DNA of 64,000 nucleotides from positions 310,001 to 374,000 of the forward strand of contig NZ_CAAHFH010000001.1 of NCBI RefSeq assembly GCF_900890705.1. Reading direction: 5' to 3'. Below, piece by piece: positions 1 to 64,000 of this stretch. This DNA is from Pontiella sulfatireligans (GTDB lineage: Bacteria > Verrucomicrobiota > Kiritimatiellia > Kiritimatiellales > Pontiellaceae). The notes under the pieces were generated by a model, which saw nothing but the letters and a program-made list of their open reading frames with translations, ran no database searches and had not been told where the DNA came from. Made by a program: the position numbers and the translations under genes. Position 1 is the first letter of the stretch; each line of letters begins with the position of its first letter.

Positions 1-272
1 TCCGCTCCGGCCCGGTTGACCTCTGCAACGCGGTCGGCCAGTCTATGGCGTTCGAGTGTGAAGCGGGTGCCTCCAAAGGTGTTGGTGATGATGATCCGGC
101 TTCCGGCTTCTACGTAGGCTGCCGCCACCGCTTCGACGATTTCGGGGCGTTCCAGATTTAGCGCTTCCGGCGATTCGCCGGGCTTCAATCCCTGCTTTTG
201 CAGTTCCGTTCCCCATGCTCCGTCGATGATGACCGGGCGTTCGTTGAGCAGTTTTTCGATGGTTTGGTGCAT
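1..272 (-). CDS. Homocysteine S-methyltransferase domain protein (partial)
   Basis: The gene runs off the left edge, so only the first 90 codons are visible. They read MHQTIEKLLNERPVIIDGAW, then a GTELQ stretch and IITNTFGG, the N-terminal half of the MetH/BHMT homocysteine-binding barrel (Pfam S-methyl_trans). The enzyme class moves a methyl group to homocysteine to make methionine. The zinc-binding cysteines would lie outside the window. AGGGGA lies 8 bases before the ATG. It is the last visible gene of a leftward run with a desaturase and two UroD-like methyltransferases, so it may be the acceptor-side methyltransferase of the corrinoid pathway, or full MetH. The family call is firm; the role is inferred. 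Confidence 0.85.
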   Translation of the reverse strand, partial: MHQTIEKLLNERPVIIDGAWGTELQKQGLKPGESPEALNLERPEIVEAVAAAYVEAGSRIIITNTFGGTRFTLERHRLADRVAEVNRAGA

Positions 273-350
273 AATTTGTTCCCCTGTTTCAATGGAGCAA
301 ATAAGCTACCTTAAAAATTTGCGGCGCACAAAGAATTTCAGGTCGCCAGA

Positions 351-1382
351 TCAAACTGCGGGATCGAGGGCCTGCTCCGTTTCGGTAGGCGGAAGCGAAG
401 GAGTGTAATAGTAGCCCGGCTCCTTTTTTTGCCGTTTCAGAGTGCAGCGAATTTCTCGCCAGGTCTTAAAAAACCCATCCATGGGAGGGAGATTGCCTTC
501 AATGGCTTTGCGCAGCTTCGGCAGATTATAAAAGGGGATGCCGGCATGCATGTGGTGTTCCACGTGGTAGTCCATTTTCCAGTGCATGAAGAGGGTGAAG
601 GGATCGACCTTTGCCGAGCGGCAGCATAGGCGGAAGTCCGTGGAGTCGGGCTGCAGTCCGGCGTGCTGCGGAATGGTGACGAGCCACGCCAGCCATGTGG
701 CGTAGAACGGGACAGTGAAAATGGCGAGTAGGATCCACAGTTTCAAATAGAGGATTAGCGAGAGGATGCACAGCTGGCCGATGAACACCGCGCGGGAAAA
801 ACCAAAGAGCTGCTTGCGGGCCTTCTGGTCGGTTTCTGGAAAAAGGTGGTTTTCCCAATCGCCGGAAAGCATGCCGAAGCTGTGGCGTAGAATCATGCCG
901 GCACAGGATTGGAAACGCGTGAAATCAAACGTGTAGTATTGAATCCACTGCCAGAGCGTAATTCTATAGGGAAGGGGCACCTCCAGATCCTGATCGCGGT
1001 GAACCGTGGCCATATGGTGGCGGATGTGGCTGGCCCGATAAAAGATGACGTTCTTCCAGGTGATGAATCCGCAGAGGCGCAGGAAAAATTCGTTCAGTCC
1101 TTTGGTTTTAAAAACCGTGCCGTGCGAAAGCTCGTGAATCGCCGCGTGCTCGCCCAAAAAGGTGAAGCACGTGCCGCGGATAAATAGCGCGAGCAGCGTG
1201 AACGGCCAAGGCAGGTGGTAGAATGAATAAACCACTCCTGCGCCGGTCAGCACGGAGAACAGCAGCTGGGGAATGATCTGCAGGAAGCCGCGCGCATCGC
1301 TGCGTTCCATCAGCTTCTTCCGTATCGCCTTGTCGATGGGGATGCGAAGCCAATCCACTTTCTTTTCCATGAGCATTGTCAT
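351..1382 (-). CDS. Membrane di-iron fatty-acid-desaturase-family protein, copy 1
   Basis: 343 residues. All three histidine boxes of the PF00487 desaturase/hydroxylase family are present: HAAIHELSH (79-87), HIRHH (119-123) and HVEHH (273-277), with hydrophobic segments around 37-75 and 195-235. The family binds two irons and uses O2 to desaturate or hydroxylate alkyl chains in the membrane. It lies 19 bases downstream of a UroD-like methyltransferase and before a homocysteine methyltransferase, so its substrate may be linked to the methyl donor handled here rather than to membrane lipid; that is inference. The first ATG (1382) follows GAGG by 8 bases; an ATG four codons later is an alternative. 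A clear paralogue lies at 7107-8108. Confidence 0.85.
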   Translation of the reverse strand: MTMLMEKKVDWLRIPIDKAIRKKLMERSDARGFLQIIPQLLFSVLTGAGVVYSFYHLPWPFTLLALFIRGTCFTFLGEHAAIHELSHGTVFKTKGLNEFFLRLCGFITWKNVIFYRASHIRHHMATVHRDQDLEVPLPYRITLWQWIQYYTFDFTRFQSCAGMILRHSFGMLSGDWENHLFPETDQKARKQLFGFSRAVFIGQLCILSLILYLKLWILLAIFTVPFYATWLAWLVTIPQHAGLQPDSTDFRLCCRSAKVDPFTLFMHWKMDYHVEHHMHAGIPFYNLPKLRKAIEGNLPPMDGFFKTWREIRCTLKRQKKEPGYYYTPSLPPTETEQALDPAV

Positions 1383-1401
1383 GAACGTCTACCTCTCTAC
1401 G

Positions 1402-2550
1402 TTATCGTGCGCCGAATTTGCGGACGGCTTCCTGATAGATCAAAATATTTTCCGGCGGCGTTTTCCCCGTCATGGTGCCTGCGGAGAAAAAGTAGCCGGG
1501 CTCTCGTTTGGCAAGCTTGGCGGTTTCACGCACCATGTCGCGGATCTCATCCGGCGAACCAAAGTTAATGATGTTCGGGTTTTGCATGCAGGCGAAAATG
1601 GTTTTTCCGCTAAACACGTCGAGTACGGTTTCAAGGTCGTTGTTGCCGTCGCAAGCAATCCCGTCAAAGTCGGTGGCGCGGATGCGGTCGAGCAGGGGCA
1701 TCAGGTTGCCGTCGCAGCAGAAAAAAGCTTTCTTGCCGGCGGAGTGGATGATGTCGAGCACTTCATTGTAGTGCGGGAAAATATATTGGTCGTACCATTC
1801 CGGCGGGAACATTGGGCCGTTGGCGCTGCAAAGGTCGTCGTGGCATCCGATCAGCTCAATGTCCGGCGATTCGCACATGGCCGAAAAGTCGCGCTTGGAC
1901 ACTTCAAGGAACTGCAGCAACATTTCCTCGAAACGTTTGGGATCGTCCATGGCGGCCATCATAAAGTTTTCCCAGCCGAAGAGTTCGACCGGCCACATGA
2001 ACAGGGTGTGGTAGTACCAGCCCATCACCATCGTGCTGTCGCCCAGCAGCGTCTGCTTCTCGGCATAGTGGTTTTTGAAAAAGGCCGCGCGCTCGGTTTG
2101 GCTCTGGGTAAAATGGTCCAACGGCTGGAACTCCAGCACCTCCTCCGGAGAGGAACAGGGGTGGTTTTGCATGGTAAGCGTAGGCGAGAAGCCCCAAAAG
2201 GCGCCGTGGGCCTTCATGCCGAGCGCATCGTACATCGAGTTGTACGGACGCGGGGAGGGGGCGCGGGGGAGGGACTTGTAGCGTTCGTTTTCGGGATCGT
2301 CGGTAAAGGTGGCGTCCTCATAGTAGCGCACGAGCGGAAAGTTCCATTCGGCGCAGTCGCCGGGAATGCTGCTGATGGTTGCATCGACATCGAAGTGCTT
2401 GAGCATGCCAATACAGGCGCGGTGCGGTTCGGCCTGCACGTTGTAGTCGAACAGCTGCTCCGCCAAGGCGGGGCAGTCGGGAACATCCCATTGCGGGATG
2501 CGGTCGGTCATTTCGCCGTTCAGCGCGGCGCGTGCTCGTTCTCTGCTCAT
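1402..2550 (-). CDS. UroD/MtaA-like methyltransferase A
   Basis: 382 residues from the ATG at 2550, which has TTGGAG upstream; an in-frame GTG at 2583 has no ribosome site. It belongs to the uroporphyrinogen-decarboxylase superfamily, whose non-heme branch (MtaA, MtbA, CmuA) transfers methyl groups to or from corrinoid proteins. It starts MSRERARAALNGEM, a usual N-terminus for this group. Around residue 270 it reads FFCCDGNL where zinc-dependent members carry H-x-C-G, and it ends with GTMTGKTPPEN, so the metal site differs from canonical MtaA. It is probably co-transcribed with methyltransferase B upstream and desaturase 1 downstream. The substrate is unknown. Confidence 0.8.
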   Translation of the reverse strand: MSRERARAALNGEMTDRIPQWDVPDCPALAEQLFDYNVQAEPHRACIGMLKHFDVDATISSIPGDCAEWNFPLVRYYEDATFTDDPENERYKSLPRAPSPRPYNSMYDALGMKAHGAFWGFSPTLTMQNHPCSSPEEVLEFQPLDHFTQSQTERAAFFKNHYAEKQTLLGDSTMVMGWYYHTLFMWPVELFGWENFMMAAMDDPKRFEEMLLQFLEVSKRDFSAMCESPDIELIGCHDDLCSANGPMFPPEWYDQYIFPHYNEVLDIIHSAGKKAFFCCDGNLMPLLDRIRATDFDGIACDGNNDLETVLDVFSGKTIFACMQNPNIINFGSPDEIRDMVRETAKLAKREPGYFFSAGTMTGKTPPENILIYQEAVRKFGAR

Positions 2551-2567
2551 ATCCAAAGCTCCAATTA

Positions 2568-2633
2568 TTAAACACGAAGACACAAAGTTCGCGAAGGACT
2601 GATGCTTAGTGTTCTTAGTGTCTTTGTGTTTAA
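2568..2633. repeat. Imperfect inverted word-like repeat (AACACGAAGACAC class)
   Basis: The left arm at 2568-2587 (TTAAACACGAAGACACAAAG) pairs with the right arm at 2614-2633 with only two mismatches. It lies between methyltransferases A and B, just before the start of A, and related units occur at 9370-9452 and about 16331-16362. As RNA it would form a long hairpin between two co-directional genes and so could be a processing or attenuation site; no T-run follows. Confidence 0.75.
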
Positions 2634-2634
2634 T

Positions 2635-3690
2635 TTATCTGCGTGCCAGCTCCTTGTAGACCTCGTTGTAGTAGAGGGCGTTTTCGACGGGGGTGTTGGC
2701 GGGGATGTGGTTGCCGACGGCCATGATGAAGCCGGGGCAGTGCTTGCCGATATCCATGCAACGCTGCACCTCGGCGCGGATCTGCTCCTTGGTTCCGCCG
2801 AGCAGGATGCGCGTGTCGGCGTTGCCGATGAAGGCGTGGGTTTTTCCATAATTATCGGCTATGTATTTCATATCCGTCGTCGGTTCCATCACGAAGGCGT
2901 CAACGCCAACTTTGGCTATGTCGTCGATGAACATGGTGTAGTTCCCATCGGAGGTGTAGATCAGTTTTTTGCCGCTTTCGTGGATCGGGTCGAAGAGCTT
3001 TTTATAGTTCGGGAAAATATATTCGCGGTACCAGTCCGGCGAGCAGAACGGGCCGGAGGTCCAGACAATGTCGTCGTGGATCATCACGCACGGCGCGTCG
3101 GAATCGGCCAGGGCGTTGAAGTATTGCTGGATCCACGAAGTGTAGCGGTTGGTCATTTCACCGAACTCTTTTGCATCGGCCATGGCCATCAGCATCATGT
3201 CCCAGCCAAAGATTTCAATCAGGCCGGACATCAACGAAACATAGATGCCGGTCATGTTGACGGTGTCGGGATAGCGTTTGCAGAGCATGGCGTAGTGCTC
3301 ATTGTATTCTTTGACCAGCGTGGCGTGGTCGCGCGGGCCGTAGACCGCCCAAGGGTCAAAGGCCAGCACCTCATCGGGATCATCGAACGGGCATTCGACA
3401 TCATCGCAGCGATCGCTCCCGGCGGATGCATATTCGGCATGGCCCATTTTAGTGCGGCATTCTTCGATGACCTGGCAATGCGTCAGGATCGACCAAAACA
3501 TGCCGTAGTCCCATTCCTTCACAAACTTGTTTCCGGCGGCATTGCGTTCCTGCTGTGTCGATGCGGTGGAGAGGTGGGAGCCCGTTACGGCATTGAGCAG
3601 ATCCCAGTGAAACTCCGGTGAATATTCTGTCCGCGGCACCTTCGGCGGCATTTCCAGATTTAGCGCGGCCCATCCGTTCTCATAACTCAT
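2635..3690 (-). CDS. UroD/MtaA-like methyltransferase B
   Basis: 351 residues from the ATG at 3690, which follows GGGGAAAG by 4 bases; a TTG at 3723 in the same frame lacks a ribosome site. It is a UroD-superfamily protein of the corrinoid methyltransferase type, related to its downstream neighbour A (shared GWDMM/GWENFM and DWYREYIFPNY/EWYDQYIFPHY stretches). The usual zinc motif position reads IYTSDGNY, and the C-terminus has VGNHIPANTPVEN. It is first in a leftward run B-A-desaturase-homocysteine methyltransferase and is divergent from an AraC gene. A and B may be subfunctionalised paralogues acting on one donor; that is inference. Confidence 0.8.
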   Translation of the reverse strand: MSYENGWAALNLEMPPKVPRTEYSPEFHWDLLNAVTGSHLSTASTQQERNAAGNKFVKEWDYGMFWSILTHCQVIEECRTKMGHAEYASAGSDRCDDVECPFDDPDEVLAFDPWAVYGPRDHATLVKEYNEHYAMLCKRYPDTVNMTGIYVSLMSGLIEIFGWDMMLMAMADAKEFGEMTNRYTSWIQQYFNALADSDAPCVMIHDDIVWTSGPFCSPDWYREYIFPNYKKLFDPIHESGKKLIYTSDGNYTMFIDDIAKVGVDAFVMEPTTDMKYIADNYGKTHAFIGNADTRILLGGTKEQIRAEVQRCMDIGKHCPGFIMAVGNHIPANTPVENALYYNEVYKELARR

Positions 3691-3809
3691 CGTCTTTCCC
3701 CATGGCTTGGTTTCATAACTCAATACGCATTATTAGGATCGACTTTAAGCATTCAATCCGCGAATGATGCATAATTCTTCAAAGTTGAACAAATCACGGA
3801 TTTAATGCA
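3691..3809. promoter_or_regulatory. Divergent intergenic region between AraC regulator and methyltransferase operon
   Basis: This 119-base gap separates two divergent genes and must hold both promoters. Half-site-like repeats are visible: AATCCGCGAATGATGCAT near 3755 and CACGGATTTAATGCAT near 3795 share core words in the same orientation, as AraC-family direct-repeat operators do. No convincing -35/-10 pair can be assigned by eye. Confidence 0.4.
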
Positions 3810-4646
3810 TTGGAAAAACGACGGGAAATTGAATCGGTTCGGATGAGGCTGATTGAGGCGGGCCATTGCCGGCTTTCCAGCAACTGGAACTATAAACGGC
3901 TTTCGAGCCCGTTTTCGCGCATTTATCTAATCGAAGAAGGCGAGGCCGTGCTTCGGCATTCCGGCCAAACCCACCATTTGAAAGCCGGCGACCTTCATCT
4001 GGTTCCCTGCCATGTAACCGCCGACTACCAGTGCCCTGAATCCCACACGCAATATTTTGTTGGATTAACGATGACGCTCGCGACGGGAACCGACTTGTTT
4101 GGAATCCACCGTTGCGAGCCGACGCTGCCAGCCGAGAAGGTTCATTATGAAATCTTTAAACGGCTGGTGGATTTGATCCAGCCGCTGACCGGAAAGTTTG
4201 GCCGATTGGCCAGCGTCAACCTGCCGATGTTTGTTGAGCTCGAAGCACGAGGGCTGGCGATGCAGTTGGCTGCGTCGTTTTTGAAGCACGCCAATGAGGC
4301 GGTCGAGGTCGCGTTGGAGAAAGACCGGCGGTTTGCTCCGATCCTCCAGTTTGTTGATGAAAACCTGCAACGCGATATTGCGCTGGAAACGCTGGCCGGG
4401 CTGGCCGGGCTGACGCCGACCTATTTTTCCGACCTCTTCTTCAAGACCCAGGGCGTGCGTCCGGTGGAGTTCATCAACCGTCGACGCATTGAGCGCGCTC
4501 AGCTCCTGCTGGGTTCCACCGATCTAACCATTCAGGAAATCGCATCCGCCGTCGGCATTAACAGCCCCGCTTATTTTTCGAGGCTGTTTAACCGGATCTC
4601 TGGAGTGCCCGCGCGACGCTACCGGAAGCTGCTGCTGGATCTCTAA
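3810..4646 (+). CDS. AraC-family transcriptional regulator 1
   Basis: 278 residues. The N-terminal half (about 20-150) has the cupin-like ligand domain of AraC proteins (LIEEGEAVLRH, HHLKAGDLHLVPCH). The C-terminal 100 residues carry the double helix-turn-helix, ending in the signature IQEIASAVGINSPAYFSRLF and a PARRYR tail. It is divergent from the methyltransferase B-A-desaturase run and probably controls it in response to the methylated substrate. The reading frame opens with TTG at 3810; an ATG at 3843 is equally possible, as neither has a strong ribosome site. Its stop overlaps the convergent CobW gene by 4 bases. Confidence 0.85.
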   Translation: MEKRREIESVRMRLIEAGHCRLSSNWNYKRLSSPFSRIYLIEEGEAVLRHSGQTHHLKAGDLHLVPCHVTADYQCPESHTQYFVGLTMTLATGTDLFGIHRCEPTLPAEKVHYEIFKRLVDLIQPLTGKFGRLASVNLPMFVELEARGLAMQLAASFLKHANEAVEVALEKDRRFAPILQFVDENLQRDIALETLAGLAGLTPTYFSDLFFKTQGVRPVEFINRRRIERAQLLLGSTDLTIQEIASAVGINSPAYFSRLFNRISGVPARRYRKLLLDL

Positions 4647-5545
4647 GCAATGGCACAGCCTGGCAAGGCCATCGCCTGCTGATGGATCTGCTCCGCCGTT
4701 TCGCCTCGGCAGATCCATGCAAGACCATAGCTTTCTCTGATGGTGGCCGGCTTGTGGGAAAATCCGGCTTTTGAATAGTCGAAATAGAGCGGGCCGTCCG
4801 CGGTAGGGATGTATCCTTTTACCCGATAGACGTCTTCTTCGTTTCTTAAGATGAAATCTTCCAGCTGTTGGGCATCCACTTCGCTTGAAAAGGTCAACGC
4901 AAAGGCGGAGTAGCGCGGATCTCTGCATTTTGCATATTCGCCATGCAGTTCGCTATGGGTGGAGCGGGGGCCAAAGATGGGGAAATCAGCTGCACCCTTT
5001 ATGCAGCGCACCAGGTTAACATCCGCTTTGATGCCACGCACGGCCCGTTCGGTGTCGGCGAGCTGTGCTTCATCGAACAGGTCGCATTTGTTGAGCAGCA
5101 CCAGATCGGCGGCTTCCACTTGGTGGATAATGTTCGGCAGGGTGTGGATCAGGCGCAGAAAACTGCGCGGCTCCACAATGCTGATGATGCTGGCCAGTTC
5201 GAAGTGTTGGTCGAGCCGGGTTTCTTTCAGCATGTCGGCGATTACGCGCGGATCCGCCATGCCGCTGGCTTCGATCACTACGCCCTCGGCATCCGGGTGC
5301 TGTTCGTGGATTTTCGTCAGTTGCCCGATGAATTCGGTGACGAGGCATTTGCAGAAAATGCTCCCGCCCGGGATGGAGACCACGTCCGGGTTCTCCTCCG
5401 AAACAATGGCGCCATCCACGTCCAGCGCAGAAAACTCATTGACTAGGTAGATCCATTTACGGTCGCGGTTTTCCGCTACGCTACGCTTCAGCAGCGTGGT
5501 TTTTCCCGCTCCAAGGAATCCAGTAATTAAACAAATCGGAATCAT
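4643..5545 (-). CDS. CobW/COG0523-family GTPase (metal chaperone type)
   Basis: 300 residues from the ATG at 5545, which follows AAAGGAA by 7 bases. It has the Walker A motif GFLGAGKT (9-16), an NKCD guanine motif (152-155) and the C-terminal CobW domain. The family normally carries a C-x-C-C metal motif; here it reads CKCL (cysteines 65 and 67), so one cysteine is missing. COG0523 proteins insert zinc or cobalt into client enzymes or act around cobalamin. Between a UroD-thioredoxin fusion and a B12 locus, a likely client is a zinc methyltransferase or the corrinoid system; this is inferred. It is the last gene of the leftward run from the symporter. Confidence 0.85.
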   Translation of the reverse strand: MIPICLITGFLGAGKTTLLKRSVAENRDRKWIYLVNEFSALDVDGAIVSEENPDVVSIPGGSIFCKCLVTEFIGQLTKIHEQHPDAEGVVIEASGMADPRVIADMLKETRLDQHFELASIISIVEPRSFLRLIHTLPNIIHQVEAADLVLLNKCDLFDEAQLADTERAVRGIKADVNLVRCIKGAADFPIFGPRSTHSELHGEYAKCRDPRYSAFALTFSSEVDAQQLEDFILRNEEDVYRVKGYIPTADGPLYFDYSKAGFSHKPATIRESYGLAWICRGETAEQIHQQAMALPGCAIA

Positions 5546-5558
5546 GGCAAAGTTCCTT

Positions 5559-5627
5559 TGGGTTGAAGGTCGGAAAGTCAAAGGTCGAAAGTCACGGCAC
5601 TAATCTTCGGCTTTCGATCTTCAGACT
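5559..5627. repeat. Word-like imperfect inverted repeat (AAAGTC/GAAAG class)
   Basis: Between the CobW gene and the UroD-thioredoxin gene the sequence repeats the words GGTCGGAAAGTCAAAGGTCG and, inverted, CTTTCGATCTTCAGACTTT, making an imperfect palindrome. It belongs to the same type of word-like repeats seen throughout the window and codes for nothing visible. Confidence 0.6.
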
Positions 5628-7007
5628 TTATGCTCTCACACTCATTTTTGCCATAGCGGCTTGCTCAATGGCCTTAACCAGCGTGGTTTGATCGGGGATG
5701 ATCGAGGCAAAGGTTGGTTCGCCGTTGATGCAGATGGTCGGCAGGTTTTTGACGCCCAGTTTGACCATCATGCCAATGCCTTCGCGGACTTTAATTTTAT
5801 GTTCGTTGATCCATACCTTGACCATTGTTTTGTCGGCGGCCTTTTGTACGGCTTCCATCATATACTGGCACGGGGCGCAGGAGGTGGAGTCCAGCGTGAT
5901 CACATCCACGACTACTGCGCGGGCGCCATGATAGTCGGGCAGTTCGACGTCATCAAACGAATCCGCATCCTTGGCCTGCAGCGATTTGGCTGCTTCGCGG
6001 GCATATTCATCGTGAACCATCTCGGAAACAGCCTGCAGGTTCTTAACCGGAACGGCGTAGGGGAGGTCGCATCCGGGAGCGAGGATGAAGCCTTTGCTTC
6101 CGCTCTTTTCCATAATGTCGAGCGTTTCCATTTTGGCGTCGGATTCGTCGCCCAGCAGCAATACGGCAGTCAGCTTAATATTTCCGCCAAACGACTTGCC
6201 TTGCGCTTCGCAGAGCTGGCGCAGATGCGTCATATCGATCTGTTCGTCCACCGAAATGTTATCTGCCGTGGTTTGGGTCATGACTTCGAGGTTGCGGGTA
6301 ACATCGCCACAGACAAAGATGGAGGAAATGCCGCCTCGGGCACGGATGTGGTCATACACTTTGTTCATGAACGGCGTGACGAACTGCGCGAAATGATCCG
6401 GCGAAATCTGGCTCGTCATCGGGTCTACCACGGCGATTACATCTGCGCCGTGATCAAGGTAGATGTCGGCGGATTTGATGCAGATATCGGCACAGTAATC
6501 AATCACAGCACAGACTTCGTCCTCTTCGTCATACATATCGAGAAAGATGTCGTTGCCGAGCAGGTGGAGGGCCAGGGTGAACGGCCCGCAAATGAGGCCA
6601 TACAGCGCGGTGTCGTCGCCAATGTCCTTCTTGAGCGTTTTCAGCGCCTCCACCACAATGGGGAAGCGGCCTTTGGTTTCGTCGAGCTCCGGCAGGTCGG
6701 CAATCTTCTTGCCCTGAGCCAGCGGGTGGCTGGTCACCGCGGGAGGCACTTCGTCGGCCCAGTGCAGGCTGCATCCGAGGATTTCCGCTTCAATCTGCAG
6801 GTCAAACATGACGGGAAGACCGTCTGGGTTATATAGCGATTTTGCTTTCTTGAGACCTTCGATAATCAGGTCGGCCGACTTTAAATATTCCGTTGCGGTC
6901 TTTTCAATGAGAAAGCCGCCATGGCATCCCACAAAGGGGAGCCATGCGGTACGTTCGGTTTCTTTGCCTTTAATTGCGTCTAAAAGTATCTGTTTGCCTG
7001 TCATCAT
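5628..7007 (-). CDS. UroD/MtaA-like methyltransferase fused to a thioredoxin-fold domain
   Basis: 459 residues from ATG 7007 (an adjacent ATG at 7004 shares the same AAGGAG site). Residues 1 to about 345 are a UroD-type corrinoid methyltransferase. The cysteines of the zinc motif are in place as FVCGD and GCDLPY, the latter like the MtaA/MtbA C-terminal zinc cysteine. Residues about 365-459 form a thioredoxin-like domain with a CAPC motif (377-380) and a cis-proline loop NLPT. Such a fusion suggests redox control or disulfide repair of the zinc thiolates, or delivery of reducing equivalents. It lies between desaturase 2 and the CobW GTPase and has the best-preserved zinc site of the four homologues here. 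Confidence 0.85.
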   Translation of the reverse strand: MMTGKQILLDAIKGKETERTAWLPFVGCHGGFLIEKTATEYLKSADLIIEGLKKAKSLYNPDGLPVMFDLQIEAEILGCSLHWADEVPPAVTSHPLAQGKKIADLPELDETKGRFPIVVEALKTLKKDIGDDTALYGLICGPFTLALHLLGNDIFLDMYDEEDEVCAVIDYCADICIKSADIYLDHGADVIAVVDPMTSQISPDHFAQFVTPFMNKVYDHIRARGGISSIFVCGDVTRNLEVMTQTTADNISVDEQIDMTHLRQLCEAQGKSFGGNIKLTAVLLLGDESDAKMETLDIMEKSGSKGFILAPGCDLPYAVPVKNLQAVSEMVHDEYAREAAKSLQAKDADSFDDVELPDYHGARAVVVDVITLDSTSCAPCQYMMEAVQKAADKTMVKVWINEHKIKVREGIGMMVKLGVKNLPTICINGEPTFASIIPDQTTLVKAIEQAAMAKMSVRA

Positions 7008-7106
7008 GGTCTCCTTGTTTAAATGGTGGAACAAGGATACGGTTTTAAGAAAAGCAGGATAGGACGGATCAGGATTGCAATGGTACGATCTTGCTGGAAT
7101 GTCGAT

Positions 7107-8108
7107 TTAATGCGAGGGAGAGTTCGGAAGTTTCGAAGCAACAACATAGGACGGGTCGATCCGTTGCTTCCGCATGATCGGGAGCAGTTTTGACCAGGTG
7201 GTTATGAGTCCGTCGTATTCCGGAAGATCGTGCTCAATGGTCTTGCGCAGCTTCTTCAGATTAAAGAAAGGAACGCCGGCGTTCATGTGGTGCTCCACGT
7301 GGTAGTCCATCTGCCAATGCAGGTAGCGCACAAACGGGTGAACTTTGACGGAGCGGCAGTTGAGCCGGAAGTCCGGGACGTCCGCCGGCAGACCGGCATG
7401 TTGAGGCACGGTTACCGCCCACGCGAGAATGCTGCCAATGAACGGAGCGAAGGTGAAAAGAAACAACAGAATCCACTGGCCGGATAGAATGAATGCAGCG
7501 GCCAGGGCCAATTGACCCGTCAGAACCATTCGCGCCCAGTTGAACAGTTTCCGGCGCAGTTTGGGATCCGATTCAGGGAAGAGGCGATGCTCCCATTCGC
7601 CCTTCAGGGTGCCGAAGCTGTGGCGACAAATAATGCCGGTTTTTTGAAGCATGCGCTTGAAGTCGATCGTCCAGTAGCCGAGCCATTCCCATCGGCTCAC
7701 CGTCCAGGGCAGCTCAACTTCCAAGTCTCGGCCCGTATGGACGGTAACCTGATGGTGCTGCATGTGGCTGGCGCGGTAGAGCACAAAGTTGATCCAGGTG
7801 ATAAACGAAAAAAGCCGGATGAAAAATTCGTTCAGCGCTTTGGTTTTGAAGGGGGTGCCGTGCGAAAGCTCGTGGATGGCCGCGTGGTCGCCCAAAAAGG
7901 TGCAGCCCATTCCGTGGATGTAAACCGCCAGCAGCGTGATCGGCCACGCCCAATGATGGAATGAATAATAGGCCAGCGTCCCGGTTGCGATGGATAGAGC
8001 AATGACGGAGAGGCATTGCGCCAGCCCTTTTGCATCGCTGCGCTTGGTTAGCTCCCGCATCACTCCTTTCTCCATGGGCGTGCGATACCAGTTGATTCGT
8101 TCTTCCAT
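7107..8108 (-). CDS. Membrane di-iron fatty-acid-desaturase-family protein, copy 2
   Basis: 333 residues with the same three boxes as copy 1: HAAIHELSH, HMQHH and HVEHH. The proteins align end to end, including WYRTPMEK against WLRIPIDK at the N-terminus and a shared NLxKLRK C-terminal stretch, so the pair arose by duplication. The ATG is 3 bases after the stop of methyltransferase D, and its GGGAAG ribosome site overlaps that stop, so the two are probably translationally coupled. That coupling argues that desaturase and methyltransferase act on the same or successive substrates. Confidence 0.85.
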   Translation of the reverse strand: MEERINWYRTPMEKGVMRELTKRSDAKGLAQCLSVIALSIATGTLAYYSFHHWAWPITLLAVYIHGMGCTFLGDHAAIHELSHGTPFKTKALNEFFIRLFSFITWINFVLYRASHMQHHQVTVHTGRDLEVELPWTVSRWEWLGYWTIDFKRMLQKTGIICRHSFGTLKGEWEHRLFPESDPKLRRKLFNWARMVLTGQLALAAAFILSGQWILLFLFTFAPFIGSILAWAVTVPQHAGLPADVPDFRLNCRSVKVHPFVRYLHWQMDYHVEHHMNAGVPFFNLKKLRKTIEHDLPEYDGLITTWSKLLPIMRKQRIDPSYVVASKLPNSPSH

Positions 8109-8111
8109 GGT

Positions 8112-9353
8112 TTACTTCCCGTTGAATTCCTTCACGGCGCCGAAGGCGGCAATGACGTTTTCGGCCGGTACTTCGGGAAGTATGTTGTGGATGGTGTTGA
8201 AGATGAAGCCGCCTCCCGGCGCAAAGATTTTGCAGCGTTCGAGCACGTGCTTGCGTACTTCTTCCGGCGTGGCTTTGTTCAGGATCGATGCGGTGTCGCA
8301 GCCGCCGCCCCAAAAGGTGATGTCGCTGCCGAACTCTGCTTTCAGTTTTTCGGGCTCCATTTCAAAGCAGTTGGTTTGAACGGGGTTGATGATGTCGTAT
8401 CCGGCTTCGATGAGGTCGGGCATAATGCGGTAGATGGAGCCGCAGGAGTGCAGGAAGGTTTTCATTTGCGAATTTTCATGCACAAAGGCGTTGAGCTGCG
8501 TATGGCGCGGTTTGAAGAGTTCCCGGTAGGTGTCGGGCGGCATGAAGAGTCCGCCGGTCGTTCCGAGGTCGTCGCCGAAACGCAGGATGTCGCAGCAGTC
8601 GCCGACGGCGTTGCAGACCTTTTCCAAGGTTTGGAGATGCATGGCCATAAGTGCGTCGAGCAGGCCTTCCACCTTTTCGGGCTCGGCCAGCAGATCCATC
8701 AGAAAGTTGTCGAGCTTGCGCAGGAAGGTTCCCCATTCAAAGAGGTTGCAGCCGCAGACGACCATCAGCGCTTTGTCGGTGCTTTCGCGCAGGCGCAGGG
8801 TGTTTTCGCGGAGCTTGGTCCAGAAGTCCGGGTCGGCGGCGTTGTCCCACGGGCTGTGGGCCAGGTTTTGCCAGAGCACCATGTTCATGGCTTTGGGCAA
8901 GCCGCTGTAGTCCGCAGGATAGTCGTCCTCGTAGGGAAAATAGGTTTGGTCGTAGAAGGCCCCGTCCGGCGGGCGGCGGGCAATTACGATGCCGTCGACT
9001 TCCACTTCGTTGGCTCCATCGGGCCGTTCCAATGGTTGGAACCACTTTGGGTACTGCGCGGTTGAGCCGTCGAGCATGGTGAAATCGTACCAGTCGTCAT
9101 CGGAAGTATTGAAGGTGCGGCCGACGTCGAGCACATCGCAACCCAGCGCGTTAAGCACATCGTCTTCCGGTTGGGCGAGCTGCTGTACGACATCGTAGAT
9201 GCGGGTGTGGCCGCCTTCGATGCCGAGCGCCTTTTTCAGTTTATTATATCCCATCGCCGAAATGCCGGAACTGGGATTGGAGCCCATGTCGATCGGAATC
9301 TGGTCGGTGTTCTGATGATTGATTGCCGCTAAAACGAGTTCTCTTGAAGTCAT
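8112..9353 (-). CDS. UroD/MtaA-like methyltransferase D
   Basis: 413 residues from the ATG at 9353 (MTSRELVLAAINHQ); an upstream in-frame codon at 9377 adds eight poorly supported residues. A UroD-superfamily methyltransferase with an intact FLHSCGS motif near residue 301 (the H-x-C of zinc-dependent members) and GGGCDT further on. The C-terminal half ends FNTIHNILPEVPAENV, a pattern common in the uncharacterised UroD-like methyltransferases of corrinoid operons. It lies downstream of the symporter and RhaM-like genes and is coupled to desaturase 2. The donor is unknown. Confidence 0.82.
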   Translation of the reverse strand: MTSRELVLAAINHQNTDQIPIDMGSNPSSGISAMGYNKLKKALGIEGGHTRIYDVVQQLAQPEDDVLNALGCDVLDVGRTFNTSDDDWYDFTMLDGSTAQYPKWFQPLERPDGANEVEVDGIVIARRPPDGAFYDQTYFPYEDDYPADYSGLPKAMNMVLWQNLAHSPWDNAADPDFWTKLRENTLRLRESTDKALMVVCGCNLFEWGTFLRKLDNFLMDLLAEPEKVEGLLDALMAMHLQTLEKVCNAVGDCCDILRFGDDLGTTGGLFMPPDTYRELFKPRHTQLNAFVHENSQMKTFLHSCGSIYRIMPDLIEAGYDIINPVQTNCFEMEPEKLKAEFGSDITFWGGGCDTASILNKATPEEVRKHVLERCKIFAPGGGFIFNTIHNILPEVPAENVIAAFGAVKEFNGK

Positions 9354-9369
9354 GTTTTTACCTGTTTTT

Positions 9370-9452
9370 TTAAACACGAAGGCACTAAGGTCTCAAAGAA
9401 GGAATGGGCAGTAGCTTCGTGATTCTTTGTGCTCTTCGTGTCTTTGTGTTTA
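9370..9452. repeat. Imperfect inverted word-like repeat (AACACGAAGGCAC class)
   Basis: The left arm starts TTAAACACGAAGGCACTAAG at 9370 and the right arm ends CTTCGTGTCTTTGTGTTTA at 9452, so the ends are inverted copies. It lies just upstream of methyltransferase D, mirroring the repeat at 2568-2633 upstream of methyltransferase A. Confidence 0.7.
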
Positions 9453-9459
9453 GCTATCT

Positions 9460-10221
9460 CTATTTCGAGATTCCATCCATCTTCGACCAGACGCCATCGG
9501 CATCGGGCAGGGGATCCTGGCAGGCGTCGGTGATTTTCCACCAGCGTTGATTGAAGGGGTCGGCCTTGTTCGCTTTGCCGTCTTTTTCAGCATCCGTGCC
9601 CACATATTCCACATAGAAAAATTCGAATAGCTCATCGCCCATTTCAACGAAGTAGATGGAGAAGTTGTGGTAGTTTCCGCGAGCCATCTGGTCGGTGACG
9701 CCCGGCCACACGCTTTGGTGCAGCATGCGGTATTCCTGTTCCCGCTCCGGTTTAACGCGGGTGACCATCGCGAGGCGGTCAGGATCATCAATGGGTTTTG
9801 CACCGTGGATATAATTGATCCACTCCATCTGCAGCCAAACGTCGCCATACCGCTTCGCGCGCGGATGTGGAGCAACCAGCGCTTCCAATGTTTGGGTGGC
9901 CTTTACCGATTCAAAATCCTGAACAGCTTCGAGATAGTTGTCGCCGTCATAGTCGAAATAAACCATGACCCAGGTTTTCCCCTGCAGCTCTTTCGAGTAG
10001 GTGCTTAGGTTGGTGATGTCGGCCTTCTTGAATGCTTTGGCCGCTTTCTTTTCATTGAGCGTTTTGAGCGCGGACGCCAGCTCTTCGGTTTTCCCGTCCT
10101 TGGCAACCGCAATCAGCCCGACATGGGTCTGCTTGCCGGATTGCAGATAGCTTTCGTAGGGGGAGAATGCAAAGACCGGTAGAGCGAGCAATGCGAGCGC
10201 GGCAGCAAGTAGCGATTTCAT
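9460..10221 (-). CDS. Secreted L-rhamnose-mutarotase-like (RhaM/DUF718) protein
   Basis: 253 residues from ATG 10221. A signal peptide is clear (MKSLLAAALALLALPVFAFS). The rest resembles the dimeric alpha-beta-barrel RhaM/DUF718 fold, especially MVTRVKPEREQEYRMLHQSV and WPGVTDQMARGNYHNFSIYF near residues 155-200, the region that carries the RhaM active-site tyrosine and histidine. The protein is longer than typical RhaM (about 105 residues), with an extra N-terminal region (about 25-145) that looks like a second related domain. Its ATG overlaps the symporter stop (TAATG) and follows a perfect GGAGGT, so the two genes are coupled. It may handle the compound the symporter imports. Confidence 0.7.
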   Translation of the reverse strand: MKSLLAAALALLALPVFAFSPYESYLQSGKQTHVGLIAVAKDGKTEELASALKTLNEKKAAKAFKKADITNLSTYSKELQGKTWVMVYFDYDGDNYLEAVQDFESVKATQTLEALVAPHPRAKRYGDVWLQMEWINYIHGAKPIDDPDRLAMVTRVKPEREQEYRMLHQSVWPGVTDQMARGNYHNFSIYFVEMGDELFEFFYVEYVGTDAEKDGKANKADPFNQRWWKITDACQDPLPDADGVWSKMDGISK

Positions 10222-11945
10222 TATTCGACCTCCAATGTCGGGTTGCAATGGGCTTCGATTTTTGCGGCGGCCTCGGGGTTGGCCGTTTTCCATGCGTTGA
10301 TTTTTTCAGCGGACGGGGCGCGGAAAATGAAGTAGATGATGCAGGCAATGGTCATGACAGCGACGGACTGGAACTTGTAGTTCATAAGCCCGCGTGCTCC
10401 TTTGATTCGGAGCGGCGTCATTGGGGAATCCCAGACGAGTTTGAGGTTTTCTTCCGTGTTCGTATCTTCACCAAGCAGGGAAACGACGACCATGATAATG
10501 ATGCAGATCAGGCAGAGCAGACCGGCCGCATGCATGAACAGCATGCTCCAGCCGGTGTGCTCTTTTAGCAGGTCGAGCGCAAAGACAATCAGGCCCATGG
10601 CGAATCCTGCCCAGAGCGTGATCGCTCCGGCTTTAGCCGTCGCGCGCTTCCAGAAGATGCCGACCATGAATACGGCGGTGATCGGCGGGGAGATGTAGCA
10701 GATCATTGAGGCAATCGCGCCGTAGATGGAATCAAACTTTCCAATGATTGGAGACCAAATGATGGCCAGGATCACGCCGCAAACGGTGGCAATGCGGCCG
10801 ATGTGCACCAGCTTTTTATCGGAGGTTTCGGGTTTGAAGCGTTTGTAGAGGTCGAAAGCAAAGAGCGTCGCAATCGAGTTGAGTGCGCCTGCGATGGTGC
10901 CCATCAGCGCCGCCAGCAGCGCCGCAACAATCAGTCCGCGGAATCCGGACGGCAGCAGATTCATCACCATGTGCGCAAAGGCCTCCTTGCTGTCGGCCAG
11001 TTCAGGGAGCAGGCCTTTGTTGATCAGCGCCAGACAGAGCAGGCCGGGCAGTACGAACAGGAACATGGGCAGCAGTTTCAGCATGCCGGCGAACATCGCA
11101 CCGGCCTTGCCATGGTTTTCGTCCTTTGCGCCGAGTACGCGCTGGACGATGGTTTGGTCGGTGCACCAATACCAGATTCCAATCACTGGATATCCAATCA
11201 CAACCGCATGCCATGGCATATGGCTGAAGTCGCCGGACGGACGAAGCACGGAGATCATATTCGGGCCGACGGTATCTTCCAGCACGCCCCAGCCGCCCAG
11301 TTTCATGAAGGCGAAGGTCGTAACGATGGCCGAGCCGATCAAAAGGGTGGTGGTCTGGATGGCGTCGGTCAAGGTTACCGCGAGCAGGCCGCCAACCACG
11401 ACGTAGAGGCCGGTGGCTACGGCGATCATGATCATGGTCGGCATCAGCTGCGCAACCTCGGTTCCAAAGCCGAGCATGGCGTTGATGACCACCGCGCCGG
11501 CATAGAGCGAGACGCCGATGTGAATGAACACGGCCGAGATGATCGACAGGAAGGCGAGGAAGTCGCGGCAGTTTCGGTTGAAGCGTTTTTCAAGGAAGTC
11601 GGGCAGGGTGGTCACATGGGCCCGCAGGTAGAACGGGACAAAGAAGACCGCGAGGATCACCAGCGTGAAGACGGCCGCTAGCTCAAAGTTGGCGTAGGCC
11701 AGCCCGCTTCTATATCCCTCTTCGCAGAGCGCCACAATGTGGACCGTTGAAATGTTGGTGGAAAACAGCGATAGGCCAATGATCGGCCACTTCAGTGTTC
11801 GGGCGGCCAAAAAGTAGGCGCCGTCGTCGCGTTCGAGGCCCAGTTTGGCCGCTTTTCGCTTCTGCATCCAGGCCGCGCCACAACCGACGGACAGCACCAG
11901 CACCACATAGGCGATGAGAATTCCAAAATCCAGTACGTTTAGCAT
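10221..11945 (-). CDS. Sodium:solute symporter (SSS family)
   Basis: 574 residues, about 14 membrane segments. It fits the SSS/SLC5 family (the FFVPFYLRAHVTTLPDFLEKR region and the usual length of 500-600). SSS members co-transport sugars, proline, pantothenate, choline-like or carboxylate compounds with sodium. The combination with a RhaM-like protein and two AraC regulators hints at a sugar or methylated polar compound, but the sequence alone does not decide. First gene of the leftward run symporter, RhaM-like, methyltransferase D, desaturase 2, UroD-thioredoxin, CobW; divergent from AraC 2. Confidence 0.85.
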   Translation of the reverse strand: MLNVLDFGILIAYVVLVLSVGCGAAWMQKRKAAKLGLERDDGAYFLAARTLKWPIIGLSLFSTNISTVHIVALCEEGYRSGLAYANFELAAVFTLVILAVFFVPFYLRAHVTTLPDFLEKRFNRNCRDFLAFLSIISAVFIHIGVSLYAGAVVINAMLGFGTEVAQLMPTMIMIAVATGLYVVVGGLLAVTLTDAIQTTTLLIGSAIVTTFAFMKLGGWGVLEDTVGPNMISVLRPSGDFSHMPWHAVVIGYPVIGIWYWCTDQTIVQRVLGAKDENHGKAGAMFAGMLKLLPMFLFVLPGLLCLALINKGLLPELADSKEAFAHMVMNLLPSGFRGLIVAALLAALMGTIAGALNSIATLFAFDLYKRFKPETSDKKLVHIGRIATVCGVILAIIWSPIIGKFDSIYGAIASMICYISPPITAVFMVGIFWKRATAKAGAITLWAGFAMGLIVFALDLLKEHTGWSMLFMHAAGLLCLICIIIMVVVSLLGEDTNTEENLKLVWDSPMTPLRIKGARGLMNYKFQSVAVMTIACIIYFIFRAPSAEKINAWKTANPEAAAKIEAHCNPTLEVE

Positions 11946-12043
11946 AAGTTCCCTTTTCCGTTACCAATCCCTAAATCAGATGTTTTGTTATACATGATTT
12001 ACAATACATTGCTTTCATATTTCCCCAGTGGTAAATTTCCGAC

Positions 12044-12985
12044 ATGTGTGAATCCAGTGGAATAATCAGTTACGGGCATATCGAGAACAAACTCATGTAT
12101 CCGCACACCAATCCGGGCATGGAAATTGTTTTGGCGGAGCTGGGGCGCTTGGACTGGGCGGTTGAGCGAATCCCCGAAAGCCTGAATCCGGGATCGGTGT
12201 TTTTCACACTTCCATGGCAGGTGCACGGCAGCCTCAAGGTGAGGGAGCCCCGGAATAAAATTTTCTTTGTTCTGTTTGAGCTCGCTCAAATAGAAAAACC
12301 GAAAAAGGCGCGCCTCGGGTTTCCGGCATCACTGGGGTTTAGTGCTGCAGAAGAAAAACTGGTCAGTGATATTCTGGTTCCGGCGCAGCGCCATTCGTGG
12401 CCGGCATCCGGCCTGCTGCGCGATCTGTTTCCGAAACTGATTCAAAAGTTGAACGGAAACACGCGGATCGAGGCCGTCGCGGCAAACGCCTTGCTTCGGG
12501 CCATTATCGTAGAGCTGGCAGGCATTGTAGATAGTGCTCCCGCATCACTCAGGCACATGACTCCGACCATGACGCGCGTTCAACAATTTTTGCAAACGGT
12601 TGTTTCATCGCTGGATCACCCATGGACGTTGGATGAAATGGCGAGCAGCTGTTCCATGAAACGGACCCATTTTGCAAACAGCTGCAAGCAGCTGACCGGC
12701 TATCCGCCTATGCTGTATCTTAACCGTGTTCGGTTTGAGCGAGCCTGTGAGCTGCTCAAGACTACAGAAACGCCCATCACGGACATTGCTTTTGAGTGCG
12801 GCTATAACACGAGTCAATATTTTGCAGAGTCCTTTAAGCGGTTTTCGCGCATGACGCCTTCTGACTATCGTAGTCATCTGCCGCAGCTCGATGCCATTAT
12901 GGCAAGCAATTGGAATCATCCCGAAGAACGTTCCATAGAGGATGAGATAGAGCGGTCGTCACGCCTGTCCTGCGGACGGAACTGA
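12044..12985 (+). CDS. AraC-family transcriptional regulator 2
   Basis: 313 residues. The N-terminal half is a divergent ligand domain. The C-terminal AraC DNA-binding domain spans about 185-285, with LDEMASSCSMKRTHFANSCK as the first helix-turn-helix and ITDIAFECGYNTSQYFAESF as the second. It is divergent from the symporter operon across a 98-base AT-rich gap (11946-12043) and likely regulates it. Its last 27 bases overlap the end of the convergent DUF1638 gene. Confidence 0.87.
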   Translation: MCESSGIISYGHIENKLMYPHTNPGMEIVLAELGRLDWAVERIPESLNPGSVFFTLPWQVHGSLKVREPRNKIFFVLFELAQIEKPKKARLGFPASLGFSAAEEKLVSDILVPAQRHSWPASGLLRDLFPKLIQKLNGNTRIEAVAANALLRAIIVELAGIVDSAPASLRHMTPTMTRVQQFLQTVVSSLDHPWTLDEMASSCSMKRTHFANSCKQLTGYPPMLYLNRVRFERACELLKTTETPITDIAFECGYNTSQYFAESFKRFSRMTPSDYRSHLPQLDAIMASNWNHPEERSIEDEIERSSRLSCGRN

Positions 12986-13714
12986 TTTTACGATGTTTTC
13001 ATTATGGCTGGCGGCAACTTCGGATCCGGGGGCGACGGTTAGAAAATCTTCGTTATCCCAGTCGCCGTTAAGCAGACGACGGATGAGGGTAAGGTTGCCG
13101 GCGGTTTTTTCGTAGGTCCAGTGTCTTTCCACAGCTTCCTGTTTAGACAACGTTTCGAATCGGTCGTCGGGTTCGACGCCCATTTCGATGAAGGTGATCT
13201 GCGAATAGTTTTTCTTTGTGTCGCACAGTTCTTCCCAGAGGAATTCGGCGTTGTCCTCTCCATACTGCTCAACCAGTTCTTCGTAGGTCTGGTCCATGCC
13301 CATTTGGTTTGGAATGGAAAGCGGCTTGAGTTCCTCCGAAACATAATCCCGTTCAATCCATCCGGTGGTTTTGAAGTAGGTTCCCGGATGGGCATTGAAG
13401 TAGTCCTGATATTTCTGGCGACTTCCGAAAAAGAGGGTGATGCAATCGTGGGCGCGGGTCAGGATCAGCTTGGTGTTGCGGGCTTTCAGTCCGACGAGGC
13501 CGTTGTTGCAGAGGGCATAACCTAGAATAATCGTGTCGTAATTTTGTTCCGAGGCGGCATCAACCTGCGCCTGTATGCGCTTGAGCATTTCTTCGGTCGG
13601 AATGTCGTGCAGGCCCTTCTGCAGAAACTCCACGTCAATCTGATGGGGCGACTGCTCGAGCAGGAACTCCATCTCCCGAAAAAAGATCTCACAACTGATC
13701 AGCTTAAATTTCAT
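12959..13714 (-). CDS. DUF1638-family protein
   Basis: 251 residues beginning MKFKLISCEIFFREMEFLLE. It matches the DUF1638 pattern: a short N-terminal strand followed by TIILGYALCNNG and LILTRAHDCITLFFGSR. DUF1638 genes are often found beside corrinoid protein and RACo genes; their function is not known to me. Here it is the third gene after the corrinoid protein and the reactivator. Cysteines near residues 8 and 69 and the histidine of RAHDC could bind metal. Its 3' end overlaps the AraC 2 gene by 27 bases on the other strand. Confidence 0.75.
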   Translation of the reverse strand: MKFKLISCEIFFREMEFLLEQSPHQIDVEFLQKGLHDIPTEEMLKRIQAQVDAASEQNYDTIILGYALCNNGLVGLKARNTKLILTRAHDCITLFFGSRQKYQDYFNAHPGTYFKTTGWIERDYVSEELKPLSIPNQMGMDQTYEELVEQYGEDNAEFLWEELCDTKKNYSQITFIEMGVEPDDRFETLSKQEAVERHWTYEKTAGNLTLIRRLLNGDWDNEDFLTVAPGSEVAASHNENIVKSVPSAGQA

Positions 13715-13735
13715 GACGGCTCATACAAAAATATA

Positions 13736-13814
13736 GGCAGAATAATTCAGCGGCAGAATGATTCCGGTTCATCGGTTGAAAGGGAAAATTATTTTACCGC
13801 TAAATTATTCTGCC
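13736..13814. repeat. 18-bp inverted repeat at the end of the RACo gene
   Basis: GGCAGAATAATTCAGCGG at 13736-13753 is matched in inverted orientation at 13797-13814 with one mismatch. The right arm includes the last codons and stop of the RACo gene, and the left arm lies 22 bases before the DUF1638 start. In the transcript this makes an 18-bp stem with a 43-base loop between the two genes, a plausible processing or attenuation site. Confidence 0.7.
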
Positions 13815-15454
13815 TTATCGGTTCCCATGCTCGGAAAGTCATCTTCTTCAAGGTTGGGGATGGCGAGGGCTTCTTGGAAGTGGTTGGTGAAATGGTCGGT
13901 TTGGTTGAGGGTGACGATCTCGGGTTTTTTGATGAGTTCGAGATAGGCCTGTTCGGTGCTTTGGTCGAGCAGGGCGAGGGCCGCGCCGGCGAGCGAACCG
14001 TTGCCGATGACCTCATATTTCTCGGTTCCAATGTCTGGAAGCAGTCCGATGCAAATGGCGTTTTCGAGGTTGATGTGCTTGGCGAAGCCTCCAGCCAAAA
14101 CGATGTGGTCGATCTCCTGCACGGTTTTACCCAGCTCGGCCAGCAGCGATTTTAGTCCGCCGTAGATGGCCGCCTTGGCCTTGAGGATTTCGGCAATGTC
14201 GCCTTCGGTGATGGTGATCGACTCACCGGTGGCGGAAAGCTCCGGTGCAACCAGCATGCAGGCGTGCATGTTGCAGACCGATTCGTAGCGAAAGTTTTTC
14301 CGAAGCATTTCAACGTCGTAGCGACCCATCATGTTGATGAGTTTGCAACGGAAGCCGTCGGCGATAAAGTCGATGATGGCGGAGCCACATAAGCCCATGG
14401 GATTGGGTTCGCCGATGACGGTCAGTTCGAAATCGAGGTTTGCATCGTATTTGATGGTGTCGATAGCGCGGCTGGCGGCGCGCGCGCCGTGCAGGAGTCC
14501 GGCGCCTTCGAAAGCGGGCCCGGCGGCGGTGGCGCAGGCGGAGATTTTTCCGTCGAGACAGGCGGCCATTTCGCCGTTGGTTCCGATGTCAATGAGCACG
14601 GTCAGTCCGCTGTTTTTCCAAAGGTTGGAAGCGTACAGGTCGGAGGTGATGTCGCCCCCGACATAACCGGAGATCGCCGGGACGTCTTCGACGAGCGCGC
14701 CGGGGTTGATGTCAATGCCGAGTTCGGTGGCGGTGCTTTTGAAAAAATGGCTGACCGGTTTGAAAGGAATTGTTCCAATGCTGACTGGGGACACACCAAA
14801 GAAAATGTGCATCATCACGGTGTTGCCGGAGACCGCCAAATGGACGATTTCTTCTGGGGCAGTGCCGGTTCCGGCGCATAGCTTGTGGATCAGAGGGTTT
14901 AGCGTGTGACCGATTACCAGTTCCTGCAGCGCTTCAAGCTGGCCTTCGGTGTTGCAGAGCGAGATGCGCGAAACCACATCGTCGGCCTTGAGGATCTGCT
15001 GGTTGTAGAGCGATTCGCGGCTGAGCACTTTGCCAGTCTTCAGATCCAGCAGCGCGGCCACCACGGTTGTGGTGCCAACATCGACGGCAACGCCGCAACC
15101 CACTTTAAAACGAGGGTTGAAGGCATGTTCGGGGATTTCCATTTCGTCAGCAATGCGTGCGCCGTCGAAGGAGATCACGGATGAACGGGGGATGAAGAAT
15201 TCCGCATTCTCGCTAAGCACTTTGGTCTGGCAGGAGAGCACTTCGCGACGTTGTTCGGGGAGCACCTCTATTTCTTCGTCAAAGACGCGGTAGCGACCTT
15301 CGCCGAGCAGGACATTACAGCTGGCGCAAGAACCGCGCCCTCCGCATTTGGCATCGATGTGCCAGCCCGCTTTGCGCGCCAGCTCCAAAACGGAACGGTC
15401 ACTGTCGGATTCGACAGCGACCGATCGTCCATTGAAATGGATCTTGATGGTCAT
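13805..15454 (-). CDS. Corrinoid activation protein (RACo, [2Fe-2S] + ASKHA ATPase)
   Basis: 549 residues from the ATG at 15454; the frame stays open for 31 codons upstream, but that part overlaps the preceding gene. Residues 1-90 are a plant-type ferredoxin domain with cysteines at 37, 43, 46 and 75. After a linker comes the ASKHA ATPase core (GVAVDVGTTTVVAALL, LIDIGTNGEMA, VLAGGFAKHI), the DUF4445/RACo architecture. RACo enzymes use ATP to re-reduce Co(II) corrinoids to the active Co(I) state. It lies 4 bases after the corrinoid protein stop, and its target is surely that protein. Confidence 0.92.
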   Translation of the reverse strand: MTIKIHFNGRSVAVESDSDRSVLELARKAGWHIDAKCGGRGSCASCNVLLGEGRYRVFDEEIEVLPEQRREVLSCQTKVLSENAEFFIPRSSVISFDGARIADEMEIPEHAFNPRFKVGCGVAVDVGTTTVVAALLDLKTGKVLSRESLYNQQILKADDVVSRISLCNTEGQLEALQELVIGHTLNPLIHKLCAGTGTAPEEIVHLAVSGNTVMMHIFFGVSPVSIGTIPFKPVSHFFKSTATELGIDINPGALVEDVPAISGYVGGDITSDLYASNLWKNSGLTVLIDIGTNGEMAACLDGKISACATAAGPAFEGAGLLHGARAASRAIDTIKYDANLDFELTVIGEPNPMGLCGSAIIDFIADGFRCKLINMMGRYDVEMLRKNFRYESVCNMHACMLVAPELSATGESITITEGDIAEILKAKAAIYGGLKSLLAELGKTVQEIDHIVLAGGFAKHINLENAICIGLLPDIGTEKYEVIGNGSLAGAALALLDQSTEQAYLELIKKPEIVTLNQTDHFTNHFQEALAIPNLEEDDFPSMGTDKAE

Positions 15455-15458
15455 ACGG

Positions 15459-16085
15459 TTAGGCGGCAATGCCGAGGGCATCCTTGGTGGCCTTAACGGC
15501 CGTGTTGGCATCGTCGGAGTAACCGTCTGCGCCGATTTCGTTGGCATAGTCCTGCGTCACCGGGGCACCGCCGATCAGGATTTTGGCGCCGCAACCGGAC
15601 AGGCTGGAGACGACTTCCTTCATATAGGGCATGGTGGTGGTGAGCAGGGCGCTGAGCAGAATAACCTGTGCGCCGCCTTCAACCGCTTCCTTGTATTTGT
15701 CGACATCGCAGTCGACGCCGAGGTCCATCACTTCGAAGCCTGCGCCTTTGAGCATCATGGCGACGAGGTTCTTGCCGATATCGTGCAGATCGCCCTTTAC
15801 GGTTCCGATGGCCACTTTGCCGATCGGCTCGTGTCCGGCTTCCTGAAGGAGCGGGTCGAGCAGATCCAGTCCGGCTTGCATGGCGCGGGCGGCAATCAGC
15901 ATTTCCGGCACATAGGCTTCGTTGCGCGAAAACCGGTCGCCGATTTCCGACATGGCCGGAACCATGGAATCCATCAGAATGCTTTCGACGTTCACATTGG
16001 CATCGATATCTTCTTGAACCAATACCGCAACATCTTTGCGTTTACCTTTTAAAACAGCTTCATACAGTGCTTCATTCCTAGCCAT
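15459..16085 (-). CDS. Corrinoid (B12-binding) methyltransferase protein, MtaC/MttC type
   Basis: 208 residues. The N-terminal four-helix cap (about 1-88) is followed by the Rossmann B12 domain with D-x-H-x-x-G as GDLHDIGKN; His101 would be the lower cobalt ligand. LLSALLTTTMPYM and the GGAPV loop are also typical. The protein carries a methyl group on cobalt between a substrate methyltransferase and an acceptor enzyme. It is the only corrinoid protein here, so up to four UroD-type enzymes may share it. GGAG lies 8 bases before the ATG. First gene of corrinoid-RACo-DUF1638. Confidence 0.93.
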   Translation of the reverse strand: MARNEALYEAVLKGKRKDVAVLVQEDIDANVNVESILMDSMVPAMSEIGDRFSRNEAYVPEMLIAARAMQAGLDLLDPLLQEAGHEPIGKVAIGTVKGDLHDIGKNLVAMMLKGAGFEVMDLGVDCDVDKYKEAVEGGAQVILLSALLTTTMPYMKEVVSSLSGCGAKILIGGAPVTQDYANEIGADGYSDDANTAVKATKDALGIAA

Positions 16086-16585
16086 GGATAAATCTCCTTT
16101 GCGTGATCGTTAATTCAGTACAGAAGTTAATCAATGTGTTCAAAAAAAAATAGCACTAACAGAACAAAAAATAGTGCGATCTTGCTGAATATTCATGCAT
16201 TGCGGTTACGTATATGCTTTGTCATCGGTGAGGTTGGCCGAAATGATATGTCAATCTTGCCAAAGCGAATAGGCTTTCCCTCCCAAAGGGGGGTGAGGTT
16301 AACCCGGATATTTCACGAGCTGTCATTTTTGACCACGAAGTCGCGAAGCACACGAAAAACACGCTGCACGGGGCTTTTTTTTTGGACGGGATGGACACGA
16401 TCCACTGGATTTAGGCAGGCGTTGCCATGCTCCCTCCGTTGTTTTTTCGGTACACTGCGGCTTTTCGTGTGTTGAAGAAGTGGATGGACGGGTTGCTCAT
16501 ACTAGACCCTTGGCCAAATCCTAAGCCTGTTACGGGGGGAAATGGATTTCCTATATGAGGTGTTTGGAAGGGGTGCAATGACCGA
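16086..16585. other. 500-base gene-free stretch upstream of the corrinoid gene
   Basis: No credible gene is seen. The part next to the corrinoid gene must hold its promoter. Around 16331-16362 there is a CACGAAGTCGCGAAGCACAC run, a further degenerate member of the word-like repeat class at 2568 and 9370. No B12 riboswitch box could be recognised. Confidence 0.5.
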
Positions 16586-16850
16586 TCAGGCCAGCATGGC
16601 TTCACCGACGCCAAGCCACGCTTCGGCTTCTTCGAGGGTATTGAATAGCCGCATATCGAAGGCCACCCGTTTTTGTGCCTGAGTAATCCAGAGATCGATG
16701 ACCGCCTGCGTCAGTCCCGGGTGGCACACGATAACGCCGACCGGCAGGATCGCCGTCCGAACACGTTCGACTTCCTTGGGTTCACCCATTACTGCGACCG
16801 CACCCGGCAAACGGCTTGGCTTATTTCCTGATCCAGCAGGATGGGGGTGC
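16586..16850 (-). pseudogene. C-terminal fragment of a STAS/SpoIIAA-like protein
   Basis: About 85 residues read leftwards up to a normal stop. The end, with RLFNTLEEAEAWLG after a TQAVIDLWITQAQKRVAF stretch, resembles the C-terminus of STAS/SEC14-type small proteins, where the last helix reads F-x-x-x-E-E-A-x-x-W-L. Homology-like sequence begins abruptly near 16850, where a different gene fragment starts on the other strand, so the 5' part has been lost. Family assignment is tentative; a short real gene starting at ATG 16791 cannot be excluded. Confidence 0.4.
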
Positions 16851-17568
16851 CGATTTTCTAGACAGTTCTGAGCGATTTGATGCAACCATCGATTCTATCA
16901 GCTTAGATGAGACCACCGGTGTGGCTCCCGTGTTGATTGCGCCGACTGCTTCAGCCATCGGATTGAATGGGGAAGTAGTGATCTCATGGAGCGATGTGTC
17001 GGAGGCAGAGACCTACGACGTTGAGTGGTCCTCAACAAGCAATGGAACTTACGCTGCCGTGGCCACGGGCGTTACGTCCAACTCCGTAACACATTCTTCT
17101 CTCAGTAACGGAACCGTATACTGGTACAAGGTTACCGCGCAATCCGCCGGCGCGACGGGTGCGGTCTCCAGTCCGGTTTCGGCGGAACCCCTGGCTTCAC
17201 AAACCGGCGTACTGATCGATACCACGTTTATCCAGAGCGAGGGTTATGCCAACGGCACCCTCCATGGTCAGCAGGTATGGAGAGACAACATCAATTCGGT
17301 GCCGGGTGCATTTGCCGTGGCGGACAATACGGGTGACGGGTTTGCAGTAGGTTATGCGAGCGCGGCGAAAACGAATGACTCCTCGGTCTTCTTGACTATG
17401 CGCTCAGACAATGCCCCGGGAGCAACGTGGAGCGGCAGCATTGCCTTCACAATGGGTGCAACCAATGCGCCGACGGTTGAAAAAGACGGAGAGGACGTAG
17501 CAATCATCAATGACGGTAATCCGTATGTTTACGGTGAAAAGAAAAGCAGACCGAAAACTGCAGGATGA
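16851..17568 (+). pseudogene. Internal fragment of a secreted fibronectin-type-III protein
   Basis: The frame has no signal peptide and begins mid-domain (DSSERFDATIDSISLDE, like the end of a jelly-roll domain). It continues with one Fn3 domain (about VLIAPTASAIG to WYKVTAQSAGA) and then the start of another extracellular domain, before stopping after a low-similarity tail. It lacks both the N-terminus and the end expected of a large secreted protein. It abuts the leftward fragment at 16586-16850, so a rearrangement fused two broken genes. Confidence 0.55.
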
Positions 17569-17676
17569 TTGCACGGGAAGCTGGCAGGTCTGTTCTCAGT
17601 CAAGTCTAGCTGCAATACAGAATTTGAGTTAGGCTCATATGTTGGCTGAACATAATTATATTGAGGGAGCTGATCC

Positions 17677-18681
17677 ATGAAGAACAAAGATAGTTGGCGA
17701 ATTGCATTTGGTATATGGCTATGCTTGGGATGCTCGTTGGTTGAATCCATGGCAGAAGAGCCGTCCGTTGTTCCGGCGGGTTCCAGATTGGAATTACTTT
17801 TTGATGGAGCCGATGCCTTTACTGAAGGTCCAGCGGTTTCACCTGACGGGACGCTCTATTTTTCGGACATAACGTGGAGCCACAGGGGGCTGAATATGGC
17901 CGGTCACATTTGGTGCTATGATTTCCGGACTAAAGAAGCCCGGATTTTCCGCTCTCCGAGCGGCCAGGCCAATGGAATGGCTTTTGATGCTCATGGAAAC
18001 CTGGTGATTGCCGAGGGGGCCGACTTTGGAGGACGCCGGATTGTCCGCACTGATTTGAATACGGGACGATCCGTCATTCTGGCGGCGACGTTTAATGGAT
18101 TGCCCTTCAATGCACCTAATGATCTGGCCATTGATAAACAGGGACGAATCTATTTTTCTGACCCCTCTTTTGGGCGTCAGATGGCGTTTGAACCAATCTA
18201 TCAGCCGGTTCAGGGCGTCTATCGGATTGATCCGGATGGGAAGATCTCCTTGATTATTGTCAATGCGGTCAAGCCGAATGGCGTGATGGTATCCCCTGAC
18301 CAAAAAACGCTCTATGTTGCTTCCGTTGATAATGGAGCTGTGGGTGGGGGTGTCGGCGGTTGGGAAAAAAGGACCGTGCCACATGCCATTCTTGCCTATG
18401 ATTTAGATGAAAATGGCGAAGTTGAATATCGTGGTGAATTCGCCGCTTGTCAGGCTGATGGCATGGCTGTTGACATCAAGGGCAATGTCTACGCCGCTTT
18501 GCATGGCGATGGGAAAGTGGCGATATTTTCACCATCGGGGGAAGAGTTGGCCACGATTGCGGTACCGGACAAGCCGACGAATGTCACCTTTGGACGAGGG
18601 CCTAATTCCAGGATGTTGTATATTACCTCGGGCAAGTGCGTGTACCAAATAGAAGTGAGCTATCCGGGATTTGCCCTGTAG
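17677..18681 (+). CDS. Secreted SMP-30/gluconolactonase-like protein
   Basis: 334 residues with an N-terminal signal (about 1-27; LCLGCS could also be a lipobox). The six-bladed propeller of the SMP-30/gluconolactonase/LRE family follows: FTEGPAVSPDGTLYFSD holds the metal-binding glutamate, NAPNDLAIDKQGRIYFSD the asparagine and aspartate. These enzymes hydrolyse sugar lactones with a divalent metal. GGGAG lies 7 bases before the ATG. It is followed by an aldo/keto reductase on the same strand, a pairing compatible with sugar oxidation and lactone opening. Confidence 0.85.
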   Translation: MKNKDSWRIAFGIWLCLGCSLVESMAEEPSVVPAGSRLELLFDGADAFTEGPAVSPDGTLYFSDITWSHRGLNMAGHIWCYDFRTKEARIFRSPSGQANGMAFDAHGNLVIAEGADFGGRRIVRTDLNTGRSVILAATFNGLPFNAPNDLAIDKQGRIYFSDPSFGRQMAFEPIYQPVQGVYRIDPDGKISLIIVNAVKPNGVMVSPDQKTLYVASVDNGAVGGGVGGWEKRTVPHAILAYDLDENGEVEYRGEFAACQADGMAVDIKGNVYAALHGDGKVAIFSPSGEELATIAVPDKPTNVTFGRGPNSRMLYITSGKCVYQIEVSYPGFAL

Positions 18682-18826
18682 TCATGGATTGGTTTTATGG
18701 GCGGGATCTATAAGGGTCTCGATTTGACACCGAGGTGCTTACCACTTACCGTGAAGCTCATCTGGTCGGGTTGCTGATCGGTGAATTGCGTATTGAGTAC
18801 GACGGCGATGATAAGGAGATGTTGTT

Positions 18827-19873
18827 ATGGAAAGGTATAATGGCAGGACCCGTGAACAGTTTCTCAAAGAGCTAACCGCCCATACCGCCATGCTTGGTGT
18901 AGCGGCATCCTTGACACCGGGACAATCCCTGGCAGGAGCAATGCGTAAACCTCCACTAATTCCCCAACGTCCTCTAGGCAACACCGGTCGTATGGTGGGC
19001 ATCTACAGCCTAGGTGCACAGGCCACTGTTGAGCAGGTCGGCATGAAGGATCAGGCAATCGAGATCGTCAACCGCTGCATTGATCTGGGCATCAACTACA
19101 TCGATACCTCGGCCATGTATGGACAGAACGGACTCTCTCGCAAAACACCGGAGATGCAGGGCACCAGCGAACGCCATGTCGGCGAGGTTATGAAAACCCG
19201 CCGCAACGAGGTCTACCTGGCTACCAAAACCCACGACCGCACCTACGACGGTTCCATGCGACTGCTGGAAAAGTCGCTGAACAACCTTCAGACCGACCAC
19301 ATCGATCTGTGGCAGATTCACAACATCAAGGGGGAGGGCAAAGAAGACATCGATCAAATATTTGCCGACGACGGCGTGCTGAAGGCGATGGAGAAAGCCC
19401 GTGATGAAAAGATCGTCACACATCTGGGCCTCACGGGGCATGCCGATCCTGAGCCCATGCGGGTGCTGGTTGAACGCTATCCATTCGATTGCGTGCTGAT
19501 GGCTCTGAATGCCGCCGACAAGCACCACAATCCTTTCATAGAAAAACTGCTTCCTGTGGCGACACAAAAGAAGATGGGTGTTATCGGAATGAAGATACCC
19601 GCCCGTGACCGCATCTTCTCCCATGGTGGCATTATCTCCATGAAGGAAGCCATGAGCTACACAATGTCCCTTCCGGTGAGCACCATCATTGTAGGATTAG
19701 ACAACATCGATGAGTTGGAGGAGAACGTCAGGATCGCACAGGAGTTTGTGCCGCTAAGCGAAGAAGAGATGCTGGCGATCGAGGACAAGGTGAAGCCGCA
19801 CTATGAGCATCTCATGTTCTACAAGGGATTGAGCCAATGGCCGAAAGGGTGGTCGGGCAACGATATCGGCTGA
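18827..19873 (+). CDS. Aldo/keto reductase 1 with a degenerate Tat-like leader
   Basis: 348 residues of the AKR superfamily: INYIDTSAMYGQ (catalytic Asp and Tyr), LATKTHD (Lys), LWQIHNI (His) and the LGLTGHAD loop. It would reduce or oxidise a carbonyl with NADPH. The first 40 residues (TREQFLKELTAH, then a short apolar run) look like a twin-arginine leader in which the second arginine became glutamate, as the third reductase here (25021-26055) keeps a real KRRDLL leader. AAGGAG lies 8 bases before the ATG. It follows the SMP-30-like gene after 145 bases. Confidence 0.85.
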   Translation: MERYNGRTREQFLKELTAHTAMLGVAASLTPGQSLAGAMRKPPLIPQRPLGNTGRMVGIYSLGAQATVEQVGMKDQAIEIVNRCIDLGINYIDTSAMYGQNGLSRKTPEMQGTSERHVGEVMKTRRNEVYLATKTHDRTYDGSMRLLEKSLNNLQTDHIDLWQIHNIKGEGKEDIDQIFADDGVLKAMEKARDEKIVTHLGLTGHADPEPMRVLVERYPFDCVLMALNAADKHHNPFIEKLLPVATQKKMGVIGMKIPARDRIFSHGGIISMKEAMSYTMSLPVSTIIVGLDNIDELEENVRIAQEFVPLSEEEMLAIEDKVKPHYEHLMFYKGLSQWPKGWSGNDIG

Positions 19874-19889
19874 AGCCAGATGCTGCTCT

Positions 19890-21023
19890 TCAATCCGTCT
19901 CCAATGGCGTCGATTTAATGGAAGACAGGCCCAACGCTTCGGCCATTGGCCAGTCCACCTTTGCCGGCGCTCCCGGAGCTTCTTTTTCAACCAGCGAAAA
20001 ACTGCCCTGATAATCCCATAGGGTCCAACCGATGCCATAGCGCTCCAGCGTGGAACGAACATCGCGAACATAGCGGGCGCGGTCAATCGGGTTGGCGTAG
20101 GGGCGGTAGGCCCCGAACTCGCCGCACCAGATCGTAACGCCATGCGTTGCCGCCCATTCGGCTGCCCCGCTAATCCGGCTATCGATCTTATCGGCATCCC
20201 ACTGCTGGGCGATATGGTCCAACAGGGCTTCGCGGGCAATTTCGTTGGTCACGCCAGCCAGCATGTTGGTACCCGCTTCCGGCGGCAGCGGATAGGGAAC
20301 ATTCGTCAGCACCAACCATTCAGGCGAGCCCCAGGGGGCGCCTTGGTGCGTGAAGAGATGCGGCTCATAAAAATGGAAGGTATAGATTACGTTAGGGTCA
20401 CCCACTGGCACCAGCCGGCGTAATGTTGCGACATCCGACCACTCTGCGCCGCCAATGATGAGGGTATGCTTTGGCGCGGCTTTTCGAATGATGCCGTGCA
20501 GCTCGTTCGCCATCGACTGCCATTTTTCGGGATTCTCCACCATCGGTTCGTTGAGGATTTCGAGTGCCACACGATCGGTATCGTATTGTGCCAGATGCGT
20601 TGCCAGTTCCTGCCAAAGCTTCAGGAATGACTGGAAGGTGGCCGGATCGCTTTCGAGCTGCTCCTTGAGGTCGGGGCGGGGGTGCATATCCACCACAACG
20701 CTTAGGTCATGGTTCAGCGCAAGCTCGATGGCGGCATCCACCTCCTGCAGGGCCTCGGGATTTAAGGGCCCTTCGTCCGGAAATTCCCAAATCCGGACGG
20801 GATCGACCGGCAGGCGGACATGGTCGAGACCAAGCGAACGGATCAGTTGTATATCCTCGGCGGTGGCCGGCACAGGAGGATAATCCGGAAGCCTTGTTTG
20901 CGAAAACCAGTGGCTAAAGTTAACGCCGCGTTTCATGGTCAGGACTTCCGGCTTCGTACTGCAACCGCAAAGCACCGCTCCTAAAATTAGTGCGATCCCG
21001 AATGTAAAAACTTTGTTTTTCAT
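19890..21023 (-). CDS. Glycoside hydrolase family 5 lipoprotein
   Basis: 377 residues from ATG 21023 (TTGGA 6 bases upstream; an ATG two codons earlier is too close to that site). The signal peptide ends in a lipobox L-C-G-C with the lipidated Cys at 21. The rest is a GH5 (beta/alpha)8 barrel: the acid/base is Glu159 in LEILNEP and the nucleophile is Glu301 in IWCGEFG. GH5 enzymes hydrolyse beta-glucans, mannans and related chains; the subfamily cannot be named by eye. A lipid anchor places it in the outer or inner membrane facing outwards. It is convergent with aldo/keto reductase 1. Confidence 0.87.
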   Translation of the reverse strand: MKNKVFTFGIALILGAVLCGCSTKPEVLTMKRGVNFSHWFSQTRLPDYPPVPATAEDIQLIRSLGLDHVRLPVDPVRIWEFPDEGPLNPEALQEVDAAIELALNHDLSVVVDMHPRPDLKEQLESDPATFQSFLKLWQELATHLAQYDTDRVALEILNEPMVENPEKWQSMANELHGIIRKAAPKHTLIIGGAEWSDVATLRRLVPVGDPNVIYTFHFYEPHLFTHQGAPWGSPEWLVLTNVPYPLPPEAGTNMLAGVTNEIAREALLDHIAQQWDADKIDSRISGAAEWAATHGVTIWCGEFGAYRPYANPIDRARYVRDVRSTLERYGIGWTLWDYQGSFSLVEKEAPGAPAKVDWPMAEALGLSSIKSTPLETD

Positions 21024-21087
21024 AATCATTCCAACTTATTAACCGGGTTCTCGAATGCTGATCCAGCAAAGGACTATGTTTCTTTCG

Positions 21088-22068
21088 TCAATACGCTCCG
21101 CGAACGTGGCTGTGAACGCGTTGCTTATAGAATGTGCCGAGTATTTCGTGCAACCCTTCCGCTAGCGGTTTCAGATCCGACGCCGCGGCATTGGCCCGCG
21201 CCTGCATTGGCGAGCTGGCACCGGGAATGACTACCGAAACGGCGTCGTGGTCGAGAATCCAGCGCAGCGCCATCTGGGCCATCGTCATTCCTTCGGGAAC
21301 CTGTTCCTTCAACGCATCCGCCAGTTCGACGCCTTTCTCGAAGGGGAGCCCCGCGAAGGTTTCAGCCACATTGAAGCACTGGCCGTCACGGTTATAGTTC
21401 CGATGGTCCGACTCCGCGAATTGTGTATCCTTTGTAAATTTTCCGCTCAACAGGCCGCTGGCCAGCGGCAGGCGGACAATGATGCCCACACCTTGTTCCT
21501 TCGCTTGGGGAAACAGTTCGGTGGCCAGCTTTTGCCGGAATAGGTTGAATATGACCTGCAGCGATAGCAAACCGTCCTGCTCCATGCAGAGATGCGCCTC
21601 CTCGGCGCTTTCAACGCTTGCACCAAAGTGCTTGATCAAACCTTCCTGCCTCAGATCCTGCAGCCAACCGAACACCTCTCCATCACGTATGGTCTCGATG
21701 GGTATGCAGTGGAGCTGGAGCAGATCAATGACGTCCAGCCCCAGCCGATCCAGGGAGGCCTGTACGGCATCGCGCAAGGCCTGGCGGCTGTAGTGGTCCG
21801 GATAGACATCCCCGCCGCGACCGAATTTGGTCGCCACGGCAACGGGTGTTCCGCACGTCTTTAGGAACCGGCCGATCAATTCCTCGCTGCGCCCAGCTCC
21901 ATAAATATCGGCGGTGTCGAAAAAATTGATTCCATTCTCGACCGCCGCTTCCAGAATAGCCATGGCGGAGCGCTCTTCCATGGGGCCAAAGTCGCCACCG
22001 AACTGCCAGCAGCCCATGCCGACTTCCCCAATCTCAAATCCTCCGCGGCCCAATGTTCGTGTTTTCAT
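21088..22068 (-). CDS. Aldo/keto reductase 2
   Basis: 326 residues from the ATG at 22068 (MKTRTLGRGGFEIGEVGMGC), preceded by AAAGGGGA at 10 bases. The frame is open much further upstream, but that part overlaps the preceding VOC gene. AKR features: INFFDTADIYGAGRSEELIG, VATKFGRG, LLQLHCIP and SVVIPGASSP near the cofactor site. It is cytoplasmic, without a leader. It follows the VOC gene by 16 bases and is part of a leftward group with VOC, SDR and peroxiredoxin-like genes. Confidence 0.87.
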   Translation of the reverse strand: MKTRTLGRGGFEIGEVGMGCWQFGGDFGPMEERSAMAILEAAVENGINFFDTADIYGAGRSEELIGRFLKTCGTPVAVATKFGRGGDVYPDHYSRQALRDAVQASLDRLGLDVIDLLQLHCIPIETIRDGEVFGWLQDLRQEGLIKHFGASVESAEEAHLCMEQDGLLSLQVIFNLFRQKLATELFPQAKEQGVGIIVRLPLASGLLSGKFTKDTQFAESDHRNYNRDGQCFNVAETFAGLPFEKGVELADALKEQVPEGMTMAQMALRWILDHDAVSVVIPGASSPMQARANAAASDLKPLAEGLHEILGTFYKQRVHSHVRGAY

Positions 22069-22084
22069 ATCCGTTTTTCCCCTT

Positions 22085-22492
22085 TCACCAATCCACGAGG
22101 CAGTCCGTGCCGGTCGTCTGCGACGACTCGTCGGTGTATTGATGGAACTCGATGTCGATGCCGTCGGAATCCTTGATCCAAGTTTGCCACGTGTTATCCC
22201 CGCCCAGTTTCTTTTCTGTATGCGCCACCTGCATAGCATCCAGTTTCTCCACAACCCGGTCGATATCCTCCACCTCAAAGCAAAGATGACGAATACGTGA
22301 AGGGCGTTCCTCCGCCGGTTCCGCGAACACCTCAAGGAAGGTGCCGTTGCCGAGCTCAAGATAGAAGCCGTAGAGCTCGCCTTCCTTGAAGAAATCAAAC
22401 GTCTTTTTTAAGCCAAGCTTGCCGCAATAGAACGTCTCTGTTGCGGCGAGGTCCGATGACATAATGCAGGCATGCGCGAGTTGCTTAATCAT
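22085..22492 (-). CDS. VOC/glyoxalase-family protein
   Basis: 135 residues forming two beta-alpha-beta-beta-beta halves of the VOC fold. Metal-ligand positions look intact: His7 (LAHACI), Glu in TFLEVF, His in RHLCFEV and Glu in DIEFHQ, as in glyoxalase I and related lyases. AGGAG lies before the ATG. Length is normal for the family. It lies upstream of and next to aldo/keto reductase 2, so it may act on a related carbonyl; the substrate is not evident. Confidence 0.82.
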   Translation of the reverse strand: MIKQLAHACIMSSDLAATETFYCGKLGLKKTFDFFKEGELYGFYLELGNGTFLEVFAEPAEERPSRIRHLCFEVEDIDRVVEKLDAMQVAHTEKKLGGDNTWQTWIKDSDGIDIEFHQYTDESSQTTGTDCLVDW

Positions 22493-22534
22493 TCCGGACT
22501 CCTGTTAGAAAAAATGCATGCATTTTACCCCGTG

Positions 22535-23245
22535 TTATTTTTCCAGCCTTCGGAAGTCCTGCGCGGCATACATGCGGCCGCTCTCCGCCTGGTCGTCCAG
22601 CAGCACCGGCACCAGTGCGCCGGGCAGCACGGTTTCGACTTCGTGGTCGGCCTGTTCGCCGCCGAGATCGGTTTTCAGCCATCCGGGATCGAGGGTGTTA
22701 ATGATCACGCCCGTTCCCTTCAGCTCCGTCGCGAGATCTTGCGTGTACTTGTCTACGGCGGCCTTTGAAACACTGTAGGGGGCCAGTTGCGGTTGATCCT
22801 TGATCCCCGATGAAACATTGACAATCCGCCCCCATCCGCGCGTCACCATCAGCGGGGTAAACGCATTGCAAAGTCGAATTACCGCGAAGAGATTAATATT
22901 GAAAACCCACTCCCAGTTCTCCAGCGGAATATCGAAAGCACTGTCTTTCCAATCGCTCCCAACCGCGGCGTTATTGTAGAGGATATCCACAGGGACCTGC
23001 TCGGCCAAGACCGCATCAATGACCGATTGATCGCCCGTTGGTGTTCCCAGTTCACCGGCCACGGCCCGTACATCCACCCCATATTCCTTCAGCAAACCAA
23101 GTGTTCCGGCGCAATGCTCCAGCGTCCTGCCGTGCAGGATAATGTTGCACCCTTCCTCGGCCAGTCCGATCGCGACCTGTTGACCAATGCCCCGGCTCGA
23201 TCCGGTCACCAGCGCCCATTTTCCGTGTAGTTTTTTCGGGTTCAA
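22535..23245 (-). CDS. Short-chain dehydrogenase/reductase
   Basis: 236 residues of the classical SDR family: cofactor motif TGSSRGIG (14-21), NNAAVG (91-96), catalytic Ser145/146, Tyr157 and Lys161 (YSVSK), and PGWLKTD after the last strand. The start codon is TTG, overlapping the stop of the upstream peroxiredoxin-like gene (TTGA), with GGAG 5 bases before it. That arrangement makes translation of the SDR depend on the gene before it. The substrate is unknown. Confidence 0.85.
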   Translation of the reverse strand: MNPKKLHGKWALVTGSSRGIGQQVAIGLAEEGCNIILHGRTLEHCAGTLGLLKEYGVDVRAVAGELGTPTGDQSVIDAVLAEQVPVDILYNNAAVGSDWKDSAFDIPLENWEWVFNINLFAVIRLCNAFTPLMVTRGWGRIVNVSSGIKDQPQLAPYSVSKAAVDKYTQDLATELKGTGVIINTLDPGWLKTDLGGEQADHEVETVLPGALVPVLLDDQAESGRMYAAQDFRRLEK

Positions 23246-24111
23246 TTTTTCTCCAGGTTCCGAATGAATTCAACCACCGTGCTGCGGTCATCGGTCGCCT
23301 TTACCTCGGTATCCCGATAAACAACTTTGCCTTGCGGATCAATAATGAAGGTCCAGCGGGATGCCGTCGCACTGCGGCTCAGTTCGACCTCCTGGCTTTC
23401 AACGGTCCGTTTAATTGATTTTTCACCGGTGCGGACAGGCACTCCGAACATTTTGGCAATGGCTCCGTCGGGGTCGGACAGCAAAGTGAAGTTAAGCTGC
23501 TCTGCCTGCTGGAAATATTTGAGACTCTGCGGGGTGTCCCCGCTGATTCCGACAATCTCAATATTCGAGTCAGCGTCGCTTTTGACATAGTCACGGTAGC
23601 TGCAGGCCTGCTTGGTGCAGCCACCGGTCATGGCGGCGGGATAAAAATAGAGCACCAAATATCTGCCACCCGTATGATCCTGAAGCCTCCAAGGCTTACC
23701 GTCTTGATCCATAGCTTGGAAGCTTGGTGCCTTCTCACCGACTTGCAGGCCTTCAGCCAGCTTCAGCTCGAACCTTTCCTTGCTCCATCCATGAACCTTG
23801 TCATGGGCTTCGATGTATACTGTGGTTGTGGAATCGGGAAGCTGCACATTTTTCAGGTCACGCGTAAAAGGTTGGTCTTTGTGAGGATGCCCGAGTTCCC
23901 GGAGGCCTAGAACCTTGCCGTCTTTTGTCACAATCCGCCAACTGTCGGCAAAGTGTTGCCTGTCAACATCGGCATGGTTCAGGGTGACGGCGATTGTCCA
24001 GGTGTCCGAGGTTTTTGTGGCCTTGGCATTCACGATCTGCACTTCATTGGCTTGCGCGTTTAGGCCAAGGAAAAGGGCGAGAGTACACAATAAAAATTTC
24101 AGTGATTGCAT
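23242..24111 (-). CDS. Secreted peroxiredoxin (Bcp/PrxQ-like) with an N-terminal extra domain
   Basis: 289 residues. A signal peptide (1-21) is followed by a beta-rich domain of about 95 residues (ATKTSDTWTIAVTLNHADVD to EAHDKVHGW) that I do not recognise by name. Then comes an AhpC/TSA domain of the Bcp/PrxQ type with peroxidatic Cys165 and resolving Cys170 in MTGGCTKQACSYRD. PrxQ proteins reduce peroxides using thioredoxin. A secreted form is less usual and would need a periplasmic reductant. It is coupled to the SDR downstream. Confidence 0.82.
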   Translation of the reverse strand: MQSLKFLLCTLALFLGLNAQANEVQIVNAKATKTSDTWTIAVTLNHADVDRQHFADSWRIVTKDGKVLGLRELGHPHKDQPFTRDLKNVQLPDSTTTVYIEAHDKVHGWSKERFELKLAEGLQVGEKAPSFQAMDQDGKPWRLQDHTGGRYLVLYFYPAAMTGGCTKQACSYRDYVKSDADSNIEIVGISGDTPQSLKYFQQAEQLNFTLLSDPDGAIAKMFGVPVRTGEKSIKRTVESQEVELSRSATASRWTFIIDPQGKVVYRDTEVKATDDRSTVVEFIRNLEKN

Positions 24112-24140
24112 GGTATGTCCTTTATTTTAGTAGGGCTGAC

Positions 24141-25010
24141 TCAGTTGCCTGAAGGATCTTCCACCTTATAGGCGACAAGCCGGTTGTCGAAGAAGGTAGG
24201 GATCACCAGAAGCTTTTTGCCGGACAGATATTCAAAATCTGCCGCGTTCACTCCCGATGCTGTGGTATCCATTAGAACGATGGTTTTTCCATCTGCAGTG
24301 ATGAGTGTTGTCCGGCCTTTCCAGTTGGAGGTGAAATAGTTTCCCTTCCCGTCGGGCTTGAGGCCATCGATGCCGGAGTCGGTTTGCGCGATGCGGGTGA
24401 TTTTCTTGGTCTTGAGGTTTATGGAGTTGAGTTTTCCGTTCCGCGCGTCGCCGGCCAGCAACCTGTTCTCCAGCATGTGAAGGCCGTTTGGACGTTCCAT
24501 TTCAGGGGATACCAGCCAAATATCGAGCCGCCCCTTGTTCAACCTGTAGATCCTGCCGTTCTCGGCCGAAGAGTCGCCTGTATAGATATTGCCATCTTTA
24601 TCTGCTGCAACGTCGTTCAGGAAAACAGCTCCCTCCGCCGAATATCGTTTTGCAACGATTCCGGTCTTGAGATCAATCTGGACAAGTTCATCGATGTCGG
24701 AGACGTAGAGGCTGTTCCCATGGATGGCCATGCCCTTGGGTGCGTTCAGGCCGGTTGCCCACTTGAGCTTCACAACATTCCCGCCCAGATCCACTTGGGA
24801 TATGAATCCCTTCCCGTTTTTTTCTGCTGGTTTGCCTGACACGTTGGACACGTAGAGCAGATGGTCCGCCGGGTTGAGAAGCGCACATTCGGGCACGTCC
24901 AGCACCGCTTCCGTTTTCCATGTTTCCACCAGCTTGCATACTGGTGCCGCCATGGAGATGCAGGCTGGTATAAGCACGCCCATTACGAGGGCGGATGATG
25001 CTTTGTTCAT
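24141..25010 (-). CDS. Secreted SMP-30-like beta-propeller protein
   Basis: 289 residues with a signal peptide (to about residue 22). Repeated blade motifs are seen (LLYVSNVSG, SLYVSDIDEL, NIYTGDSS, NYFTSNW), and FLNDVAADKDGNIYTGD resembles the SMP-30 metal site. It is probably a periplasmic six-bladed propeller, catalytic or binding. It lies 10 bases after aldo/keto reductase 3 and 29 bases before the peroxiredoxin-like gene, so the whole leftward group from 26055 to 21088 may be one transcript. Confidence 0.72.
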   Translation of the reverse strand: MNKASSALVMGVLIPACISMAAPVCKLVETWKTEAVLDVPECALLNPADHLLYVSNVSGKPAEKNGKGFISQVDLGGNVVKLKWATGLNAPKGMAIHGNSLYVSDIDELVQIDLKTGIVAKRYSAEGAVFLNDVAADKDGNIYTGDSSAENGRIYRLNKGRLDIWLVSPEMERPNGLHMLENRLLAGDARNGKLNSINLKTKKITRIAQTDSGIDGLKPDGKGNYFTSNWKGRTTLITADGKTIVLMDTTASGVNAADFEYLSGKKLLVIPTFFDNRLVAYKVEDPSGN

Positions 25011-25020
25011 GGCCTCTCCC

Positions 25021-26055
25021 TTATGTTGTTTTGGACGAGCTGCGCAGATCCTTGTTCTTATAATACTCTACCTTACCCTCTTCGGCATAGGCGGCAACCT
25101 TTTCGGCGAGAGCCAGCCGTTGTTTTTCGGAGAGGGTTGTGAACCGTTTGACGATGGCGGCTTTCTCCTCGACAAATTCCGGCTTCTCGGCACCGGTAAT
25201 CAATACGGATACGGGGAGCGACAGCGTGAAGTTGATGCATTCCTCAACAGACAGTGCGCCGGGAATTACCGGCTTGTCGGAGGTCCACTTAACTTTGCCG
25301 TTCATCTCCTTTTGCGCGAAGAAGCGTCCGTCGGCCAGCGTCTTCATCGCCAGAATACCTATGTTGTTTTGAAGCATCTTGGGAATGGTTGTTTCAATGA
25401 AGCTGTGCTTCGACGCTGCGTCCACAGGGTTGATCGGGAACTGGCAGGAGGTGCAGGCGTCCAGCACCGCCTTATGTTCGGTCATCCGGACGTGGGCATA
25501 GGGCGAGGCGTGTCCGGTAAACCCGATATGCCGGACCTTACCCTCTGCTTGAGCTTTCAGCGCTTCGTCCAGCACGCCCTTGGCCAACCGGTCGTCGGCA
25601 TCAGCTGGATCCTTAAGCGAATGGATCTGCCATAGGTCGATGACTTCTGTATTCATTCGTCTCAGCGAGCCTTCAAGATGCTGGCGGGCGGTGGCCGCAT
25701 CCTTGGCCTGGGTTTTGGTCATGAGAAAAATATCATCGCGGTATTTCGGGATGAGGTATTTTCCGTAGCGTTCTTCGCTGCGCCCTTTGCCGTAGCTTTC
25801 GGCGGTGTCAAAAAAACGGATGCCGACTTCCATCGCCTTTTCGATGGCGGCCTGAGCAGTGGCTTCGTCATCCGGCCAGCCGATATGGTAGCCACCCAGC
25901 CCGAGGCAGGTGACTTTTTCACCGCATTTTCCCAGCGTTCTTCTGGGAAGAACGGGGCCTAGACGATCCGAAGCAGAACCTTTTGATAATGCCACTGGCG
26001 GTGCGAGGATGGTCCCAGTGATCGCCAGTTGTTGAAGTAAATCTCTTCGTTTCAT
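25021..26055 (-). CDS. Aldo/keto reductase 3 with Tat leader
   Basis: 344 residues. The N-terminus MKRRDLLQQLAITGTILAPP is a twin-arginine signal, so the enzyme is exported folded with its cofactor. AKR motifs: IRFFDTAESYGKGRSEERYG, LMTKTQ, LWQIHSL, and IGFTGHAS. It shares HSLK/HNIK and TGHA loops with aldo/keto reductase 1, so these two belong to the same subfamily. An exported NADP-dependent reductase suggests tightly bound cofactor, as in glucose-fructose oxidoreductase; that is inference. It heads the leftward group. Confidence 0.87.
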   Translation of the reverse strand: MKRRDLLQQLAITGTILAPPVALSKGSASDRLGPVLPRRTLGKCGEKVTCLGLGGYHIGWPDDEATAQAAIEKAMEVGIRFFDTAESYGKGRSEERYGKYLIPKYRDDIFLMTKTQAKDAATARQHLEGSLRRMNTEVIDLWQIHSLKDPADADDRLAKGVLDEALKAQAEGKVRHIGFTGHASPYAHVRMTEHKAVLDACTSCQFPINPVDAASKHSFIETTIPKMLQNNIGILAMKTLADGRFFAQKEMNGKVKWTSDKPVIPGALSVEECINFTLSLPVSVLITGAEKPEFVEEKAAIVKRFTTLSEKQRLALAEKVAAYAEEGKVEYYKNKDLRSSSKTT

Positions 26056-26367
26056 GCGAATACAATAGCCCCCATGTCGGGAATATAAAAGATCAATGCG
26101 GTGAAAATGACTGAGCCTAATGGCAACCTGTAGTTCTCAATATTCTTAAATCCAAGCGCCCGTTGCTGGGCCACTTCCGTTTTAGTAGAATCACCCTTGC
26201 AACCGTTCTTTTTTGCACCGTACGGTTCTTCCGAGTATAAGTAGACACGAACGCGGGACATTTTCCCTAACCTTAAAGGAAAGAACCATTGCAAAAGGCC
26301 GGGCACGTTCCTACAGTGCGAGAACTATCTGAGATAGAAGTGGTCTAATGCTAAGGGGGGCTGTACT
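26056..26367. other. Gene-free gap between divergent secreted-protein genes
   Basis: About 310 bases separate aldo/keto reductase 3 (leftward) and the PQQ-like propeller (rightward). Both promoters should lie here. A short leftward frame ending inside the reductase start (26052-26306) has no recognisable features and is not called. No hairpin or repeat stands out. Confidence 0.5.
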
Positions 26368-27666
26368 ATGGACAGGAAATTTATTTCACGAATCTTAGGG
26401 GTGCTGGCCTGCATGTTGACCGTGCTGGGCGCAGAAGGAAACGACTGGACTCAATTTCGGGGACCGGGCGGATTGGGTAAGGCGGAACAAGCCTCGGATT
26501 TGCCGACAACATGGGATTCGAAAAATAATATCGTATGGAAGTGCGACCTTCCAGGTCCGGGGACCTCCAGCCCGATTATTGTTGGCAACAAAGTTTTTGT
26601 GACCTGCTATTCCGGTTATGGAGAGTCGATTGACGCTCCGGGCAACATGGACGACCTTAAGCGCCATCTGATTTGCATCGGCCGCGATTCTGGAAAAATC
26701 CTGTGGGAAAAGAAATTCAAGACGGAACAGCCGGAATCTAAATACTCCGGCGCAAATAACACTCGCCACGGATACGCGTCCAGTACGCCGGTCACCGACG
26801 GCGAACGACTTTATGTCTTTTTCGGTATTTCGGGGGTCTACGCCTTTGATTTGGAAGGCACCGAGCTCTGGAAAACGATGGTTGGCACCGGCATCCATAA
26901 CTGGGGCTGTGCCACTTCACTGCTGCTTCACGAAGGCCGGCTGATTGTAAACGCCCACGTTGAAAGCCAGGCATTGATTGCACTGGACACGGAATCCGGC
27001 AAGGAAGTCTGGAAGGTCGATGGGATTATCAAATGCTGGGGCTCTCCTATGCTGGTGGATGCCGGAAGCCGGAAAGAAGTGGTTTTGACCATTCCCGGCA
27101 GCGAGCGTAACAAGCCTTCGAACATCAAGGCCTTCGATCCGGCGACCGGCAAGGAATTATGGCATTGCGAAGGACCTTCAGACAGCTATCTTTGCTCGAG
27201 TGTGGTGTCCCACGACGGCATTGTCTACGTCATTGGCGCACGTAAAGCCAGTGCCTTGGCCGTGCGCGCAGGCGGTGAAGGCGACGTTACGGGAAGCCAT
27301 ATCCTATGGTCGGTGAAGTACGGCTCGAATGTCACCTCACCGGTCTATGTCGACGGGCATCTCTATCTCTTCCACGAAAAGGGGACGGCCGTGTGCCTTG
27401 ATGCGAAAACAGGGGAGGCCTTGTTCGAGGAAAAGCTCGAACCCGCCGCAGGTCTCGTCTACGCCTCTCCGCTGGTCGCCGACGGAAAGCTCTATGTCTC
27501 TTCGCAGGACAATGGGACGTATGTCATCGACGCCAAGCCGGAGTTCAAGCTGCTTGCGGTAAATACGTTCGAGGATGATCCCTCGCGCGTCAACGCCAGC
27601 ATTGCCGTATCAAAAAACCAGCTCATTATGCGGACCGACAAGGCGATCTACTGCCTCGGAAAATAA
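26368..27666 (+). CDS. Secreted PQQ-like beta-propeller repeat protein
   Basis: 432 residues with a signal peptide (to about 22). The mature start DWTQFRGPGGLGKA is typical of planctomycete and verrucomicrobial PQQ-like proteins. At least six blades carry the tryptophan-docking motif (for example ALDTESGKEVWKVDG, AFDPATGKELWHCEG, CLDAKTGEALFEEKL). It is like BamB and quinoprotein propellers in fold, but lacks any visible PQQ-enzyme active site or cytochrome domain, so a structural or binding role is as likely as catalysis. Monocistronic as far as seen. Confidence 0.8.
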   Translation: MDRKFISRILGVLACMLTVLGAEGNDWTQFRGPGGLGKAEQASDLPTTWDSKNNIVWKCDLPGPGTSSPIIVGNKVFVTCYSGYGESIDAPGNMDDLKRHLICIGRDSGKILWEKKFKTEQPESKYSGANNTRHGYASSTPVTDGERLYVFFGISGVYAFDLEGTELWKTMVGTGIHNWGCATSLLLHEGRLIVNAHVESQALIALDTESGKEVWKVDGIIKCWGSPMLVDAGSRKEVVLTIPGSERNKPSNIKAFDPATGKELWHCEGPSDSYLCSSVVSHDGIVYVIGARKASALAVRAGGEGDVTGSHILWSVKYGSNVTSPVYVDGHLYLFHEKGTAVCLDAKTGEALFEEKLEPAAGLVYASPLVADGKLYVSSQDNGTYVIDAKPEFKLLAVNTFEDDPSRVNASIAVSKNQLIMRTDKAIYCLGK

Positions 27667-28053
27667 TAGGGCGGAGAGTTGCTATAGGAGGCGGGCAGGA
27701 GGCATCGGGTCAATCTCTTCTTTCTGCGACTTTATATCTGGGAGATGGGGGCGGCCTTCAGGAATGTTTTTGTAATGTTCGACACACTGCCCTTGTATTT
27801 CGGGATGGCCTTGATTCTATTCCACTCGGGATGTTTTTTGAAGGCTTCCCGATGGACGCAGCGCAAAATGCGTTGGATGTGTTTTATGGAAATCACAGCT
27901 CGGTCGATATGCTCGACTATTTCAAACAACCTGACGGCTGGATCTACAAGCCGAGCTACGGCGATCTGGTACCCCTCTTTTTCCCGTTGGTCACTGCTTT
28001 CGCAGGCTCAAGCCTCGCTTCGCGTCGAACTGCAGTTCTCATCCCTCTTTTTA
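27667..28053. other. Gene-free stretch left of the tRNA-Ser island
   Basis: About 390 bases with frames on both strands but no recognisable protein. A 65-residue leftward frame (27732-27929) is rich in basic residues and could be a decayed transposase or other fragment, but nothing supports it. The right end contains the terminator of the original tRNA-Ser locus. Confidence 0.4.
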
Positions 28054-28083
28054 CAAAAAAACGGCCAGCAAGAAGCTGGCCGT
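28054..28083 (-). terminator. Rho-independent terminator of the ancestral tRNA-Ser locus
   Basis: Read leftwards, a perfect 9-bp stem ACGGCCAGC/GCTGGCCGT (28061-28083, loop of 5) is followed by a run of T. It lies immediately beyond the 3' remnant of tRNA-Ser at the left end of the element, so it is the terminator this tRNA had before insertion. Confidence 0.85.
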
Positions 28084-28084
28084 T

Positions 28085-28118
28085 AAAATGGCGGAGAGAG
28101 AGGGATTCGAACCCCCGG
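28085..28118. repeat. attL (tRNA-Ser 3' remnant)
   Basis: 34 bases identical to 36470-36503: AAAATGGCGGAGAGAGAGGG, then the T-loop word TTCGAA and a C-run. They correspond to the acceptor and T-arm of tRNA-Ser including the encoded CCA. Only the 3' part of the tRNA is present. Confidence 0.9.
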
Positions 28119-28203
28119 CGCAACACACACCCCTTTAAACACCAACAAACCCCCGCTTTTATAGGCTTTTATTATTTCGACGACATGATTTTCGCTCCAC
28201 GTC

Positions 28204-28223
28204 ATTGTAAGCCTCATTGTAAG
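28204..28223. repeat. Presumed integrase arm site, left
   Basis: attgtaagcctcattgtaag, itself two copies of ATTGTAAG spaced by CCTC. The same 20 bases recur exactly at 36393-36412, just inside the other end. Equal placement 58-85 bases inside both att repeats suggests arm-type sites for the tyrosine recombinase or Xis. Confidence 0.7.
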
Positions 28224-28260
28224 GTGATATATCTTGATCCTCGAAAACCAAGGGGGCTAC

Positions 28261-29412
28261 ATGGCCAGCATACGAAAACTACTCGGTTCACGATTTTGGA
28301 TTGCCTGCTATACAGACGTTACTGGGAAGCAGCGACAGCGTAGCACCAAAGAGACAGACCGCAAGAAAGCGTTATCTCGGGCGCATGAATATGAAGCGGC
28401 GTATCGGAAGCTGAAGACGGAACAACAAGCCCGACGCGTGCTCTCCGACATCTATGAAGAAATTCATGGTTCCCCGCTTGGTTCTGCCAGCACTGAAACT
28501 TTCCTTAAGCAATGGATTAAGCGGAAGGAAGCTGAATTAGCTCCATCCAGCTATTCTCGATACTCGGCGGTTGTTGAGCGGTTTCTCACGCATCTGGGAG
28601 AAAAGAGGCTTAGTGAAATCAGTTCAATCACCACAACCGAAATCACCGATTTTCGCGATAAAACATCGGAAGCAACCTCCATCACGAGCGGAAATATGGC
28701 GCTCAAGGTTCTGAGAACGGTTTTCACCGATGCGATGCGCGAATCGTTGACGGAAAGCAATCCTGCAAAATTGGTACCGATCATCAAACGAAAAAACGCT
28801 ACGTCGCAACGGCGGGCTTTCTCGCTGCCGGAGTTGAAGTTGATTCTGGAGCATGCTTCCGATGAATGGAAGGGCATCATTTTAGCCGGTCTTTATACCG
28901 GGCAGCGCATGGGTGATATTGTCCGCTTGTGCTGGAATAACATCGATTTGACCCGGCAGGAAATCCGCCTTTCTTCGCAAAAGACAGGCCGTGTTATGAT
29001 TCTACCCATTGCAAAACCTCTATTTGATTGGTTGATTGCCGAAGCGTCACAAGATGACCCAGAAGCTCCCATCTTTCTTCACTCCTATGACGTGATTGAA
29101 AGACAAAACGGGCGTGTTGCTTCATTGTCGAATCAGTTCAATAAAATTCTAGTCTCCGCCGGGCTTGCCCCAAAGCGTACCCACGCCAGCCAAGGGAAAG
29201 GGCGAAGCACAACAAGGGAAGTTAACGCCCTTAGTTTCCATTGCCTACGCCACACCGCAACAAGCCTTTTAAAAAATGCGGGAGTATCGGAAGCTGTTGC
29301 AATGGATATTGTCGGGCATGACAGCAAAATGATTTCTCAGAATTACACACACATTGAGGAAAACACTAAACGGAAAGCTCTGGATTCAATGCCAGATATT
29401 ACGAAAGGATAG
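28261..29412 (+). CDS. Tyrosine recombinase (site-specific integrase)
   Basis: 383 residues from the ATG at 28261, preceded by AAGGGGG; the frame extends nine codons upstream without a ribosome site. A SAM-like core-binding domain (about 75-165) and the catalytic domain follow. All catalytic residues are visible: Arg in TGQRMGDI, Lys in SSQKTGR, His-x-x-Arg in HCLRHT, His in IVGHDS and Tyr in SQNYTHI. It is a phage/ICE-type integrase, not the integron IntI class. It lies 142 bases from attL, as expected for an enzyme acting on tRNA-Ser. Confidence 0.92.
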   Translation: MASIRKLLGSRFWIACYTDVTGKQRQRSTKETDRKKALSRAHEYEAAYRKLKTEQQARRVLSDIYEEIHGSPLGSASTETFLKQWIKRKEAELAPSSYSRYSAVVERFLTHLGEKRLSEISSITTTEITDFRDKTSEATSITSGNMALKVLRTVFTDAMRESLTESNPAKLVPIIKRKNATSQRRAFSLPELKLILEHASDEWKGIILAGLYTGQRMGDIVRLCWNNIDLTRQEIRLSSQKTGRVMILPIAKPLFDWLIAEASQDDPEAPIFLHSYDVIERQNGRVASLSNQFNKILVSAGLAPKRTHASQGKGRSTTREVNALSFHCLRHTATSLLKNAGVSEAVAMDIVGHDSKMISQNYTHIEENTKRKALDSMPDITKG

Positions 29413-29413
29413 A

Positions 29414-30292
29414 ATGAGTAATAACGAAGAGTTAGAGTCAAAGCGCGTAGCGCAAGAAGAGTGGGATTTCGCTGAGATTTTTAATTTCGCAATAGATAAT
29501 GAAAACATCTCTGTTCTAGAAACTGCATTTTATTACGAATTCCTGCGCGAAATTCCTTCCGCGCCTAAAGCAGTCTGCTATTTCCAGAACCAAATGAAAT
29601 TGGCAGATGAAATCCTAGAATCCACAGAAGAATTTCAAGATGCAAAATTCAAAGAAGGCAAACTGCATGGGCATAAATTCATGCCTATAATTTGGTTTCT
29701 TTTCGACTTCAAACATTTCCCCGACGCACCTATTACAAATGTTTACAGGGAGCTTGAGGAAGGCTTTTGCTTTGGATATCGAGGTTCGCCCATAAGAGAA
29801 ATTTCTTACACCCAGATAATGCTCGCCACCGATCACCCATCAGCGTTTCATCCGGATACAGTCGCAAGCCAAGCTTTTCGAGATTCCTTCAAGAAAATAA
29901 TGAGAAAGCACGTTTTCGGGGATATTGAGCATCATTCTGAATTTATGGCTTTGGGAATTAACTGGAACTATTCTGACACCGAAATACTCGATGCTGTGAA
30001 AGAGACTATAAGCCGAAATCGTCCAGAAAAATATGCTAACAATAAAACTAAACAGAAGAGAGATCCTCTGCTCAAAGCGCTGCCATTCAGTTACGATTAT
30101 GAAACTCTCCTTACTGGGTTGGGGGTATTTCGTCGGTTTCGTAATTGTTCATGGTCGGAGTATGTAAAACTATACCCGCCCCCGAACGGTCAAGATGCTG
30201 GGAATTACAAAAGAGAACAAGGGCGATATATGGAGAAAGCTCAGAAAGCACTGAAGTGGTTTCATTCCCATCCATTCCCTGACCTCCCTTGA
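29414..30292 (+). CDS. Hypothetical protein following the integrase
   Basis: 292 residues from the ATG at 29414, one base after the integrase stop, with AAAGGA upstream, so the two are co-translated. I do not recognise a family. It is acidic at the N-terminus, mixed alpha/beta in appearance, with no signal or membrane segment. Aromatic-rich stretches (FMPIIWFLFDFKHFPD, CFGYRGSP) sit near the middle. Genes in this position of small elements are often accessory or defence cargo; nothing in the sequence decides. Confidence 0.65.
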   Translation: MSNNEELESKRVAQEEWDFAEIFNFAIDNENISVLETAFYYEFLREIPSAPKAVCYFQNQMKLADEILESTEEFQDAKFKEGKLHGHKFMPIIWFLFDFKHFPDAPITNVYRELEEGFCFGYRGSPIREISYTQIMLATDHPSAFHPDTVASQAFRDSFKKIMRKHVFGDIEHHSEFMALGINWNYSDTEILDAVKETISRNRPEKYANNKTKQKRDPLLKALPFSYDYETLLTGLGVFRRFRNCSWSEYVKLYPPPNGQDAGNYKREQGRYMEKAQKALKWFHSHPFPDLP

Positions 30293-30413
30293 CAGTCTTC
30301 GAATAAGCTTGCTGTCAATGGCACAAGAAGCATTTCGCTGGTGCCAATGACAGCCAGAACACTAAAAGTCACCCGATAGATTTATTTGTCGCTGATGCGC
30401 TTTCATAGCGCAC

Positions 30414-30722
30414 ATGAATAAATCCAACCAAACACAACAGAAGGTCGCTTCCATGACGGAAGCGAATCGCCCGAGTGAAAAGCCTGAATGGATTCGTTTG
30501 CCGAAACCCGGCGAACGTTGCATTCATACAGGCCTTTCCCGCTCCACTATGAACGAACTGGTTATTCCCTCCGATGCGAATGACTACCTCCCTCCCGTAA
30601 GAAGCGCGGTTATCAAAAAACGCGGCGCGATGCGCGGGATCCGCCTTATCTCCTATGACAGCCTCATGGGATATATCAACGGGCTCTGCGAGATCGAGTT
30701 TGACGAGGGGGAAGCCGCATGA
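30414..30722 (+). CDS. Excisionase/AlpA-like DNA-binding protein
   Basis: 102 residues. WIRLPKPGERCIHTGLSRST followed by PPVRSAVIKKRGAMRGIRLI and a final YDSLMGYI helix fits the small winged-helix excisionase/AlpA group, in which a helix-turn-helix precedes a basic strand. It would bind DNA and control excision or element genes. It is upstream of the replication ATPase gene. Confidence 0.6.
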   Translation: MNKSNQTQQKVASMTEANRPSEKPEWIRLPKPGERCIHTGLSRSTMNELVIPSDANDYLPPVRSAVIKKRGAMRGIRLISYDSLMGYINGLCEIEFDEGEAA

Positions 30723-30940
30723 GGCCGGGGAAAAGAAAAAGGCCAGTAGCTGCAACTACTGGCCTCGAAAAATGTCGGTCTCCAAGGATTCGAAAAACGA
30801 CTACAGGAAGCTACCATTCCCGCCGGCCTGCGCAAGCGGATTGTCTAAGCAACATCGCTTCCATCTCGGAAATACTCCCGAAAGTATGGAAAAAGCTAGA
30901 GGAAACATATTTCCAGCAAGAAAACGGGGGCGGAAAATGA
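30719..30940 (+). CDS. Possible small basic protein between excisionase and replication ATPase
   Basis: 73 residues. The ATG overlaps the excisionase stop (ATGA), and its own stop overlaps the ATGATG start of the next gene, an arrangement suggesting translational coupling. The C-terminal part (ISEILPKVWKKLEETYFQQE) looks like a real helix. The N-terminal half is low in protein-like character, and the competing frames are also open here, so the call is weak. Confidence 0.3.
   Translation: MRPGKRKRPVAATTGLEKCRSPRIRKTTTGSYHSRRPAQADCLSNIASISEILPKVWKKLEETYFQQENGGGK
30740..30765. repeat. 10-bp perfect hairpin
   Basis: AGGCCAGTAG at 30740-30749 and its exact inverted copy at 30756-30765 enclose 6 bases. 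On the leftward strand it is followed by TTTTTCTTTT and looks like a terminator; on the rightward strand it may be an operator or attenuator ahead of the replication gene. Confidence 0.6.
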
Positions 30941-32373
30941 TGGAAACACAATTTTCCCCTGAAGCGGAAGCCGGATTGCTTGGTTCCATCCTCTTGGAAG
31001 CTTCCCGCGTTATGCCGAAATGCATAGAGCGGGAAATTTCCCCGAATCATTTCTATGATCTTCGAAACCGGAAAATTTTTGAAATCCTGCAAAAAATGGA
31101 CTTCCAGAAAATCGACCTTGTTTCCGTTTCCGATCAATTAAGGGAAAACGCCTCGGAAATCCCCATAGAATACTTTTCGGAACTTTCGGATTCCGTCGAT
31201 GTTTCCGCCTATTCGGAAAGCTACATGGAAATTCTGGAAAAAACCTTCCGAAAAAGGGAAATGCTCGGAAAATTGCAGGAAATGGCTGTTTCCGTGGAGA
31301 AAGGGAAAACGAAAACAACGGAAACCCTTTTTCAGGAAATCCAGAAATTTAGGGAAAGGGGAGGTGACAATTTTCCGGAAATTATCGATGCAGCGGATTG
31401 GTGCGAACGCGAACCACCCAGCGCGGAACCGCTTTTGCGCGATACGTTCGACCTTGGCGACAAGGTCGCGCTTATCGGCCCATCGAAAACGCGAAAGACC
31501 TATTTCACGTTGCAACTCGCGCTTTGCGTAGCAACCGGGCACGATTTCCTTAACTGGGCAATAGAGAAACCGCGCAAAGTCCTTGTTTTGCAGTTTGAAA
31601 TTAAGGACGCGCATTTTCATAAACGCGTAAACGCGGTTGCGCGCGCGATGGGATTAAGCGCGGACGCATTGCGCGGGAACCTGAGCATTGCGAATTTGCG
31701 CGGTGCGGACTTTCGCGCGTCGGATATCGCGCGCATCGCGAAGCGCGAACGCGCGGAGCTTGTTATCATTGATCCGCTTTACAAGCTGATAGACGGCGAT
31801 GAAAACAGCGCGCATGACATGAAACCCATTCTCGCGGTCTTTGATCGCGTTATGCGCGAAACAGGCGCGGCGTTGTTGTATGTGCATCACGACGCGAAAG
31901 GAAGCGCGGGAGATCGCAATATGCGCGACCGTGGCGCGGGTTCTGGTGTAGTCGCGCGCGATTATGACGCATGCTTCGCGCTTACCCCGCACCGCGATAA
32001 CGAAAGCGCGGTAGTTGTAAGCGCGCTTTTGCGCAATTACGCGCCCCAACCGGATTTCGTTGCGGAGTTTTGGAGTAATAAGTTCAAAATTTCCGACCTT
32101 CCCGCGGTTGCAGAGACATCGCGCAACGCGCGCAAGAAACAGGAGGTTACCGCGACAGACGCGGAAATCATCGCGCAAGCTGATTGTTCGATGTCGGAAT
32201 TCAGATTGCGTCTAAAGGAAAAGTGCGGTCTGACAGATAGCAATGCGCGAAAAGTCATTGATGATTTCCCAGCTAATGGGAAATTAGAACGTTTCCGGAA
32301 ACCGGGATCGCGGGAAACGTGGATTGCCACACCAGAACGAATAGAACAGCTGAAACTGGATTGGAAGTTTTGA
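30937..32373 (+). CDS. DnaB-N / RepA-like replication ATPase
   Basis: 478 residues from ATG 30937 (GGGGGCGG upstream). Residues about 4-120 match the DnaB N-terminal domain (SPEAEAGLLGSILLEASRV). From about 150 on comes a RecA-fold RepA/AAA_25 ATPase: Walker A-like GPSKTRKTYFTLQLA, LVIIDPLYKLIDG (Walker B) and LLYVHHDAKG. A winged-helix-like tail follows. It is likely a helicase or primase-helicase for element replication. Base use changes sharply inside the gene: the first third favours GGAAA/TTCC words, while from about 31390 alanine and arginine are almost always GCG and CGC. Confidence 0.75.
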   Translation: MMETQFSPEAEAGLLGSILLEASRVMPKCIEREISPNHFYDLRNRKIFEILQKMDFQKIDLVSVSDQLRENASEIPIEYFSELSDSVDVSAYSESYMEILEKTFRKREMLGKLQEMAVSVEKGKTKTTETLFQEIQKFRERGGDNFPEIIDAADWCEREPPSAEPLLRDTFDLGDKVALIGPSKTRKTYFTLQLALCVATGHDFLNWAIEKPRKVLVLQFEIKDAHFHKRVNAVARAMGLSADALRGNLSIANLRGADFRASDIARIAKRERAELVIIDPLYKLIDGDENSAHDMKPILAVFDRVMRETGAALLYVHHDAKGSAGDRNMRDRGAGSGVVARDYDACFALTPHRDNESAVVVSALLRNYAPQPDFVAEFWSNKFKISDLPAVAETSRNARKKQEVTATDAEIIAQADCSMSEFRLRLKEKCGLTDSNARKVIDDFPANGKLERFRKPGSRETWIATPERIEQLKLDWKF

Positions 32374-32420
32374 TTTGGCGTTTGGTGATTTGTTATTCCC
32401 AAACCTACCAAATACCAAGT

Positions 32421-32473
32421 CATTCATTTGTTATTTGGCGCACCCCTTTAAGGGTGCCAAATGACAAATGACT
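32421..32473. terminator. Long imperfect hairpin after the replication gene
   Basis: A stem of about 20 bp, imperfect at the outer end, centres on CTTTAA near 32448, with CACCC/GGGTG at the tip and ATTTGG/CCAAAT below. It lies 48 bases after the stop of the replication ATPase. The surrounding TTTGGTGATTTG-type words resemble the word-like repeats elsewhere. Confidence 0.5.
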
Positions 32474-32482
32474 AAAGTTGCG

Positions 32483-32524
32483 CTTAAAACCACCTTTTTG
32501 CTTTCCGTCGCGACCAGGGGCGAT
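32483..32524. repeat. 42-bp direct repeat, copy 1
   Basis: Starts CTTAAAACCACCTTTTTGCT and ends CGACCAGGGGCGAT. It matches 32902-32943 at 40 of 42 positions. The pair brackets the truncated second replication ATPase fragment. Confidence 0.85.
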
Positions 32525-32560
32525 TGCCTTGACGGGGAAGAGCCAAAAGAACGGAAGATG

Positions 32561-32826
32561 TAACGGTGCAATTTGAAATTAAAGACGCGCATTTTCATAA
32601 ACGCGTAAACACCGTTGCGCGCGCGATGCGCATGGATATTGATAAATTGTGCGGAAACCTGAAAATCATGAATTTACGTGGCGCGGATTTCTGCGCGTCG
32701 CAAATCGCGCGCGCAGAACTCATCATCATTGACCCGCTTTACAAGCTGATTGACGGCGATGAAAACAGCGCGCAGGACATGAAACCGATTCTCGCGCTCT
32801 TTGACCGCGTTATGCGCGAAACAGGG
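32561..32826 (+). pseudogene. Truncated second copy of the replication ATPase
   Basis: About 88 codons closely match the middle of the ATPase at 30937-32373: QFEIKDAHFHKRVN near the start, then LIIIDPLYKLIDGDENSAQD and MKPILALFDRVMRETG. The N-terminal domain, Walker A and C-terminus are gone, and the frame ends in unrelated sequence after 32826. It has the same GCG/CGC-rich codon use as the full copy. A replaced or recombined replication module is the simplest reading. Confidence 0.85.
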
Positions 32827-32901
32827 GAGGGGGCTTTTGAAAACATTACTTCATAGGACTGGCCCGAGTACAAATAACGAATTAAGCGGACTGACCCCTG
32901 A

Positions 32902-32943
32902 CTTAAAACCACCTCTTTGCTTTCCATCGCGACCAGGGGCGAT
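32902..32943. repeat. 42-bp direct repeat, copy 2
   Basis: Second copy of the repeat at 32483-32524, with two substitutions. It lies at the junction between the replication module and the last integron cassette, whose remaining sequence (a 39-codon open frame from about 32978 leftwards) runs into it. Confidence 0.85.
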
Positions 32944-32981
32944 ATTCAGGATTTCATCTTGTGAGTTCATATTCTTTCAGT

Positions 32982-33069
32982 GCCGAACGTTAATCCTGAT
33001 CCGCTTGGGAAATAGACTTTGACCGAATCTACGGGCGTTGTCCAAGTAGGGTCTAGGATCTGGTTGGCT
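32982..33069 (-). repeat. attC site of cassette 1
   Basis: Read leftwards it begins AGCCAAC and ends GTTCGGC, the R''/R' core sites. R'' is exactly complementary to the GTTGGCT that opens this cassette at 33739-33745. Inside, imperfect complementary arms (ATCCTAGACC near one end, CGGATCAGGAT near the other) with unpaired bases flank a loop containing AACGCCCG, shared with the other attC sites here. The gene's stop lies inside the site. Confidence 0.75.
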
Positions 33070-33727
33070 GTTTTTTCTTCTTTTTTATATCCTCTCCAAC
33101 GGCCTTCCACCACATCTTGAACATGGTAAAAATAGTATCACCCTTATCCTCCGGCGACCGCATGGAATGAACGTATATATCTTGATCATCCAGAAAGTAT
33201 TCAAAATCAATTTGGCAGTATCGAATGTCGGGACATTGTTCACTGGTGAACTCTGGCCCTGTAAAGTACCACGTCCCGTGACTACGTGGGGCGATCCTTA
33301 CTCCTGTTTTCACAATTTCTGTTCGATCTCTGGATAGTCCATGATGATTTGGGTCATGCCATAACCCATAAACAGGTCGGCCATCCTCCACAAGACGGAC
33401 CGATCTTACAACGACTGGCTGGGACGTCTGATTTGGAAGCTCAATTGCGACAAAATGTTTTTGCTTAATACAGTCAATACCGCCAGAACAGACCAACTGG
33501 TTGAACGACTTAATGAGAGCGTCTCTTCGTTTGTTTTCATCACGATGTTTTATACGAAGAGTTAGGGCAGGATGGCCGAAGTATCGCCAGAATATGGCTC
33601 CTGCGCCAAGAATAGCAGCGGTCAAAACGCTAGTAATTATTCCGCTTCCATATTGAGTAATGAGGCTGGATGAATTTAATGGCTCATTCACTATAGCGTT
33701 TGTTACTTGTGCAATTGTGTTAGTCAT
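33053..33727 (-). CDS. Integron cassette protein 1, membrane-anchored hypothetical
   Basis: 224 residues with one membrane segment near 28-48 (SGIITSVLTAAILGAGAIFW), so N-terminus out or in and a soluble C-terminal domain of about 170 residues. The family is not recognised. The RxxRLVEDGRPVYGLW and SHGTWYFTGPEF stretches look like beta-rich sensor sequence. The C-terminus is lysine-rich and its stop lies within the attC. Orphan genes like this are typical of integron cassettes. Confidence 0.65.
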   Translation of the reverse strand: MTNTIAQVTNAIVNEPLNSSSLITQYGSGIITSVLTAAILGAGAIFWRYFGHPALTLRIKHRDENKRRDALIKSFNQLVCSGGIDCIKQKHFVAIELPNQTSQPVVVRSVRLVEDGRPVYGLWHDPNHHGLSRDRTEIVKTGVRIAPRSHGTWYFTGPEFTSEQCPDIRYCQIDFEYFLDDQDIYVHSMRSPEDKGDTIFTMFKMWWKAVGEDIKKKKKQPTRS

Positions 33728-33738
33728 TTTTTATTTGT

Positions 33739-33785
33739 AGCCAACGTCACGGATCACCCTGAGCGCGCGGAGCAATTGGAACCTC
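33739..33785 (-). repeat. Truncated attC of a mini-cassette
   Basis: The 3' half of an attC (a CTCAGGG-containing arm, then GACGTTGGCT) resembles the right arm of the site at 35209-35295. The matching left arm is missing or merged with the coding end of the mini-cassette, so it probably arose by deletion. Confidence 0.5.
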
Positions 33786-33828
33786 CAGAGTTTCCAGAAC
33801 CTCCAAATAGTTTCTTGAATATACTCAT
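33754..33828 (-). CDS. 24-residue open frame in a mini-cassette
   Basis: Reads MSIFKKLFGGSGNSGGSNCS plus four residues, with GGAAGGAAAG 5 bases upstream. It fills a cassette-like unit between two core sites (GTTAGGA at 33843 and GTTGGCT at 33739). It looks like the N-terminus of a longer protein cut short by deletion, with the stop supplied by the attC remnant; it may still be translated. Confidence 0.4.
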   Translation of the reverse strand: MSIFKKLFGGSGNSGGSNCSARSG

Positions 33829-33842
33829 ATCTTTCCTTCCTT

Positions 33843-33906
33843 TCCTAACGTCTCGAAGCAGCGTTCGGGAGCGGAGCGACCGATAAGCTGACTTCGTTGG
33901 TTGGGT
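33843..33906 (-). repeat. attC site of cassette 2
   Basis: 64 bases. R'' reads ACCCAAC, exactly complementary to the GTTGGGT that opens this cassette at 34588-34594, the rule for integron cassettes. The arms CGAAGTCAGC and GCTGCTTCG pair with one unpaired base. Confidence 0.8.
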
Positions 33907-33914
33907 TATTTCGT

Positions 33915-34559
33915 TTAATTAGTATCTTTAGCTTTGTCTTTAGAGTGTGATGCCTCCACGGGATCCAAACTCAAACCTTTGCCATTTTTATATCCAGTTT
34001 TTATGAGATCGAGCAAAAGTGACATCGTTTTCTCAATACTACTCTCTAGGTCTTCCGAATACTTATAAATCCCGTCGGTTAACGCAGTCATTATTTCTTC
34101 AAAGTTTGGATTCGGTTTTTCAGGATGGTTTTGAAAATCAAGATGAAGTTCATTACGTCTTTTCATGGCTCCCACGAAAGAATCAAATGCTTCATCGATA
34201 AGATTGATTTCAGAAAGCAAGTTCGCATCCTTTGAGAAGAGGATAAAAACAAGTTCATCAATCTTTATTTTGGGAACGACGGGGTGTATTTCAAGTGGCA
34301 ATAGTTTTATCCAACGGAGTGGGTTGTCCTTGTGTTCGTTTAGACTACCTTTGTTAACCCCCGTCACGAAATTTATGCGACTGGCCAGGGCAAATTGGGT
34401 TTCAACTATGACGTTCTTTTGGCGTTCAACTTCATCATCTTTCTTTTTTCTACGTTCAAAGGCAAATGCCGCTGTTGCACCCACAAATGCGCCCGCGATA
34501 ATCTTGAGTGATTCTAGGGTGAATGTGAAAAATGAAACGGTTATTTCTTCATTGCTCAT
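33915..34559 (-). CDS. Integron cassette protein 2, membrane-anchored hypothetical
   Basis: 214 residues. One N-terminal membrane segment (about 14-34, LKIIAGAFVGATAAFAF) is followed by a charged FERRKKKDDEVERQ anchor and a helical soluble domain. The family is not recognised. The stop is 9 bases before the attC, as expected for a cassette gene. Confidence 0.65.
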   Translation of the reverse strand: MSNEEITVSFFTFTLESLKIIAGAFVGATAAFAFERRKKKDDEVERQKNVIVETQFALASRINFVTGVNKGSLNEHKDNPLRWIKLLPLEIHPVVPKIKIDELVFILFSKDANLLSEINLIDEAFDSFVGAMKRRNELHLDFQNHPEKPNPNFEEIMTALTDGIYKYSEDLESSIEKTMSLLLDLIKTGYKNGKGLSLDPVEASHSKDKAKDTN

Positions 34560-34587
34560 AATTTATTTATTCATTTTTTATCTAGTT

Positions 34588-34674
34588 ACCCAACGTTACG
34601 GGTGACCTGCCGTGCCTTGTGCTTTGCCTGACTCAACGGGCGTTTTCACGGTAAGGTCAACCCGCTGGTTCGAT
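34588..34674 (-). repeat. attC site of cassette 3
   Basis: 87 bases. It contains the shared loop word GTGAAAACGCCCGTTGA and AAGCACAAGGCAC, almost identical to the attC of cassette 4. CGGGTTGACC and GGTCACCCG pair with an extrahelical base. R' is GTTGGGT, a perfect core site. Confidence 0.85.
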
Positions 34675-35189
34675 TATTTTTTTGAATCTGGATTTTCTTC
34701 TATCCTAAATACGAATCCTTCAAATCTCGGATTCTGCTGTAACTTTTCGATGTATTCTCTGGCATCTGATTGAGTCTCGAACCAATGGGCTTTTTTGTGT
34801 TTTACAGGAATGTTGTTTCCTCCCAAAACACAACCATCGCGTTCAAATAGAATTCTCAAACTCGGTTGTCTGACTAATCTTTCTTCAGGAATTTTCAGTA
34901 TGGAAATGTAATAGTTTTGTGGAGTTAAGATACTACCTTTGACTCCAATTGTTGAACCACACTCAACAATCTCAAATTCATATTCATTTCTGTTCTTTGC
35001 TTTTGGTTTAAATCGTTTGATTCGTTCCAACGCTTCTTGTTCTGAGGCAAATGCACATTCATTTCCAATCGAACACAACTTTCCTTTTTTGCCCAAGTAT
35101 ACTTGCCCTTTAAGGGTGGAGGTTATTCCGTTCAAACCTTTGGGATGTTGAACGACATGGATAGCGTAATAGGTTTCGGTTTTTTTCAA
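34674..35189 (-). CDS. Integron cassette protein 3, hypothetical
   Basis: 171 residues, soluble, without signal or membrane segment. It is basic and aromatic (ETYYAIHVVQHPKGLNG, TPQNYYISILKIPEE), with four cysteines. No family is recognised. The stop codon directly abuts the attC core site. The short leader carries GGAC-type ribosome sequence only, so expression may depend on the upstream cassette. Confidence 0.65.
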   Translation of the reverse strand: MKKTETYYAIHVVQHPKGLNGITSTLKGQVYLGKKGKLCSIGNECAFASEQEALERIKRFKPKAKNRNEYEFEIVECGSTIGVKGSILTPQNYYISILKIPEERLVRQPSLRILFERDGCVLGGNNIPVKHKKAHWFETQSDAREYIEKLQQNPRFEGFVFRIEENPDSKK

Positions 35190-35208
35190 AACGATGTCCT
35201 TATTTTTA

Positions 35209-35295
35209 TCTGAACGTTAAGCGTGACCCTGAGTGCCCTGTGCTTCAACTTTATCAACGGGCGTTTTCACGATAGGGTCCATGCTCTGGTTGGCT
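35209..35295 (-). repeat. attC site of cassette 4
   Basis: 87 bases. R'' AGCCAAC is complementary to GTTGGCT at 35739-35745, which opens the cassette. The arms GGACCCT and AGGGTCACG pair with one unpaired G, and the loop shares GTGAAAACGCCCGTTGA with the cassette 3 site. The gene stop TAG overlaps R''. Confidence 0.85.
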
Positions 35296-35722
35296 AATTA
35301 TTTAAATTTGTTAGTGCAAATGCCAATAAAAACAGAACTCCAAACATGAAGCTGATAAAGAGAGTGAGTATGCAAAAGAGCTTGGCTACAACAGGTTTTT
35401 TCAATGATGAAGGATAGTCATGTAGTGATGATAAACCATTTAGCCTTTCGATATCAGCGGGATTGTCTTTGAGGTAAGACTGAACACTCATTTTCACCCT
35501 CAAATCAATTAATTTGTTGGCGACGAATGAAAAAACAACAAGCGATAGAAAAATCCATGAGGTCGCTAGAGTCCAAAGGTGTGTTGTTGCATCAGATACT
35601 AATCCACTTTTAAAAGTGATAGATAAGGCTAGTGCACCGGTGGATAATTTAAAGACGGTCTGGAGTGCTTCTTCCATTTTATCACTCACGGTCACATTTT
35701 GATATTCAGGTTTATTGTCCAT
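35294..35722 (-). CDS. Integron cassette protein 4, small membrane protein
   Basis: 142 residues with two clear membrane segments (about 50-72, TLATSWIFLSLVVFSFVAN, and 112-138) and a possible third near 28-45. The family is not recognised. It is the first cassette next to the attI position and so the one most exposed to any promoter in the integron platform. Confidence 0.65.
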   Translation of the reverse strand: MDNKPEYQNVTVSDKMEEALQTVFKLSTGALALSITFKSGLVSDATTHLWTLATSWIFLSLVVFSFVANKLIDLRVKMSVQSYLKDNPADIERLNGLSSLHDYPSSLKKPVVAKLFCILTLFISFMFGVLFLLAFALTNLNN

Positions 35723-35738
35723 AGAGTTTCTTATATGT

Positions 35739-35800
35739 AGCCAACATAATTATTAGTGGTACGTACCATTTTTCTGCCAATAGCTTACTTCTTATATGTA
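35739..35800. promoter_or_regulatory. attI-like junction between integrase remnant and first cassette
   Basis: The core site GTTGGCT (leftward strand, 35739-35745) marks the boundary where the first cassette was inserted. The region to its right is AT-rich and contains the 12-bp palindrome TGGTACGTACCA (35757-35768). In integrons attI lies here, beside the 5' end of intI and facing the cassettes; the geometry fits although attI itself is not conserved enough to prove. Confidence 0.5.
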
Positions 35801-35931
35801 TTTTAGCAAGGATTATTACAATTGCGTTGTATTTGCTGTGGTTTTTGTCCTTTTTTATACCTAATTAGCCTACTTCGTGGTACGGTACGACCAAGTAGGA
35901 GGTTTTGTTATGATGGTCGAAAATTACCTGC

Positions 35932-36331
35932 ATTAACGATGCGGACCGCAAGAAGAACCTCCCCGGCGTTGCGCTCCCCGGTGCCTTAGAACGAAAATAT
36001 CCGAATGCCGGCACGGAGTGGAAATGGTTCTGGGTCTTCCCTGATGATCATCTCTCCAGAGATCCTCGCTCCGGCATAGTTCGCAGACACCATAAATACC
36101 CCAGAAGTTACCAGCGCTCGATTAAAACAGGCTTCATTGTTAGCAAGCATCACAAAGCGGGTTACTTCCCACACATTGAGGCATTCCTTTGCAACGCACC
36201 TATTGGAATCAGGAACCGACCTCAGAACAATTCAGGAACTACTAGGCCACTCCGACATCAAAACCACCATGATCTACACGCATGTAGCGAATAAAAACAA
36301 ACTTGGAGTGAAGAGTCCTCTGGATGGGTAA
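35932..36331 (+). pseudogene. intI: Integron integrase intI, 5'-truncated and frameshifted
   Basis: The first frame reads NDADRKKNLPGVALPGALER and continues KYPNAGTEWKWFWVFP and [11 protein letters not shown], the region special to integron integrases rather than XerCD. A one-base shift near 36130 moves to the frame [18 protein letters not shown], then [16 protein letters not shown] and a GVKSPLD end, holding the catalytic HxxR, H and Y. The N-terminal 180 or so residues are missing. It is oriented away from the cassettes, as intI normally is. The array can no longer move its cassettes without an integrase in trans. Confidence 0.87.
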
Positions 36332-36392
36332 GTAACAGCACTTCAAACTACACTCCACGACACCCAAAAACATGCCCGACACGGTCGGACTT

Positions 36393-36412
36393 ATTGTAAG
36401 CCTCATTGTAAG
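36393..36412. repeat. Presumed integrase arm site, right
   Basis: Exact second copy of attgtaagcctcattgtaag (28204-28223), 58 bases inside attR. See the left copy. Confidence 0.7.
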
Positions 36413-36416
36413 AAGG

Positions 36417-36454
36417 GCAAAAAAAGAGGGCGCTAATATTTTCAATTAGCGCCC
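36417..36454 (-). terminator. Rho-independent terminator downstream of intact tRNA-Ser
   Basis: Read leftwards, a perfect 10-bp stem (GGGCGCTAAT/ATTAGCGCCC, loop of 7) is followed by TCTTTTTTT. The terminator lies inside the element, so the element brings a replacement terminator for the tRNA whose own one was pushed to 28054-28083. Confidence 0.87.
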
Positions 36455-36469
36455 CACAAACTACTTGTA

Positions 36470-36560
<91 letters not shown>

Positions 36561-36561
<1 letters not shown>

Positions 36562-36797
36562 TAAATTTGCTCTTTGAGCCAACGGCGTCCCCAGCCTGAC
36601 TTGAGATGCCGCTCTTTCTTTTCTGCGGTGTTCCTATCGGAATGCTCCTCCAGAAAAACCCTTTTCCATGGCCGATAAGCCTTAGTAGACCTCACCCGGC
36701 CTGCATTGTGCGACTTTAATCGCTCATCAGGTTCAGCGCTGCTACCCACATAAAGGCGGTCGTGTTCAGTGCTATGAAGTACGTATACATAATACAT
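36561..36797 (-). CDS. Small GIY-YIG nuclease-domain protein
   Basis: 78 residues: [20 protein letters not shown] is the YVYVL...YVG variant of GIY-YIG, with Arg in DERLKSHN, and a later [14 protein letters not shown] stretch holding the conserved Glu. This matches the UPF0213-like single-domain family. The frame continues upstream through a copy of the tRNA-Ser 5' half, which is not protein. Its stop TAG shares a base with the mature tRNA-Ser. Such a small nuclease beside a duplicated half tRNA suggests a homing-type element; no ribosome site is obvious. Confidence 0.75.
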
Positions 36798-36818
36798 TTC
36801 ATCAGTGTTCCGGTTTTT

Positions 36819-36878
36819 CGCGTGACCAGCCTTAGGGCTGGAACGCGACCACGTTTTCCGCTTTGCGGAATCACGTGG
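36819..36878 (-). repeat. Two nested hairpins following the duplicated tRNA half
   Basis: Read leftwards: CCACGT...ACGTGG enclosing TTCCGC-AAA-GCGGAA (36849-36878), then CGCGT...ACGCG enclosing CCAGCC-CTAA-GGCTGG (36819-36847). They abut the end of the tRNA-Ser 5'-half copy exactly and replace the tRNA 3' half. Function unknown; they could be a structured RNA or protein-binding part of the GIY-YIG unit. Confidence 0.8.
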
Positions 36879-36914
36879 CAAGACCGGTACCTTAAACCAC
36901 TCAGACATCTCTCC
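36879..36914 (-). repeat. Duplicated 5' half of tRNA-Ser
   Basis: 36 bases identical to the first 36 bases of tRNA-Ser (36526-36561), from the first base to the second base of the anticodon (GGAGAGATGTCTGAGTGGTT ... CTTG). The break is inside the anticodon loop. With the intact gene it brackets the GIY-YIG gene as a direct repeat. Confidence 0.92.
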
Positions 36915-37106
36915 GTGTGTGGAAGGGGCGGAATGTATAAATTCGAACGGCTTTTCTGCAAGTTCATTCTGTTGAAAACATTCAAAGCGCATAAAGACGG
37001 AAGGTGAAGGGAGCCAGTTTCATGTTGGAAGCTGAATAAACCGCTTTCTGATTTAGACCATAATTAAGTTGTGGCCGGTTGGTTTGTTCAGTATAAGTTG
37101 AACATC

Positions 37107-37604
37107 ATGAATCAAGGGATGGAAAACGGCCCAGTTTTGAGTGAGTTAGAGCGCGAGGTTGTCGCGCTTTTCGTTCGAATGGCGGATGTGCTTAATTTGC
37201 CCCGTTCGGTGGGCGAAATCTATGGCATTCTCTTTATTTCGAAGGAGCCGCTTTGTCTCGACGACTGTCGCATCCGTTTAAATATCAGCAAGGGGTCGAC
37301 CAGCCAGGGATTGAAGATTTTACGAACTTTTGGAGCAATCCGGACGGTTTACATTCAGGGAGACCGCAAGGATTATTATACGGCGGAAACTTCGCTGCGG
37401 AAAATTGCTTCCGGGTTTGCGAGCGAGCAGATTCAACCGCATGTCGCCAGCGCAGAGGATCGGATTGAGCGGATACGGGAGCTGCTGGCTGAAGAAACCG
37501 GTGATGACCGGGAGCTGTTGGATGAAAAAATTGAACTTTTAGGGAATTGGCAGAAGAAGGCGGGAAAAACGCTTCCCTTGGTTCTTAAGTTGATTGGCAG
37601 CTAG
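37107..37604 (+). CDS. GbsR/MarR-like winged-helix regulator
   Basis: 165 residues from the ATG at 37107 (an ATG four codons later has AAGGG close by and is an alternative). It resembles the GbsR group of MarR-type regulators: LPRSVGEIYGILFISKEPLC, LNISKGSTSQGLKILRTFG as recognition helix, then the wing TVYIQGDRKDYYTAE. The C-terminus is helical and may dimerise. Lying 2 bases before a NusG-like gene at the head of the polysaccharide locus, it likely controls polymer production. Confidence 0.75.
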   Translation: MNQGMENGPVLSELEREVVALFVRMADVLNLPRSVGEIYGILFISKEPLCLDDCRIRLNISKGSTSQGLKILRTFGAIRTVYIQGDRKDYYTAETSLRKIASGFASEQIQPHVASAEDRIERIRELLAEETGDDRELLDEKIELLGNWQKKAGKTLPLVLKLIGS

Positions 37605-37606
37605 CA

Positions 37607-38158
37607 ATGATCGCAACGGAACAATTTCCAAGAGGCGAGCAGTGGTATTGCGTGCGCACGAAGCCCAAGAAAGAGCGGATGGCCGCATCCAATTTGGCAT
37701 CGCAGTTCGGGCTGGATGTTTTTTGTCCGCAAATCCGTTTCCGGCGCAAGACCGCCCGTGGGCCGGTTTGGTTCCAAGAGGCGATGTTTCCGGGCTATAT
37801 ATTTGTGCGGTTCGATCTGTACGAGATGAAGCGTGCGGTTTCCTATGCGCCGGGGGTGATGAATATTCCGGTTTTCAACGGCCGGATAGTGCCGATTCCG
37901 GACTCCGTTGTTGAGTCGCTCCAAAAGGATCTCAACGAAGAGAGCGTGGTGGATGCGGGCGTTCCGCTGGAAGTGGGCGAGGAAACTACAATTTTAGAAG
38001 GTTCGATGCGCGGTTTGACGGTGAAAGTCGTCAAGGTGATGCCGGCCGAGGACCGCGTTAGTGTTTTGCTGGAAATGCTGGGAACGCTGGTGGAAGCGGA
38101 GTTCCCGACCGATGCGCTGGAGCATCGGATCAAACACCGGTTGGCGTCGGAAGAATAG
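37607..38158 (+). CDS. NusG-like transcription antiterminator (RfaH/UpxY type)
   Basis: 183 residues: an N-terminal NGN domain (WYCVRTKPKKERMAASNL, FPGYIFVRFD) and a C-terminal KOW domain (VGEETTILEGSMRGLTVKVV). It is a specialised NusG paralogue of the kind that heads capsule and exopolysaccharide operons and lets RNA polymerase read through the long operon. Three hairpins follow it before glmS and are candidate targets. Confidence 0.87.
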   Translation: MIATEQFPRGEQWYCVRTKPKKERMAASNLASQFGLDVFCPQIRFRRKTARGPVWFQEAMFPGYIFVRFDLYEMKRAVSYAPGVMNIPVFNGRIVPIPDSVVESLQKDLNEESVVDAGVPLEVGEETTILEGSMRGLTVKVVKVMPAEDRVSVLLEMLGTLVEAEFPTDALEHRIKHRLASEE

Positions 38159-38315
38159 TTCCGCACGCCGAATATCCAATGCTTGGATATTTTGTACAAT
38201 TTGAGGATGCAGGGAAGGTTTCAGCCTTAGGGGCTGAACGACCGAGGGCGGCAGCGTACCGGATGGGATTGCATTCCATCCGGACTATCTAAATTGGAAA
38301 TTAGGAATTCTCATT
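38159..38315 (+). promoter_or_regulatory. Structured leader with three hairpins upstream of glmS
   Basis: Three stems occur in a row: AATATCCAA/TTGGATATT (about 38167-38187), TTCAGCC/GGCTGAA (about 38219-38237) and CCGGATGG/CCATCCGG (about 38259-38284). The first may be a terminator for the regulator pair; the others could be an antitermination recruiting leader or regulatory RNA. The glmS ribozyme core was looked for and not recognised. Confidence 0.5.
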
Positions 38316-40153
38316 ATGTGTGGAATCGTAGGTTATTTTGGGAAACGCAATGCATCAGAAATTTTGGTGGATGGTTTGCGCCGGATGGAATACCGGGGCT
38401 ATGACTCGGCGGGGATTGCCTGCCTGTATGACGGCGAAATCGGCGTAGTCAAGTGTCCCGGAAAAATCAAGGGGCTGCGCGAAAAGGTAGATGCATCCGG
38501 CTTGGGTGTTTTAGCGGCGTCGACGCTGGGGATCGGCCACACGCGCTGGGCGACGCACGGCCCGCCCAATGAGATCAACGCGCACCCGCATATGGATGCG
38601 TCCGGGCATTTTGTGATGGTGCACAACGGGATCATCGAAAACTACAAGGAAATCCGCAAGGGACTTTCGCAACAAGGCATCGAGTGCATATCCGACACCG
38701 ATTCCGAAGCGCTCATCCAGCTGATCGCCTACTGCTACAAGGACAATCTGGAAAAGGCCGTTAGCGAGGCGCTTAAAAAGGTGAAGGGCACCTACGGCAT
38801 TGTGGTGCTGACCGACCACGAGCCGGACAAGCTGGTGACCGCGCGCTGCGGCAGTCCGATTGTGCTGGGGCTGGGCAAGGATGAAACCCTGGTGGCCAGC
38901 GATGCCGCCGCGATTATTCCGCACACCCGCGATGCGGTCTATTTGGAAGACTTCGATATGGCGGTGATCACCGCCGACGGCGTAACCATGTTTGACCTGC
39001 AGCACGCTCCGGTTAACCGCGAAACAACCACGATGGACTGGGACGAGGGCGCTGCCGAAAAGGGCGACTACAAACATTTCATGTTGAAGGAAATGTTCGA
39101 GCAGCCCGACGCCATCCGAAACGCCATCCGCGGACGCCTCGACTTTGATATGGGCACCGCCGTGTTATCCGGCCTTGAGTTTTCGCCGCGCGATTCGGCC
39201 CTGATCAGCCGCGTTTTGGTGGTCGGCTGCGGCACGTCGATGCACGCCGGCATGGTGGGAGAATATGCCTTTGAAGAAATGGCAGGCATTCCTGCCGAAG
39301 TGGAGCAGGCGGCCGAGTTCCGCTACCGCAACCCCATCATCACGCCGCACGACCTAGTTGTGGCAATCAGCCAGTCGGGCGAAACGGCCGACACGTTGGC
39401 GGCTGTGCGCGAAGCGAAGCACAAGGGCGCGACGGTGGCCGGCATCTGCAACGTGGTAGGCTCGACGATTGCCCGCGAAACCGGGCGCGGCGTTTATTTG
39501 CACGCCGGCCCGGAAATCGGCGTGGCCTCGACCAAGGCGTTCACCTGCCAGGTGTCGGTTATGTTGATGATGGCGCTGAAGATTGCGCGCACCCGCCGCA
39601 TGCCGCGGCACGAAGGCGAAGAGATGTGCCGCTGGATCGAGCGCCTGCCGGAGCTGGTTGAAAAGGTGCTGGAGCAGAACGATGCCATCAAGGCTGTGGC
39701 GGAGAAATATGCTAAGTGTGAAAACGCCTTTTTCATCGGGCGCGGCTACCTCTTCCCCGTTGCGCTCGAGGGCGCGCTCAAACTGAAGGAAATCAGCTAT
39801 GTGCATGCCGAAGGCTACCACGCCGCCGAACTCAAGCACGGGCCGATTGCGCTCCTGCAGGAGAACACGCCGGTCGTGGCGCTGTTGAACGACATTCCCG
39901 GCAAGGACAAGACGCTGGGCAACGCCGAGGAATGCAAGGCTCGCAACGCGCCGGTGATTGCCGTGGTCAGCGAGGGCGATGAAGAAATTGCTGATGAATT
40001 TAATGATGTGATTGTGATTCCAAACTGCCCGCCGAGCATCACGCCAATTCCGACCGTCGTGGCGTTGCAGCTGCTGTCGTACCACATTGCCGCGGCGCGC
40101 GGATGCGAAATCGATCAGCCGCGTAATCTCGCAAAATCTGTAACCGTGGAGTA

Positions 40154-40154
<1 letters not shown>
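38316..40154 (+). CDS. glmS: Glutamine--fructose-6-phosphate aminotransferase
   Basis: 612 residues, normal length. The N-terminal glutaminase domain starts with the catalytic Cys2 (MCGIVGYFG), with GHTRWATHG and the glutamine loop. Two SIS isomerase domains follow (GCGTSMHAG, SQSGETADT) and the C-terminal tail KSVTVE is canonical. It makes glucosamine-6-phosphate for UDP-GlcNAc, the precursor for the epimerase and dehydrogenase downstream as well as for peptidoglycan. AGGAA precedes the ATG by 8 bases. Its stop overlaps the cysQ start. Confidence 0.97.
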
Positions 40155-41011
<857 letters not shown>

Positions 41012-41097
41012 ATGGTGTAATAATCATAGACAAATATCTAAAGAGGTTATAGGAATACTCGCCTTTAGGAAACGAAGATGCAGTTGGGAGAGAAAGT

Positions 41098-42000
41098 ATG
41101 AGCGGTTACAACTTATCGCATTTGAAGCAGCTGGAAGCGGAAAGCATCCACATCATCCGGGAAGTGGCGGCGGAGTTCGACAATCCCGTGATGCTCTATT
41201 CGATCGGCAAAGATTCAGGGGTGATGTTGCACCTGGCGCATAAAGCGTTTGCTCCGGGCAAGATTCCTTTTCCGCTGATGCACATCGATACGCAGTGGAA
41301 GTTTAAGGAAATGTACAAATTCCGCACGTTGATGGCTGAAAAGTATCAGGTCGATTTGAAGGTCTGGATCAATCCGGAGGGGAAAGACAAGTCGAACCCG
41401 TTTCTGCACGGGTCAGAAAAGCATACGCAGATCATGAAAACCGATGGCCTCAAGCAGGCGCTTGAGCACTATAAGTTTGACGCGGCTTTTGGTGGCGCGC
41501 GTCGCGACGAGGAAAAGAGCCGCGCCAAAGAGCGCGTCTACAGCTTTCGCAACGAATTCCACCAGTGGGATCCAAAAAACCAGCGGCCTGAACTTTGGAA
41601 CCTCTATAACGCGAAGATCAATAAAGGCGAGTCGATCCGGGTCTTCCCGCTCTCGAACTGGACGGAGCTGGATATTTGGCTCTACCTGCTGCGCGAAGAC
41701 ATTCCGATTGTACCGCTGTATTATGCGGCCGAACGCCCCGTGGTTGAACGCGACGGAACGCTGATCATGATCGACGATGACCGCATGCCGCTGAAGAATG
41801 GCGAAACGCCGATGCTGAAAAAAGTGCGTTTCCGCACGCTCGGCTGCTACCCGCTGACGGGTGCAGTGGAATCCGAGGCTGAGACGGTGGAGGAAATCGT
41901 GCAGGAAATGCTGCTCACGACCACTTCCGAACGTCAGGGCCGCGTGATCGACGGCGACAATTCCTCGATGGAAGACAAGAAAAAAGACGGGTATTTCTAA
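41098..42000 (+). CDS. cysD: Sulfate adenylyltransferase subunit 2
   Basis: 300 residues, canonical. The PP-loop [12 protein letters not shown] (about 36-47) holds the ATP pyrophosphate; [20 protein letters not shown] and [14 protein letters not shown] are typical CysD blocks. With CysN it makes adenosine 5'-phosphosulfate (APS). It is followed one base after its stop by cysNC. In a polysaccharide locus this points to sulfation of the polymer rather than assimilation only. Confidence 0.96.
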
Positions 42001-42001
42001 A

Positions 42002-44041
42002 ATGAGCGACTCTACTTATAAAATTCAAGAAGAAGGCCTGATCCGGTCGGATATTACGGAATATCTCAGCCGGCACGAGCACAAGGACCTCCTGCGCTTT
42101 CTGACCTGCGGCTCGGTGGATGACGGCAAGTCGACGCTGATCGGCCGGCTGTTGTATGACAGCCACATGATCTACGAGGACCAGCTCGAAAAGATTACGA
42201 AGGATTCGAAGGTCTACGGTACGACTGACGAGGATTTTGATCCGGCGCTGCTGACCGACGGCCTGAAGGCCGAACGCGAGCAGGGGATTACGATTGACGT
42301 GGCCTACCGCTACTTCTCGACCGACAAGCGCAAGTTCATTATTGCTGACTGCCCTGGCCATGAACAATACACGCGGAACATGGCCACCGGCGCCTCCAAC
42401 TGCAACCTGGCCGTGATTCTGATCGACGCGCGCTACGGCGTGATTACCCAAACCAAGCGACACAGTTTCATCTGCTCGTTGCTGGGCATCAAGCACGTCA
42501 TCGTGGCCGTCAACAAGATGGACTTGGTGGATTGGTCAGAAGAAAAGTACGAGCAGATCCGCGACGACTACAACGATTTCGTTGCCCGACTCAACTTTTC
42601 CGATATTCACTTTATTCCGATATCTGCGCTCAAGGGCGACAACGTGGTGGCGCAAAGCAAAAACCTCGATTGGTATGACGGTCCGACTTTCCTTCACCAT
42701 CTTGAGGGCGTGAATATTTCATCCGACCGGAACCTGATTGATATGCGCCTGCCGGTGCAGTATGTGCTGCGCCCGAACTTGGACTTCCGCGGGTTCAGCG
42801 GAACGATGGCCTCGGGTGTTTTACGGGTGGGCGACGAGGTGGCCAGCCTGCCTTCGCGCCAGCAGTCGAAGATCAAGGCGATCTACGGTCCGGATGGTGC
42901 AATTGATGAAGCCATCGCAACGCAGGCGATCACCGTGACGCTCGAGGATGAAATCGACGTATCGCGCGGCAACATGCTTGTTCCCGTGAATAACATTCCG
43001 CACATTGGAAATGAATTTGAAGCCATGGTGGTTTGGATGCACGAAGGTGCGGCGAATCCGGGCAAGAGCTATTTGATCAAGCACACTTCCAGCATGATCC
43101 CTGGCGTGCTTACTGATATCCGCTACAAGGTGGACGTAAACACCATGAAGCGCGAGAAGGGTTGTGGTGGTGTGGAAAGTGGAAGGTTGGAAGTAGAACA
43201 AGACAGTCTACATCCTACCTCACACAAAGGCGAAGGCGACACACATTCAGGCAAAGCAGAGCTTTGCCTGAATGAGATCGGACGCTGCCACATTACGCTG
43301 CACCGGCCTATTGCATTCGATTCGTATGAACGCAACCGGTTGACCGGCGCATTCATCATTGTTGACCGTGTGTCCAACGCAACGCTGGGCGCGGGTATGA
43401 TTGTCGATCGCATCGTTTCCAAGTCCGGGCATAAGAAATCGCCGGTGAGCCAGAATATTGTCAAAAGCGATAGTTTGGTCAGTGTCGAAGACCGCCAGAA
43501 ACTGCTCGGTCAAACGGGGGCCACCATTTGGCTGACCGGACTGAGCGGGTCGGGGAAATCAACGGTTGCACAGCAGCTGGAAAAGGAACTCACGGACCAA
43601 GGGCAGCTTTGCTATATCCTCGATGGCGACAATGTGCGCCACGGCCTGAACCGCGACCTTGGATTCTCGATGGAAGATCGCAAGGAAAACATTCGCCGCA
43701 TCGCCGAAGTTGCGGCGCTGATGAATGAGGCAGGCGTGATTGTGATCACTTCATTCATATCGCCCTATATTTCCGACCGTGCTTCGGCCCGAGAGGTGAT
43801 CGGCGATGAATCGTTCATTGAAGTATTTGTCGATACGCCGCTTGAAGTGTGCGAACAGCGCGATCCGAAGGGGCTGTACAAAAAGGCGCGTGCTGGCGAA
43901 ATCCAGCAGTTTACCGGCATCAGCGATCCGTATGAAGCGCCGCAAGACGCCGAGATTACGGTTTCAACCGAAGACCTTTCGCCCGAGGCGGCATCCAAAA
44001 TGATTATCGGCGACCTGAAGGGTCGGGGCTTCATCGGTTAG
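42002..44041 (+). CDS. cysNC: Sulfate adenylyltransferase subunit 1 / adenylylsulfate kinase fusion
   Basis: 679 residues. The N-terminal two thirds are the CysN GTPase (CGSVDDGKSTLIGRLL, DCPGHEQYTRN, NKMDLV) with its elongation-factor-like barrels. The C-terminal 190 residues are an APS kinase (TGLSGSGKSTVAQ, FISPYISDR), as in NodQ. Together with CysD it converts sulfate to PAPS, the donor for sulfotransferases. Residues about 384-418 are an extra loop in the CysN part, encoded by word-like repeats and a perfect hairpin, placed just before the conserved LNEIGRC block. No sulfotransferase gene is seen in the window. Confidence 0.95.
   Translation: MSDSTYKIQEEGLIRSDITEYLSRHEHKDLLRFLTCGSVDDGKSTLIGRLLYDSHMIYEDQLEKITKDSKVYGTTDEDFDPALLTDGLKAEREQGITIDVAYRYFSTDKRKFIIADCPGHEQYTRNMATGASNCNLAVILIDARYGVITQTKRHSFICSLLGIKHVIVAVNKMDLVDWSEEKYEQIRDDYNDFVARLNFSDIHFIPISALKGDNVVAQSKNLDWYDGPTFLHHLEGVNISSDRNLIDMRLPVQYVLRPNLDFRGFSGTMASGVLRVGDEVASLPSRQQSKIKAIYGPDGAIDEAIATQAITVTLEDEIDVSRGNMLVPVNNIPHIGNEFEAMVVWMHEGAANPGKSYLIKHTSSMIPGVLTDIRYKVDVNTMKREKGCGGVESGRLEVEQDSLHPTSHKGEGDTHSGKAELCLNEIGRCHITLHRPIAFDSYERNRLTGAFIIVDRVSNATLGAGMIVDRIVSKSGHKKSPVSQNIVKSDSLVSVEDRQKLLGQTGATIWLTGLSGSGKSTVAQQLEKELTDQGQLCYILDGDNVRHGLNRDLGFSMEDRKENIRRIAEVAALMNEAGVIVITSFISPYISDRASAREVIGDESFIEVFVDTPLEVCEQRDPKGLYKKARAGEIQQFTGISDPYEAPQDAEITVSTEDLSPEAASKMIIGDLKGRGFIG
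43155..43273. repeat. Word-like repeat and perfect hairpin inserted in cysNC
   Basis: GTGTGGAAAGTGGAAGG at 43170 and CCTACCTCACAC about 40 bases on form an imperfect palindrome. It is followed by a perfect 13-bp stem ATTCAGGCAAAGC/GCTTTGCCTGAAT with a 3-base loop (43245-43273). The whole segment is read in frame as a loop absent from ordinary CysN. Confidence 0.8.
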
Positions 44042-44084
44042 GAAAAAGGCTTTTTTGGATTACCCCCTTCTGTAGCATCGAACG

Positions 44085-44960
44085 ATGCAAAAGATACTTA
44101 TCACAGGATCGAAGGGGCAGCTCGGAACCGACTGCCTCGATGTTTTCAAAGATGCTCCCGTTTTATTGGGGGTTGATCTGCCGGAGGTGGATCTGTCCGA
44201 CCGCTTCCCGTGTTTGGAAACGCTGGACCGGCTTCAGCCGGAGCTCATTGTTAATTGCGCCGCCTACACGGCGGTGGATGCCTGCGAAACAGATGCAAAC
44301 TGCTGGAAGGCAAATGCGGATCTGCCCGGGCACTTGGCTGAATGGACAGAGGCGAACAACGCTTTTTTGGTTCATGTCTCCACCGACTATGTTTTTCCCG
44401 GAGACAAGCCGCTGTTCGACGGCACGGTTGAAACAGACGAGCCGAACCCGATTTCTGAATATGGAAAATCGAAGCTGGCCGGCGAGCGGGCGATTGCGCA
44501 ACGCACCAAGCGGTTTGCCATCCTGCGCACGGCCTGGCTCTATGGCGCCCACGGGAATAATTTCCTGAAGACGATGCTGCGCCTCACGCTCCAAAATCCG
44601 GGCAAGCAATTCAAGGTGGTGGCCGATCAATACGGCTCGCCCACGTGGTCGTATACCTTGGCGCAGCAGATTCAAGCGGTGGCAGAAAAGCAGGCGACTG
44701 GAATTTTCCACGCTTCTTCAGAGGGGCATTGCTCTTGGTTTGATTTGGCGTGCGCCTTCTTGGATGAGCTGGCGGTTGAGCATAACTTTGTGTCTTGCAC
44801 GAGTGATGAGTTTTCAACTCCAACCAAACGCCCGGCTAACTCGATTCTTGAAAACGCGCACGCCAAGGAACTGGACATGAATGTATTCAGGGATTGGAAA
44901 GACGAACTTAAATTATTTGTTCAGCAGAATGCAGGTGCGATCTTAAAAGAGTATTCCTAG
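44085..44960 (+). CDS. rmlD: dTDP-4-dehydrorhamnose reductase
   Basis: 291 residues of the extended SDR family: ILITGSKGQLGTD, NCAAYTAVD, STDYVFPG and YGKSKLAGE (catalytic Tyr and Lys), RTAWLYG. It catalyses the last step to dTDP-L-rhamnose. It is separated from rmlBAC by 473 bases that contain a broken four-helix-bundle gene and word-like repeats, so an originally compact rml operon may have been split. Confidence 0.95.
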   Translation: MQKILITGSKGQLGTDCLDVFKDAPVLLGVDLPEVDLSDRFPCLETLDRLQPELIVNCAAYTAVDACETDANCWKANADLPGHLAEWTEANNAFLVHVSTDYVFPGDKPLFDGTVETDEPNPISEYGKSKLAGERAIAQRTKRFAILRTAWLYGAHGNNFLKTMLRLTLQNPGKQFKVVADQYGSPTWSYTLAQQIQAVAEKQATGIFHASSEGHCSWFDLACAFLDELAVEHNFVSCTSDEFSTPTKRPANSILENAHAKELDMNVFRDWKDELKLFVQQNAGAILKEYS

Positions 44961-45004
44961 TGCTTTGTCCTTAGTGCCTTGTTTTTCAATTCCACGGTGA
45001 AAAG

Positions 45005-45112
45005 ATGAAGATTGAAAAGTTTGAAGATATCGAAGGCTGGAAAAAAGGGAGGGAGCTTGCATCGGTTGTATACGGATTCTCGCGCCGGCCGGATTTTTTA
45101 CCACATGAATAG
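45005..45112 (+). pseudogene. Truncated four-helix-bundle (23S-IVP family) gene
   Basis: 35 codons read MKIEKFEDIEGWKKGRELAS then VVYGFSRR and stop. The first 27 residues are the usual N-terminus of four-helix-bundle/IVP proteins; the remaining 80 or so residues, including the IPSNIAEG signature, are gone. It is flanked by related words in opposite orientation: CTTTGTCCTTAGTGCCTTG upstream and GACTAAGAACAAGAGACTAA downstream near 45240. Confidence 0.75.
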
Positions 45113-45433
45113 GGAGTGAATAACGACCCATTCACCAGAGGCACTGAGTTTGTTAAGGTTCTTTTTCTCCGAGCCTCCATGCCTCTAGCGAAGCGGGTGG
45201 TGAAATACCAGTCACTTAATTCGTGACTATGTTACTAGAGACTAAGAACAAGAGACTAAGGAGGAGCTTGCAAAACCTCTGGCTTTGCTGTTCCGGTTAC
45301 TGGTTGTCAGTTATTCGCTATCAGGCAAAACCCATTCGTCTGCAGTGTGTAACACCGATAACTAATAACAATTAACTGATAACTGCCGCTCAAAACCGGG
45401 AGGTTTTGCAAGTGGCTCTAAGGACTAGTTATT
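45113..45433. repeat. Word-like repeat tract before rmlB
   Basis: No gene is seen in about 320 bases. The tract holds several quasi-palindromic word runs: GAGACTAAGAACAAGAGACT near 45238, GGTTACTGGTTGTCAGTTAT near 45295 and its inverse type ATAACTAATAACAATTAACT near 45358, and AAACCTCTGG...GGGAGGTTT. The last also repeats CAAAACC on both sides. Confidence 0.6.
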
Positions 45434-46513
45434 ATGAAAAAAGTGATCGTTACAGGCGGTGCAGGATTCATTGGATCAGCGGTTTGCCGGCATTTGGTGA
45501 AGGATAAAGAATGTTCTGTACTGAATCTCGACAAGCTGACCTATGCCGGCGTCCCGGAGTCGCTGAAAGAGATCGAAGACAGTCCGCTGTACCGTTTTGA
45601 AAAGGCCGATGTTTGCGACAAAGCCGCGGTGGCCTCGATATTTGCAGACTATCAGCCGGATGCCGTGATGCACCTTGCCGCGGAGTCGCACGTGGACCGT
45701 TCGATCGACGGCCCGTCCGCGTTTATTGAAACCAATATTGTCGGCACCTACAACATGCTGGAGTGCGCCCGCGAATATTGGCAATCGTTGCCTGAAAAAA
45801 CATCAAACTCCAAACTCCAAACCCCAAACCGCTCAGAATTCCGCTTCCATCATATTTCCACCGATGAAGTCTACGGCTCGCTGGGCGCCGAGGGGTTGTT
45901 CGAAGAAACCACATCCTACGATCCGCGCTCGCCGTATTCGGCCAGCAAGGCTTCGAGCGACCACTTGGTGAAGGCTTGGTTCCACACCTACGGCCTGCCG
46001 GTCGTGATCACCAACTGCTCGAACAACTATGGGCCTTATCATTTTCCGGAAAAGCTGATCCCTCTGGTGATCCTGAATGCGCTTGATGAAAAGCCGCTAC
46101 CCATTTATGGGAAAGGCGATCAGATCCGCGACTGGCTGTATGTGGAAGATCATGCGCGCGCTTTAGTGACCGTGGTGGAGAGCGGCAAGCTCGGCGAGAC
46201 CTACAATGTGGGCGGTCGCAATGAGCGCACCAACCTAGAAGTGGTGGAAACGATTTGCGTCATTCTCGACGAGCTCCGTCCGCGTGGCGAAGGATCCTAC
46301 AAGGATCTCATCACTTATGTAGCGGACCGTCCCGGGCACGATATGCGCTATGCCATCGATGCCACGAAGCTTGAAACCGAACTCGGTTGGAAGGCGCTGG
46401 AAAATTTTGATACCGGCATCCGCCGGACGATTCAGTGGTACCTCGACAACGATTGGTGGTGGCGCCCGATCCGCGAAGACCGCTATTCCGGTGAGCGTTT
46501 AGGGACTAAATGA
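45434..46513 (+). CDS. rmlB: dTDP-glucose 4,6-dehydratase
   Basis: 359 residues: [15 protein letters not shown] (NAD site), [22 protein letters not shown] and [12 protein letters not shown] with catalytic Tyr and Lys, [14 protein letters not shown]. It makes dTDP-4-keto-6-deoxyglucose. Residues about 121-135 ([15 protein letters not shown]) are an insertion before the conserved [11 protein letters not shown], encoded by the word-like run AACTCCAAACTCCAAACCCC. The stop overlaps the ATG of the next small gene. Confidence 0.95.
45800..45836. repeat. Word-like insertion inside rmlB (AAACTCC class)
   Basis: TCAAACTCCAAACTCCAAAC continues into CCCAAACC. The same words occur in fcl (50029-50060, 50730-50750, 50858-50880) and, inverted, before the four-helix-bundle gene at 49644-49663. 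Confidence 0.75.
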
Positions 46514-46683
46514 TCAAGAAAACCGCTAGGGTTGGGCAGGTACTTCAACAGGATGACTTTCGTAGGAAAGACATGTTGTGCATGAGTCCCGCGGAGCGGA
46601 TTAAGGCATTGATCGTAGCTCGAGATATGGCGTTTGACTATAAGCCGCTTAAAAGGGTCGCCTGTATTCGAAAACTGGGCTGA
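46510..46683 (+). CDS. Small protein, possible antitoxin partner of the nucleotidyltransferase
   Basis: 57 residues ([20 protein letters not shown], then a [20 protein letters not shown] helix region). It overlaps the rmlB stop (ATGA), and its own stop overlaps the nucleotidyltransferase start (TGATG). The pattern of a short basic helical protein directly before an AbiEii-like nucleotidyltransferase suggests a toxin-antitoxin pair; the family is not recognised and this is inference. Confidence 0.6.
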
Positions 46684-47150
46684 TGTATTTTTCGGAGGAC
46701 ATGAAGGAGCTTGTTGAGCTGTTCAACAAACATGGCGTGGACTTTGCCGTTTGTGGTGGATTCGCGGTGGCTCATTATGGATTCGTTCGAATGACCATGG
46801 ATTTTGATTTGCTGGTTTTACCCACTGCAGCAAATGCAGCAAGGATCATGATGGCGCTAACCGAATTTGGATTTGGGAATGCTGGCTTCTCTGAAAAGGA
46901 TTTTCAGTCCCAAGGCACAGCGGTCACGCTGGGTGAGCAACCAAACCAAATCGATTTGCTGACTTCCATGAGTTCGCAATCTACGGCCGATATTTTAGAC
47001 CAAGCAGCATCTGTTCAAATGGAAGGCATGAATATGAAAGTAGTGGGCTATAAGGATTTGCTCGCGGCTAAGCAAGAGGCAGGTCGAGTAAAAGACAAGC
47101 TTGATGTGGAAGAGCTCAAAAAAATAAAGGGGCAAGGGGGCGAACTATGA
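46683..47150 (+). CDS. AbiEii/DUF6036-like nucleotidyltransferase
   Basis: 155 residues with a nucleotidyltransferase core: [20 protein letters not shown] followed by DFDLLVLP gives the G-G-x-A...D-x-D pattern, and NQIDLLTSM may hold the third acidic residue. Similar proteins act as toxins that modify tRNA or as orphan cargo. It lies with its small partner inside the rml operon, with ATGA-type overlaps on all three junctions (rmlB, partner, rmlA). Confidence 0.75.
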
Positions 47151-48019
47151 AAGGCATTATTTTAGCAGGTGGTTCAGGAACGCGGTTGTATCCGCTGACG
47201 CAGGTCGTGAGCAAGCAGATGCTGCCGGTGTACGACAAGCCGATGATCTATTATCCGCTCTCGACGTTGATGCTTGCCGGCATTCGCGATGTGCTGATCA
47301 TCAGCACGCCCCACGATCTTCCCATGTTTAAAACGCTGTTAGGCGATGGATCAAAAATTGGTATGAACTTCAGCTATGCCGAACAACCGAGCCCGGACGG
47401 TCTCGCGCAGGCGTTCATCATTGGCAAGGAATTCATTGGCGACGATTCCGTTGCGCTGGTGCTGGGCGATAATATCTTCTATGGGCATGGTTTTCAGAAT
47501 ATGCTTGGGAACGCTTCGGCCAGCGATGCCGGAGCAACGATTTTTGCTTATCAGGTGGTTGATCCGGAGCGCTACGGCATTGTTGAGTTTGATGAAAACG
47601 GCAAGGCGCTGTCGCTTGAGGAAAAACCCGAAAAGCCTAAGTCCAATTTTGCCATTCCCGGACTCTATTTCTACGACAACCGCGTGGTTGAAGTTGCTGA
47701 AAACATGAAACCTTCTGCACGTGGCGAGCTGGAAATTACCGATGTGAACAAGCAGTATCTCGAATGGGGTGAGCTGAACGTCCAAAACCTAGGCCGTGGA
47801 TTCGCCTGGCTCGATACCGGCACGCACGACGCGATGCATGAAGCATCCAACTATGTTGAAACCATCGAGAAGCGGCAGGGGCTTAAGATTTCCTGCATCG
47901 AAGAGATTGCTTATCGGCTGGGCTATATTGATAAGGAGCAGCTAGTTGTTTTGGGCAAGGTCATGGAAAAGAACAACTATGGGCAATATTTGCTTCGTTT
48001 GGCGGAAGGATTGATCTAA
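47147..48019 (+). CDS. rmlA: Glucose-1-phosphate thymidylyltransferase
   Basis: 290 residues, canonical: [20 protein letters not shown] (nucleotide loop), [24 protein letters not shown] (metal Asp) and [14 protein letters not shown]. It makes dTDP-glucose from dTTP and glucose-1-phosphate. The ATG overlaps the nucleotidyltransferase stop, and its stop shares a base with the rmlC start. Confidence 0.97.
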
Positions 48020-48561
48020 TGGAAATGGTTGATCTGGCAATTCCTGACGTGAAGTTGTTGAAGCCCCGCAGGTTCAATGACGGCCGTGGCTTTTTTCAGC
48101 AAACTTTCCAGCAGCTCCAGTATGCCGAAGCAGGAATTAATGTGCAGTTTGTTCAGGACAACTGGTCGCGTTCGTCGAAGGGGGTTCTGAGGGGCCTGCA
48201 CTACCAGCACGAGCATTCTCAGGCCAAGCTGGTCAGCGTGATGCGCGGCGAGGTGTTCGATGTGGTCGTGGACATGCGGCGCAGCTCTCCAACCTTTGGC
48301 AAGTGGGTGGGTGAAATCCTTTCGGCGGAAAACGGGCATCAGTTATTTGTGCCCAAGGGCTTTGCGCATGCTTTTTTGGTGTTGAGCGATGTGGTTGATT
48401 TTATCTACAAGTGCGACGACTATTACACCCCGGGCGATGAGTACGGCGTTATTTGGAATGATCCAGAGGTTGGAATTGAGTGGCCGGATGCCGGCATCCC
48501 ATTGGTTTCCGAAAAGGACGAGGTGTTGCCGACGTTTGCGGTTGCAAAGTATTTTGACTGA
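48019..48561 (+). CDS. rmlC: dTDP-4-dehydrorhamnose 3,5-epimerase
   Basis: 180 residues of the RmlC cupin family: [23 protein letters not shown] (catalytic His), [16 protein letters not shown], and [10 protein letters not shown]. It epimerises the keto-sugar between the RmlB and RmlD steps. It is one base overlapped with rmlA and 20 bases before gmd. Confidence 0.96.
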
Positions 48562-48581
48562 TAAGAAATAGGAGTAGGATA

Positions 48582-49634
48582 ATGAAAAAGGCATTGATTA
48601 CAGGAATTACGGGGCAGGACGGGTCTTATTTGACTGAGTTGCTGCTGGCTAAGGGCTATGAAGTGCATGGCATCATCCGCCGGGCGAGCACCTTCAATAC
48701 GCATCGCATCGACCACCTCTATCAGGATCAACTGGAAGGGCATTCGCAGATGATCCTCCATTACGGCGACATGACCGACTCGAGCAACTTAAACCGGTTG
48801 ATCGAAAAGATTCAACCGTCGGAAATCTACAATCTCGCCGCGCAGTCGCACGTTCAGGTTTCGTTCGAGGTGCCGGAATACACCGCCGAAGCAGATGCCA
48901 TCGGAGTGTTGCGCATTCTCGACGCCATCAAGGAGACCGGTATTGATGCTCGATTCTACCAAGCCTCCACTTCTGAGCTCTACGGACAGGTGATGGAAGT
49001 GCCACAAACCGAAACCACGCCGTTCTATCCGCGCTCTCCCTATGCCGTGGCCAAGCTGTATGGCTTTTGGATCGTGAAGAACTATCGCGAATCCTACGGA
49101 TTGCACGCCAGCAACGGCATCCTGTTCAACCACGAGTCACCGCGACGCGGTGAAACCTTTGTTACCCGCAAGATCACCATGGCCGTTGCCCGCATTTCGC
49201 GCGGTCAGCAAAAGTGCCTCTACATGGGCAACATCAATGCCCGGCGCGATTGGGGCTATGCGCCCGACTATGTTGAAATGATGTGGATGATGCTTCAGCA
49301 GGAAACGCCCGACGACTATGTGGTGGCTACAAACGAAATGCACACCGTTCGCGAGTTCATCGAAAAATCATTTGCGCGTGTAGACATCGAAATCGTGTGG
49401 GAAGGCGAAGAGGTGAATGAAGTCGGCAAAAACAAAGCGACCGGCGACATTGTTGTTCGGATGGACGAGCGCTATTATCGCCCCTGTGAAGTTGAACAGT
49501 TGCTCGGCGATCCGTCCAAAGCCAAGCGTCAGCTCGGCTGGGAACCCACGGTTAAGTTCGAGGAACTCGTTCAAATCATGACCGACGGCGACCTGAGGTT
49601 GTTGGATGACCCCAATTATGAAGTTGGATTCTAA
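48582..49634 (+). CDS. gmd: GDP-mannose 4,6-dehydratase
   Basis: 350 residues: [17 protein letters not shown] (NADP site), [35 protein letters not shown] and [10 protein letters not shown] (Tyr, Lys). It makes GDP-4-keto-6-deoxymannose, which Fcl converts to GDP-L-fucose. GTAGG-type sequence lies before the ATG. Length and motifs are normal and it carries no insertion. It is separated from fcl by a four-helix-bundle gene. Confidence 0.96.
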
Positions 49635-49643
49635 TCGATTCCT

Positions 49644-49663
49644 GTTTGGTGTTAGGAGTTTGG
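49644..49663. repeat. Left inverted repeat of four-helix-bundle unit 2
   Basis: GTTTGGTGTTAGGAGTTTGG. Its inverse matches CCAAACTCCAAACTCTCAAC at 50031-50050 at 16 of 20 positions, so the four-helix-bundle gene between them is bordered by inverted repeats. The repeat also supplies the AGGAG ribosome site of that gene. Confidence 0.75.
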
Positions 49664-49664
49664 T

Positions 49665-50009
49665 GTGAGTGATTTCAAAGATCTAGAGGTCTGGCAAAAA
49701 TCCATAGAGGTCGTTGCTGAAATCTATCGTATTTCTTCAGGTTTTCCTGATTCGGAGAAGTTCGGGCTTACTAACCAGATAAGACGGGCGGCGGTCAGCA
49801 TCCCGTCGAATATTGCAGAGGGCAGTGCTCGTCATCACTCAAAGGACTTCATTCACTTTCTTCGGATTGCGGATGGTTCGGCTGCGGAAGTTGAAACACA
49901 ACTAATTATAGCTAATAAACTGGGATATGAGGATTCGGAAGAAAACATGGATGAGAAACTGGTTGTTATTCGAAAAATGTTAGCTGGATTGATTAAATCT
50001 TCGAGGTAA
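49665..50009 (+). CDS. Four-helix-bundle protein (23S rRNA intervening-sequence protein family)
   Basis: 114 residues, starting with GTG after AGGAG. It has the family signature (LEVWQKSIE near the start, FGLTNQIRRAAVSIPSNIAE then a GSA step, and FLRIADGSAAEVETQL). The fold is that of IVP proteins encoded in 23S rRNA intervening sequences and of the Avd protein of diversity-generating retroelements; it binds nucleic acid in Avd. Here it is not in rRNA but lies between gmd and fcl, bordered by inverted word-like repeats. It is the only intact copy of three in the window. Confidence 0.88.
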   Translation: MSDFKDLEVWQKSIEVVAEIYRISSGFPDSEKFGLTNQIRRAAVSIPSNIAEGSARHHSKDFIHFLRIADGSAAEVETQLIIANKLGYEDSEENMDEKLVVIRKMLAGLIKSSR

Positions 50010-50015
50010 AACATC

Positions 50016-51254
50016 ATGCGTTGCACTACTCCAAACTCCAAACTCTCAACTTTAAACCCCATCCCGCGCGATGCGCGGATCTATGTGGCCGGCCACCGCG
50101 GTCTGGTGGGAAGCGGCATCTGGCGTGCGTTGGAACGGCACGGCTACACCAACTTGATCGGCAAGTCGATTGACGAAGTCGATCTGATCAACCAGCAGTC
50201 GGTCGAAGATTTCTTCGCGGCCGAAAAGCCGGACTATGTGGTGCTCGTTGCCGCTAAGGTGGGGGGCATCGTGGCCAACAGCACCTACCGCGGTCAGTTT
50301 ATCTACGAAAACCTGATGATCGAAATGAATGTGATCCATGCGGCTAAAGTGCATGGGGTGAAGAAGCTGCTGTTCCTCGGATCGAGCTGCATCTATCCTA
50401 AGCTGGCGCCTCAGCCCATGAAGGAAGAGCATTTGCTCACTGGACCGTTGGAGCCGACCAACGAGCCGTACGCCATAGCCAAGATTGCCGGCATCCGCCT
50501 GTGCGATGCGTATAACCGTCAGTATGGAACCAACTTTATTTCAGCTATGCCCACCAACATGTATGGGCCGGGCGACAACTACCACCCCGAAAATTCGCAT
50601 GTTTTGCCGGCCTTTATCCGCCGCATGCATTTGGCGAAGGCGCTCATGGACGAGGACTGGGTTGGTCTTAAAAAGGTTTATAGTCGCGAAAAGGCACAAA
50701 AAAAAGATTTGGTTCTTCAATCTTCAGACACCAAACCCCAAACTCCAAACCAGACCGAGCTTTTGGATTGGCTAGGGAAATCCGGTATTCAACAACTCCC
50801 CGCGAGCGAAGCGACCGATAATGTGCATGAGCACATAAAGACCAATGGTCTTGGTTCAACTCCAGACTCAAAACTTCAAACTGCCCTCAAATGCTGGGGA
50901 AGTGGATCGCCTTTGCGGGAATTCCTCTACAGCGACGATCTGGCCGAGGCCTGTGTTTTCCTGCTGGAAAACATCAGCTATGCCGATTTGGCCTTCGAGG
51001 ATGACTCCGGCACCGTGCAGTCGCATGTCAATGTGGGGTCCGGTGCGGAGGTCACCATTAAGGAGCTCGCTGAAACCGTGAAGGAAGTCGTTGGCTATGA
51101 GGGCGAGATTGAGTGGGATGCCGCCAAGCCTGACGGCACGCCGCGCAAACTGATGGACTCCTCGCGTTTAATATCGAAGGGTTGGAGCCCGCAGATCGAC
51201 ATGCGCGAAGGCATCGCACTCGCTTATAAGGATTTTCTCTCCCGATATGCTTAA
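50016..51254 (+). CDS. fcl: GDP-L-fucose synthase with repeat-derived insertions
   Basis: 412 residues, about 90 longer than typical. SDR core: [40 protein letters not shown] (Tyr, Lys), [11 protein letters not shown]. It makes GDP-L-fucose. The first 14 residues ([15 protein letters not shown]) come from a word-like repeat, and no other ATG precedes the conserved start, so the repeat supplies the start codon. A loop around 225-290 (with [10 protein letters not shown] and TPDSKLQTA) contains two more repeat copies before the conserved [12 protein letters not shown]. Bacteroidetes homologues also have a longer loop here, so part of it may be native. Confidence 0.92.
50029..50060. repeat. Word-like repeat forming the 5' end of fcl (right arm of unit 2)
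   Basis: CTCCAAACTCCAAACTCTCA then ACTTTAAACCCC. It is the inverted partner of 49644-49663 and encodes residues 5-15 of Fcl. Confidence 0.7.
50730..50885. repeat. Two AAACTCC-class repeats inside fcl
   Basis: ACACCAAACCCCAAACTCCA near 50729 and AACTCCAGACTCAAAACTTC near 50859 lie in the same reading frame at both ends of the long Fcl loop, coding TKPQTPN and TPDSKLQT. Confidence 0.7.
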
Positions 51255-51459
51255 AAAACGGTTATTTATAGCTCATCAACTGAACCGGCATTGCCCGCGC
51301 CTGTGAGGCTTTAATACCTCCTAAACTTGTGTCGTGACGCTAAGCAAGTTTTACTTTCTAGCAAAATTTACTAAAAATAAGATTCATTTTTCTTTGTTGG
51401 CACAATCCTCTGTTGTTAGTCTGCCTTTCTAAATCGCAAAGGCATCAAGGGAGGTAAAG

Positions 51460-52212
51460 ATGAAGAAGGTGTGTATTGTTTCGTTGGCGGCAATCTGGCT
51501 GGCAGGCGGCGTTGGAGCTGAAACCGTTGTTTTTCAGACGAACAGCGAGTTTCCTACGACTGGGGAGTTCATAGAAGGCGCATTTGATGAGGCTATAACA
51601 ACCAACGTTGCGGAAATCGCCGGGCTTCTGGTGTCGGCGCGAACGGGAAGCACAAACCATCAGATTAACGCGAATGGATACAGTTTGGGGATTAACAACA
51701 AGCTTACCCCGGTTGATGCGGAGGAACGCTTTGAGGCGGGCGAGTCGCTTTTTCTTTCCTTCAGCAAGGATGTCGAAATTTCCAAGCTGGACTTCAGGAA
51801 TTTTGAGTTGGATGAAACCTTCACGCTTTCTGTTCAGGGAAAAGCTGCGGTTGTCATTCTCGGGAGCAGCCTGGACAACTTATCTCAAGACTATATATGG
51901 ACCAATATTTCGGTAGGTGCGCATACGGATATTGAATTCTATACAACAGAAGATGGCGAAATCGGTTTGGACTCCATGGATCTCACGGTCGCCGAAGGAA
52001 CAGACGAGCTGATTCTGTCATTCGGCAGTTCCAATGGGGTTTCCCAAATCGCTGTAGATTTAAATGGAGCGGCCGCGACCAACTATGTGCTGCAACGCTG
52101 CGACGATCTGGCTTCCAATGATTGGAAGAGGGTGTCCACGTTCTGGACCGATACCAACTGGGTGGTTGAAGCAACCAACAATAGCGGTTTTTACCGTGCT
52201 GTCGTTGATTAG
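51460..52212 (+). CDS. Secreted hypothetical protein, paralogue of the PEP-CTERM neighbour
   Basis: 250 residues with a signal peptide (MKKVCIVSLAAIWLAGGVGA). Residues about 21-165 parallel the next gene product: TVVFQTNSEFPTTGEFIEG against MIVFEGVDASTVTTGDLLEG, INANGYSLGINNKL against LNANNDYFGINSDI, and EFYTTEDGEIGLDSMDLTV against EFYASSGSIGIDSMNVEM. Instead of PEP-CTERM it ends in a domain with VLQRCDDLASNDWKRVSTFW and NNSGFYRAVVD, a C-terminal pattern I associate with secreted verrucomicrobial and kiritimatiellal proteins. Preceded by an AT-rich 200-base gap that should hold a promoter. Function unknown. Confidence 0.7.
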   Translation: MKKVCIVSLAAIWLAGGVGAETVVFQTNSEFPTTGEFIEGAFDEAITTNVAEIAGLLVSARTGSTNHQINANGYSLGINNKLTPVDAEERFEAGESLFLSFSKDVEISKLDFRNFELDETFTLSVQGKAAVVILGSSLDNLSQDYIWTNISVGAHTDIEFYTTEDGEIGLDSMDLTVAEGTDELILSFGSSNGVSQIAVDLNGAAATNYVLQRCDDLASNDWKRVSTFWTDTNWVVEATNNSGFYRAVVD

Positions 52213-52226
52213 GCAGGGGGCGCGTC

Positions 52227-52874
52227 ATGGACAACTCAAAAAGCAAGGGCCGGTACCGCATTGTTGGGCGGCTAGCCATTTCAATAGCCCTTTTTTCGAC
52301 GGTTGGATCAATCTACGGAGAGATGATTGTTTTCGAAGGCGTGGATGCCTCGACCGTAACCACAGGTGATTTGTTGGAGGGCGTGTCCAATGTTTGGATT
52401 ACCAACACGGTTCAGGAATTCTCTGGCCTAGAAATGCGTGCGCGATCGGGAAGCGGAACTCAATCGCTCAATGCCAATAACGATTACTTTGGTATCAACT
52501 CTGATATTGCAGGAGAAGATTCAAGAGCTTTCGATGTCGGCGAGACTATGTTTCTTTCCTTCGACCAAAGCGTGCGCATTGATCGGATTGATTTCAATCT
52601 TTTCGACAGCGGAGAAACATTTACGGTTAAGATTTCAGGGATGGATGCTGTGGCGATCAGGTGGGATGACCTTTCTCAGCAAAATCAGGATTATATTGAT
52701 TTTGCTGAAGGCCTGGAAGTTGCCGCCAATGTGAAAATCGAATTTTACGCATCTTCAGGATCGATTGGCATAGATAGCATGAATGTTGAAATGATCCCCG
52801 AACCGGCCGTAATGAGCTTTATTGGGTTGACCGGCTTTGGGCTTTTGGTCGGTAGGCGTTTGGTTGGGGTTTAG
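52227..52874 (+). CDS. PEP-CTERM-sorted exported protein
   Basis: 215 residues. The N-terminal signal spans about 13-31. The C-terminus IPEPAVMSFIGLTGFGLLVG followed by RRL is a PEP-CTERM tripartite signal: the PEP motif, a membrane segment and a basic end. Such proteins are cut by an exosortase (not in this window) and released to the surface or exopolysaccharide matrix. The body is homologous to the preceding gene product. Position inside a polysaccharide locus agrees with the known link between PEP-CTERM proteins and exopolysaccharide. Confidence 0.85.
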   Translation: MDNSKSKGRYRIVGRLAISIALFSTVGSIYGEMIVFEGVDASTVTTGDLLEGVSNVWITNTVQEFSGLEMRARSGSGTQSLNANNDYFGINSDIAGEDSRAFDVGETMFLSFDQSVRIDRIDFNLFDSGETFTVKISGMDAVAIRWDDLSQQNQDYIDFAEGLEVAANVKIEFYASSGSIGIDSMNVEMIPEPAVMSFIGLTGFGLLVGRRLVGV

Positions 52875-52884
52875 ATGATGTAGA

Positions 52885-52908
52885 CCGGGGCGACGACCCC
52901 GGATTTTT
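52885..52908 (+). terminator. Rho-independent terminator after the PEP-CTERM gene
   Basis: CCGGGG-CGACGA-CCCCGG followed by ATTTTT. A compact GC stem with a T-run, 11 bases after the PEP-CTERM gene stop. Confidence 0.85.
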
Positions 52909-53097
52909 GCACAAATGATGATAAAAGCGTTCTGACCCTTTCGCCTAGCCATGCGCATGTCCTAATCACACTGCTGAAGCCTCCTGTCTCGAAAAAACCG
53001 GACTGGGCGGTTATTAAGCCCTTGCTGGGAAAGTTGAGTCTCCGGTGCGATTCCGTGAACTGGCAGCAAGGAATCCGGTCGGAGTGGAACTGAATTA

Positions 53098-53235
53098 ATG
53101 CGTTGCCTGCTCGATACCAACATCCTCATAGAGGCCGTTGGGAATTCTTCCCCGGCGGTTGCGGCGCTTGAGAAGGCTGTTGCTTCAGAGTGGGTTGGCT
53201 ACTCGGCCATCACTCGTCTGGAACTTTTCGGCTAA
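53098..53235 (+). pseudogene. Truncated PIN-domain (VapC-like) toxin
   Basis: 45 codons: MRCLLDTNILIEAVGNSSPA and later VGYSAITRLELFG, then a stop. The start is the PIN-domain N-terminus with the first catalytic Asp (LLDTNI) and the conserved Glu region (TRLELFG). The C-terminal two thirds are missing, cut where word-like repeat sequence begins (AACTCCGGCAAACTTAG). No intact antitoxin gene is recognised before it. Confidence 0.75.
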
Positions 53236-53557
53236 CGATCAACAACTCCGGCAAACTTAGCCCAAAGGACCAGGAACTAAGTACTAACCCTTCGACATTA
53301 AAAACATCCTGCTTCGTCAACTTGTAGATGCGCGGTTGTAATAGGCAGCTGGCTGTTATCTACGTTCCGTTCCTAAATCTTAACACCTATTTGTCCGCCG
53401 TAGCCTAAGATGTAGGAGGGAAACTTAACTCTGCACCTTTGGTACGGACTCTCAAATCCAAAACATCATTTTATAGGATCGAACCATTGCGCCCTTTTTG
53501 TCTCTTAAAACCTAAACCTTAAGCCCTCGTTGCCTTGCAACGTACCCGGAGAAACCT
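53236..53557. repeat. Word-like repeat tract before the UDP-sugar dehydrogenase
   Basis: About 320 bases without a gene. Runs such as GACCAGGAACTAAGTACTAA, CCTAAATCTTAACACCTA and CTTAAAACCTAAACCTTAAG belong to the CCTAAAACC/CTTAA word class also found at 57730-57890 and 58241-58377. Confidence 0.6.
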
Positions 53558-54979
53558 ATGAAAACAAACAACCCCCAGCAAACAACCGTCAACTTTGATT
53601 TGGGCAACGTTCAGATCGGTATCATTGGCCTCGGCTATGTCGGCCTGCCACTTGCCGTCGAGTTTGGAAAAAAGTTCCCGACCATCGGATTCGACATTAA
53701 CGAAGCGCGTGTGGATGAACTAAAGGGCGGAACCGACTCCACCCTCGAATGTTCCACCGAAGAGCTCGCATCCGCGAAGCATCTGGCCTTCACAACCGAC
53801 ATCTCCAAACTTCAAACCGCAAACTGCTACATCGTCACTGTTCCGACTCCCGTCGACAACTCCAACCGTCCCGATCTGACTCCGCTCATTAAAGCCAGCG
53901 AGACCGTTGGCAAGGTCATCTCGAAAGGCGATGTGGTTATCTATGAATCGACCGTCTATCCCGGCGCAACCGAGGAAGACTGCATTCCCGTTGTGGAAAA
54001 GGTTTCCGGTCTAAAATATATCTCCTCTGATCCCAGCCCTTCGCCTTCTGATCTCTGTCCTCCGTCATCTCTCCGAGCCGTAACGCTCTCCGAGCCGGAA
54101 GCTGACCTCTGCGCGCCTGAAGGCGCGGGTTTCTACGCCGGCTACAGCCCCGAACGCATCAACCCCGGCGATAAGGTTCGTCGCTTGACCAATATTGTAA
54201 AAATCACATCTGGCTCCACGCCTGAAACGGCTGACTATGTGGATGCACTCTATCGCAGCATCCTTACGGTCGAAACGCACAAGGCGCCGAGCATCAAGGT
54301 AGCGGAAGCGGCGAAGGTGATCGAAAACACGCAGCGCGACGTTAATATTGCTCTGGTCAACGAACTCGCCATGATCTTTAACCGCATTGGCATCGACACA
54401 CTCGATGTACTGGAAGCAGCCGGATCTAAGTGGAACTTCCTGCCGTTCCGTCCAGGGTTGGTTGGGGGCCACTGCATCGGGGTCGATCCATACTATCTCA
54501 GCTTTAAGGCGCAGCAAGCGGGCTACTATCCCGAGCTGATCTCAGCCCAGCGCCGGATCAACGACCACATGGGGCAGTTTGTGGTGGATGAAACCGTTAA
54601 GCTGATGCTCAAAAAGAAAATTACCGTCAATGGCGCCAAGGTTTTGGTGCTGGGTATAACCTTTAAGGAAAACTGCCCCGATGTCCGCAACACCCGCGTC
54701 GTCGACATTGTCCATGCATTCGAGGGATACGGTTCGGACGTCACCATCTACGATCCCTGGGCTTCTCCCGAAGAAGTTAACCGTGAGTATGGACTTACGA
54801 TTAGAGGACAGAAGACAGAGATCAGCGGACAGAAGTTCGACTGTGTAGTGCTGGCGGTTGCGCATGATGAATTTGCGGCAATGAGCGCAACGGATTTCAA
54901 AGCACTTTGTGCAGAACAAAACGTGATCTACGATATAAAAAATGTGCTGCCCCGAGAACTAGTGGATGCGCGTCTTTAG
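53558..54979 (+). CDS. Nucleotide-sugar (UDP-HexNAc) dehydrogenase, WbpO/TviB type, with insertions
   Basis: 473 residues. GIIGLGYVGLPLAVEFGKKF is the NAD-binding start; GGHCIGVDPYYLSFKAQQ holds the catalytic Cys; ITFKENCPDVRNTRV is in the C-terminal domain. The WbpO/TviB class oxidises UDP-GalNAc or UDP-GlcNAc-type sugars to uronic acids. Residues about 153-190 (PSPSPSDLCPPSSLRA and following) are an extra segment between KVSGLKY and FYAGYSPERINPGD, which adjoin in relatives. A smaller addition (RGQKTEISGQ) sits near 413-425. Both are coded by word-like repeats. Confidence 0.93.
   Translation: MKTNNPQQTTVNFDLGNVQIGIIGLGYVGLPLAVEFGKKFPTIGFDINEARVDELKGGTDSTLECSTEELASAKHLAFTTDISKLQTANCYIVTVPTPVDNSNRPDLTPLIKASETVGKVISKGDVVIYESTVYPGATEEDCIPVVEKVSGLKYISSDPSPSPSDLCPPSSLRAVTLSEPEADLCAPEGAGFYAGYSPERINPGDKVRRLTNIVKITSGSTPETADYVDALYRSILTVETHKAPSIKVAEAAKVIENTQRDVNIALVNELAMIFNRIGIDTLDVLEAAGSKWNFLPFRPGLVGGHCIGVDPYYLSFKAQQAGYYPELISAQRRINDHMGQFVVDETVKLMLKKKITVNGAKVLVLGITFKENCPDVRNTRVVDIVHAFEGYGSDVTIYDPWASPEEVNREYGLTIRGQKTEISGQKFDCVVLAVAHDEFAAMSATDFKALCAEQNVIYDIKNVLPRELVDARL
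54030..54130. repeat. Word-like insertion in the dehydrogenase gene, forward copy
   Basis: 54055-54112 (CTGTCCTCCGTCATCTCTCC ... GCTGACCTCTGC) recurs in inverted orientation at 57267-57324 in a glycosyltransferase gene with 56 of 58 bases identical. It contains a tandem CTCTCCGAGCCG and is followed by a CGCGCCT/AGGCGCG hairpin. In frame here, reading DLCPPSSLRAVTLSEPEADL. Confidence 0.88.
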
Positions 54980-55024
54980 AACAGATTCTTTCGAAAATAA
55001 TTAATGGTTTAAAATGGTGTTGCT

Positions 55025-56212
55025 ATGAAGAAAATGAAAATAATGTCGGTTGTCGGGGCGCGCCCGAATTTTATGAAAATTGCGCCATTTGCTCATGAAT
55101 TGGTAAAGCACCCTGATCAATTTGAGCACTTTCTTGTGCATACGGGACAGCATTACGACAAGGCTATGTCCCATTCTTTTTTCGAGTCGCTCAACATCCC
55201 GCATCCGGACGTTGATCTGGGCATTGGATCCGGCAGCCATGCTGAACAGGTCGGGCGCACCATGATTGAGTTCGAAAAGGTTCTGTTGGAGCAAAAACCT
55301 GACTGGGTGGTTGTGGTTGGGGATGTCAACGCAACCTGCGCATGCTCCATTACGGCTAAAAAGCATCACATTAAAGTTGCTCACATCGAAGCGGGGCTCC
55401 GGTCTTTTGATTTGCACATGCCCGAAGAGATTAACCGGATGGTCACCGACAGCATTTGCGACCTGCTCCTCACGCCGGACGAGTTTGCCAACGAAAATTT
55501 ACGCCGTGAAGGGCATGCCGAGTCGCAAATAAAATTTGTCGGTAATATCATGATCGACACTTTGGAGGCGAATCGGAATCAAGCGGCTGAGCTCGATTTA
55601 AATGAAATTATCCAGCGCAACTTGATTCCTCCAGATGTCAGCGGTCAGGCGTCAGAAGTCAGTACTGATTTTCGATCTCCAGTCTCCGACCTCTGTGAAA
55701 ATAGTTTCACTGTTCTCACCATGCACCGACCTTCAAATGTCGATAGCAAAGAAACCCTTGAGTCGCTGGTCCGACTGTTGATCGATAAAGTTTCCATTGA
55801 GATGCCGTTGGTTTGGAGTGTGCATCCACGCACCAAGAAAAACCTTCAGCGGTTTGGTTTATGGGATGAGGTCATGCAGTGTGCGAATATTATCCTGATC
55901 AATCCCGTCGGCTATCATGAAATGCTCAAACTTAATATGAGCGCAAAAATCATGCTGACGGATAGCGGTGGCCTGCAGGAGGAAAGCTGCGTGTTGGGTA
56001 CGCCATGCATCACCATGCGTGAAAGTACTGAACGGCCTGTCACGTTGGTCGAGCATGGAGGCGTTTCTGAGTTGACGGGGTCCGACCCCGAGGGAATCCT
56101 CGTTGCCTTTAAGCAGTTTTTAAATTTTGATCGTCGAGGGCACTTCCCGCGTTTGTGGGATGGAGGGACGGCCAAGCGAATTGTAAATGCGCTCCGCGAT
56201 GCAGGTTGCTGA
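55025..56212 (+). CDS. wecB: UDP-N-acetylglucosamine 2-epimerase (non-hydrolysing)
   Basis: 395 residues: VGARPNFMKIAPFAHEL, HTGQHYDKAMS, VVGDVNATCACS, HIEAGLRSFDLHMPEE and LTDSGGLQEESCVLGTP (substrate loop). It interconverts UDP-GlcNAc and UDP-ManNAc. Residues about 202-226 (VSGQASEVSTDFRSPVSDLC) are an insertion before the conserved VLTMHRPSNVD, encoded by word-like repeats. With the dehydrogenase upstream it would give a UDP-aminouronic acid such as ManNAcA. Confidence 0.94.
   Translation: MKKMKIMSVVGARPNFMKIAPFAHELVKHPDQFEHFLVHTGQHYDKAMSHSFFESLNIPHPDVDLGIGSGSHAEQVGRTMIEFEKVLLEQKPDWVVVVGDVNATCACSITAKKHHIKVAHIEAGLRSFDLHMPEEINRMVTDSICDLLLTPDEFANENLRREGHAESQIKFVGNIMIDTLEANRNQAAELDLNEIIQRNLIPPDVSGQASEVSTDFRSPVSDLCENSFTVLTMHRPSNVDSKETLESLVRLLIDKVSIEMPLVWSVHPRTKKNLQRFGLWDEVMQCANIILINPVGYHEMLKLNMSAKIMLTDSGGLQEESCVLGTPCITMRESTERPVTLVEHGGVSELTGSDPEGILVAFKQFLNFDRRGHFPRLWDGGTAKRIVNALRDAGC
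55632..55705. repeat. Word-like palindromic insertion inside wecB
   Basis: CAGCGGTCAGGCGTCAGAAG followed by TCAG, then the inverse-type words CTCCAGTCTCCGACCTCTG. The vocabulary (GTCAGAAGTCAG, GACCTCTG) overlaps that of the dehydrogenase and glycosyltransferase insertions. Confidence 0.65.
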
Positions 56213-56494
56213 CCGTTGCGAGCTCTCAACACCTTCGCCCTTCATAGATTGATGGGGCTTATGCAGTAATCCAATCAGCCCATTAACCTAAACAGGGAAA
56301 TGGAACCACGGATGAACTCAGATGGACACTGATTGCCAATGAGATATGTTGCCTAAGGCACTCACTTGACGGAGTAATTCAGACATTTACCTATCTATTT
56401 CTGTTATCCGAGTTTATCGGTGGCAACAACTCCCGTCTGGTCGTTCTTTTGCGGTTCATTTCCGTTCTCAGGATTAAGCGTTCGATCTCATTTA

Positions 56495-57730
56495 ATGAAT
56501 GATCCAAAAATATTTTTTGCAGGGTGTTTGGATGCTGATCCGTATTTTTGTCTGAAGCAATGTGACAGAACGATTGTGTCGGAGTTGGGGAGTTGGGGAG
56601 TAAAGGTGAGGGAGCTGCATAAAGAACTTCCGCCCGGGAAAGTTTTCAGAAAGATTAACCGGAAGGTGCTTTATCCCGCTCTTGTTGCAAAAGCAACGAA
56701 GTCGTGTGTTCTAAACAGGATAGATGATTACGCATTACGCAATACACATTACTCATCACTTTTACATATCAGTTCCCAGTGCTACGCTAACCTAATACCT
56801 AAATCCAGCATCCCTACGACGATCACGGTTCACGATGTTGCAGAATTTGACTACCCGGAGGGGTATACCTCTGCACAGCTAAGGCGATGGGAAACACGAA
56901 TTGAACAACTAAAGAATGCAGAACTTGTTTTCACCGTGTCGGATTTTACGAGGCAAGAGCTAATTAAGAAAACTGACGTTTCGGCAGAAAAGATCATCGT
57001 CAATCCCAATGGAATTGACTGCGGGTTTAGAGTTCTTGATGAATCAGAGATTTTAAATTTGTCACGAAACCCGCTTGGCACCAGGCATAAGGTAGTAGGC
57101 ACTAGGGCGAAAGAACTGGTGAATGGGGCGCTAGAAACTCGGTTCTTGGTTCTGGCTGCCGGCAGTAACATTTACCGGAAAAACCTTCCAACGCTTTTCA
57201 AGGCCGTAGAGGAGTTAGGGCGTAGGGGAGTGCCGGTGACGCTTGTGAAGGCGGGGGAGCCGATAGGGCAGAAGTCAGCTTCCGGCTCGGAGAGCGCTAC
57301 GGCTCGGAGAGATGACGGAGGACAGAGGACAGAGAGGCGTGGGCTGAAGACGGTGTTACATGGAGTGGAGATTATTAACCTCGGGTTCGTTTCTCAGACC
57401 GAGTTAAATACGCTCTACAACCTATGCGACGTCCTGGCTTTTCCTTCGTTCTATGAAGGTTTTGGCATGCCGGTTGTTGAGGCGCAGCTGTGCGGACTGC
57501 CTTGCGTAGTATCGAATGCGTCCTCATTGCCGGAAGTCGGAGGGGATGGGGCTCTGTATCACGACCCAGCGGATGCGGATGCGCTGGCCGATCAACTAGA
57601 GCGTGTTTATAAAGATAGGCGCCTGCGAGGTGAGCTTCAGGAAAAGGGATTCAGTAATGCGGAACGTTTTTCATGGGGTAAGCATGTCGATATTTTGCTG
57701 AAAGGATTTCAGCGGGTTTTAGGAAATTAG
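56495..57730 (+). CDS. Glycosyltransferase family 4 protein with three repeat-derived insertions
   Basis: 411 residues from the ATG at 56495; the frame extends 25 codons upstream without support. GT4 features: TVHDVAEFDYPEGYTSAQL, IVNPNGID, FVSQTELNTLYNLCDVLAFP and SFYEGFGMPVVEAQLCGLP (nucleotide-sugar E-x7-E region). It moves a sugar to the growing polymer. Word-like insertions sit near residues 77-90 (ALRNTHYSSL), 190-210 (PLGTRHKVVGTRAKEL) and 257-277 (SASGSESATARRDDGGQRTE). The last is the inverted copy of the dehydrogenase insertion. Confidence 0.88.
   Translation: MNDPKIFFAGCLDADPYFCLKQCDRTIVSELGSWGVKVRELHKELPPGKVFRKINRKVLYPALVAKATKSCVLNRIDDYALRNTHYSSLLHISSQCYANLIPKSSIPTTITVHDVAEFDYPEGYTSAQLRRWETRIEQLKNAELVFTVSDFTRQELIKKTDVSAEKIIVNPNGIDCGFRVLDESEILNLSRNPLGTRHKVVGTRAKELVNGALETRFLVLAAGSNIYRKNLPTLFKAVEELGRRGVPVTLVKAGEPIGQKSASGSESATARRDDGGQRTERRGLKTVLHGVEIINLGFVSQTELNTLYNLCDVLAFPSFYEGFGMPVVEAQLCGLPCVVSNASSLPEVGGDGALYHDPADADALADQLERVYKDRRLRGELQEKGFSNAERFSWGKHVDILLKGFQRVLGN
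57260..57336. repeat. Word-like insertion in the GT4 gene, inverted copy
   Basis: 57267-57324 is the reverse complement of 54055-54112 with two mismatches. It is followed by GAGGACAGAGGACAGAGAGG. Read in the opposite direction it is still open and in frame, giving an entirely different peptide from the one in the dehydrogenase. Confidence 0.88.
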
Positions 57731-57889
57731 GGTTTAGGCGTTAAGTGGGGGTTAAGAAGAAGATTGTTTTAGGTGGTTATGTATTAGGAATTAAGACCGC
57801 CCTGCCTATAACCTAATGCTTAAAACCTAAAACAGATTTCTTCCTAAAACCTAAACACTTAATTCTTAAATCAGGAGCCGAGGGCGACT
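57731..57889. repeat. Word-like repeat tract before the third four-helix-bundle gene
   Basis: Runs GGGTTTAGGCGTTAAGTGGG and, inverted, CCTAATGCTTAAAACCTAAA and TTCCTAAAACCTAAACACTT. Its last part (57843-57869) is the inverted partner of 58241-58260, so it borders the four-helix-bundle gene on the left. Confidence 0.7.
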
Positions 57890-58245
57890 ATGTACCAATC
57901 ATTTGAAAACTTGGAGGTGTGGAAAGCTTCGTTGGAGTTAAGTGTTACGGGGTTTATGCCGAATTGAAGAAATGCCGGGATTATGGCTTCAAAGATCAGA
58001 TCTGTCGTGCTTCAGTGAGCATTCCATCTAACATTGCCGAAGGCATGGAACGTGATTCCAAGAAAGAAACGATTCACTTTCTGCATATTGCAAAAGGATC
58101 CTGTGCAGAAGTTCGAACCCAATTGCATATTGCTTCTAAAATTGGATACATAGAAAAGCAAGTTGTGGATGAGTTGCTAAATGTTGCCGAAAGCATCTCC
58201 CGCATGCTCCATGGTTTAATTAAGTCCCTCGGGGGCCGGAGTTAA
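57890..58245 (+). pseudogene. Frameshifted four-helix-bundle (23S-IVP family) gene
   Basis: The first frame (ATG 57890, AGGAG upstream) reads MYQSFENLEVWKASLELSVT, then runs into a stop at 57965-57967. The rest of the protein continues in another frame as VYAELKKCRDYGFKDQICRA, SVSIPSNIAEGM and HFLHIAKGSCAEVRTQLHIA. Extra G bases near 57949-57952 (ACGGGGTTT) explain the shift. Without it the protein would be about 118 residues, like the intact copy at 49665-50009. Confidence 0.82.
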
Positions 58246-58377
58246 GTGTTATGTTTTATGTGTTAAGCGGAATCCTAATTCCTGCCAATTAGTTCCTAAA
58301 ACTTAATGCCTAATCACTTAAACCTTCGCCAACGGGCTCTCTCCTAATCCTTAAAACCTAACACTTAAAACTCTCTT
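58241..58377. repeat. Word-like repeat tract after the third four-helix-bundle gene
   Basis: GTTAAGTGTTATGTTTTATG pairs in inverted orientation with the tract to the left of the gene. Further on come inverse-type words (CCTAAAACTTAATGCCTAAT, CCTTAAAACCTAACACTTAA). The last directly precedes the next glycosyltransferase start. Confidence 0.65.
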
Positions 58378-59547
58378 GTGAACCGCATCCTAATCATATC
58401 GCCATGTTCTGGAGTGGGCAGCGGTGCAGAAATCGTTCTGGAAGAATTATTGAAGGCCTGGACGCCTGAGGATCTGCAACTCGTGTTGTTGGCTCCCGAA
58501 GGAAGCCGCCCTCATGACGCGGCAAAAGAGTCAGACATTGAGTGGCACGACCTTTCGATTAAGAAAAACGGTTTGCACATGCTGGATAACTTGCGGGCTG
58601 TAAAAGCCGCATGTGAATCCATACCGAAGTGCGATGTGGTGTTGTCTTGGACCATCCGTACCTTCCCAGCATCGGAATGGTTGGGCAGGCAATGGACGGT
58701 TCCATGTGCCGGCGTATTGCACGACAATCCTTTTCCCCGGAAAATGCATGGCCCGGTTCTATGGAATCCGCGGGGAATGGATTTTAAACGTCTTTGTTCC
58801 TGGAAAGAAATGCTCTGGCATAGTCAGGAATATGTTTTGCGGACGTGGTGGCGTTGGCAATGGGCGCATAGGGTTGCAAATCGTTTTTCAAAATTGGTCT
58901 GTGTCAGTGAAGCCGTTCGTCAGGAATGCATTCGAAACGGATACAGGTGTCCGATGACCGTCATCAGAAACGGTCTGGTGGATATTCCTGTAGGAGATGG
59001 GATTCAAGATGGGAAATTGCGCATCGGCTTCTTAGGAATGGAGCATCCGCATCGGAAAGGGTTTTCGGTTGTTGAACAATGGATTTCCCGATTAACGGGT
59101 GATGTTGTGTGGAAGCTCTATGGAGGCGCATCGAAAAGTACGGTCAGACGCATCGAAAAACTAAAGAAGCAGTATTCAATTGAATACCGTGGTTTTCAGG
59201 ATCGAACGGCCATATTCAAGGAAATCGATGTCTTAATGCACGCCAGCACTTTGTTTGATCCGCTTCCAACTGTTCTGATCGAGGCAGCGCGGGCGGGCAT
59301 TCCATGTGTGGCTTCCTCTCAGGGTGGTGCTTCGGAAATAGTAGAGGAAGAAGTTAGTGGAAGTATTTTTGATCTGGATGAGACCGATGTGGGGTTGGAA
59401 AAGCTCAATGCCCTGTTCGATTGCGGGAGGCGGGAAAGAATGGGAAGGAACGCCCGGAACCTTTTTGGAGAACGATTTCGGGTGGAACGCATGGCACAGG
59501 AATACCTGCTGTTTTTCACATGCCTCATAGGTGGTAAAAATACCTAA
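58378..59547 (+). CDS. Glycosyltransferase family 4 protein
   Basis: 389 residues, GTG start. Two Rossmann halves: the N-terminal one with ILIISPCSGVGSGAEIVLEE, and the C-terminal one with LRIGFLGMEHPHRKGFSVVE, VWKLYGGASK and LFDPLPTVLIEAARAGIPCV (the E-x7-E type donor site). It is cytoplasmic or membrane-associated and adds a sugar to the repeat unit. No insertion is seen in this gene. Length is normal. Confidence 0.87.
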   Translation: MNRILIISPCSGVGSGAEIVLEELLKAWTPEDLQLVLLAPEGSRPHDAAKESDIEWHDLSIKKNGLHMLDNLRAVKAACESIPKCDVVLSWTIRTFPASEWLGRQWTVPCAGVLHDNPFPRKMHGPVLWNPRGMDFKRLCSWKEMLWHSQEYVLRTWWRWQWAHRVANRFSKLVCVSEAVRQECIRNGYRCPMTVIRNGLVDIPVGDGIQDGKLRIGFLGMEHPHRKGFSVVEQWISRLTGDVVWKLYGGASKSTVRRIEKLKKQYSIEYRGFQDRTAIFKEIDVLMHASTLFDPLPTVLIEAARAGIPCVASSQGGASEIVEEEVSGSIFDLDETDVGLEKLNALFDCGRRERMGRNARNLFGERFRVERMAQEYLLFFTCLIGGKNT

Positions 59548-59629
59548 CAACAGCCATTTTTGGCCACGCGTAATTGGGAGTGGTTTCCAATAGAAACCCG
59601 TCTCTGATAACCAACTGCTTTTAGAAAAA

Positions 59630-61144
59630 ATGAGGATAATCAATAAAGAAACCTTATTTCAAGGGCACGCTCTCGATCAGGATATGGTCGGGAAGTCTGT
59701 GCGTGGTGGTGTAGCCACGTTGAGTGCCCATGGGGTACAGTTTTTCCTGAGAATAGGAAGCATGGCGGTGCTTGCCCGTTTGTTGACCCCGGCAGATTAT
59801 GGGTTGATTGGAATGGTGACAGTCATTATCACTTTCGCACAAATGTTCACGGACGCCGGGCTATCAATGGCGACGGTTCAAAAGGACCACATTACACATG
59901 AGCAAATCAGTACTCTGTTTTGGGTCAATGTATGGGTCAGTGTTGTTTTGGGGCTTTGTATTTTGGCTGGAGCACCATTGATTGCCCAGTTTTACGGCAA
60001 ACCAGAGTTGACGGCCGTGACGGCCGTGCTGGCATGTTCTTTTATGGTGAGTGGTTTGGTGATTCAGCATAAAGCGCTTCTTCGGCGCCATATGCAGTTT
60101 GGAACATTAGCCCGTATTCAAGTCGTCAGTCAGGTGATCAGCATTATGGCTACAATTGCCTTGGCTGTTTGCGGATGGAGGTACTGGGCGCTGGTCGGGG
60201 GATCGTTGGTTCTCGCATTCACAGATCTATGTTTCACCCTCTTTTTCTGTCGTTGGGTTCCTGGACGAATGAGAAGGGGAACGAACGCCCGAAGCATGCT
60301 GTTATTTGGCGGGCACTTGACTGGATTCAACTTTCTTAACTATTTTTCGAGGAATGCGGACAATGTGATCATTGGTAAATTCATCAGTTCTGATGCATTG
60401 GGCATCTATTCGCGCGCCTATCAACTTCTCATGCTGCCCATTTCGATGATATCTGGGCCTCTCAGTCATGTTGCCCTGCCTGCATTATGCCGGCTAAATG
60501 AAGATAGGGATCGTCTCCATAAATACTATTTACATATTCTCTATATGCTTAGTTTGGTTGCGAGTCCGATTGCTGGAGCAGCATACCTAATGAGCCGGGA
60601 GTTGGTTGTGTTTTTACTTGGGCCGAACTGGCTTCTTGTGAGTGATGTGTTTGGATATTTGGCTATTGGCGGTCTATTGCAACCTCTTTACAATACCCAG
60701 GCTTGGTTGCATTTGGCTGTTGGTCGTTCCGATCGGGTGTTCCGCTGGGGGTTGGTCGGTTCCCCGATAATCATTGCTTCTTTCATAATTGGCATCAAAT
60801 GGGGGATTAACGGGGTGGCGTTTTGTTATTCCCTTGCAATCATTATCAATACGGTTGGTTCGTTGGCCTATGCGGGGCGCAGCGCTGAATTGTCGTTTAT
60901 AAGGATTGTGGGAGCAGTTTTCCGTCCGCTTCTTTCATGCCTATTAGCTGTAGCAACAGTGGCTTTGCTGTTTCGTCATATTCCATGGAAGGAACCCATT
61001 GGATTATTCGTAGGGAAATCCATTGGGTATGTGTTCAGTTATATGGTTTTTCTGTTTTTGATGTTTAAGGGATTCCAGCCACTAAGAGATTTGATGGCCG
61101 TGGGCGCAAGAATCAATTTGGCGAGAAACCTTGGAAGGGTCTAA
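59630..61144 (+). CDS. Polysaccharide flippase (MOP superfamily, Wzx/WzxC-like)
   Basis: 504 residues with about 12-14 membrane segments. MAVLARLLTPADYGLIGMVT near the start, and FNFLNYFSRNADNVIIGKFI in the middle, are typical of the WzxC/TuaB branch of oligosaccharide flippases. It moves the lipid-linked repeat unit across the inner membrane. The start is the ATG at 59630; an internal ATG at residue 19 is possible. Confidence 0.9.
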   Translation: MRIINKETLFQGHALDQDMVGKSVRGGVATLSAHGVQFFLRIGSMAVLARLLTPADYGLIGMVTVIITFAQMFTDAGLSMATVQKDHITHEQISTLFWVNVWVSVVLGLCILAGAPLIAQFYGKPELTAVTAVLACSFMVSGLVIQHKALLRRHMQFGTLARIQVVSQVISIMATIALAVCGWRYWALVGGSLVLAFTDLCFTLFFCRWVPGRMRRGTNARSMLLFGGHLTGFNFLNYFSRNADNVIIGKFISSDALGIYSRAYQLLMLPISMISGPLSHVALPALCRLNEDRDRLHKYYLHILYMLSLVASPIAGAAYLMSRELVVFLLGPNWLLVSDVFGYLAIGGLLQPLYNTQAWLHLAVGRSDRVFRWGLVGSPIIIASFIIGIKWGINGVAFCYSLAIIINTVGSLAYAGRSAELSFIRIVGAVFRPLLSCLLAVATVALLFRHIPWKEPIGLFVGKSIGYVFSYMVFLFLMFKGFQPLRDLMAVGARINLARNLGRV

Positions 61145-61149
61145 GAGGG

Positions 61150-61794
61150 ATGGCCGTGGCGGATATACAAGTGGATCGTAGCCTATATTTTACTTCCGGA
61201 TATTGTCTGCCGGGAAGATTTGCCGCATATACGTACCAAATCAAAGAGGTATTGGACTCGGGAGCAAAGACGGTCTTGGAAATCGGCCCCGGGAATGGTG
61301 TGGCAACCTATGTGTTGCGGCAGGCCGGAATTCGAGTAGATACAGTTGATCATGATCCCGCATTGAATCCTGATTTCGTCGCATCCGTTGTTGATTTGCC
61401 CTTTGCCCAAAACTCGTATGATGCGGTTGTCTGTTGCCAGGTTTTGGAGCATTTGCCATGGGATATGTTCCCGGATGCCATGAAGGGGCTGGCCTCTATT
61501 GCTAAGGAACAGGTCATTATTAGCCTTCCTAATGCTACGCAATACTACTACTTGAATTACAAGTTTCCTAAATTAAAGCAAAGGAGTTGGGCGGTCGAGC
61601 GGCAGAGGCGTGGAGACATGATGGAGTTTGATGGCGAGCATTATTGGGAGATTGGGAGGGGCGTTAGCGTAGAGGATCTGAAGGCGGTGTTTAAGGGGGT
61701 TGGGCTGGCTGTTCAGGATTCCTACAGGGTTCCCGAATATATGGCACATCATTTTTTCCGTCTTAAGCCAAAGAATAAATGCGATGATGATTAA
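61150..61794 (+). CDS. Class I SAM-dependent methyltransferase
   Basis: 214 residues: motif I VLEIGPGNGVATYVLR, VDTVDHDPALNPD (acidic after strand 2), VVDLPFAQNSYDAVVCCQVL and LEHLPWD. It could methylate a sugar or the lipid-linked glycan in the locus. It starts 5 bases after the flippase stop and ends 3 bases before a GT2 gene, so it is part of the operon. The methyl acceptor is unknown. Confidence 0.87.
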   Translation: MAVADIQVDRSLYFTSGYCLPGRFAAYTYQIKEVLDSGAKTVLEIGPGNGVATYVLRQAGIRVDTVDHDPALNPDFVASVVDLPFAQNSYDAVVCCQVLEHLPWDMFPDAMKGLASIAKEQVIISLPNATQYYYLNYKFPKLKQRSWAVERQRRGDMMEFDGEHYWEIGRGVSVEDLKAVFKGVGLAVQDSYRVPEYMAHHFFRLKPKNKCDDD

Positions 61795-61797
61795 ATC

Positions 61798-62826
61798 ATG
61801 AATACAACACATGATGCAGCCGGGAAAACATGGATAGAACCGAGTTTTGAACCGGAGTTGGTATCGGTCATTGTACCAACCTACAACCGGGAAGTTCTAT
61901 TGCTCGAAACCCTGCAATCGGTATTTGAGCAGACCTATAGACCCATTGAACTCATTGTGGTGGACGATGGGTCAAATGATGATACAGGCAAAGCCGTTGC
62001 TAAATGGGGGCAGGGGATTCCTGAGGATGAATCCTTCCGCTTTAGGTATCTATTGCAGGAAAACCGAGGGGCATGCGCTGCCCGCAATCTTGGATTGCTG
62101 AAGTCATGCGGCGAGTTTATCGAGTTTCTTGACTCGGACGATCTGCTGCATCCCGAAAATCTGGAAGCGCTGGTATCATCGATCCAGTCATCGCCTGTAA
62201 ACGACTTGGCATACGCAAAGTCCGGAAAGTTCGAAACCGTGCCGGATTGGAGTTCCCCGTCGGTTTTGAGCGGAAGACCCTGTGCCGACGGAGAACGGAT
62301 TGCTGCGTTTTCCGGGCAACCGCTTTGGCTTAATGGATCTGCCGTATATCGGCGTCGGCTTTGCGCAAAGGTAGGCGGTTGGAATCAAGAGGTCTTGCGA
62401 TGCCAAGATTGGGAATACAATATGCGTGTGCTGTTGGCGGATCCCGGTGTAACGTATGTGGATCAGGTTTTATCTCTTGTTCGGTTGCATGGTGATGGCC
62501 GCATCTCCGACCAATACAAGGATGTGGCGATTTTGAGGAATATGTTTGAAGTAACCAGGAATGTGGAAACGATGTTGAAGGAAGCGGGTAGGTTCTGCCC
62601 AGCATGCGAAAAGGAAATGAGTGGGCGATACCTTCACATCTGCAAAAACGCCATTTTTCTGGGGGACAGGCCGCTGGCTGCGGACGTGTTGCATTGGAGC
62701 GCACCTCTTCGCTGTAGCCGGATTGAAAATATTAAGCGTCATTTTTGGCGGGCGATGACGTATTTACCCAAAAGTGCCGGTGCTTTGGCAATCCGGGGCT
62801 ATTCTTGCCTGTTCCCGGCAAAGTGA
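61798..62826 (+). CDS. Glycosyltransferase family 2 protein
   Basis: 342 residues: VSVIVPTYNREVLLLETL, IVVDDGSNDDTG and FIEFLDSDDLLHPENL (DxD), QDWEYNMRVLL (catalytic ED-like base region). It is an inverting GT-A enzyme with a C-terminal extension of about 100 residues. No membrane segments, so it works on the cytoplasmic face. It follows the methyltransferase by 3 bases. Confidence 0.9.
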   Translation: MNTTHDAAGKTWIEPSFEPELVSVIVPTYNREVLLLETLQSVFEQTYRPIELIVVDDGSNDDTGKAVAKWGQGIPEDESFRFRYLLQENRGACAARNLGLLKSCGEFIEFLDSDDLLHPENLEALVSSIQSSPVNDLAYAKSGKFETVPDWSSPSVLSGRPCADGERIAAFSGQPLWLNGSAVYRRRLCAKVGGWNQEVLRCQDWEYNMRVLLADPGVTYVDQVLSLVRLHGDGRISDQYKDVAILRNMFEVTRNVETMLKEAGRFCPACEKEMSGRYLHICKNAIFLGDRPLAADVLHWSAPLRCSRIENIKRHFWRAMTYLPKSAGALAIRGYSCLFPAK

Positions 62827-62866
62827 TCTGCCCGCAGCGTATTACGATGAAAAAGGATTTAAAGAC

Positions 62867-64000
62867 ATGCACAGCCAGTTGACAGATTCAGTAAAAATTA
62901 AGCAGGGGATGCTGACCGCTCTTTTAATCGCGTTAACGGTCTATCTTTTTGGGTTTGGGCTTTCGAAAAACATGCCGGCCATCGGTTTGCTGATTCCCTT
63001 GATCGGCATCGTCAGCGTACTGTTGAGCCACCCTGCGCATTTGTTGATCTTGCTTATGTTCATCCAAATTGGCGGGTTTCTTGTGCCCGGTTTGCCGGGG
63101 GCACTTTCGCTTGCTCGGCTGCTCTTGTTCATGATGATTGGCTGGTCGGCATTGGATGTGGCAATTCGTCAGCAGAAAAGTATTTTTTCATATCAACGCG
63201 ATATGGATATTTGGATGTGGGTTTTCCTTCTGAATATTTTCTTGATCATGATGGTGCGCGGGGTTGGGTTCCGCATGATGGGTGGATCAACTTATGGAGG
63301 GGGGGCCTATATCGGATTTATTGCCGCCATTCTGTTTTATTTTGCCGTCGTGCGTATCCGCTTGACGGATAAACATGTAAAAATGCTTCTGTTTGCAATG
63401 CTCTTTGCTTCAATAATTCCAATGGTCGCAGAGGTTTTTGTTTATTTTCGGCCGGCACAATCTTGGTGGATCACCCGATTCATACATGTTGGAGCCAACT
63501 ATTCGTTGGGGCAAAAATTTATTAAAGGGGGCATCGAACGGTGGGGTTCATTTTCGAAGCTGGCCTATGCGCTGATACCGTTTGCCTATGTTTTCTGTAG
63601 AAAACAAAAAACGCGCACCGTTCTGATTCTGCTGGCCATTGTGCTGGTCGGGCTGACTGGATTCCGCAGCCGTATCCTGCGGATCGGCGTACTGGTGTTT
63701 TTTACCAGTATGTACTATTCAAAAAGCCGTATGAAAACGTTCGTGATGTGGGGAATGATCGGATTTGCGGGATTGGCGGTTTTAATGGTGACGGCACCGC
63801 TTTTGCCAGCTTCGATTCAACGGTCGATTTCCTTTATTCCGTTTCTGCCGGTGGATGCAGATATTGCATTGAAGGCTACAGGAACAAGTACTTGGCGGTT
63901 TGATATGTGGAGGGACTATTGCATTCCCAATGTGCCAAAATATTTACTGGTTGGTCGTGGCTTTGCGCATGACATAGCCGGATTTGCCTGGTTGGATGAA
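62867..64000 (+). CDS. O-antigen ligase/polymerase-like membrane protein (partial)
   Basis: 378 codons are open to the window edge. The start ATG follows AAAGGA by 10 bases. At least nine hydrophobic segments are seen. The loop near residues 190-215 and the later STWRFDMWRDYCIPNVPKYL followed by LVGRGFA is the pattern of the O-antigen ligase/Wzy family, where R-x-x-x-W and G-x-G-F/Y precede the periplasmic loop. It probably polymerises or ligates the repeat units. The C-terminus is missing. Confidence 0.82.
   Translation, partial: MHSQLTDSVKIKQGMLTALLIALTVYLFGFGLSKNMPAIGLLIPLIGIVSVLLSHPAHLLILLMFIQIGGFLVPGLPGALSLARLLLFMMIGWSALDVAIRQQKSIFSYQRDMDIWMWVFLLNIFLIMMVRGVGFRMMGGSTYGGGAYIGFIAAILFYFAVVRIRLTDKHVKMLLFAMLFASIIPMVAEVFVYFRPAQSWWITRFIHVGANYSLGQKFIKGGIERWGSFSKLAYALIPFAYVFCRKQKTRTVLILLAIVLVGLTGFRSRILRIGVLVFFTSMYYSKSRMKTFVMWGMIGFAGLAVLMVTAPLLPASIQRSISFIPFLPVDADIALKATGTSTWRFDMWRDYCIPNVPKYLLVGRGFAHDIAGFAWLDE

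Follow-up and report, generated by a model that had tools for sequence, protein, structure and literature searches.

REPIN/RAYT systems combine REP sequences and a Y1 transposase. Cyanobacteria have heptamers known as short tandemly repeated repetitive (STRR) sequences, and Rickettsia palindromic elements are palindromes that sit in frame within protein genes. In the intervening sequences (IVS) of 23S rRNA, a protein of family PF05635 is encoded between inverted repeats, and the Pfam name of the family is '23S rRNA-intervening sequence protein'. According to an excerpt of PMC4990558, the S23p gene of the Coxiella IVS is immediately preceded by tandem heptamers. REPIN/RAYT likewise has short inverted repeats around a gene and many gene-less copies (PMC3116915, in part). 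For the TAACTGA heptamers of Beggiatoaceae, which like STRRs are tandem 7-nt words, a passage of MacGregor 2015 (PMC4679880) states that 'no mechanism is evident' for their spread. Finally, Avd of diversity-generating retroelements is given as a homologue of the four-helix protein in a portion of PMC10053308.

We analysed 64,000 nucleotides of the Pontiella sulfatireligans genome (assembly GCF_900890705.1, contig NZ_CAAHFH010000001.1, positions 310,001 to 374,000), hereafter the window, where the original prediction had placed three four-helix-bundle (IVP-family) genes, each bordered by inverted word-like repeats (Table 1). In profile searches the protein of the intact gene at 49665 scores 135.5 bits with Pfam PF05635 (curated cut-off 33.8) and 134.4 bits with TIGR02436 (cut-off 24), and it has a PDB relative in 2gsc (E 2e-27); between its arrays this gene matches PF05635 alone. 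Its left array and the inverse at 50031-50050 lie and match as had been described, and the right array, which overlaps the start of the fcl ORF (50016), was recovered as 50023-50062 by a blind period-7 search. All three sites bear inverted flanks when the inverted-flank score is compared with 1000 dinucleotide shuffles (p 0.001-0.007): p was 0.003-0.007 for the intact gene and 0.001-0.005 for the truncated copy at 45005 (two flank sizes each), and 0.007 for the broken copy at 57890. The truncated copy is absent from the PF05635 matches of its own genome in the profile search. For the broken copy, the predicted order of words on the left and their inverse on the right holds in the shuffle test, but the direct flank match exceeds the inverted one (34 vs 26), and by eye both flanks are individually palindromic. 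We consider it fairly probable that such units are small mobile cassettes whose ends are word arrays to which the encoded protein binds, and that gene-less derivatives accompany them. They share with REPIN/RAYT the general plan, and differ from it in having no Y1 (tyrosine) transposase, a four-helix protein, and tandem 7-nt words rather than one hairpin.

Table 1. Four-helix genes, word arrays and gene-less arrays of the window, in order of position.
Feature	Position	Strand	Remarks
Left words of truncated copy, CTAGTGCTTTGTCCTTAGTGCCTTGTTTTT	44957..44986	+	
Truncated four-helix gene	45005..45112	+	first 35 codons only; likeness by eye
Right words of truncated copy, ...GAGACTAAGAACAAGAGACTAAGGAGG	45210..45264	-	inverse pair 44968-44986 / 45244-45262
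Gene-less inverted array, TAACTGA/TAACTAA-type words	45303..45383		p 0.008 (shuffles)
Array in 49665 dialect, in frame inside ORF 45434-46513	45803..45834	+	blind period-7 search
Left word array of 49665 gene, GTTTGGTGTTAGGAGTTTGG	49644..49663	+	
Intact four-helix-bundle gene (PF05635 / TIGR02436)	49665..50009	+	114 aa, GTG start
Right word array of 49665 gene, ACTACTCCAAACTCCAAACTC...	50026..50062	-	inverse of left array, 16/20
Array in 49665 dialect, in frame inside fcl-like ORF	50718..50753	+	blind period-7 search
Second run in 49665 dialect, inside fcl loop	50857..50890	+	by eye
Period-7 array, GTCAGAAGTCAG dialect, in frame inside ORF 55025-56212	55632..55666	+	
Period-7 array, ATTACGCATTACGC dialect, in frame inside ORF 56420-57730	56719..56764	+	blind period-7 search
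Left flank of broken copy, TTAGG/CCTAA dialect	57725..57872		forward, then inverse words (by eye)
Broken four-helix gene	57890..58245	+	first frame stops after 25 codons; rest is a 108-aa ORF, 57919-58245
Right flank of broken copy, TTAGG/CCTAA dialect	58236..58377		forward, then inverse words (by eye)

The layout is a general one. We surveyed 170 PF05635 genes from relatives and from named bacteria and archaea, using a strict cut (left and right flanks match as inverted copies with a score of at least 30) and a looser one (rank p <= 0.05). The strict cut was reached by 82 of the 170 genes with their own flanks, compared with 0.9% of mispaired flanks, and the same score was attained in direct orientation by 20; for 68 genes their own right flank was the best match among all 170. 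Inverted flanks are thus commoner here than elsewhere, since only 8 of 227 ordinary genes (in four of these the ORF is 1245 nt long, which probably reflects an IS) and none of 30 PIN genes scored 30 or more. Whether most four-helix genes have them depends on the cut: fewer than half do under the strict one, whereas flanks are distinct in 115/170 under the looser one, the other 55 not being distinct at p 0.05. In a later set of genomes picked for TAACTGA arrays, with 200-nt flanks, 15 of 26 were inverted. The Pontiella genome itself has 13 PF05635 matches in the profile search; most of the 11 inspected by eye have inverted words, and by score just four of the 13 rows reach 30 (L003, L005, L009 and L011), while L004, L008 (two rows) and L013 score 16-19, as controls do, and the intact gene at 49665 scores only 22, below the strict cut. 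Across the fetched loci, a loose scan returned 132 ORFs between period-7/8 words, 70 with and 62 without a four-helix match; these loci were mostly chosen for four-helix genes or their neighbours, which makes the scan an unfair test of specificity, and it was kept out of the counts. Many of the 62 appear by eye to be antisense frames or neighbours.

The clearest comparison between relatives is offered by the gmd-fcl junction, where 30 loci include near-empty sites, filled sites, gene-less arrays and one deleted copy. The shortest junctions (26-36 nt; L205, L212 and L219) are wordless; others hold at least three types of four-helix gene, each with its own dialect, or an unrelated GxxExxY element with words of its own. 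Two sister species whose fcl is 92% identical carry completely different elements there. The search for empty sites that had been proposed as a check found both near-empty and filled states, and presence or absence at one site among relatives, the mark of a transposable element, is seen across these 30 loci. No target-site duplication was obvious by eye at the junctions of the 14 closest pairs (closest pair 92%), and the compared loci gave no sign of an excision product, a target-site duplication or a fresh insertion. At this junction the dialect follows the protein type: similarity of the right-hand words, taken from 18 loci, is 0.252 within types across host families (24 pairs) and 0.046 between types within a host family (60 pairs; p 2e-4), and types A and B alone give p 0.001. 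Inheritance of one insertion could also be the cause of a dialect shared within a type.

Several gene-less arrays of the window sit in frame within ORFs. A strict filter for period-7 arrays retained three in the window and none in 400 kb of background from the same genome, and a looser one retained five, including the right flank belonging to the 49665 gene, against three in the background, so that arrays are denser in this sugar-gene region. The array at 45803..45834, in an ORF that we take to be dTDP-glucose dehydratase-like, is missing from many orthologues. Short repeats inside enzymes had been predicted to be gene-less derivatives, and they look so, clearly for the window dialect: window-dialect inserts occupy enzyme loops in 6 of 7 rows whose genome has that gene type, against 1 of 19 from other genomes, and when filled loops alone are scored by alignment, resident type is associated with loop dialect (p 9e-4, permutation over all types). 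Outside type A the fit is poor. Among six rows from type B genomes, one is a strong B match, two are weak and one carries the type C dialect, which neither of two type C rows matched. The two arrays within the fcl loop had the higher score in inverted orientation in 6 of 15 cases, in direct orientation in 8 and an equal score in one, so that their mutual inversion is unsupported. These arrays differ from Rickettsia palindromic elements in being made of words with protein-linked dialects and in having a gene-bearing form.

The flank words themselves are degenerate and mostly 7 nt long, with a dialect that varies from element to element; period 7 was found in 23.5% of 340 flanks, as against 0.3% of shuffled sequences and none of the background stretches. 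Away from gmd-fcl, protein identity and dialect correlate with r 0.162 (maximum of 2000 permutations 0.111) once loci with homologous distal flanks are removed; before these were left out, an earlier k-mer Mantel test gave r 0.34 (p 0.001). This link is weak and partly due to composition, since similarity in the wrong orientation also rises. Literature descriptions of the STRR and TAACTGA heptamers are apparently without a partner gene, and we found no four-helix gene near exact TAACTGA arrays at any of 16 long array sites within the fetched stretch (up to 1.5 kb per side); at least one further site is listed without a locus, beyond the 16 read. By the reverse route, one four-helix gene (L331) was found with TCAGTTA words on both sides. 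The sites that lack such a gene, together with the arrays inside enzymes, would be expected if the words were older intergenic tandem repeats, arisen by replication slippage or as regulatory heptamers, in or beside which four-helix genes settle. Insertion into an array predicts direct flanks, yet inverted ones prevail in the survey; furthermore, the shortest gmd-fcl junctions have no words, and a single site shows different dialects depending on the protein present. We regard this origin as improbable.

The survey and the window sites do show an IVP gene between inverted repeats, as in the 23S rRNA IVS, and a likeness to the IVS had been proposed. It did not hold up beyond this layout and the heptamers of Coxiella. 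Despite the name of the family, rRNA was matched at none of 60 named loci and nowhere in the window, which rules out a location inside a 23S rRNA gene for all of these (20 further named loci, L112-L131, were outside the scan); the present units lie among protein genes, and their ends are word arrays of many dialects. In an IVS acting at the RNA level, the element would be present in transcripts, its inverted arrays would pair, RNase III would excise it and the four-helix protein would act on RNA. The Coxiella heptamers speak for this, as does strong co-directionality, four-helix genes being co-directional with both neighbours in 116 of 148 scorable cases (opposite to both in 8) and GxxExxY genes in 22 of 27 (opposite to both in none). 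Folding of the transcripts, another check that had been suggested, gave a divided answer: the broken element (57725-58378) folds better than 20 shuffles (z -2.21), but the intact one folds no better than its shuffles (z +0.35). An RNase III hairpin also predicts co-evolution of the stem, and this was not seen in the two sets tested, where the complementarity between an element's own left and right arrays equals that between genomes sharing the same dialect (25.3 vs 24.4 for seven type A elements, 25.8 vs 24.8 for five of type B). It is the motif that is conserved, not the stem. Since excision from mRNA alone also leaves the empty and filled DNA sites unexplained, and given the missing rRNA matches, we think an RNA-level IVS unlikely.

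Under the mobile-cassette reading, each unit would be a cassette of some 0.45-0.65 kb that moves, or did so until recently, with one four-helix-bundle gene inside, and the inverted arrays of degenerate, mostly 7-nt words would be its ends. Most likely, each protein reads the words of its own dialect by repeated contacts; the PDB entries of two solved relatives, 2gsc and 2rld, each contain five chains, which makes a ring touching several words at once plausible. The element would insert between co-directional genes or into tolerant protein loops, loss of the gene would leave gene-less arrays, and a resident gene with matching dialect may mobilise some of these in trans. Word binding by the protein and the movement itself, be it as DNA or as RNA, are inferred. 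A point against this reading is that the protein has no obvious catalytic set. A reverse transcriptase in the own genome seems unneeded, so that host enzymes or another partner would supply the chemistry. A reverse transcriptase match is absent from 31 of 51 genomes with the PF05635 family (the own genome included in the 51), which leads us to reject dependence on this enzyme among these relatives; PF00078 has nine matches in the Pontiella genome, none of them inside the window. The units differ in this respect from diversity-generating retroelements, and the 49665 protein scores 20.7 bits with the Avd model NF033474, far under the cut-off of 80. A viral vehicle is also unlikely, seven viral loci having been confirmed in one scan.

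Recognition of the words could alternatively serve regulation, the words being operators through which the protein controls its own and neighbouring genes. In the 82 strong pairs the matched arrays lie a median of 25 nt from the start and 18.5 nt from the stop, and the protein is slightly positive (median net charge +2, 161 proteins), both of which would suit an operator. Arrays found 3' of the gene and in frame inside enzymes would not, nor would the difference in the whole unit between sister species, and we give this explanation very little weight.

No description of word-ended four-helix elements was found in the open-licence PMC literature (preprints being outside its scope). It is quite possible, if somewhat short of probable, that these are unrecognised and very widespread tiny mobile elements of bacteria and archaea, whose ends, rather than being fixed inverted repeats, are inverted arrays of degenerate 7-9-nt words in dialects read by their own protein, with at least two unrelated partners (the four-helix IVP and the GxxExxY PD-(D/E)XK protein families) that interchange at the same site, and that they and their gene-less descendants are the source of many heptamer repeats that have so far lacked an explanation, such as STRR and TAACTGA. 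If true, this would give a role to the large orphan family PF05635 and a cause to heptamer repeats, would explain odd in-frame inserts in conserved enzymes, and would offer a case of co-evolution between a very small protein and a degenerate code of words.

The intact four-helix-bundle gene of the window, in a genome of 7.4 Mb, sits amid two ORFs which we take to be gmd-like and fcl-like; its protein, whose closest named relative among the matches listed is from a Pontiellaceae bacterium (79%), is related to the solved structures 2gsc and 2rld. The original prediction, that this gene and two defective copies are bordered by inverted word-like repeats, was exact in its coordinates and was confirmed by shuffle tests at all three copies (p 0.001-0.007); at the broken copy the direct flank match exceeds the inverted one.

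Four-helix copies and other features in the window and in fetched loci
Feature	Sequence	Position	Remarks
Intact four-helix-bundle gene	window	49665-50009	PF05635 and TIGR02436 profiles
Second four-helix copy	window	57890-58245	broken
Third four-helix copy	window	45005-45112	cut short
GxxExxY-type word run CTCCGAGCCTCCATGCCTCTAGCGAAGCGGGTGGTGAAATA	window	45165-45208	gene-free; by eye much like the end of element L267
In-frame word-like insert	window	53980-54120	UDP-sugar dehydrogenase-like/epimerase-like ORFs (by eye)
Another in-frame word-like insert	window	55632-55700	same ORF set
Insert with GIY-YIG-looking short ORF	L008 and L012 (own genome, C1)	403018-403653	splits four-helix gene (by eye)
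ORF adjoined by many GCAGCCTGAAGGCTGAACTACAAAC repeats	L185	12175-12790	repeats up to ~13340
Palindrome GGTAAATCCA...TGACGATCGTCA...TGGATTTACC, three near-copies	L190	~8835-8875, 9690-9730, 12155-12200	about two ORFs

The PF05635 family is present in 51 of the 58 genomes searched, own included. We assembled 162 loci (13 own-genome hits, 29 loci drawn from the 58 genomes, 40 more from the same table, and 80 named loci, these being the best 80 of 581 confirmed and so biased toward relatives of the window gene), with 184 profile-matching ORFs. Left and right flanks were scored for their match as inverted copies in the 170 distinct genes bordered by 150 nt or more on each side; the 14 left out had a low profile score or a short flank, or were identical to others. 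A score of at least 30 was reached by 82 of the 170 (33/80 in the relatives and own genome, 49/90 in the named set), against 0.9% when flanks of different genes were paired; 20/170 reached it in direct orientation. When each gene's right flank was ranked among those of the other 169, 115 genes had p <= 0.05 and 79 had p <= 0.012. In a further set, from six other genomes of the phylum chosen for their TAACTGA arrays, 15 of 26 scorable genes have inverted ends (200-nt flanks; 4/30 left out, contig end too near). Ordinary own-genome genes scored at least 30 in 8/227 cases (one ORF length, 1245 nt, being common to four), and PIN-domain genes of the same relatives in 0/30. Strong pairs occur in Bacteroidota, Geobacter, Clostridia, Chloroflexi and Omnitrophota, and at one archaeal locus (Methanophagales, L084, score 33). 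Inverted flanks are thus commoner at four-helix genes than elsewhere, and the layout is confirmed as general. One locus, L010, carries the words CCTCGTCCTCG in direct flanks (direct 99, inverted 25), each flank being palindromic by eye, and so departs from the common inverted arrangement.

Part of the positions in the words are invariant and the rest variable, each element having its own vocabulary, or dialect (right-flank strand: TTCACTA-TTCACAA, CTATCGA-CTATTGA, CCTAAAG-TCTAAAG, CCCTGTT-CCCTGTC). A strong 7-nt period was present in 23.5% of 340 PF05635 flanks (0.3% of shuffles) and an 8-nt period in 5.3% (0% of shuffles); neither occurred in random background stretches (0%).

The gmd-fcl junction, whose states were assigned by reading in 30 loci found with an fcl query, argues most strongly for gene and words forming one unit that turns over. 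Eight carry a type A four-helix gene with dialect CCAAACT, their proteins being 67-100% like that of the window gene (in one the frame is broken, and two lack an upstream gmd match); five carry type B with dialect CAACAACCAGC, and one more an internally deleted type B; two carry type C, with TTTAACG/GTTGAAGG; and one carries a broken fourth kind. L195 and L202 lack a four-helix gene and have a GxxExxY gene bordered by CGCAGAGACGCAG-type words (TIGR04256 and PF13366 matches at L202), and L206 and L209 have gene-less words. The other nine are short or filled with other sequence, the smallest gaps being 26, 34 and 36 nt; the 105-nt gap of L194 holds words resembling those of GxxExxY elements. Two genomes whose fcl is 92% identical over 540 nt carry a GxxExxY element (G024) and a type A element (G027). 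Right-hand words alone, over 18 loci, gave a dialect similarity of 0.252 for loci of one type in different host families and of 0.046 for loci of different types in the same host family (p 2e-4). By eye, short hairpins lie at the fcl junction, at the right end of the elements of L192, L207, L215 and L217, differing in sequence and alike in form (for example GGCATCC-CAAA-GGATGCC and GGCATTC-CGAA-GAATGCC); such a hairpin may mark the element's terminus.

GxxExxY genes (PF13366, PD-(D/E)XK), found in 49/58 genomes, had own inverted word ends scoring at least 30 at 21 of 30 loci (L252-L281; mispaired 4.1%). By eye their words are ~8-9 nt and lie near the stop codon (CTTCGTGTC-CTTCGTGGT; also CTTCGTGTCCTTCGTGGTGAAA and CTTAGCGCCTTTGCGTC). 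The period test used for PF05635 gave no signal at any lag in these 30 loci, perhaps because the arrays are short. The name 'GxxExxY protein' hardly appears in the accessible parts of the literature searched.

Orthologue alignment places in-frame word inserts in one loop each of a dehydratase-like protein and fcl, many relatives being without them. We scored 26 filled loops against words from other genomes, with type A presence set at a score of at least 24. The type A dialect was present in 6/7 rows of type A genomes, two genomes contributing two rows each, and in 1/19 remaining rows; type A genomes were set from the gmd-fcl classes and are identical to the eight with matches of at least 65%. 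Over all three types, resident type and loop dialect were associated (permutation p 9e-4). The fit is poorer for types B and C: the six rows from type B genomes include a strong B match, two weak ones and a strong match to C, and two rows from type C genomes gave no C match.

In the Coxiella IVS, three heptamers stand in tandem 5' of the S23p start (PMC4990558), an unexpected link to the present elements. The predicted layout, a four-helix gene within inverted word repeats, is supported; its interpretation as an rRNA intervening sequence is not. The heptamer TAACTGA is described by MacGregor from Beggiatoaceae, Cyanobacteria and Bacteroidetes, with no evident mechanism of spread (PMC4679880). 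The link to four-helix genes is mixed on this side: none lay near the arrays at 16 sites; all six of the genomes chosen for such arrays carry the family; and TCAGTTA words, three of them exact, flank the L331 gene left and right. The ORF and repeats of L185 may resemble a REP/RAYT system in that genome. Four-helix genes found in just one Arthrospira strain, according to PMC8700078, are in line with mobility.

The elements seem able to do without a reverse transcriptase of the genome, since 31 of the 51 PF05635 genomes have no PF00078 match. Left-right complementarity was no higher within an element than between same-dialect genomes (25.3 v 24.4 in seven type A, 25.8 v 24.8 in five type B); the motif is therefore conserved and the stem is not, which points to protein recognition. 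Four-helix genes lie on the strand of both neighbours in 116/148 cases and opposite to both in 8/148, so that either transcription matters or antisense copies get lost. Seven charged residues reach at least 60% conservation over 170 four-helix proteins, and by our judgement no known nuclease or recombinase set is apparent among the conserved residues. Together, these observations favour an Avd-like protein that would bind the element ends; a PF05635-Avd relation is pointed out in PMC10053308. The chemistry would be supplied by host enzymes or another partner, and the element would move. With confidence slightly reduced by the poorer loop fit of types B and C, we regard a word-ended cassette with gene-less derivatives as the likeliest account, and a rather probable one.
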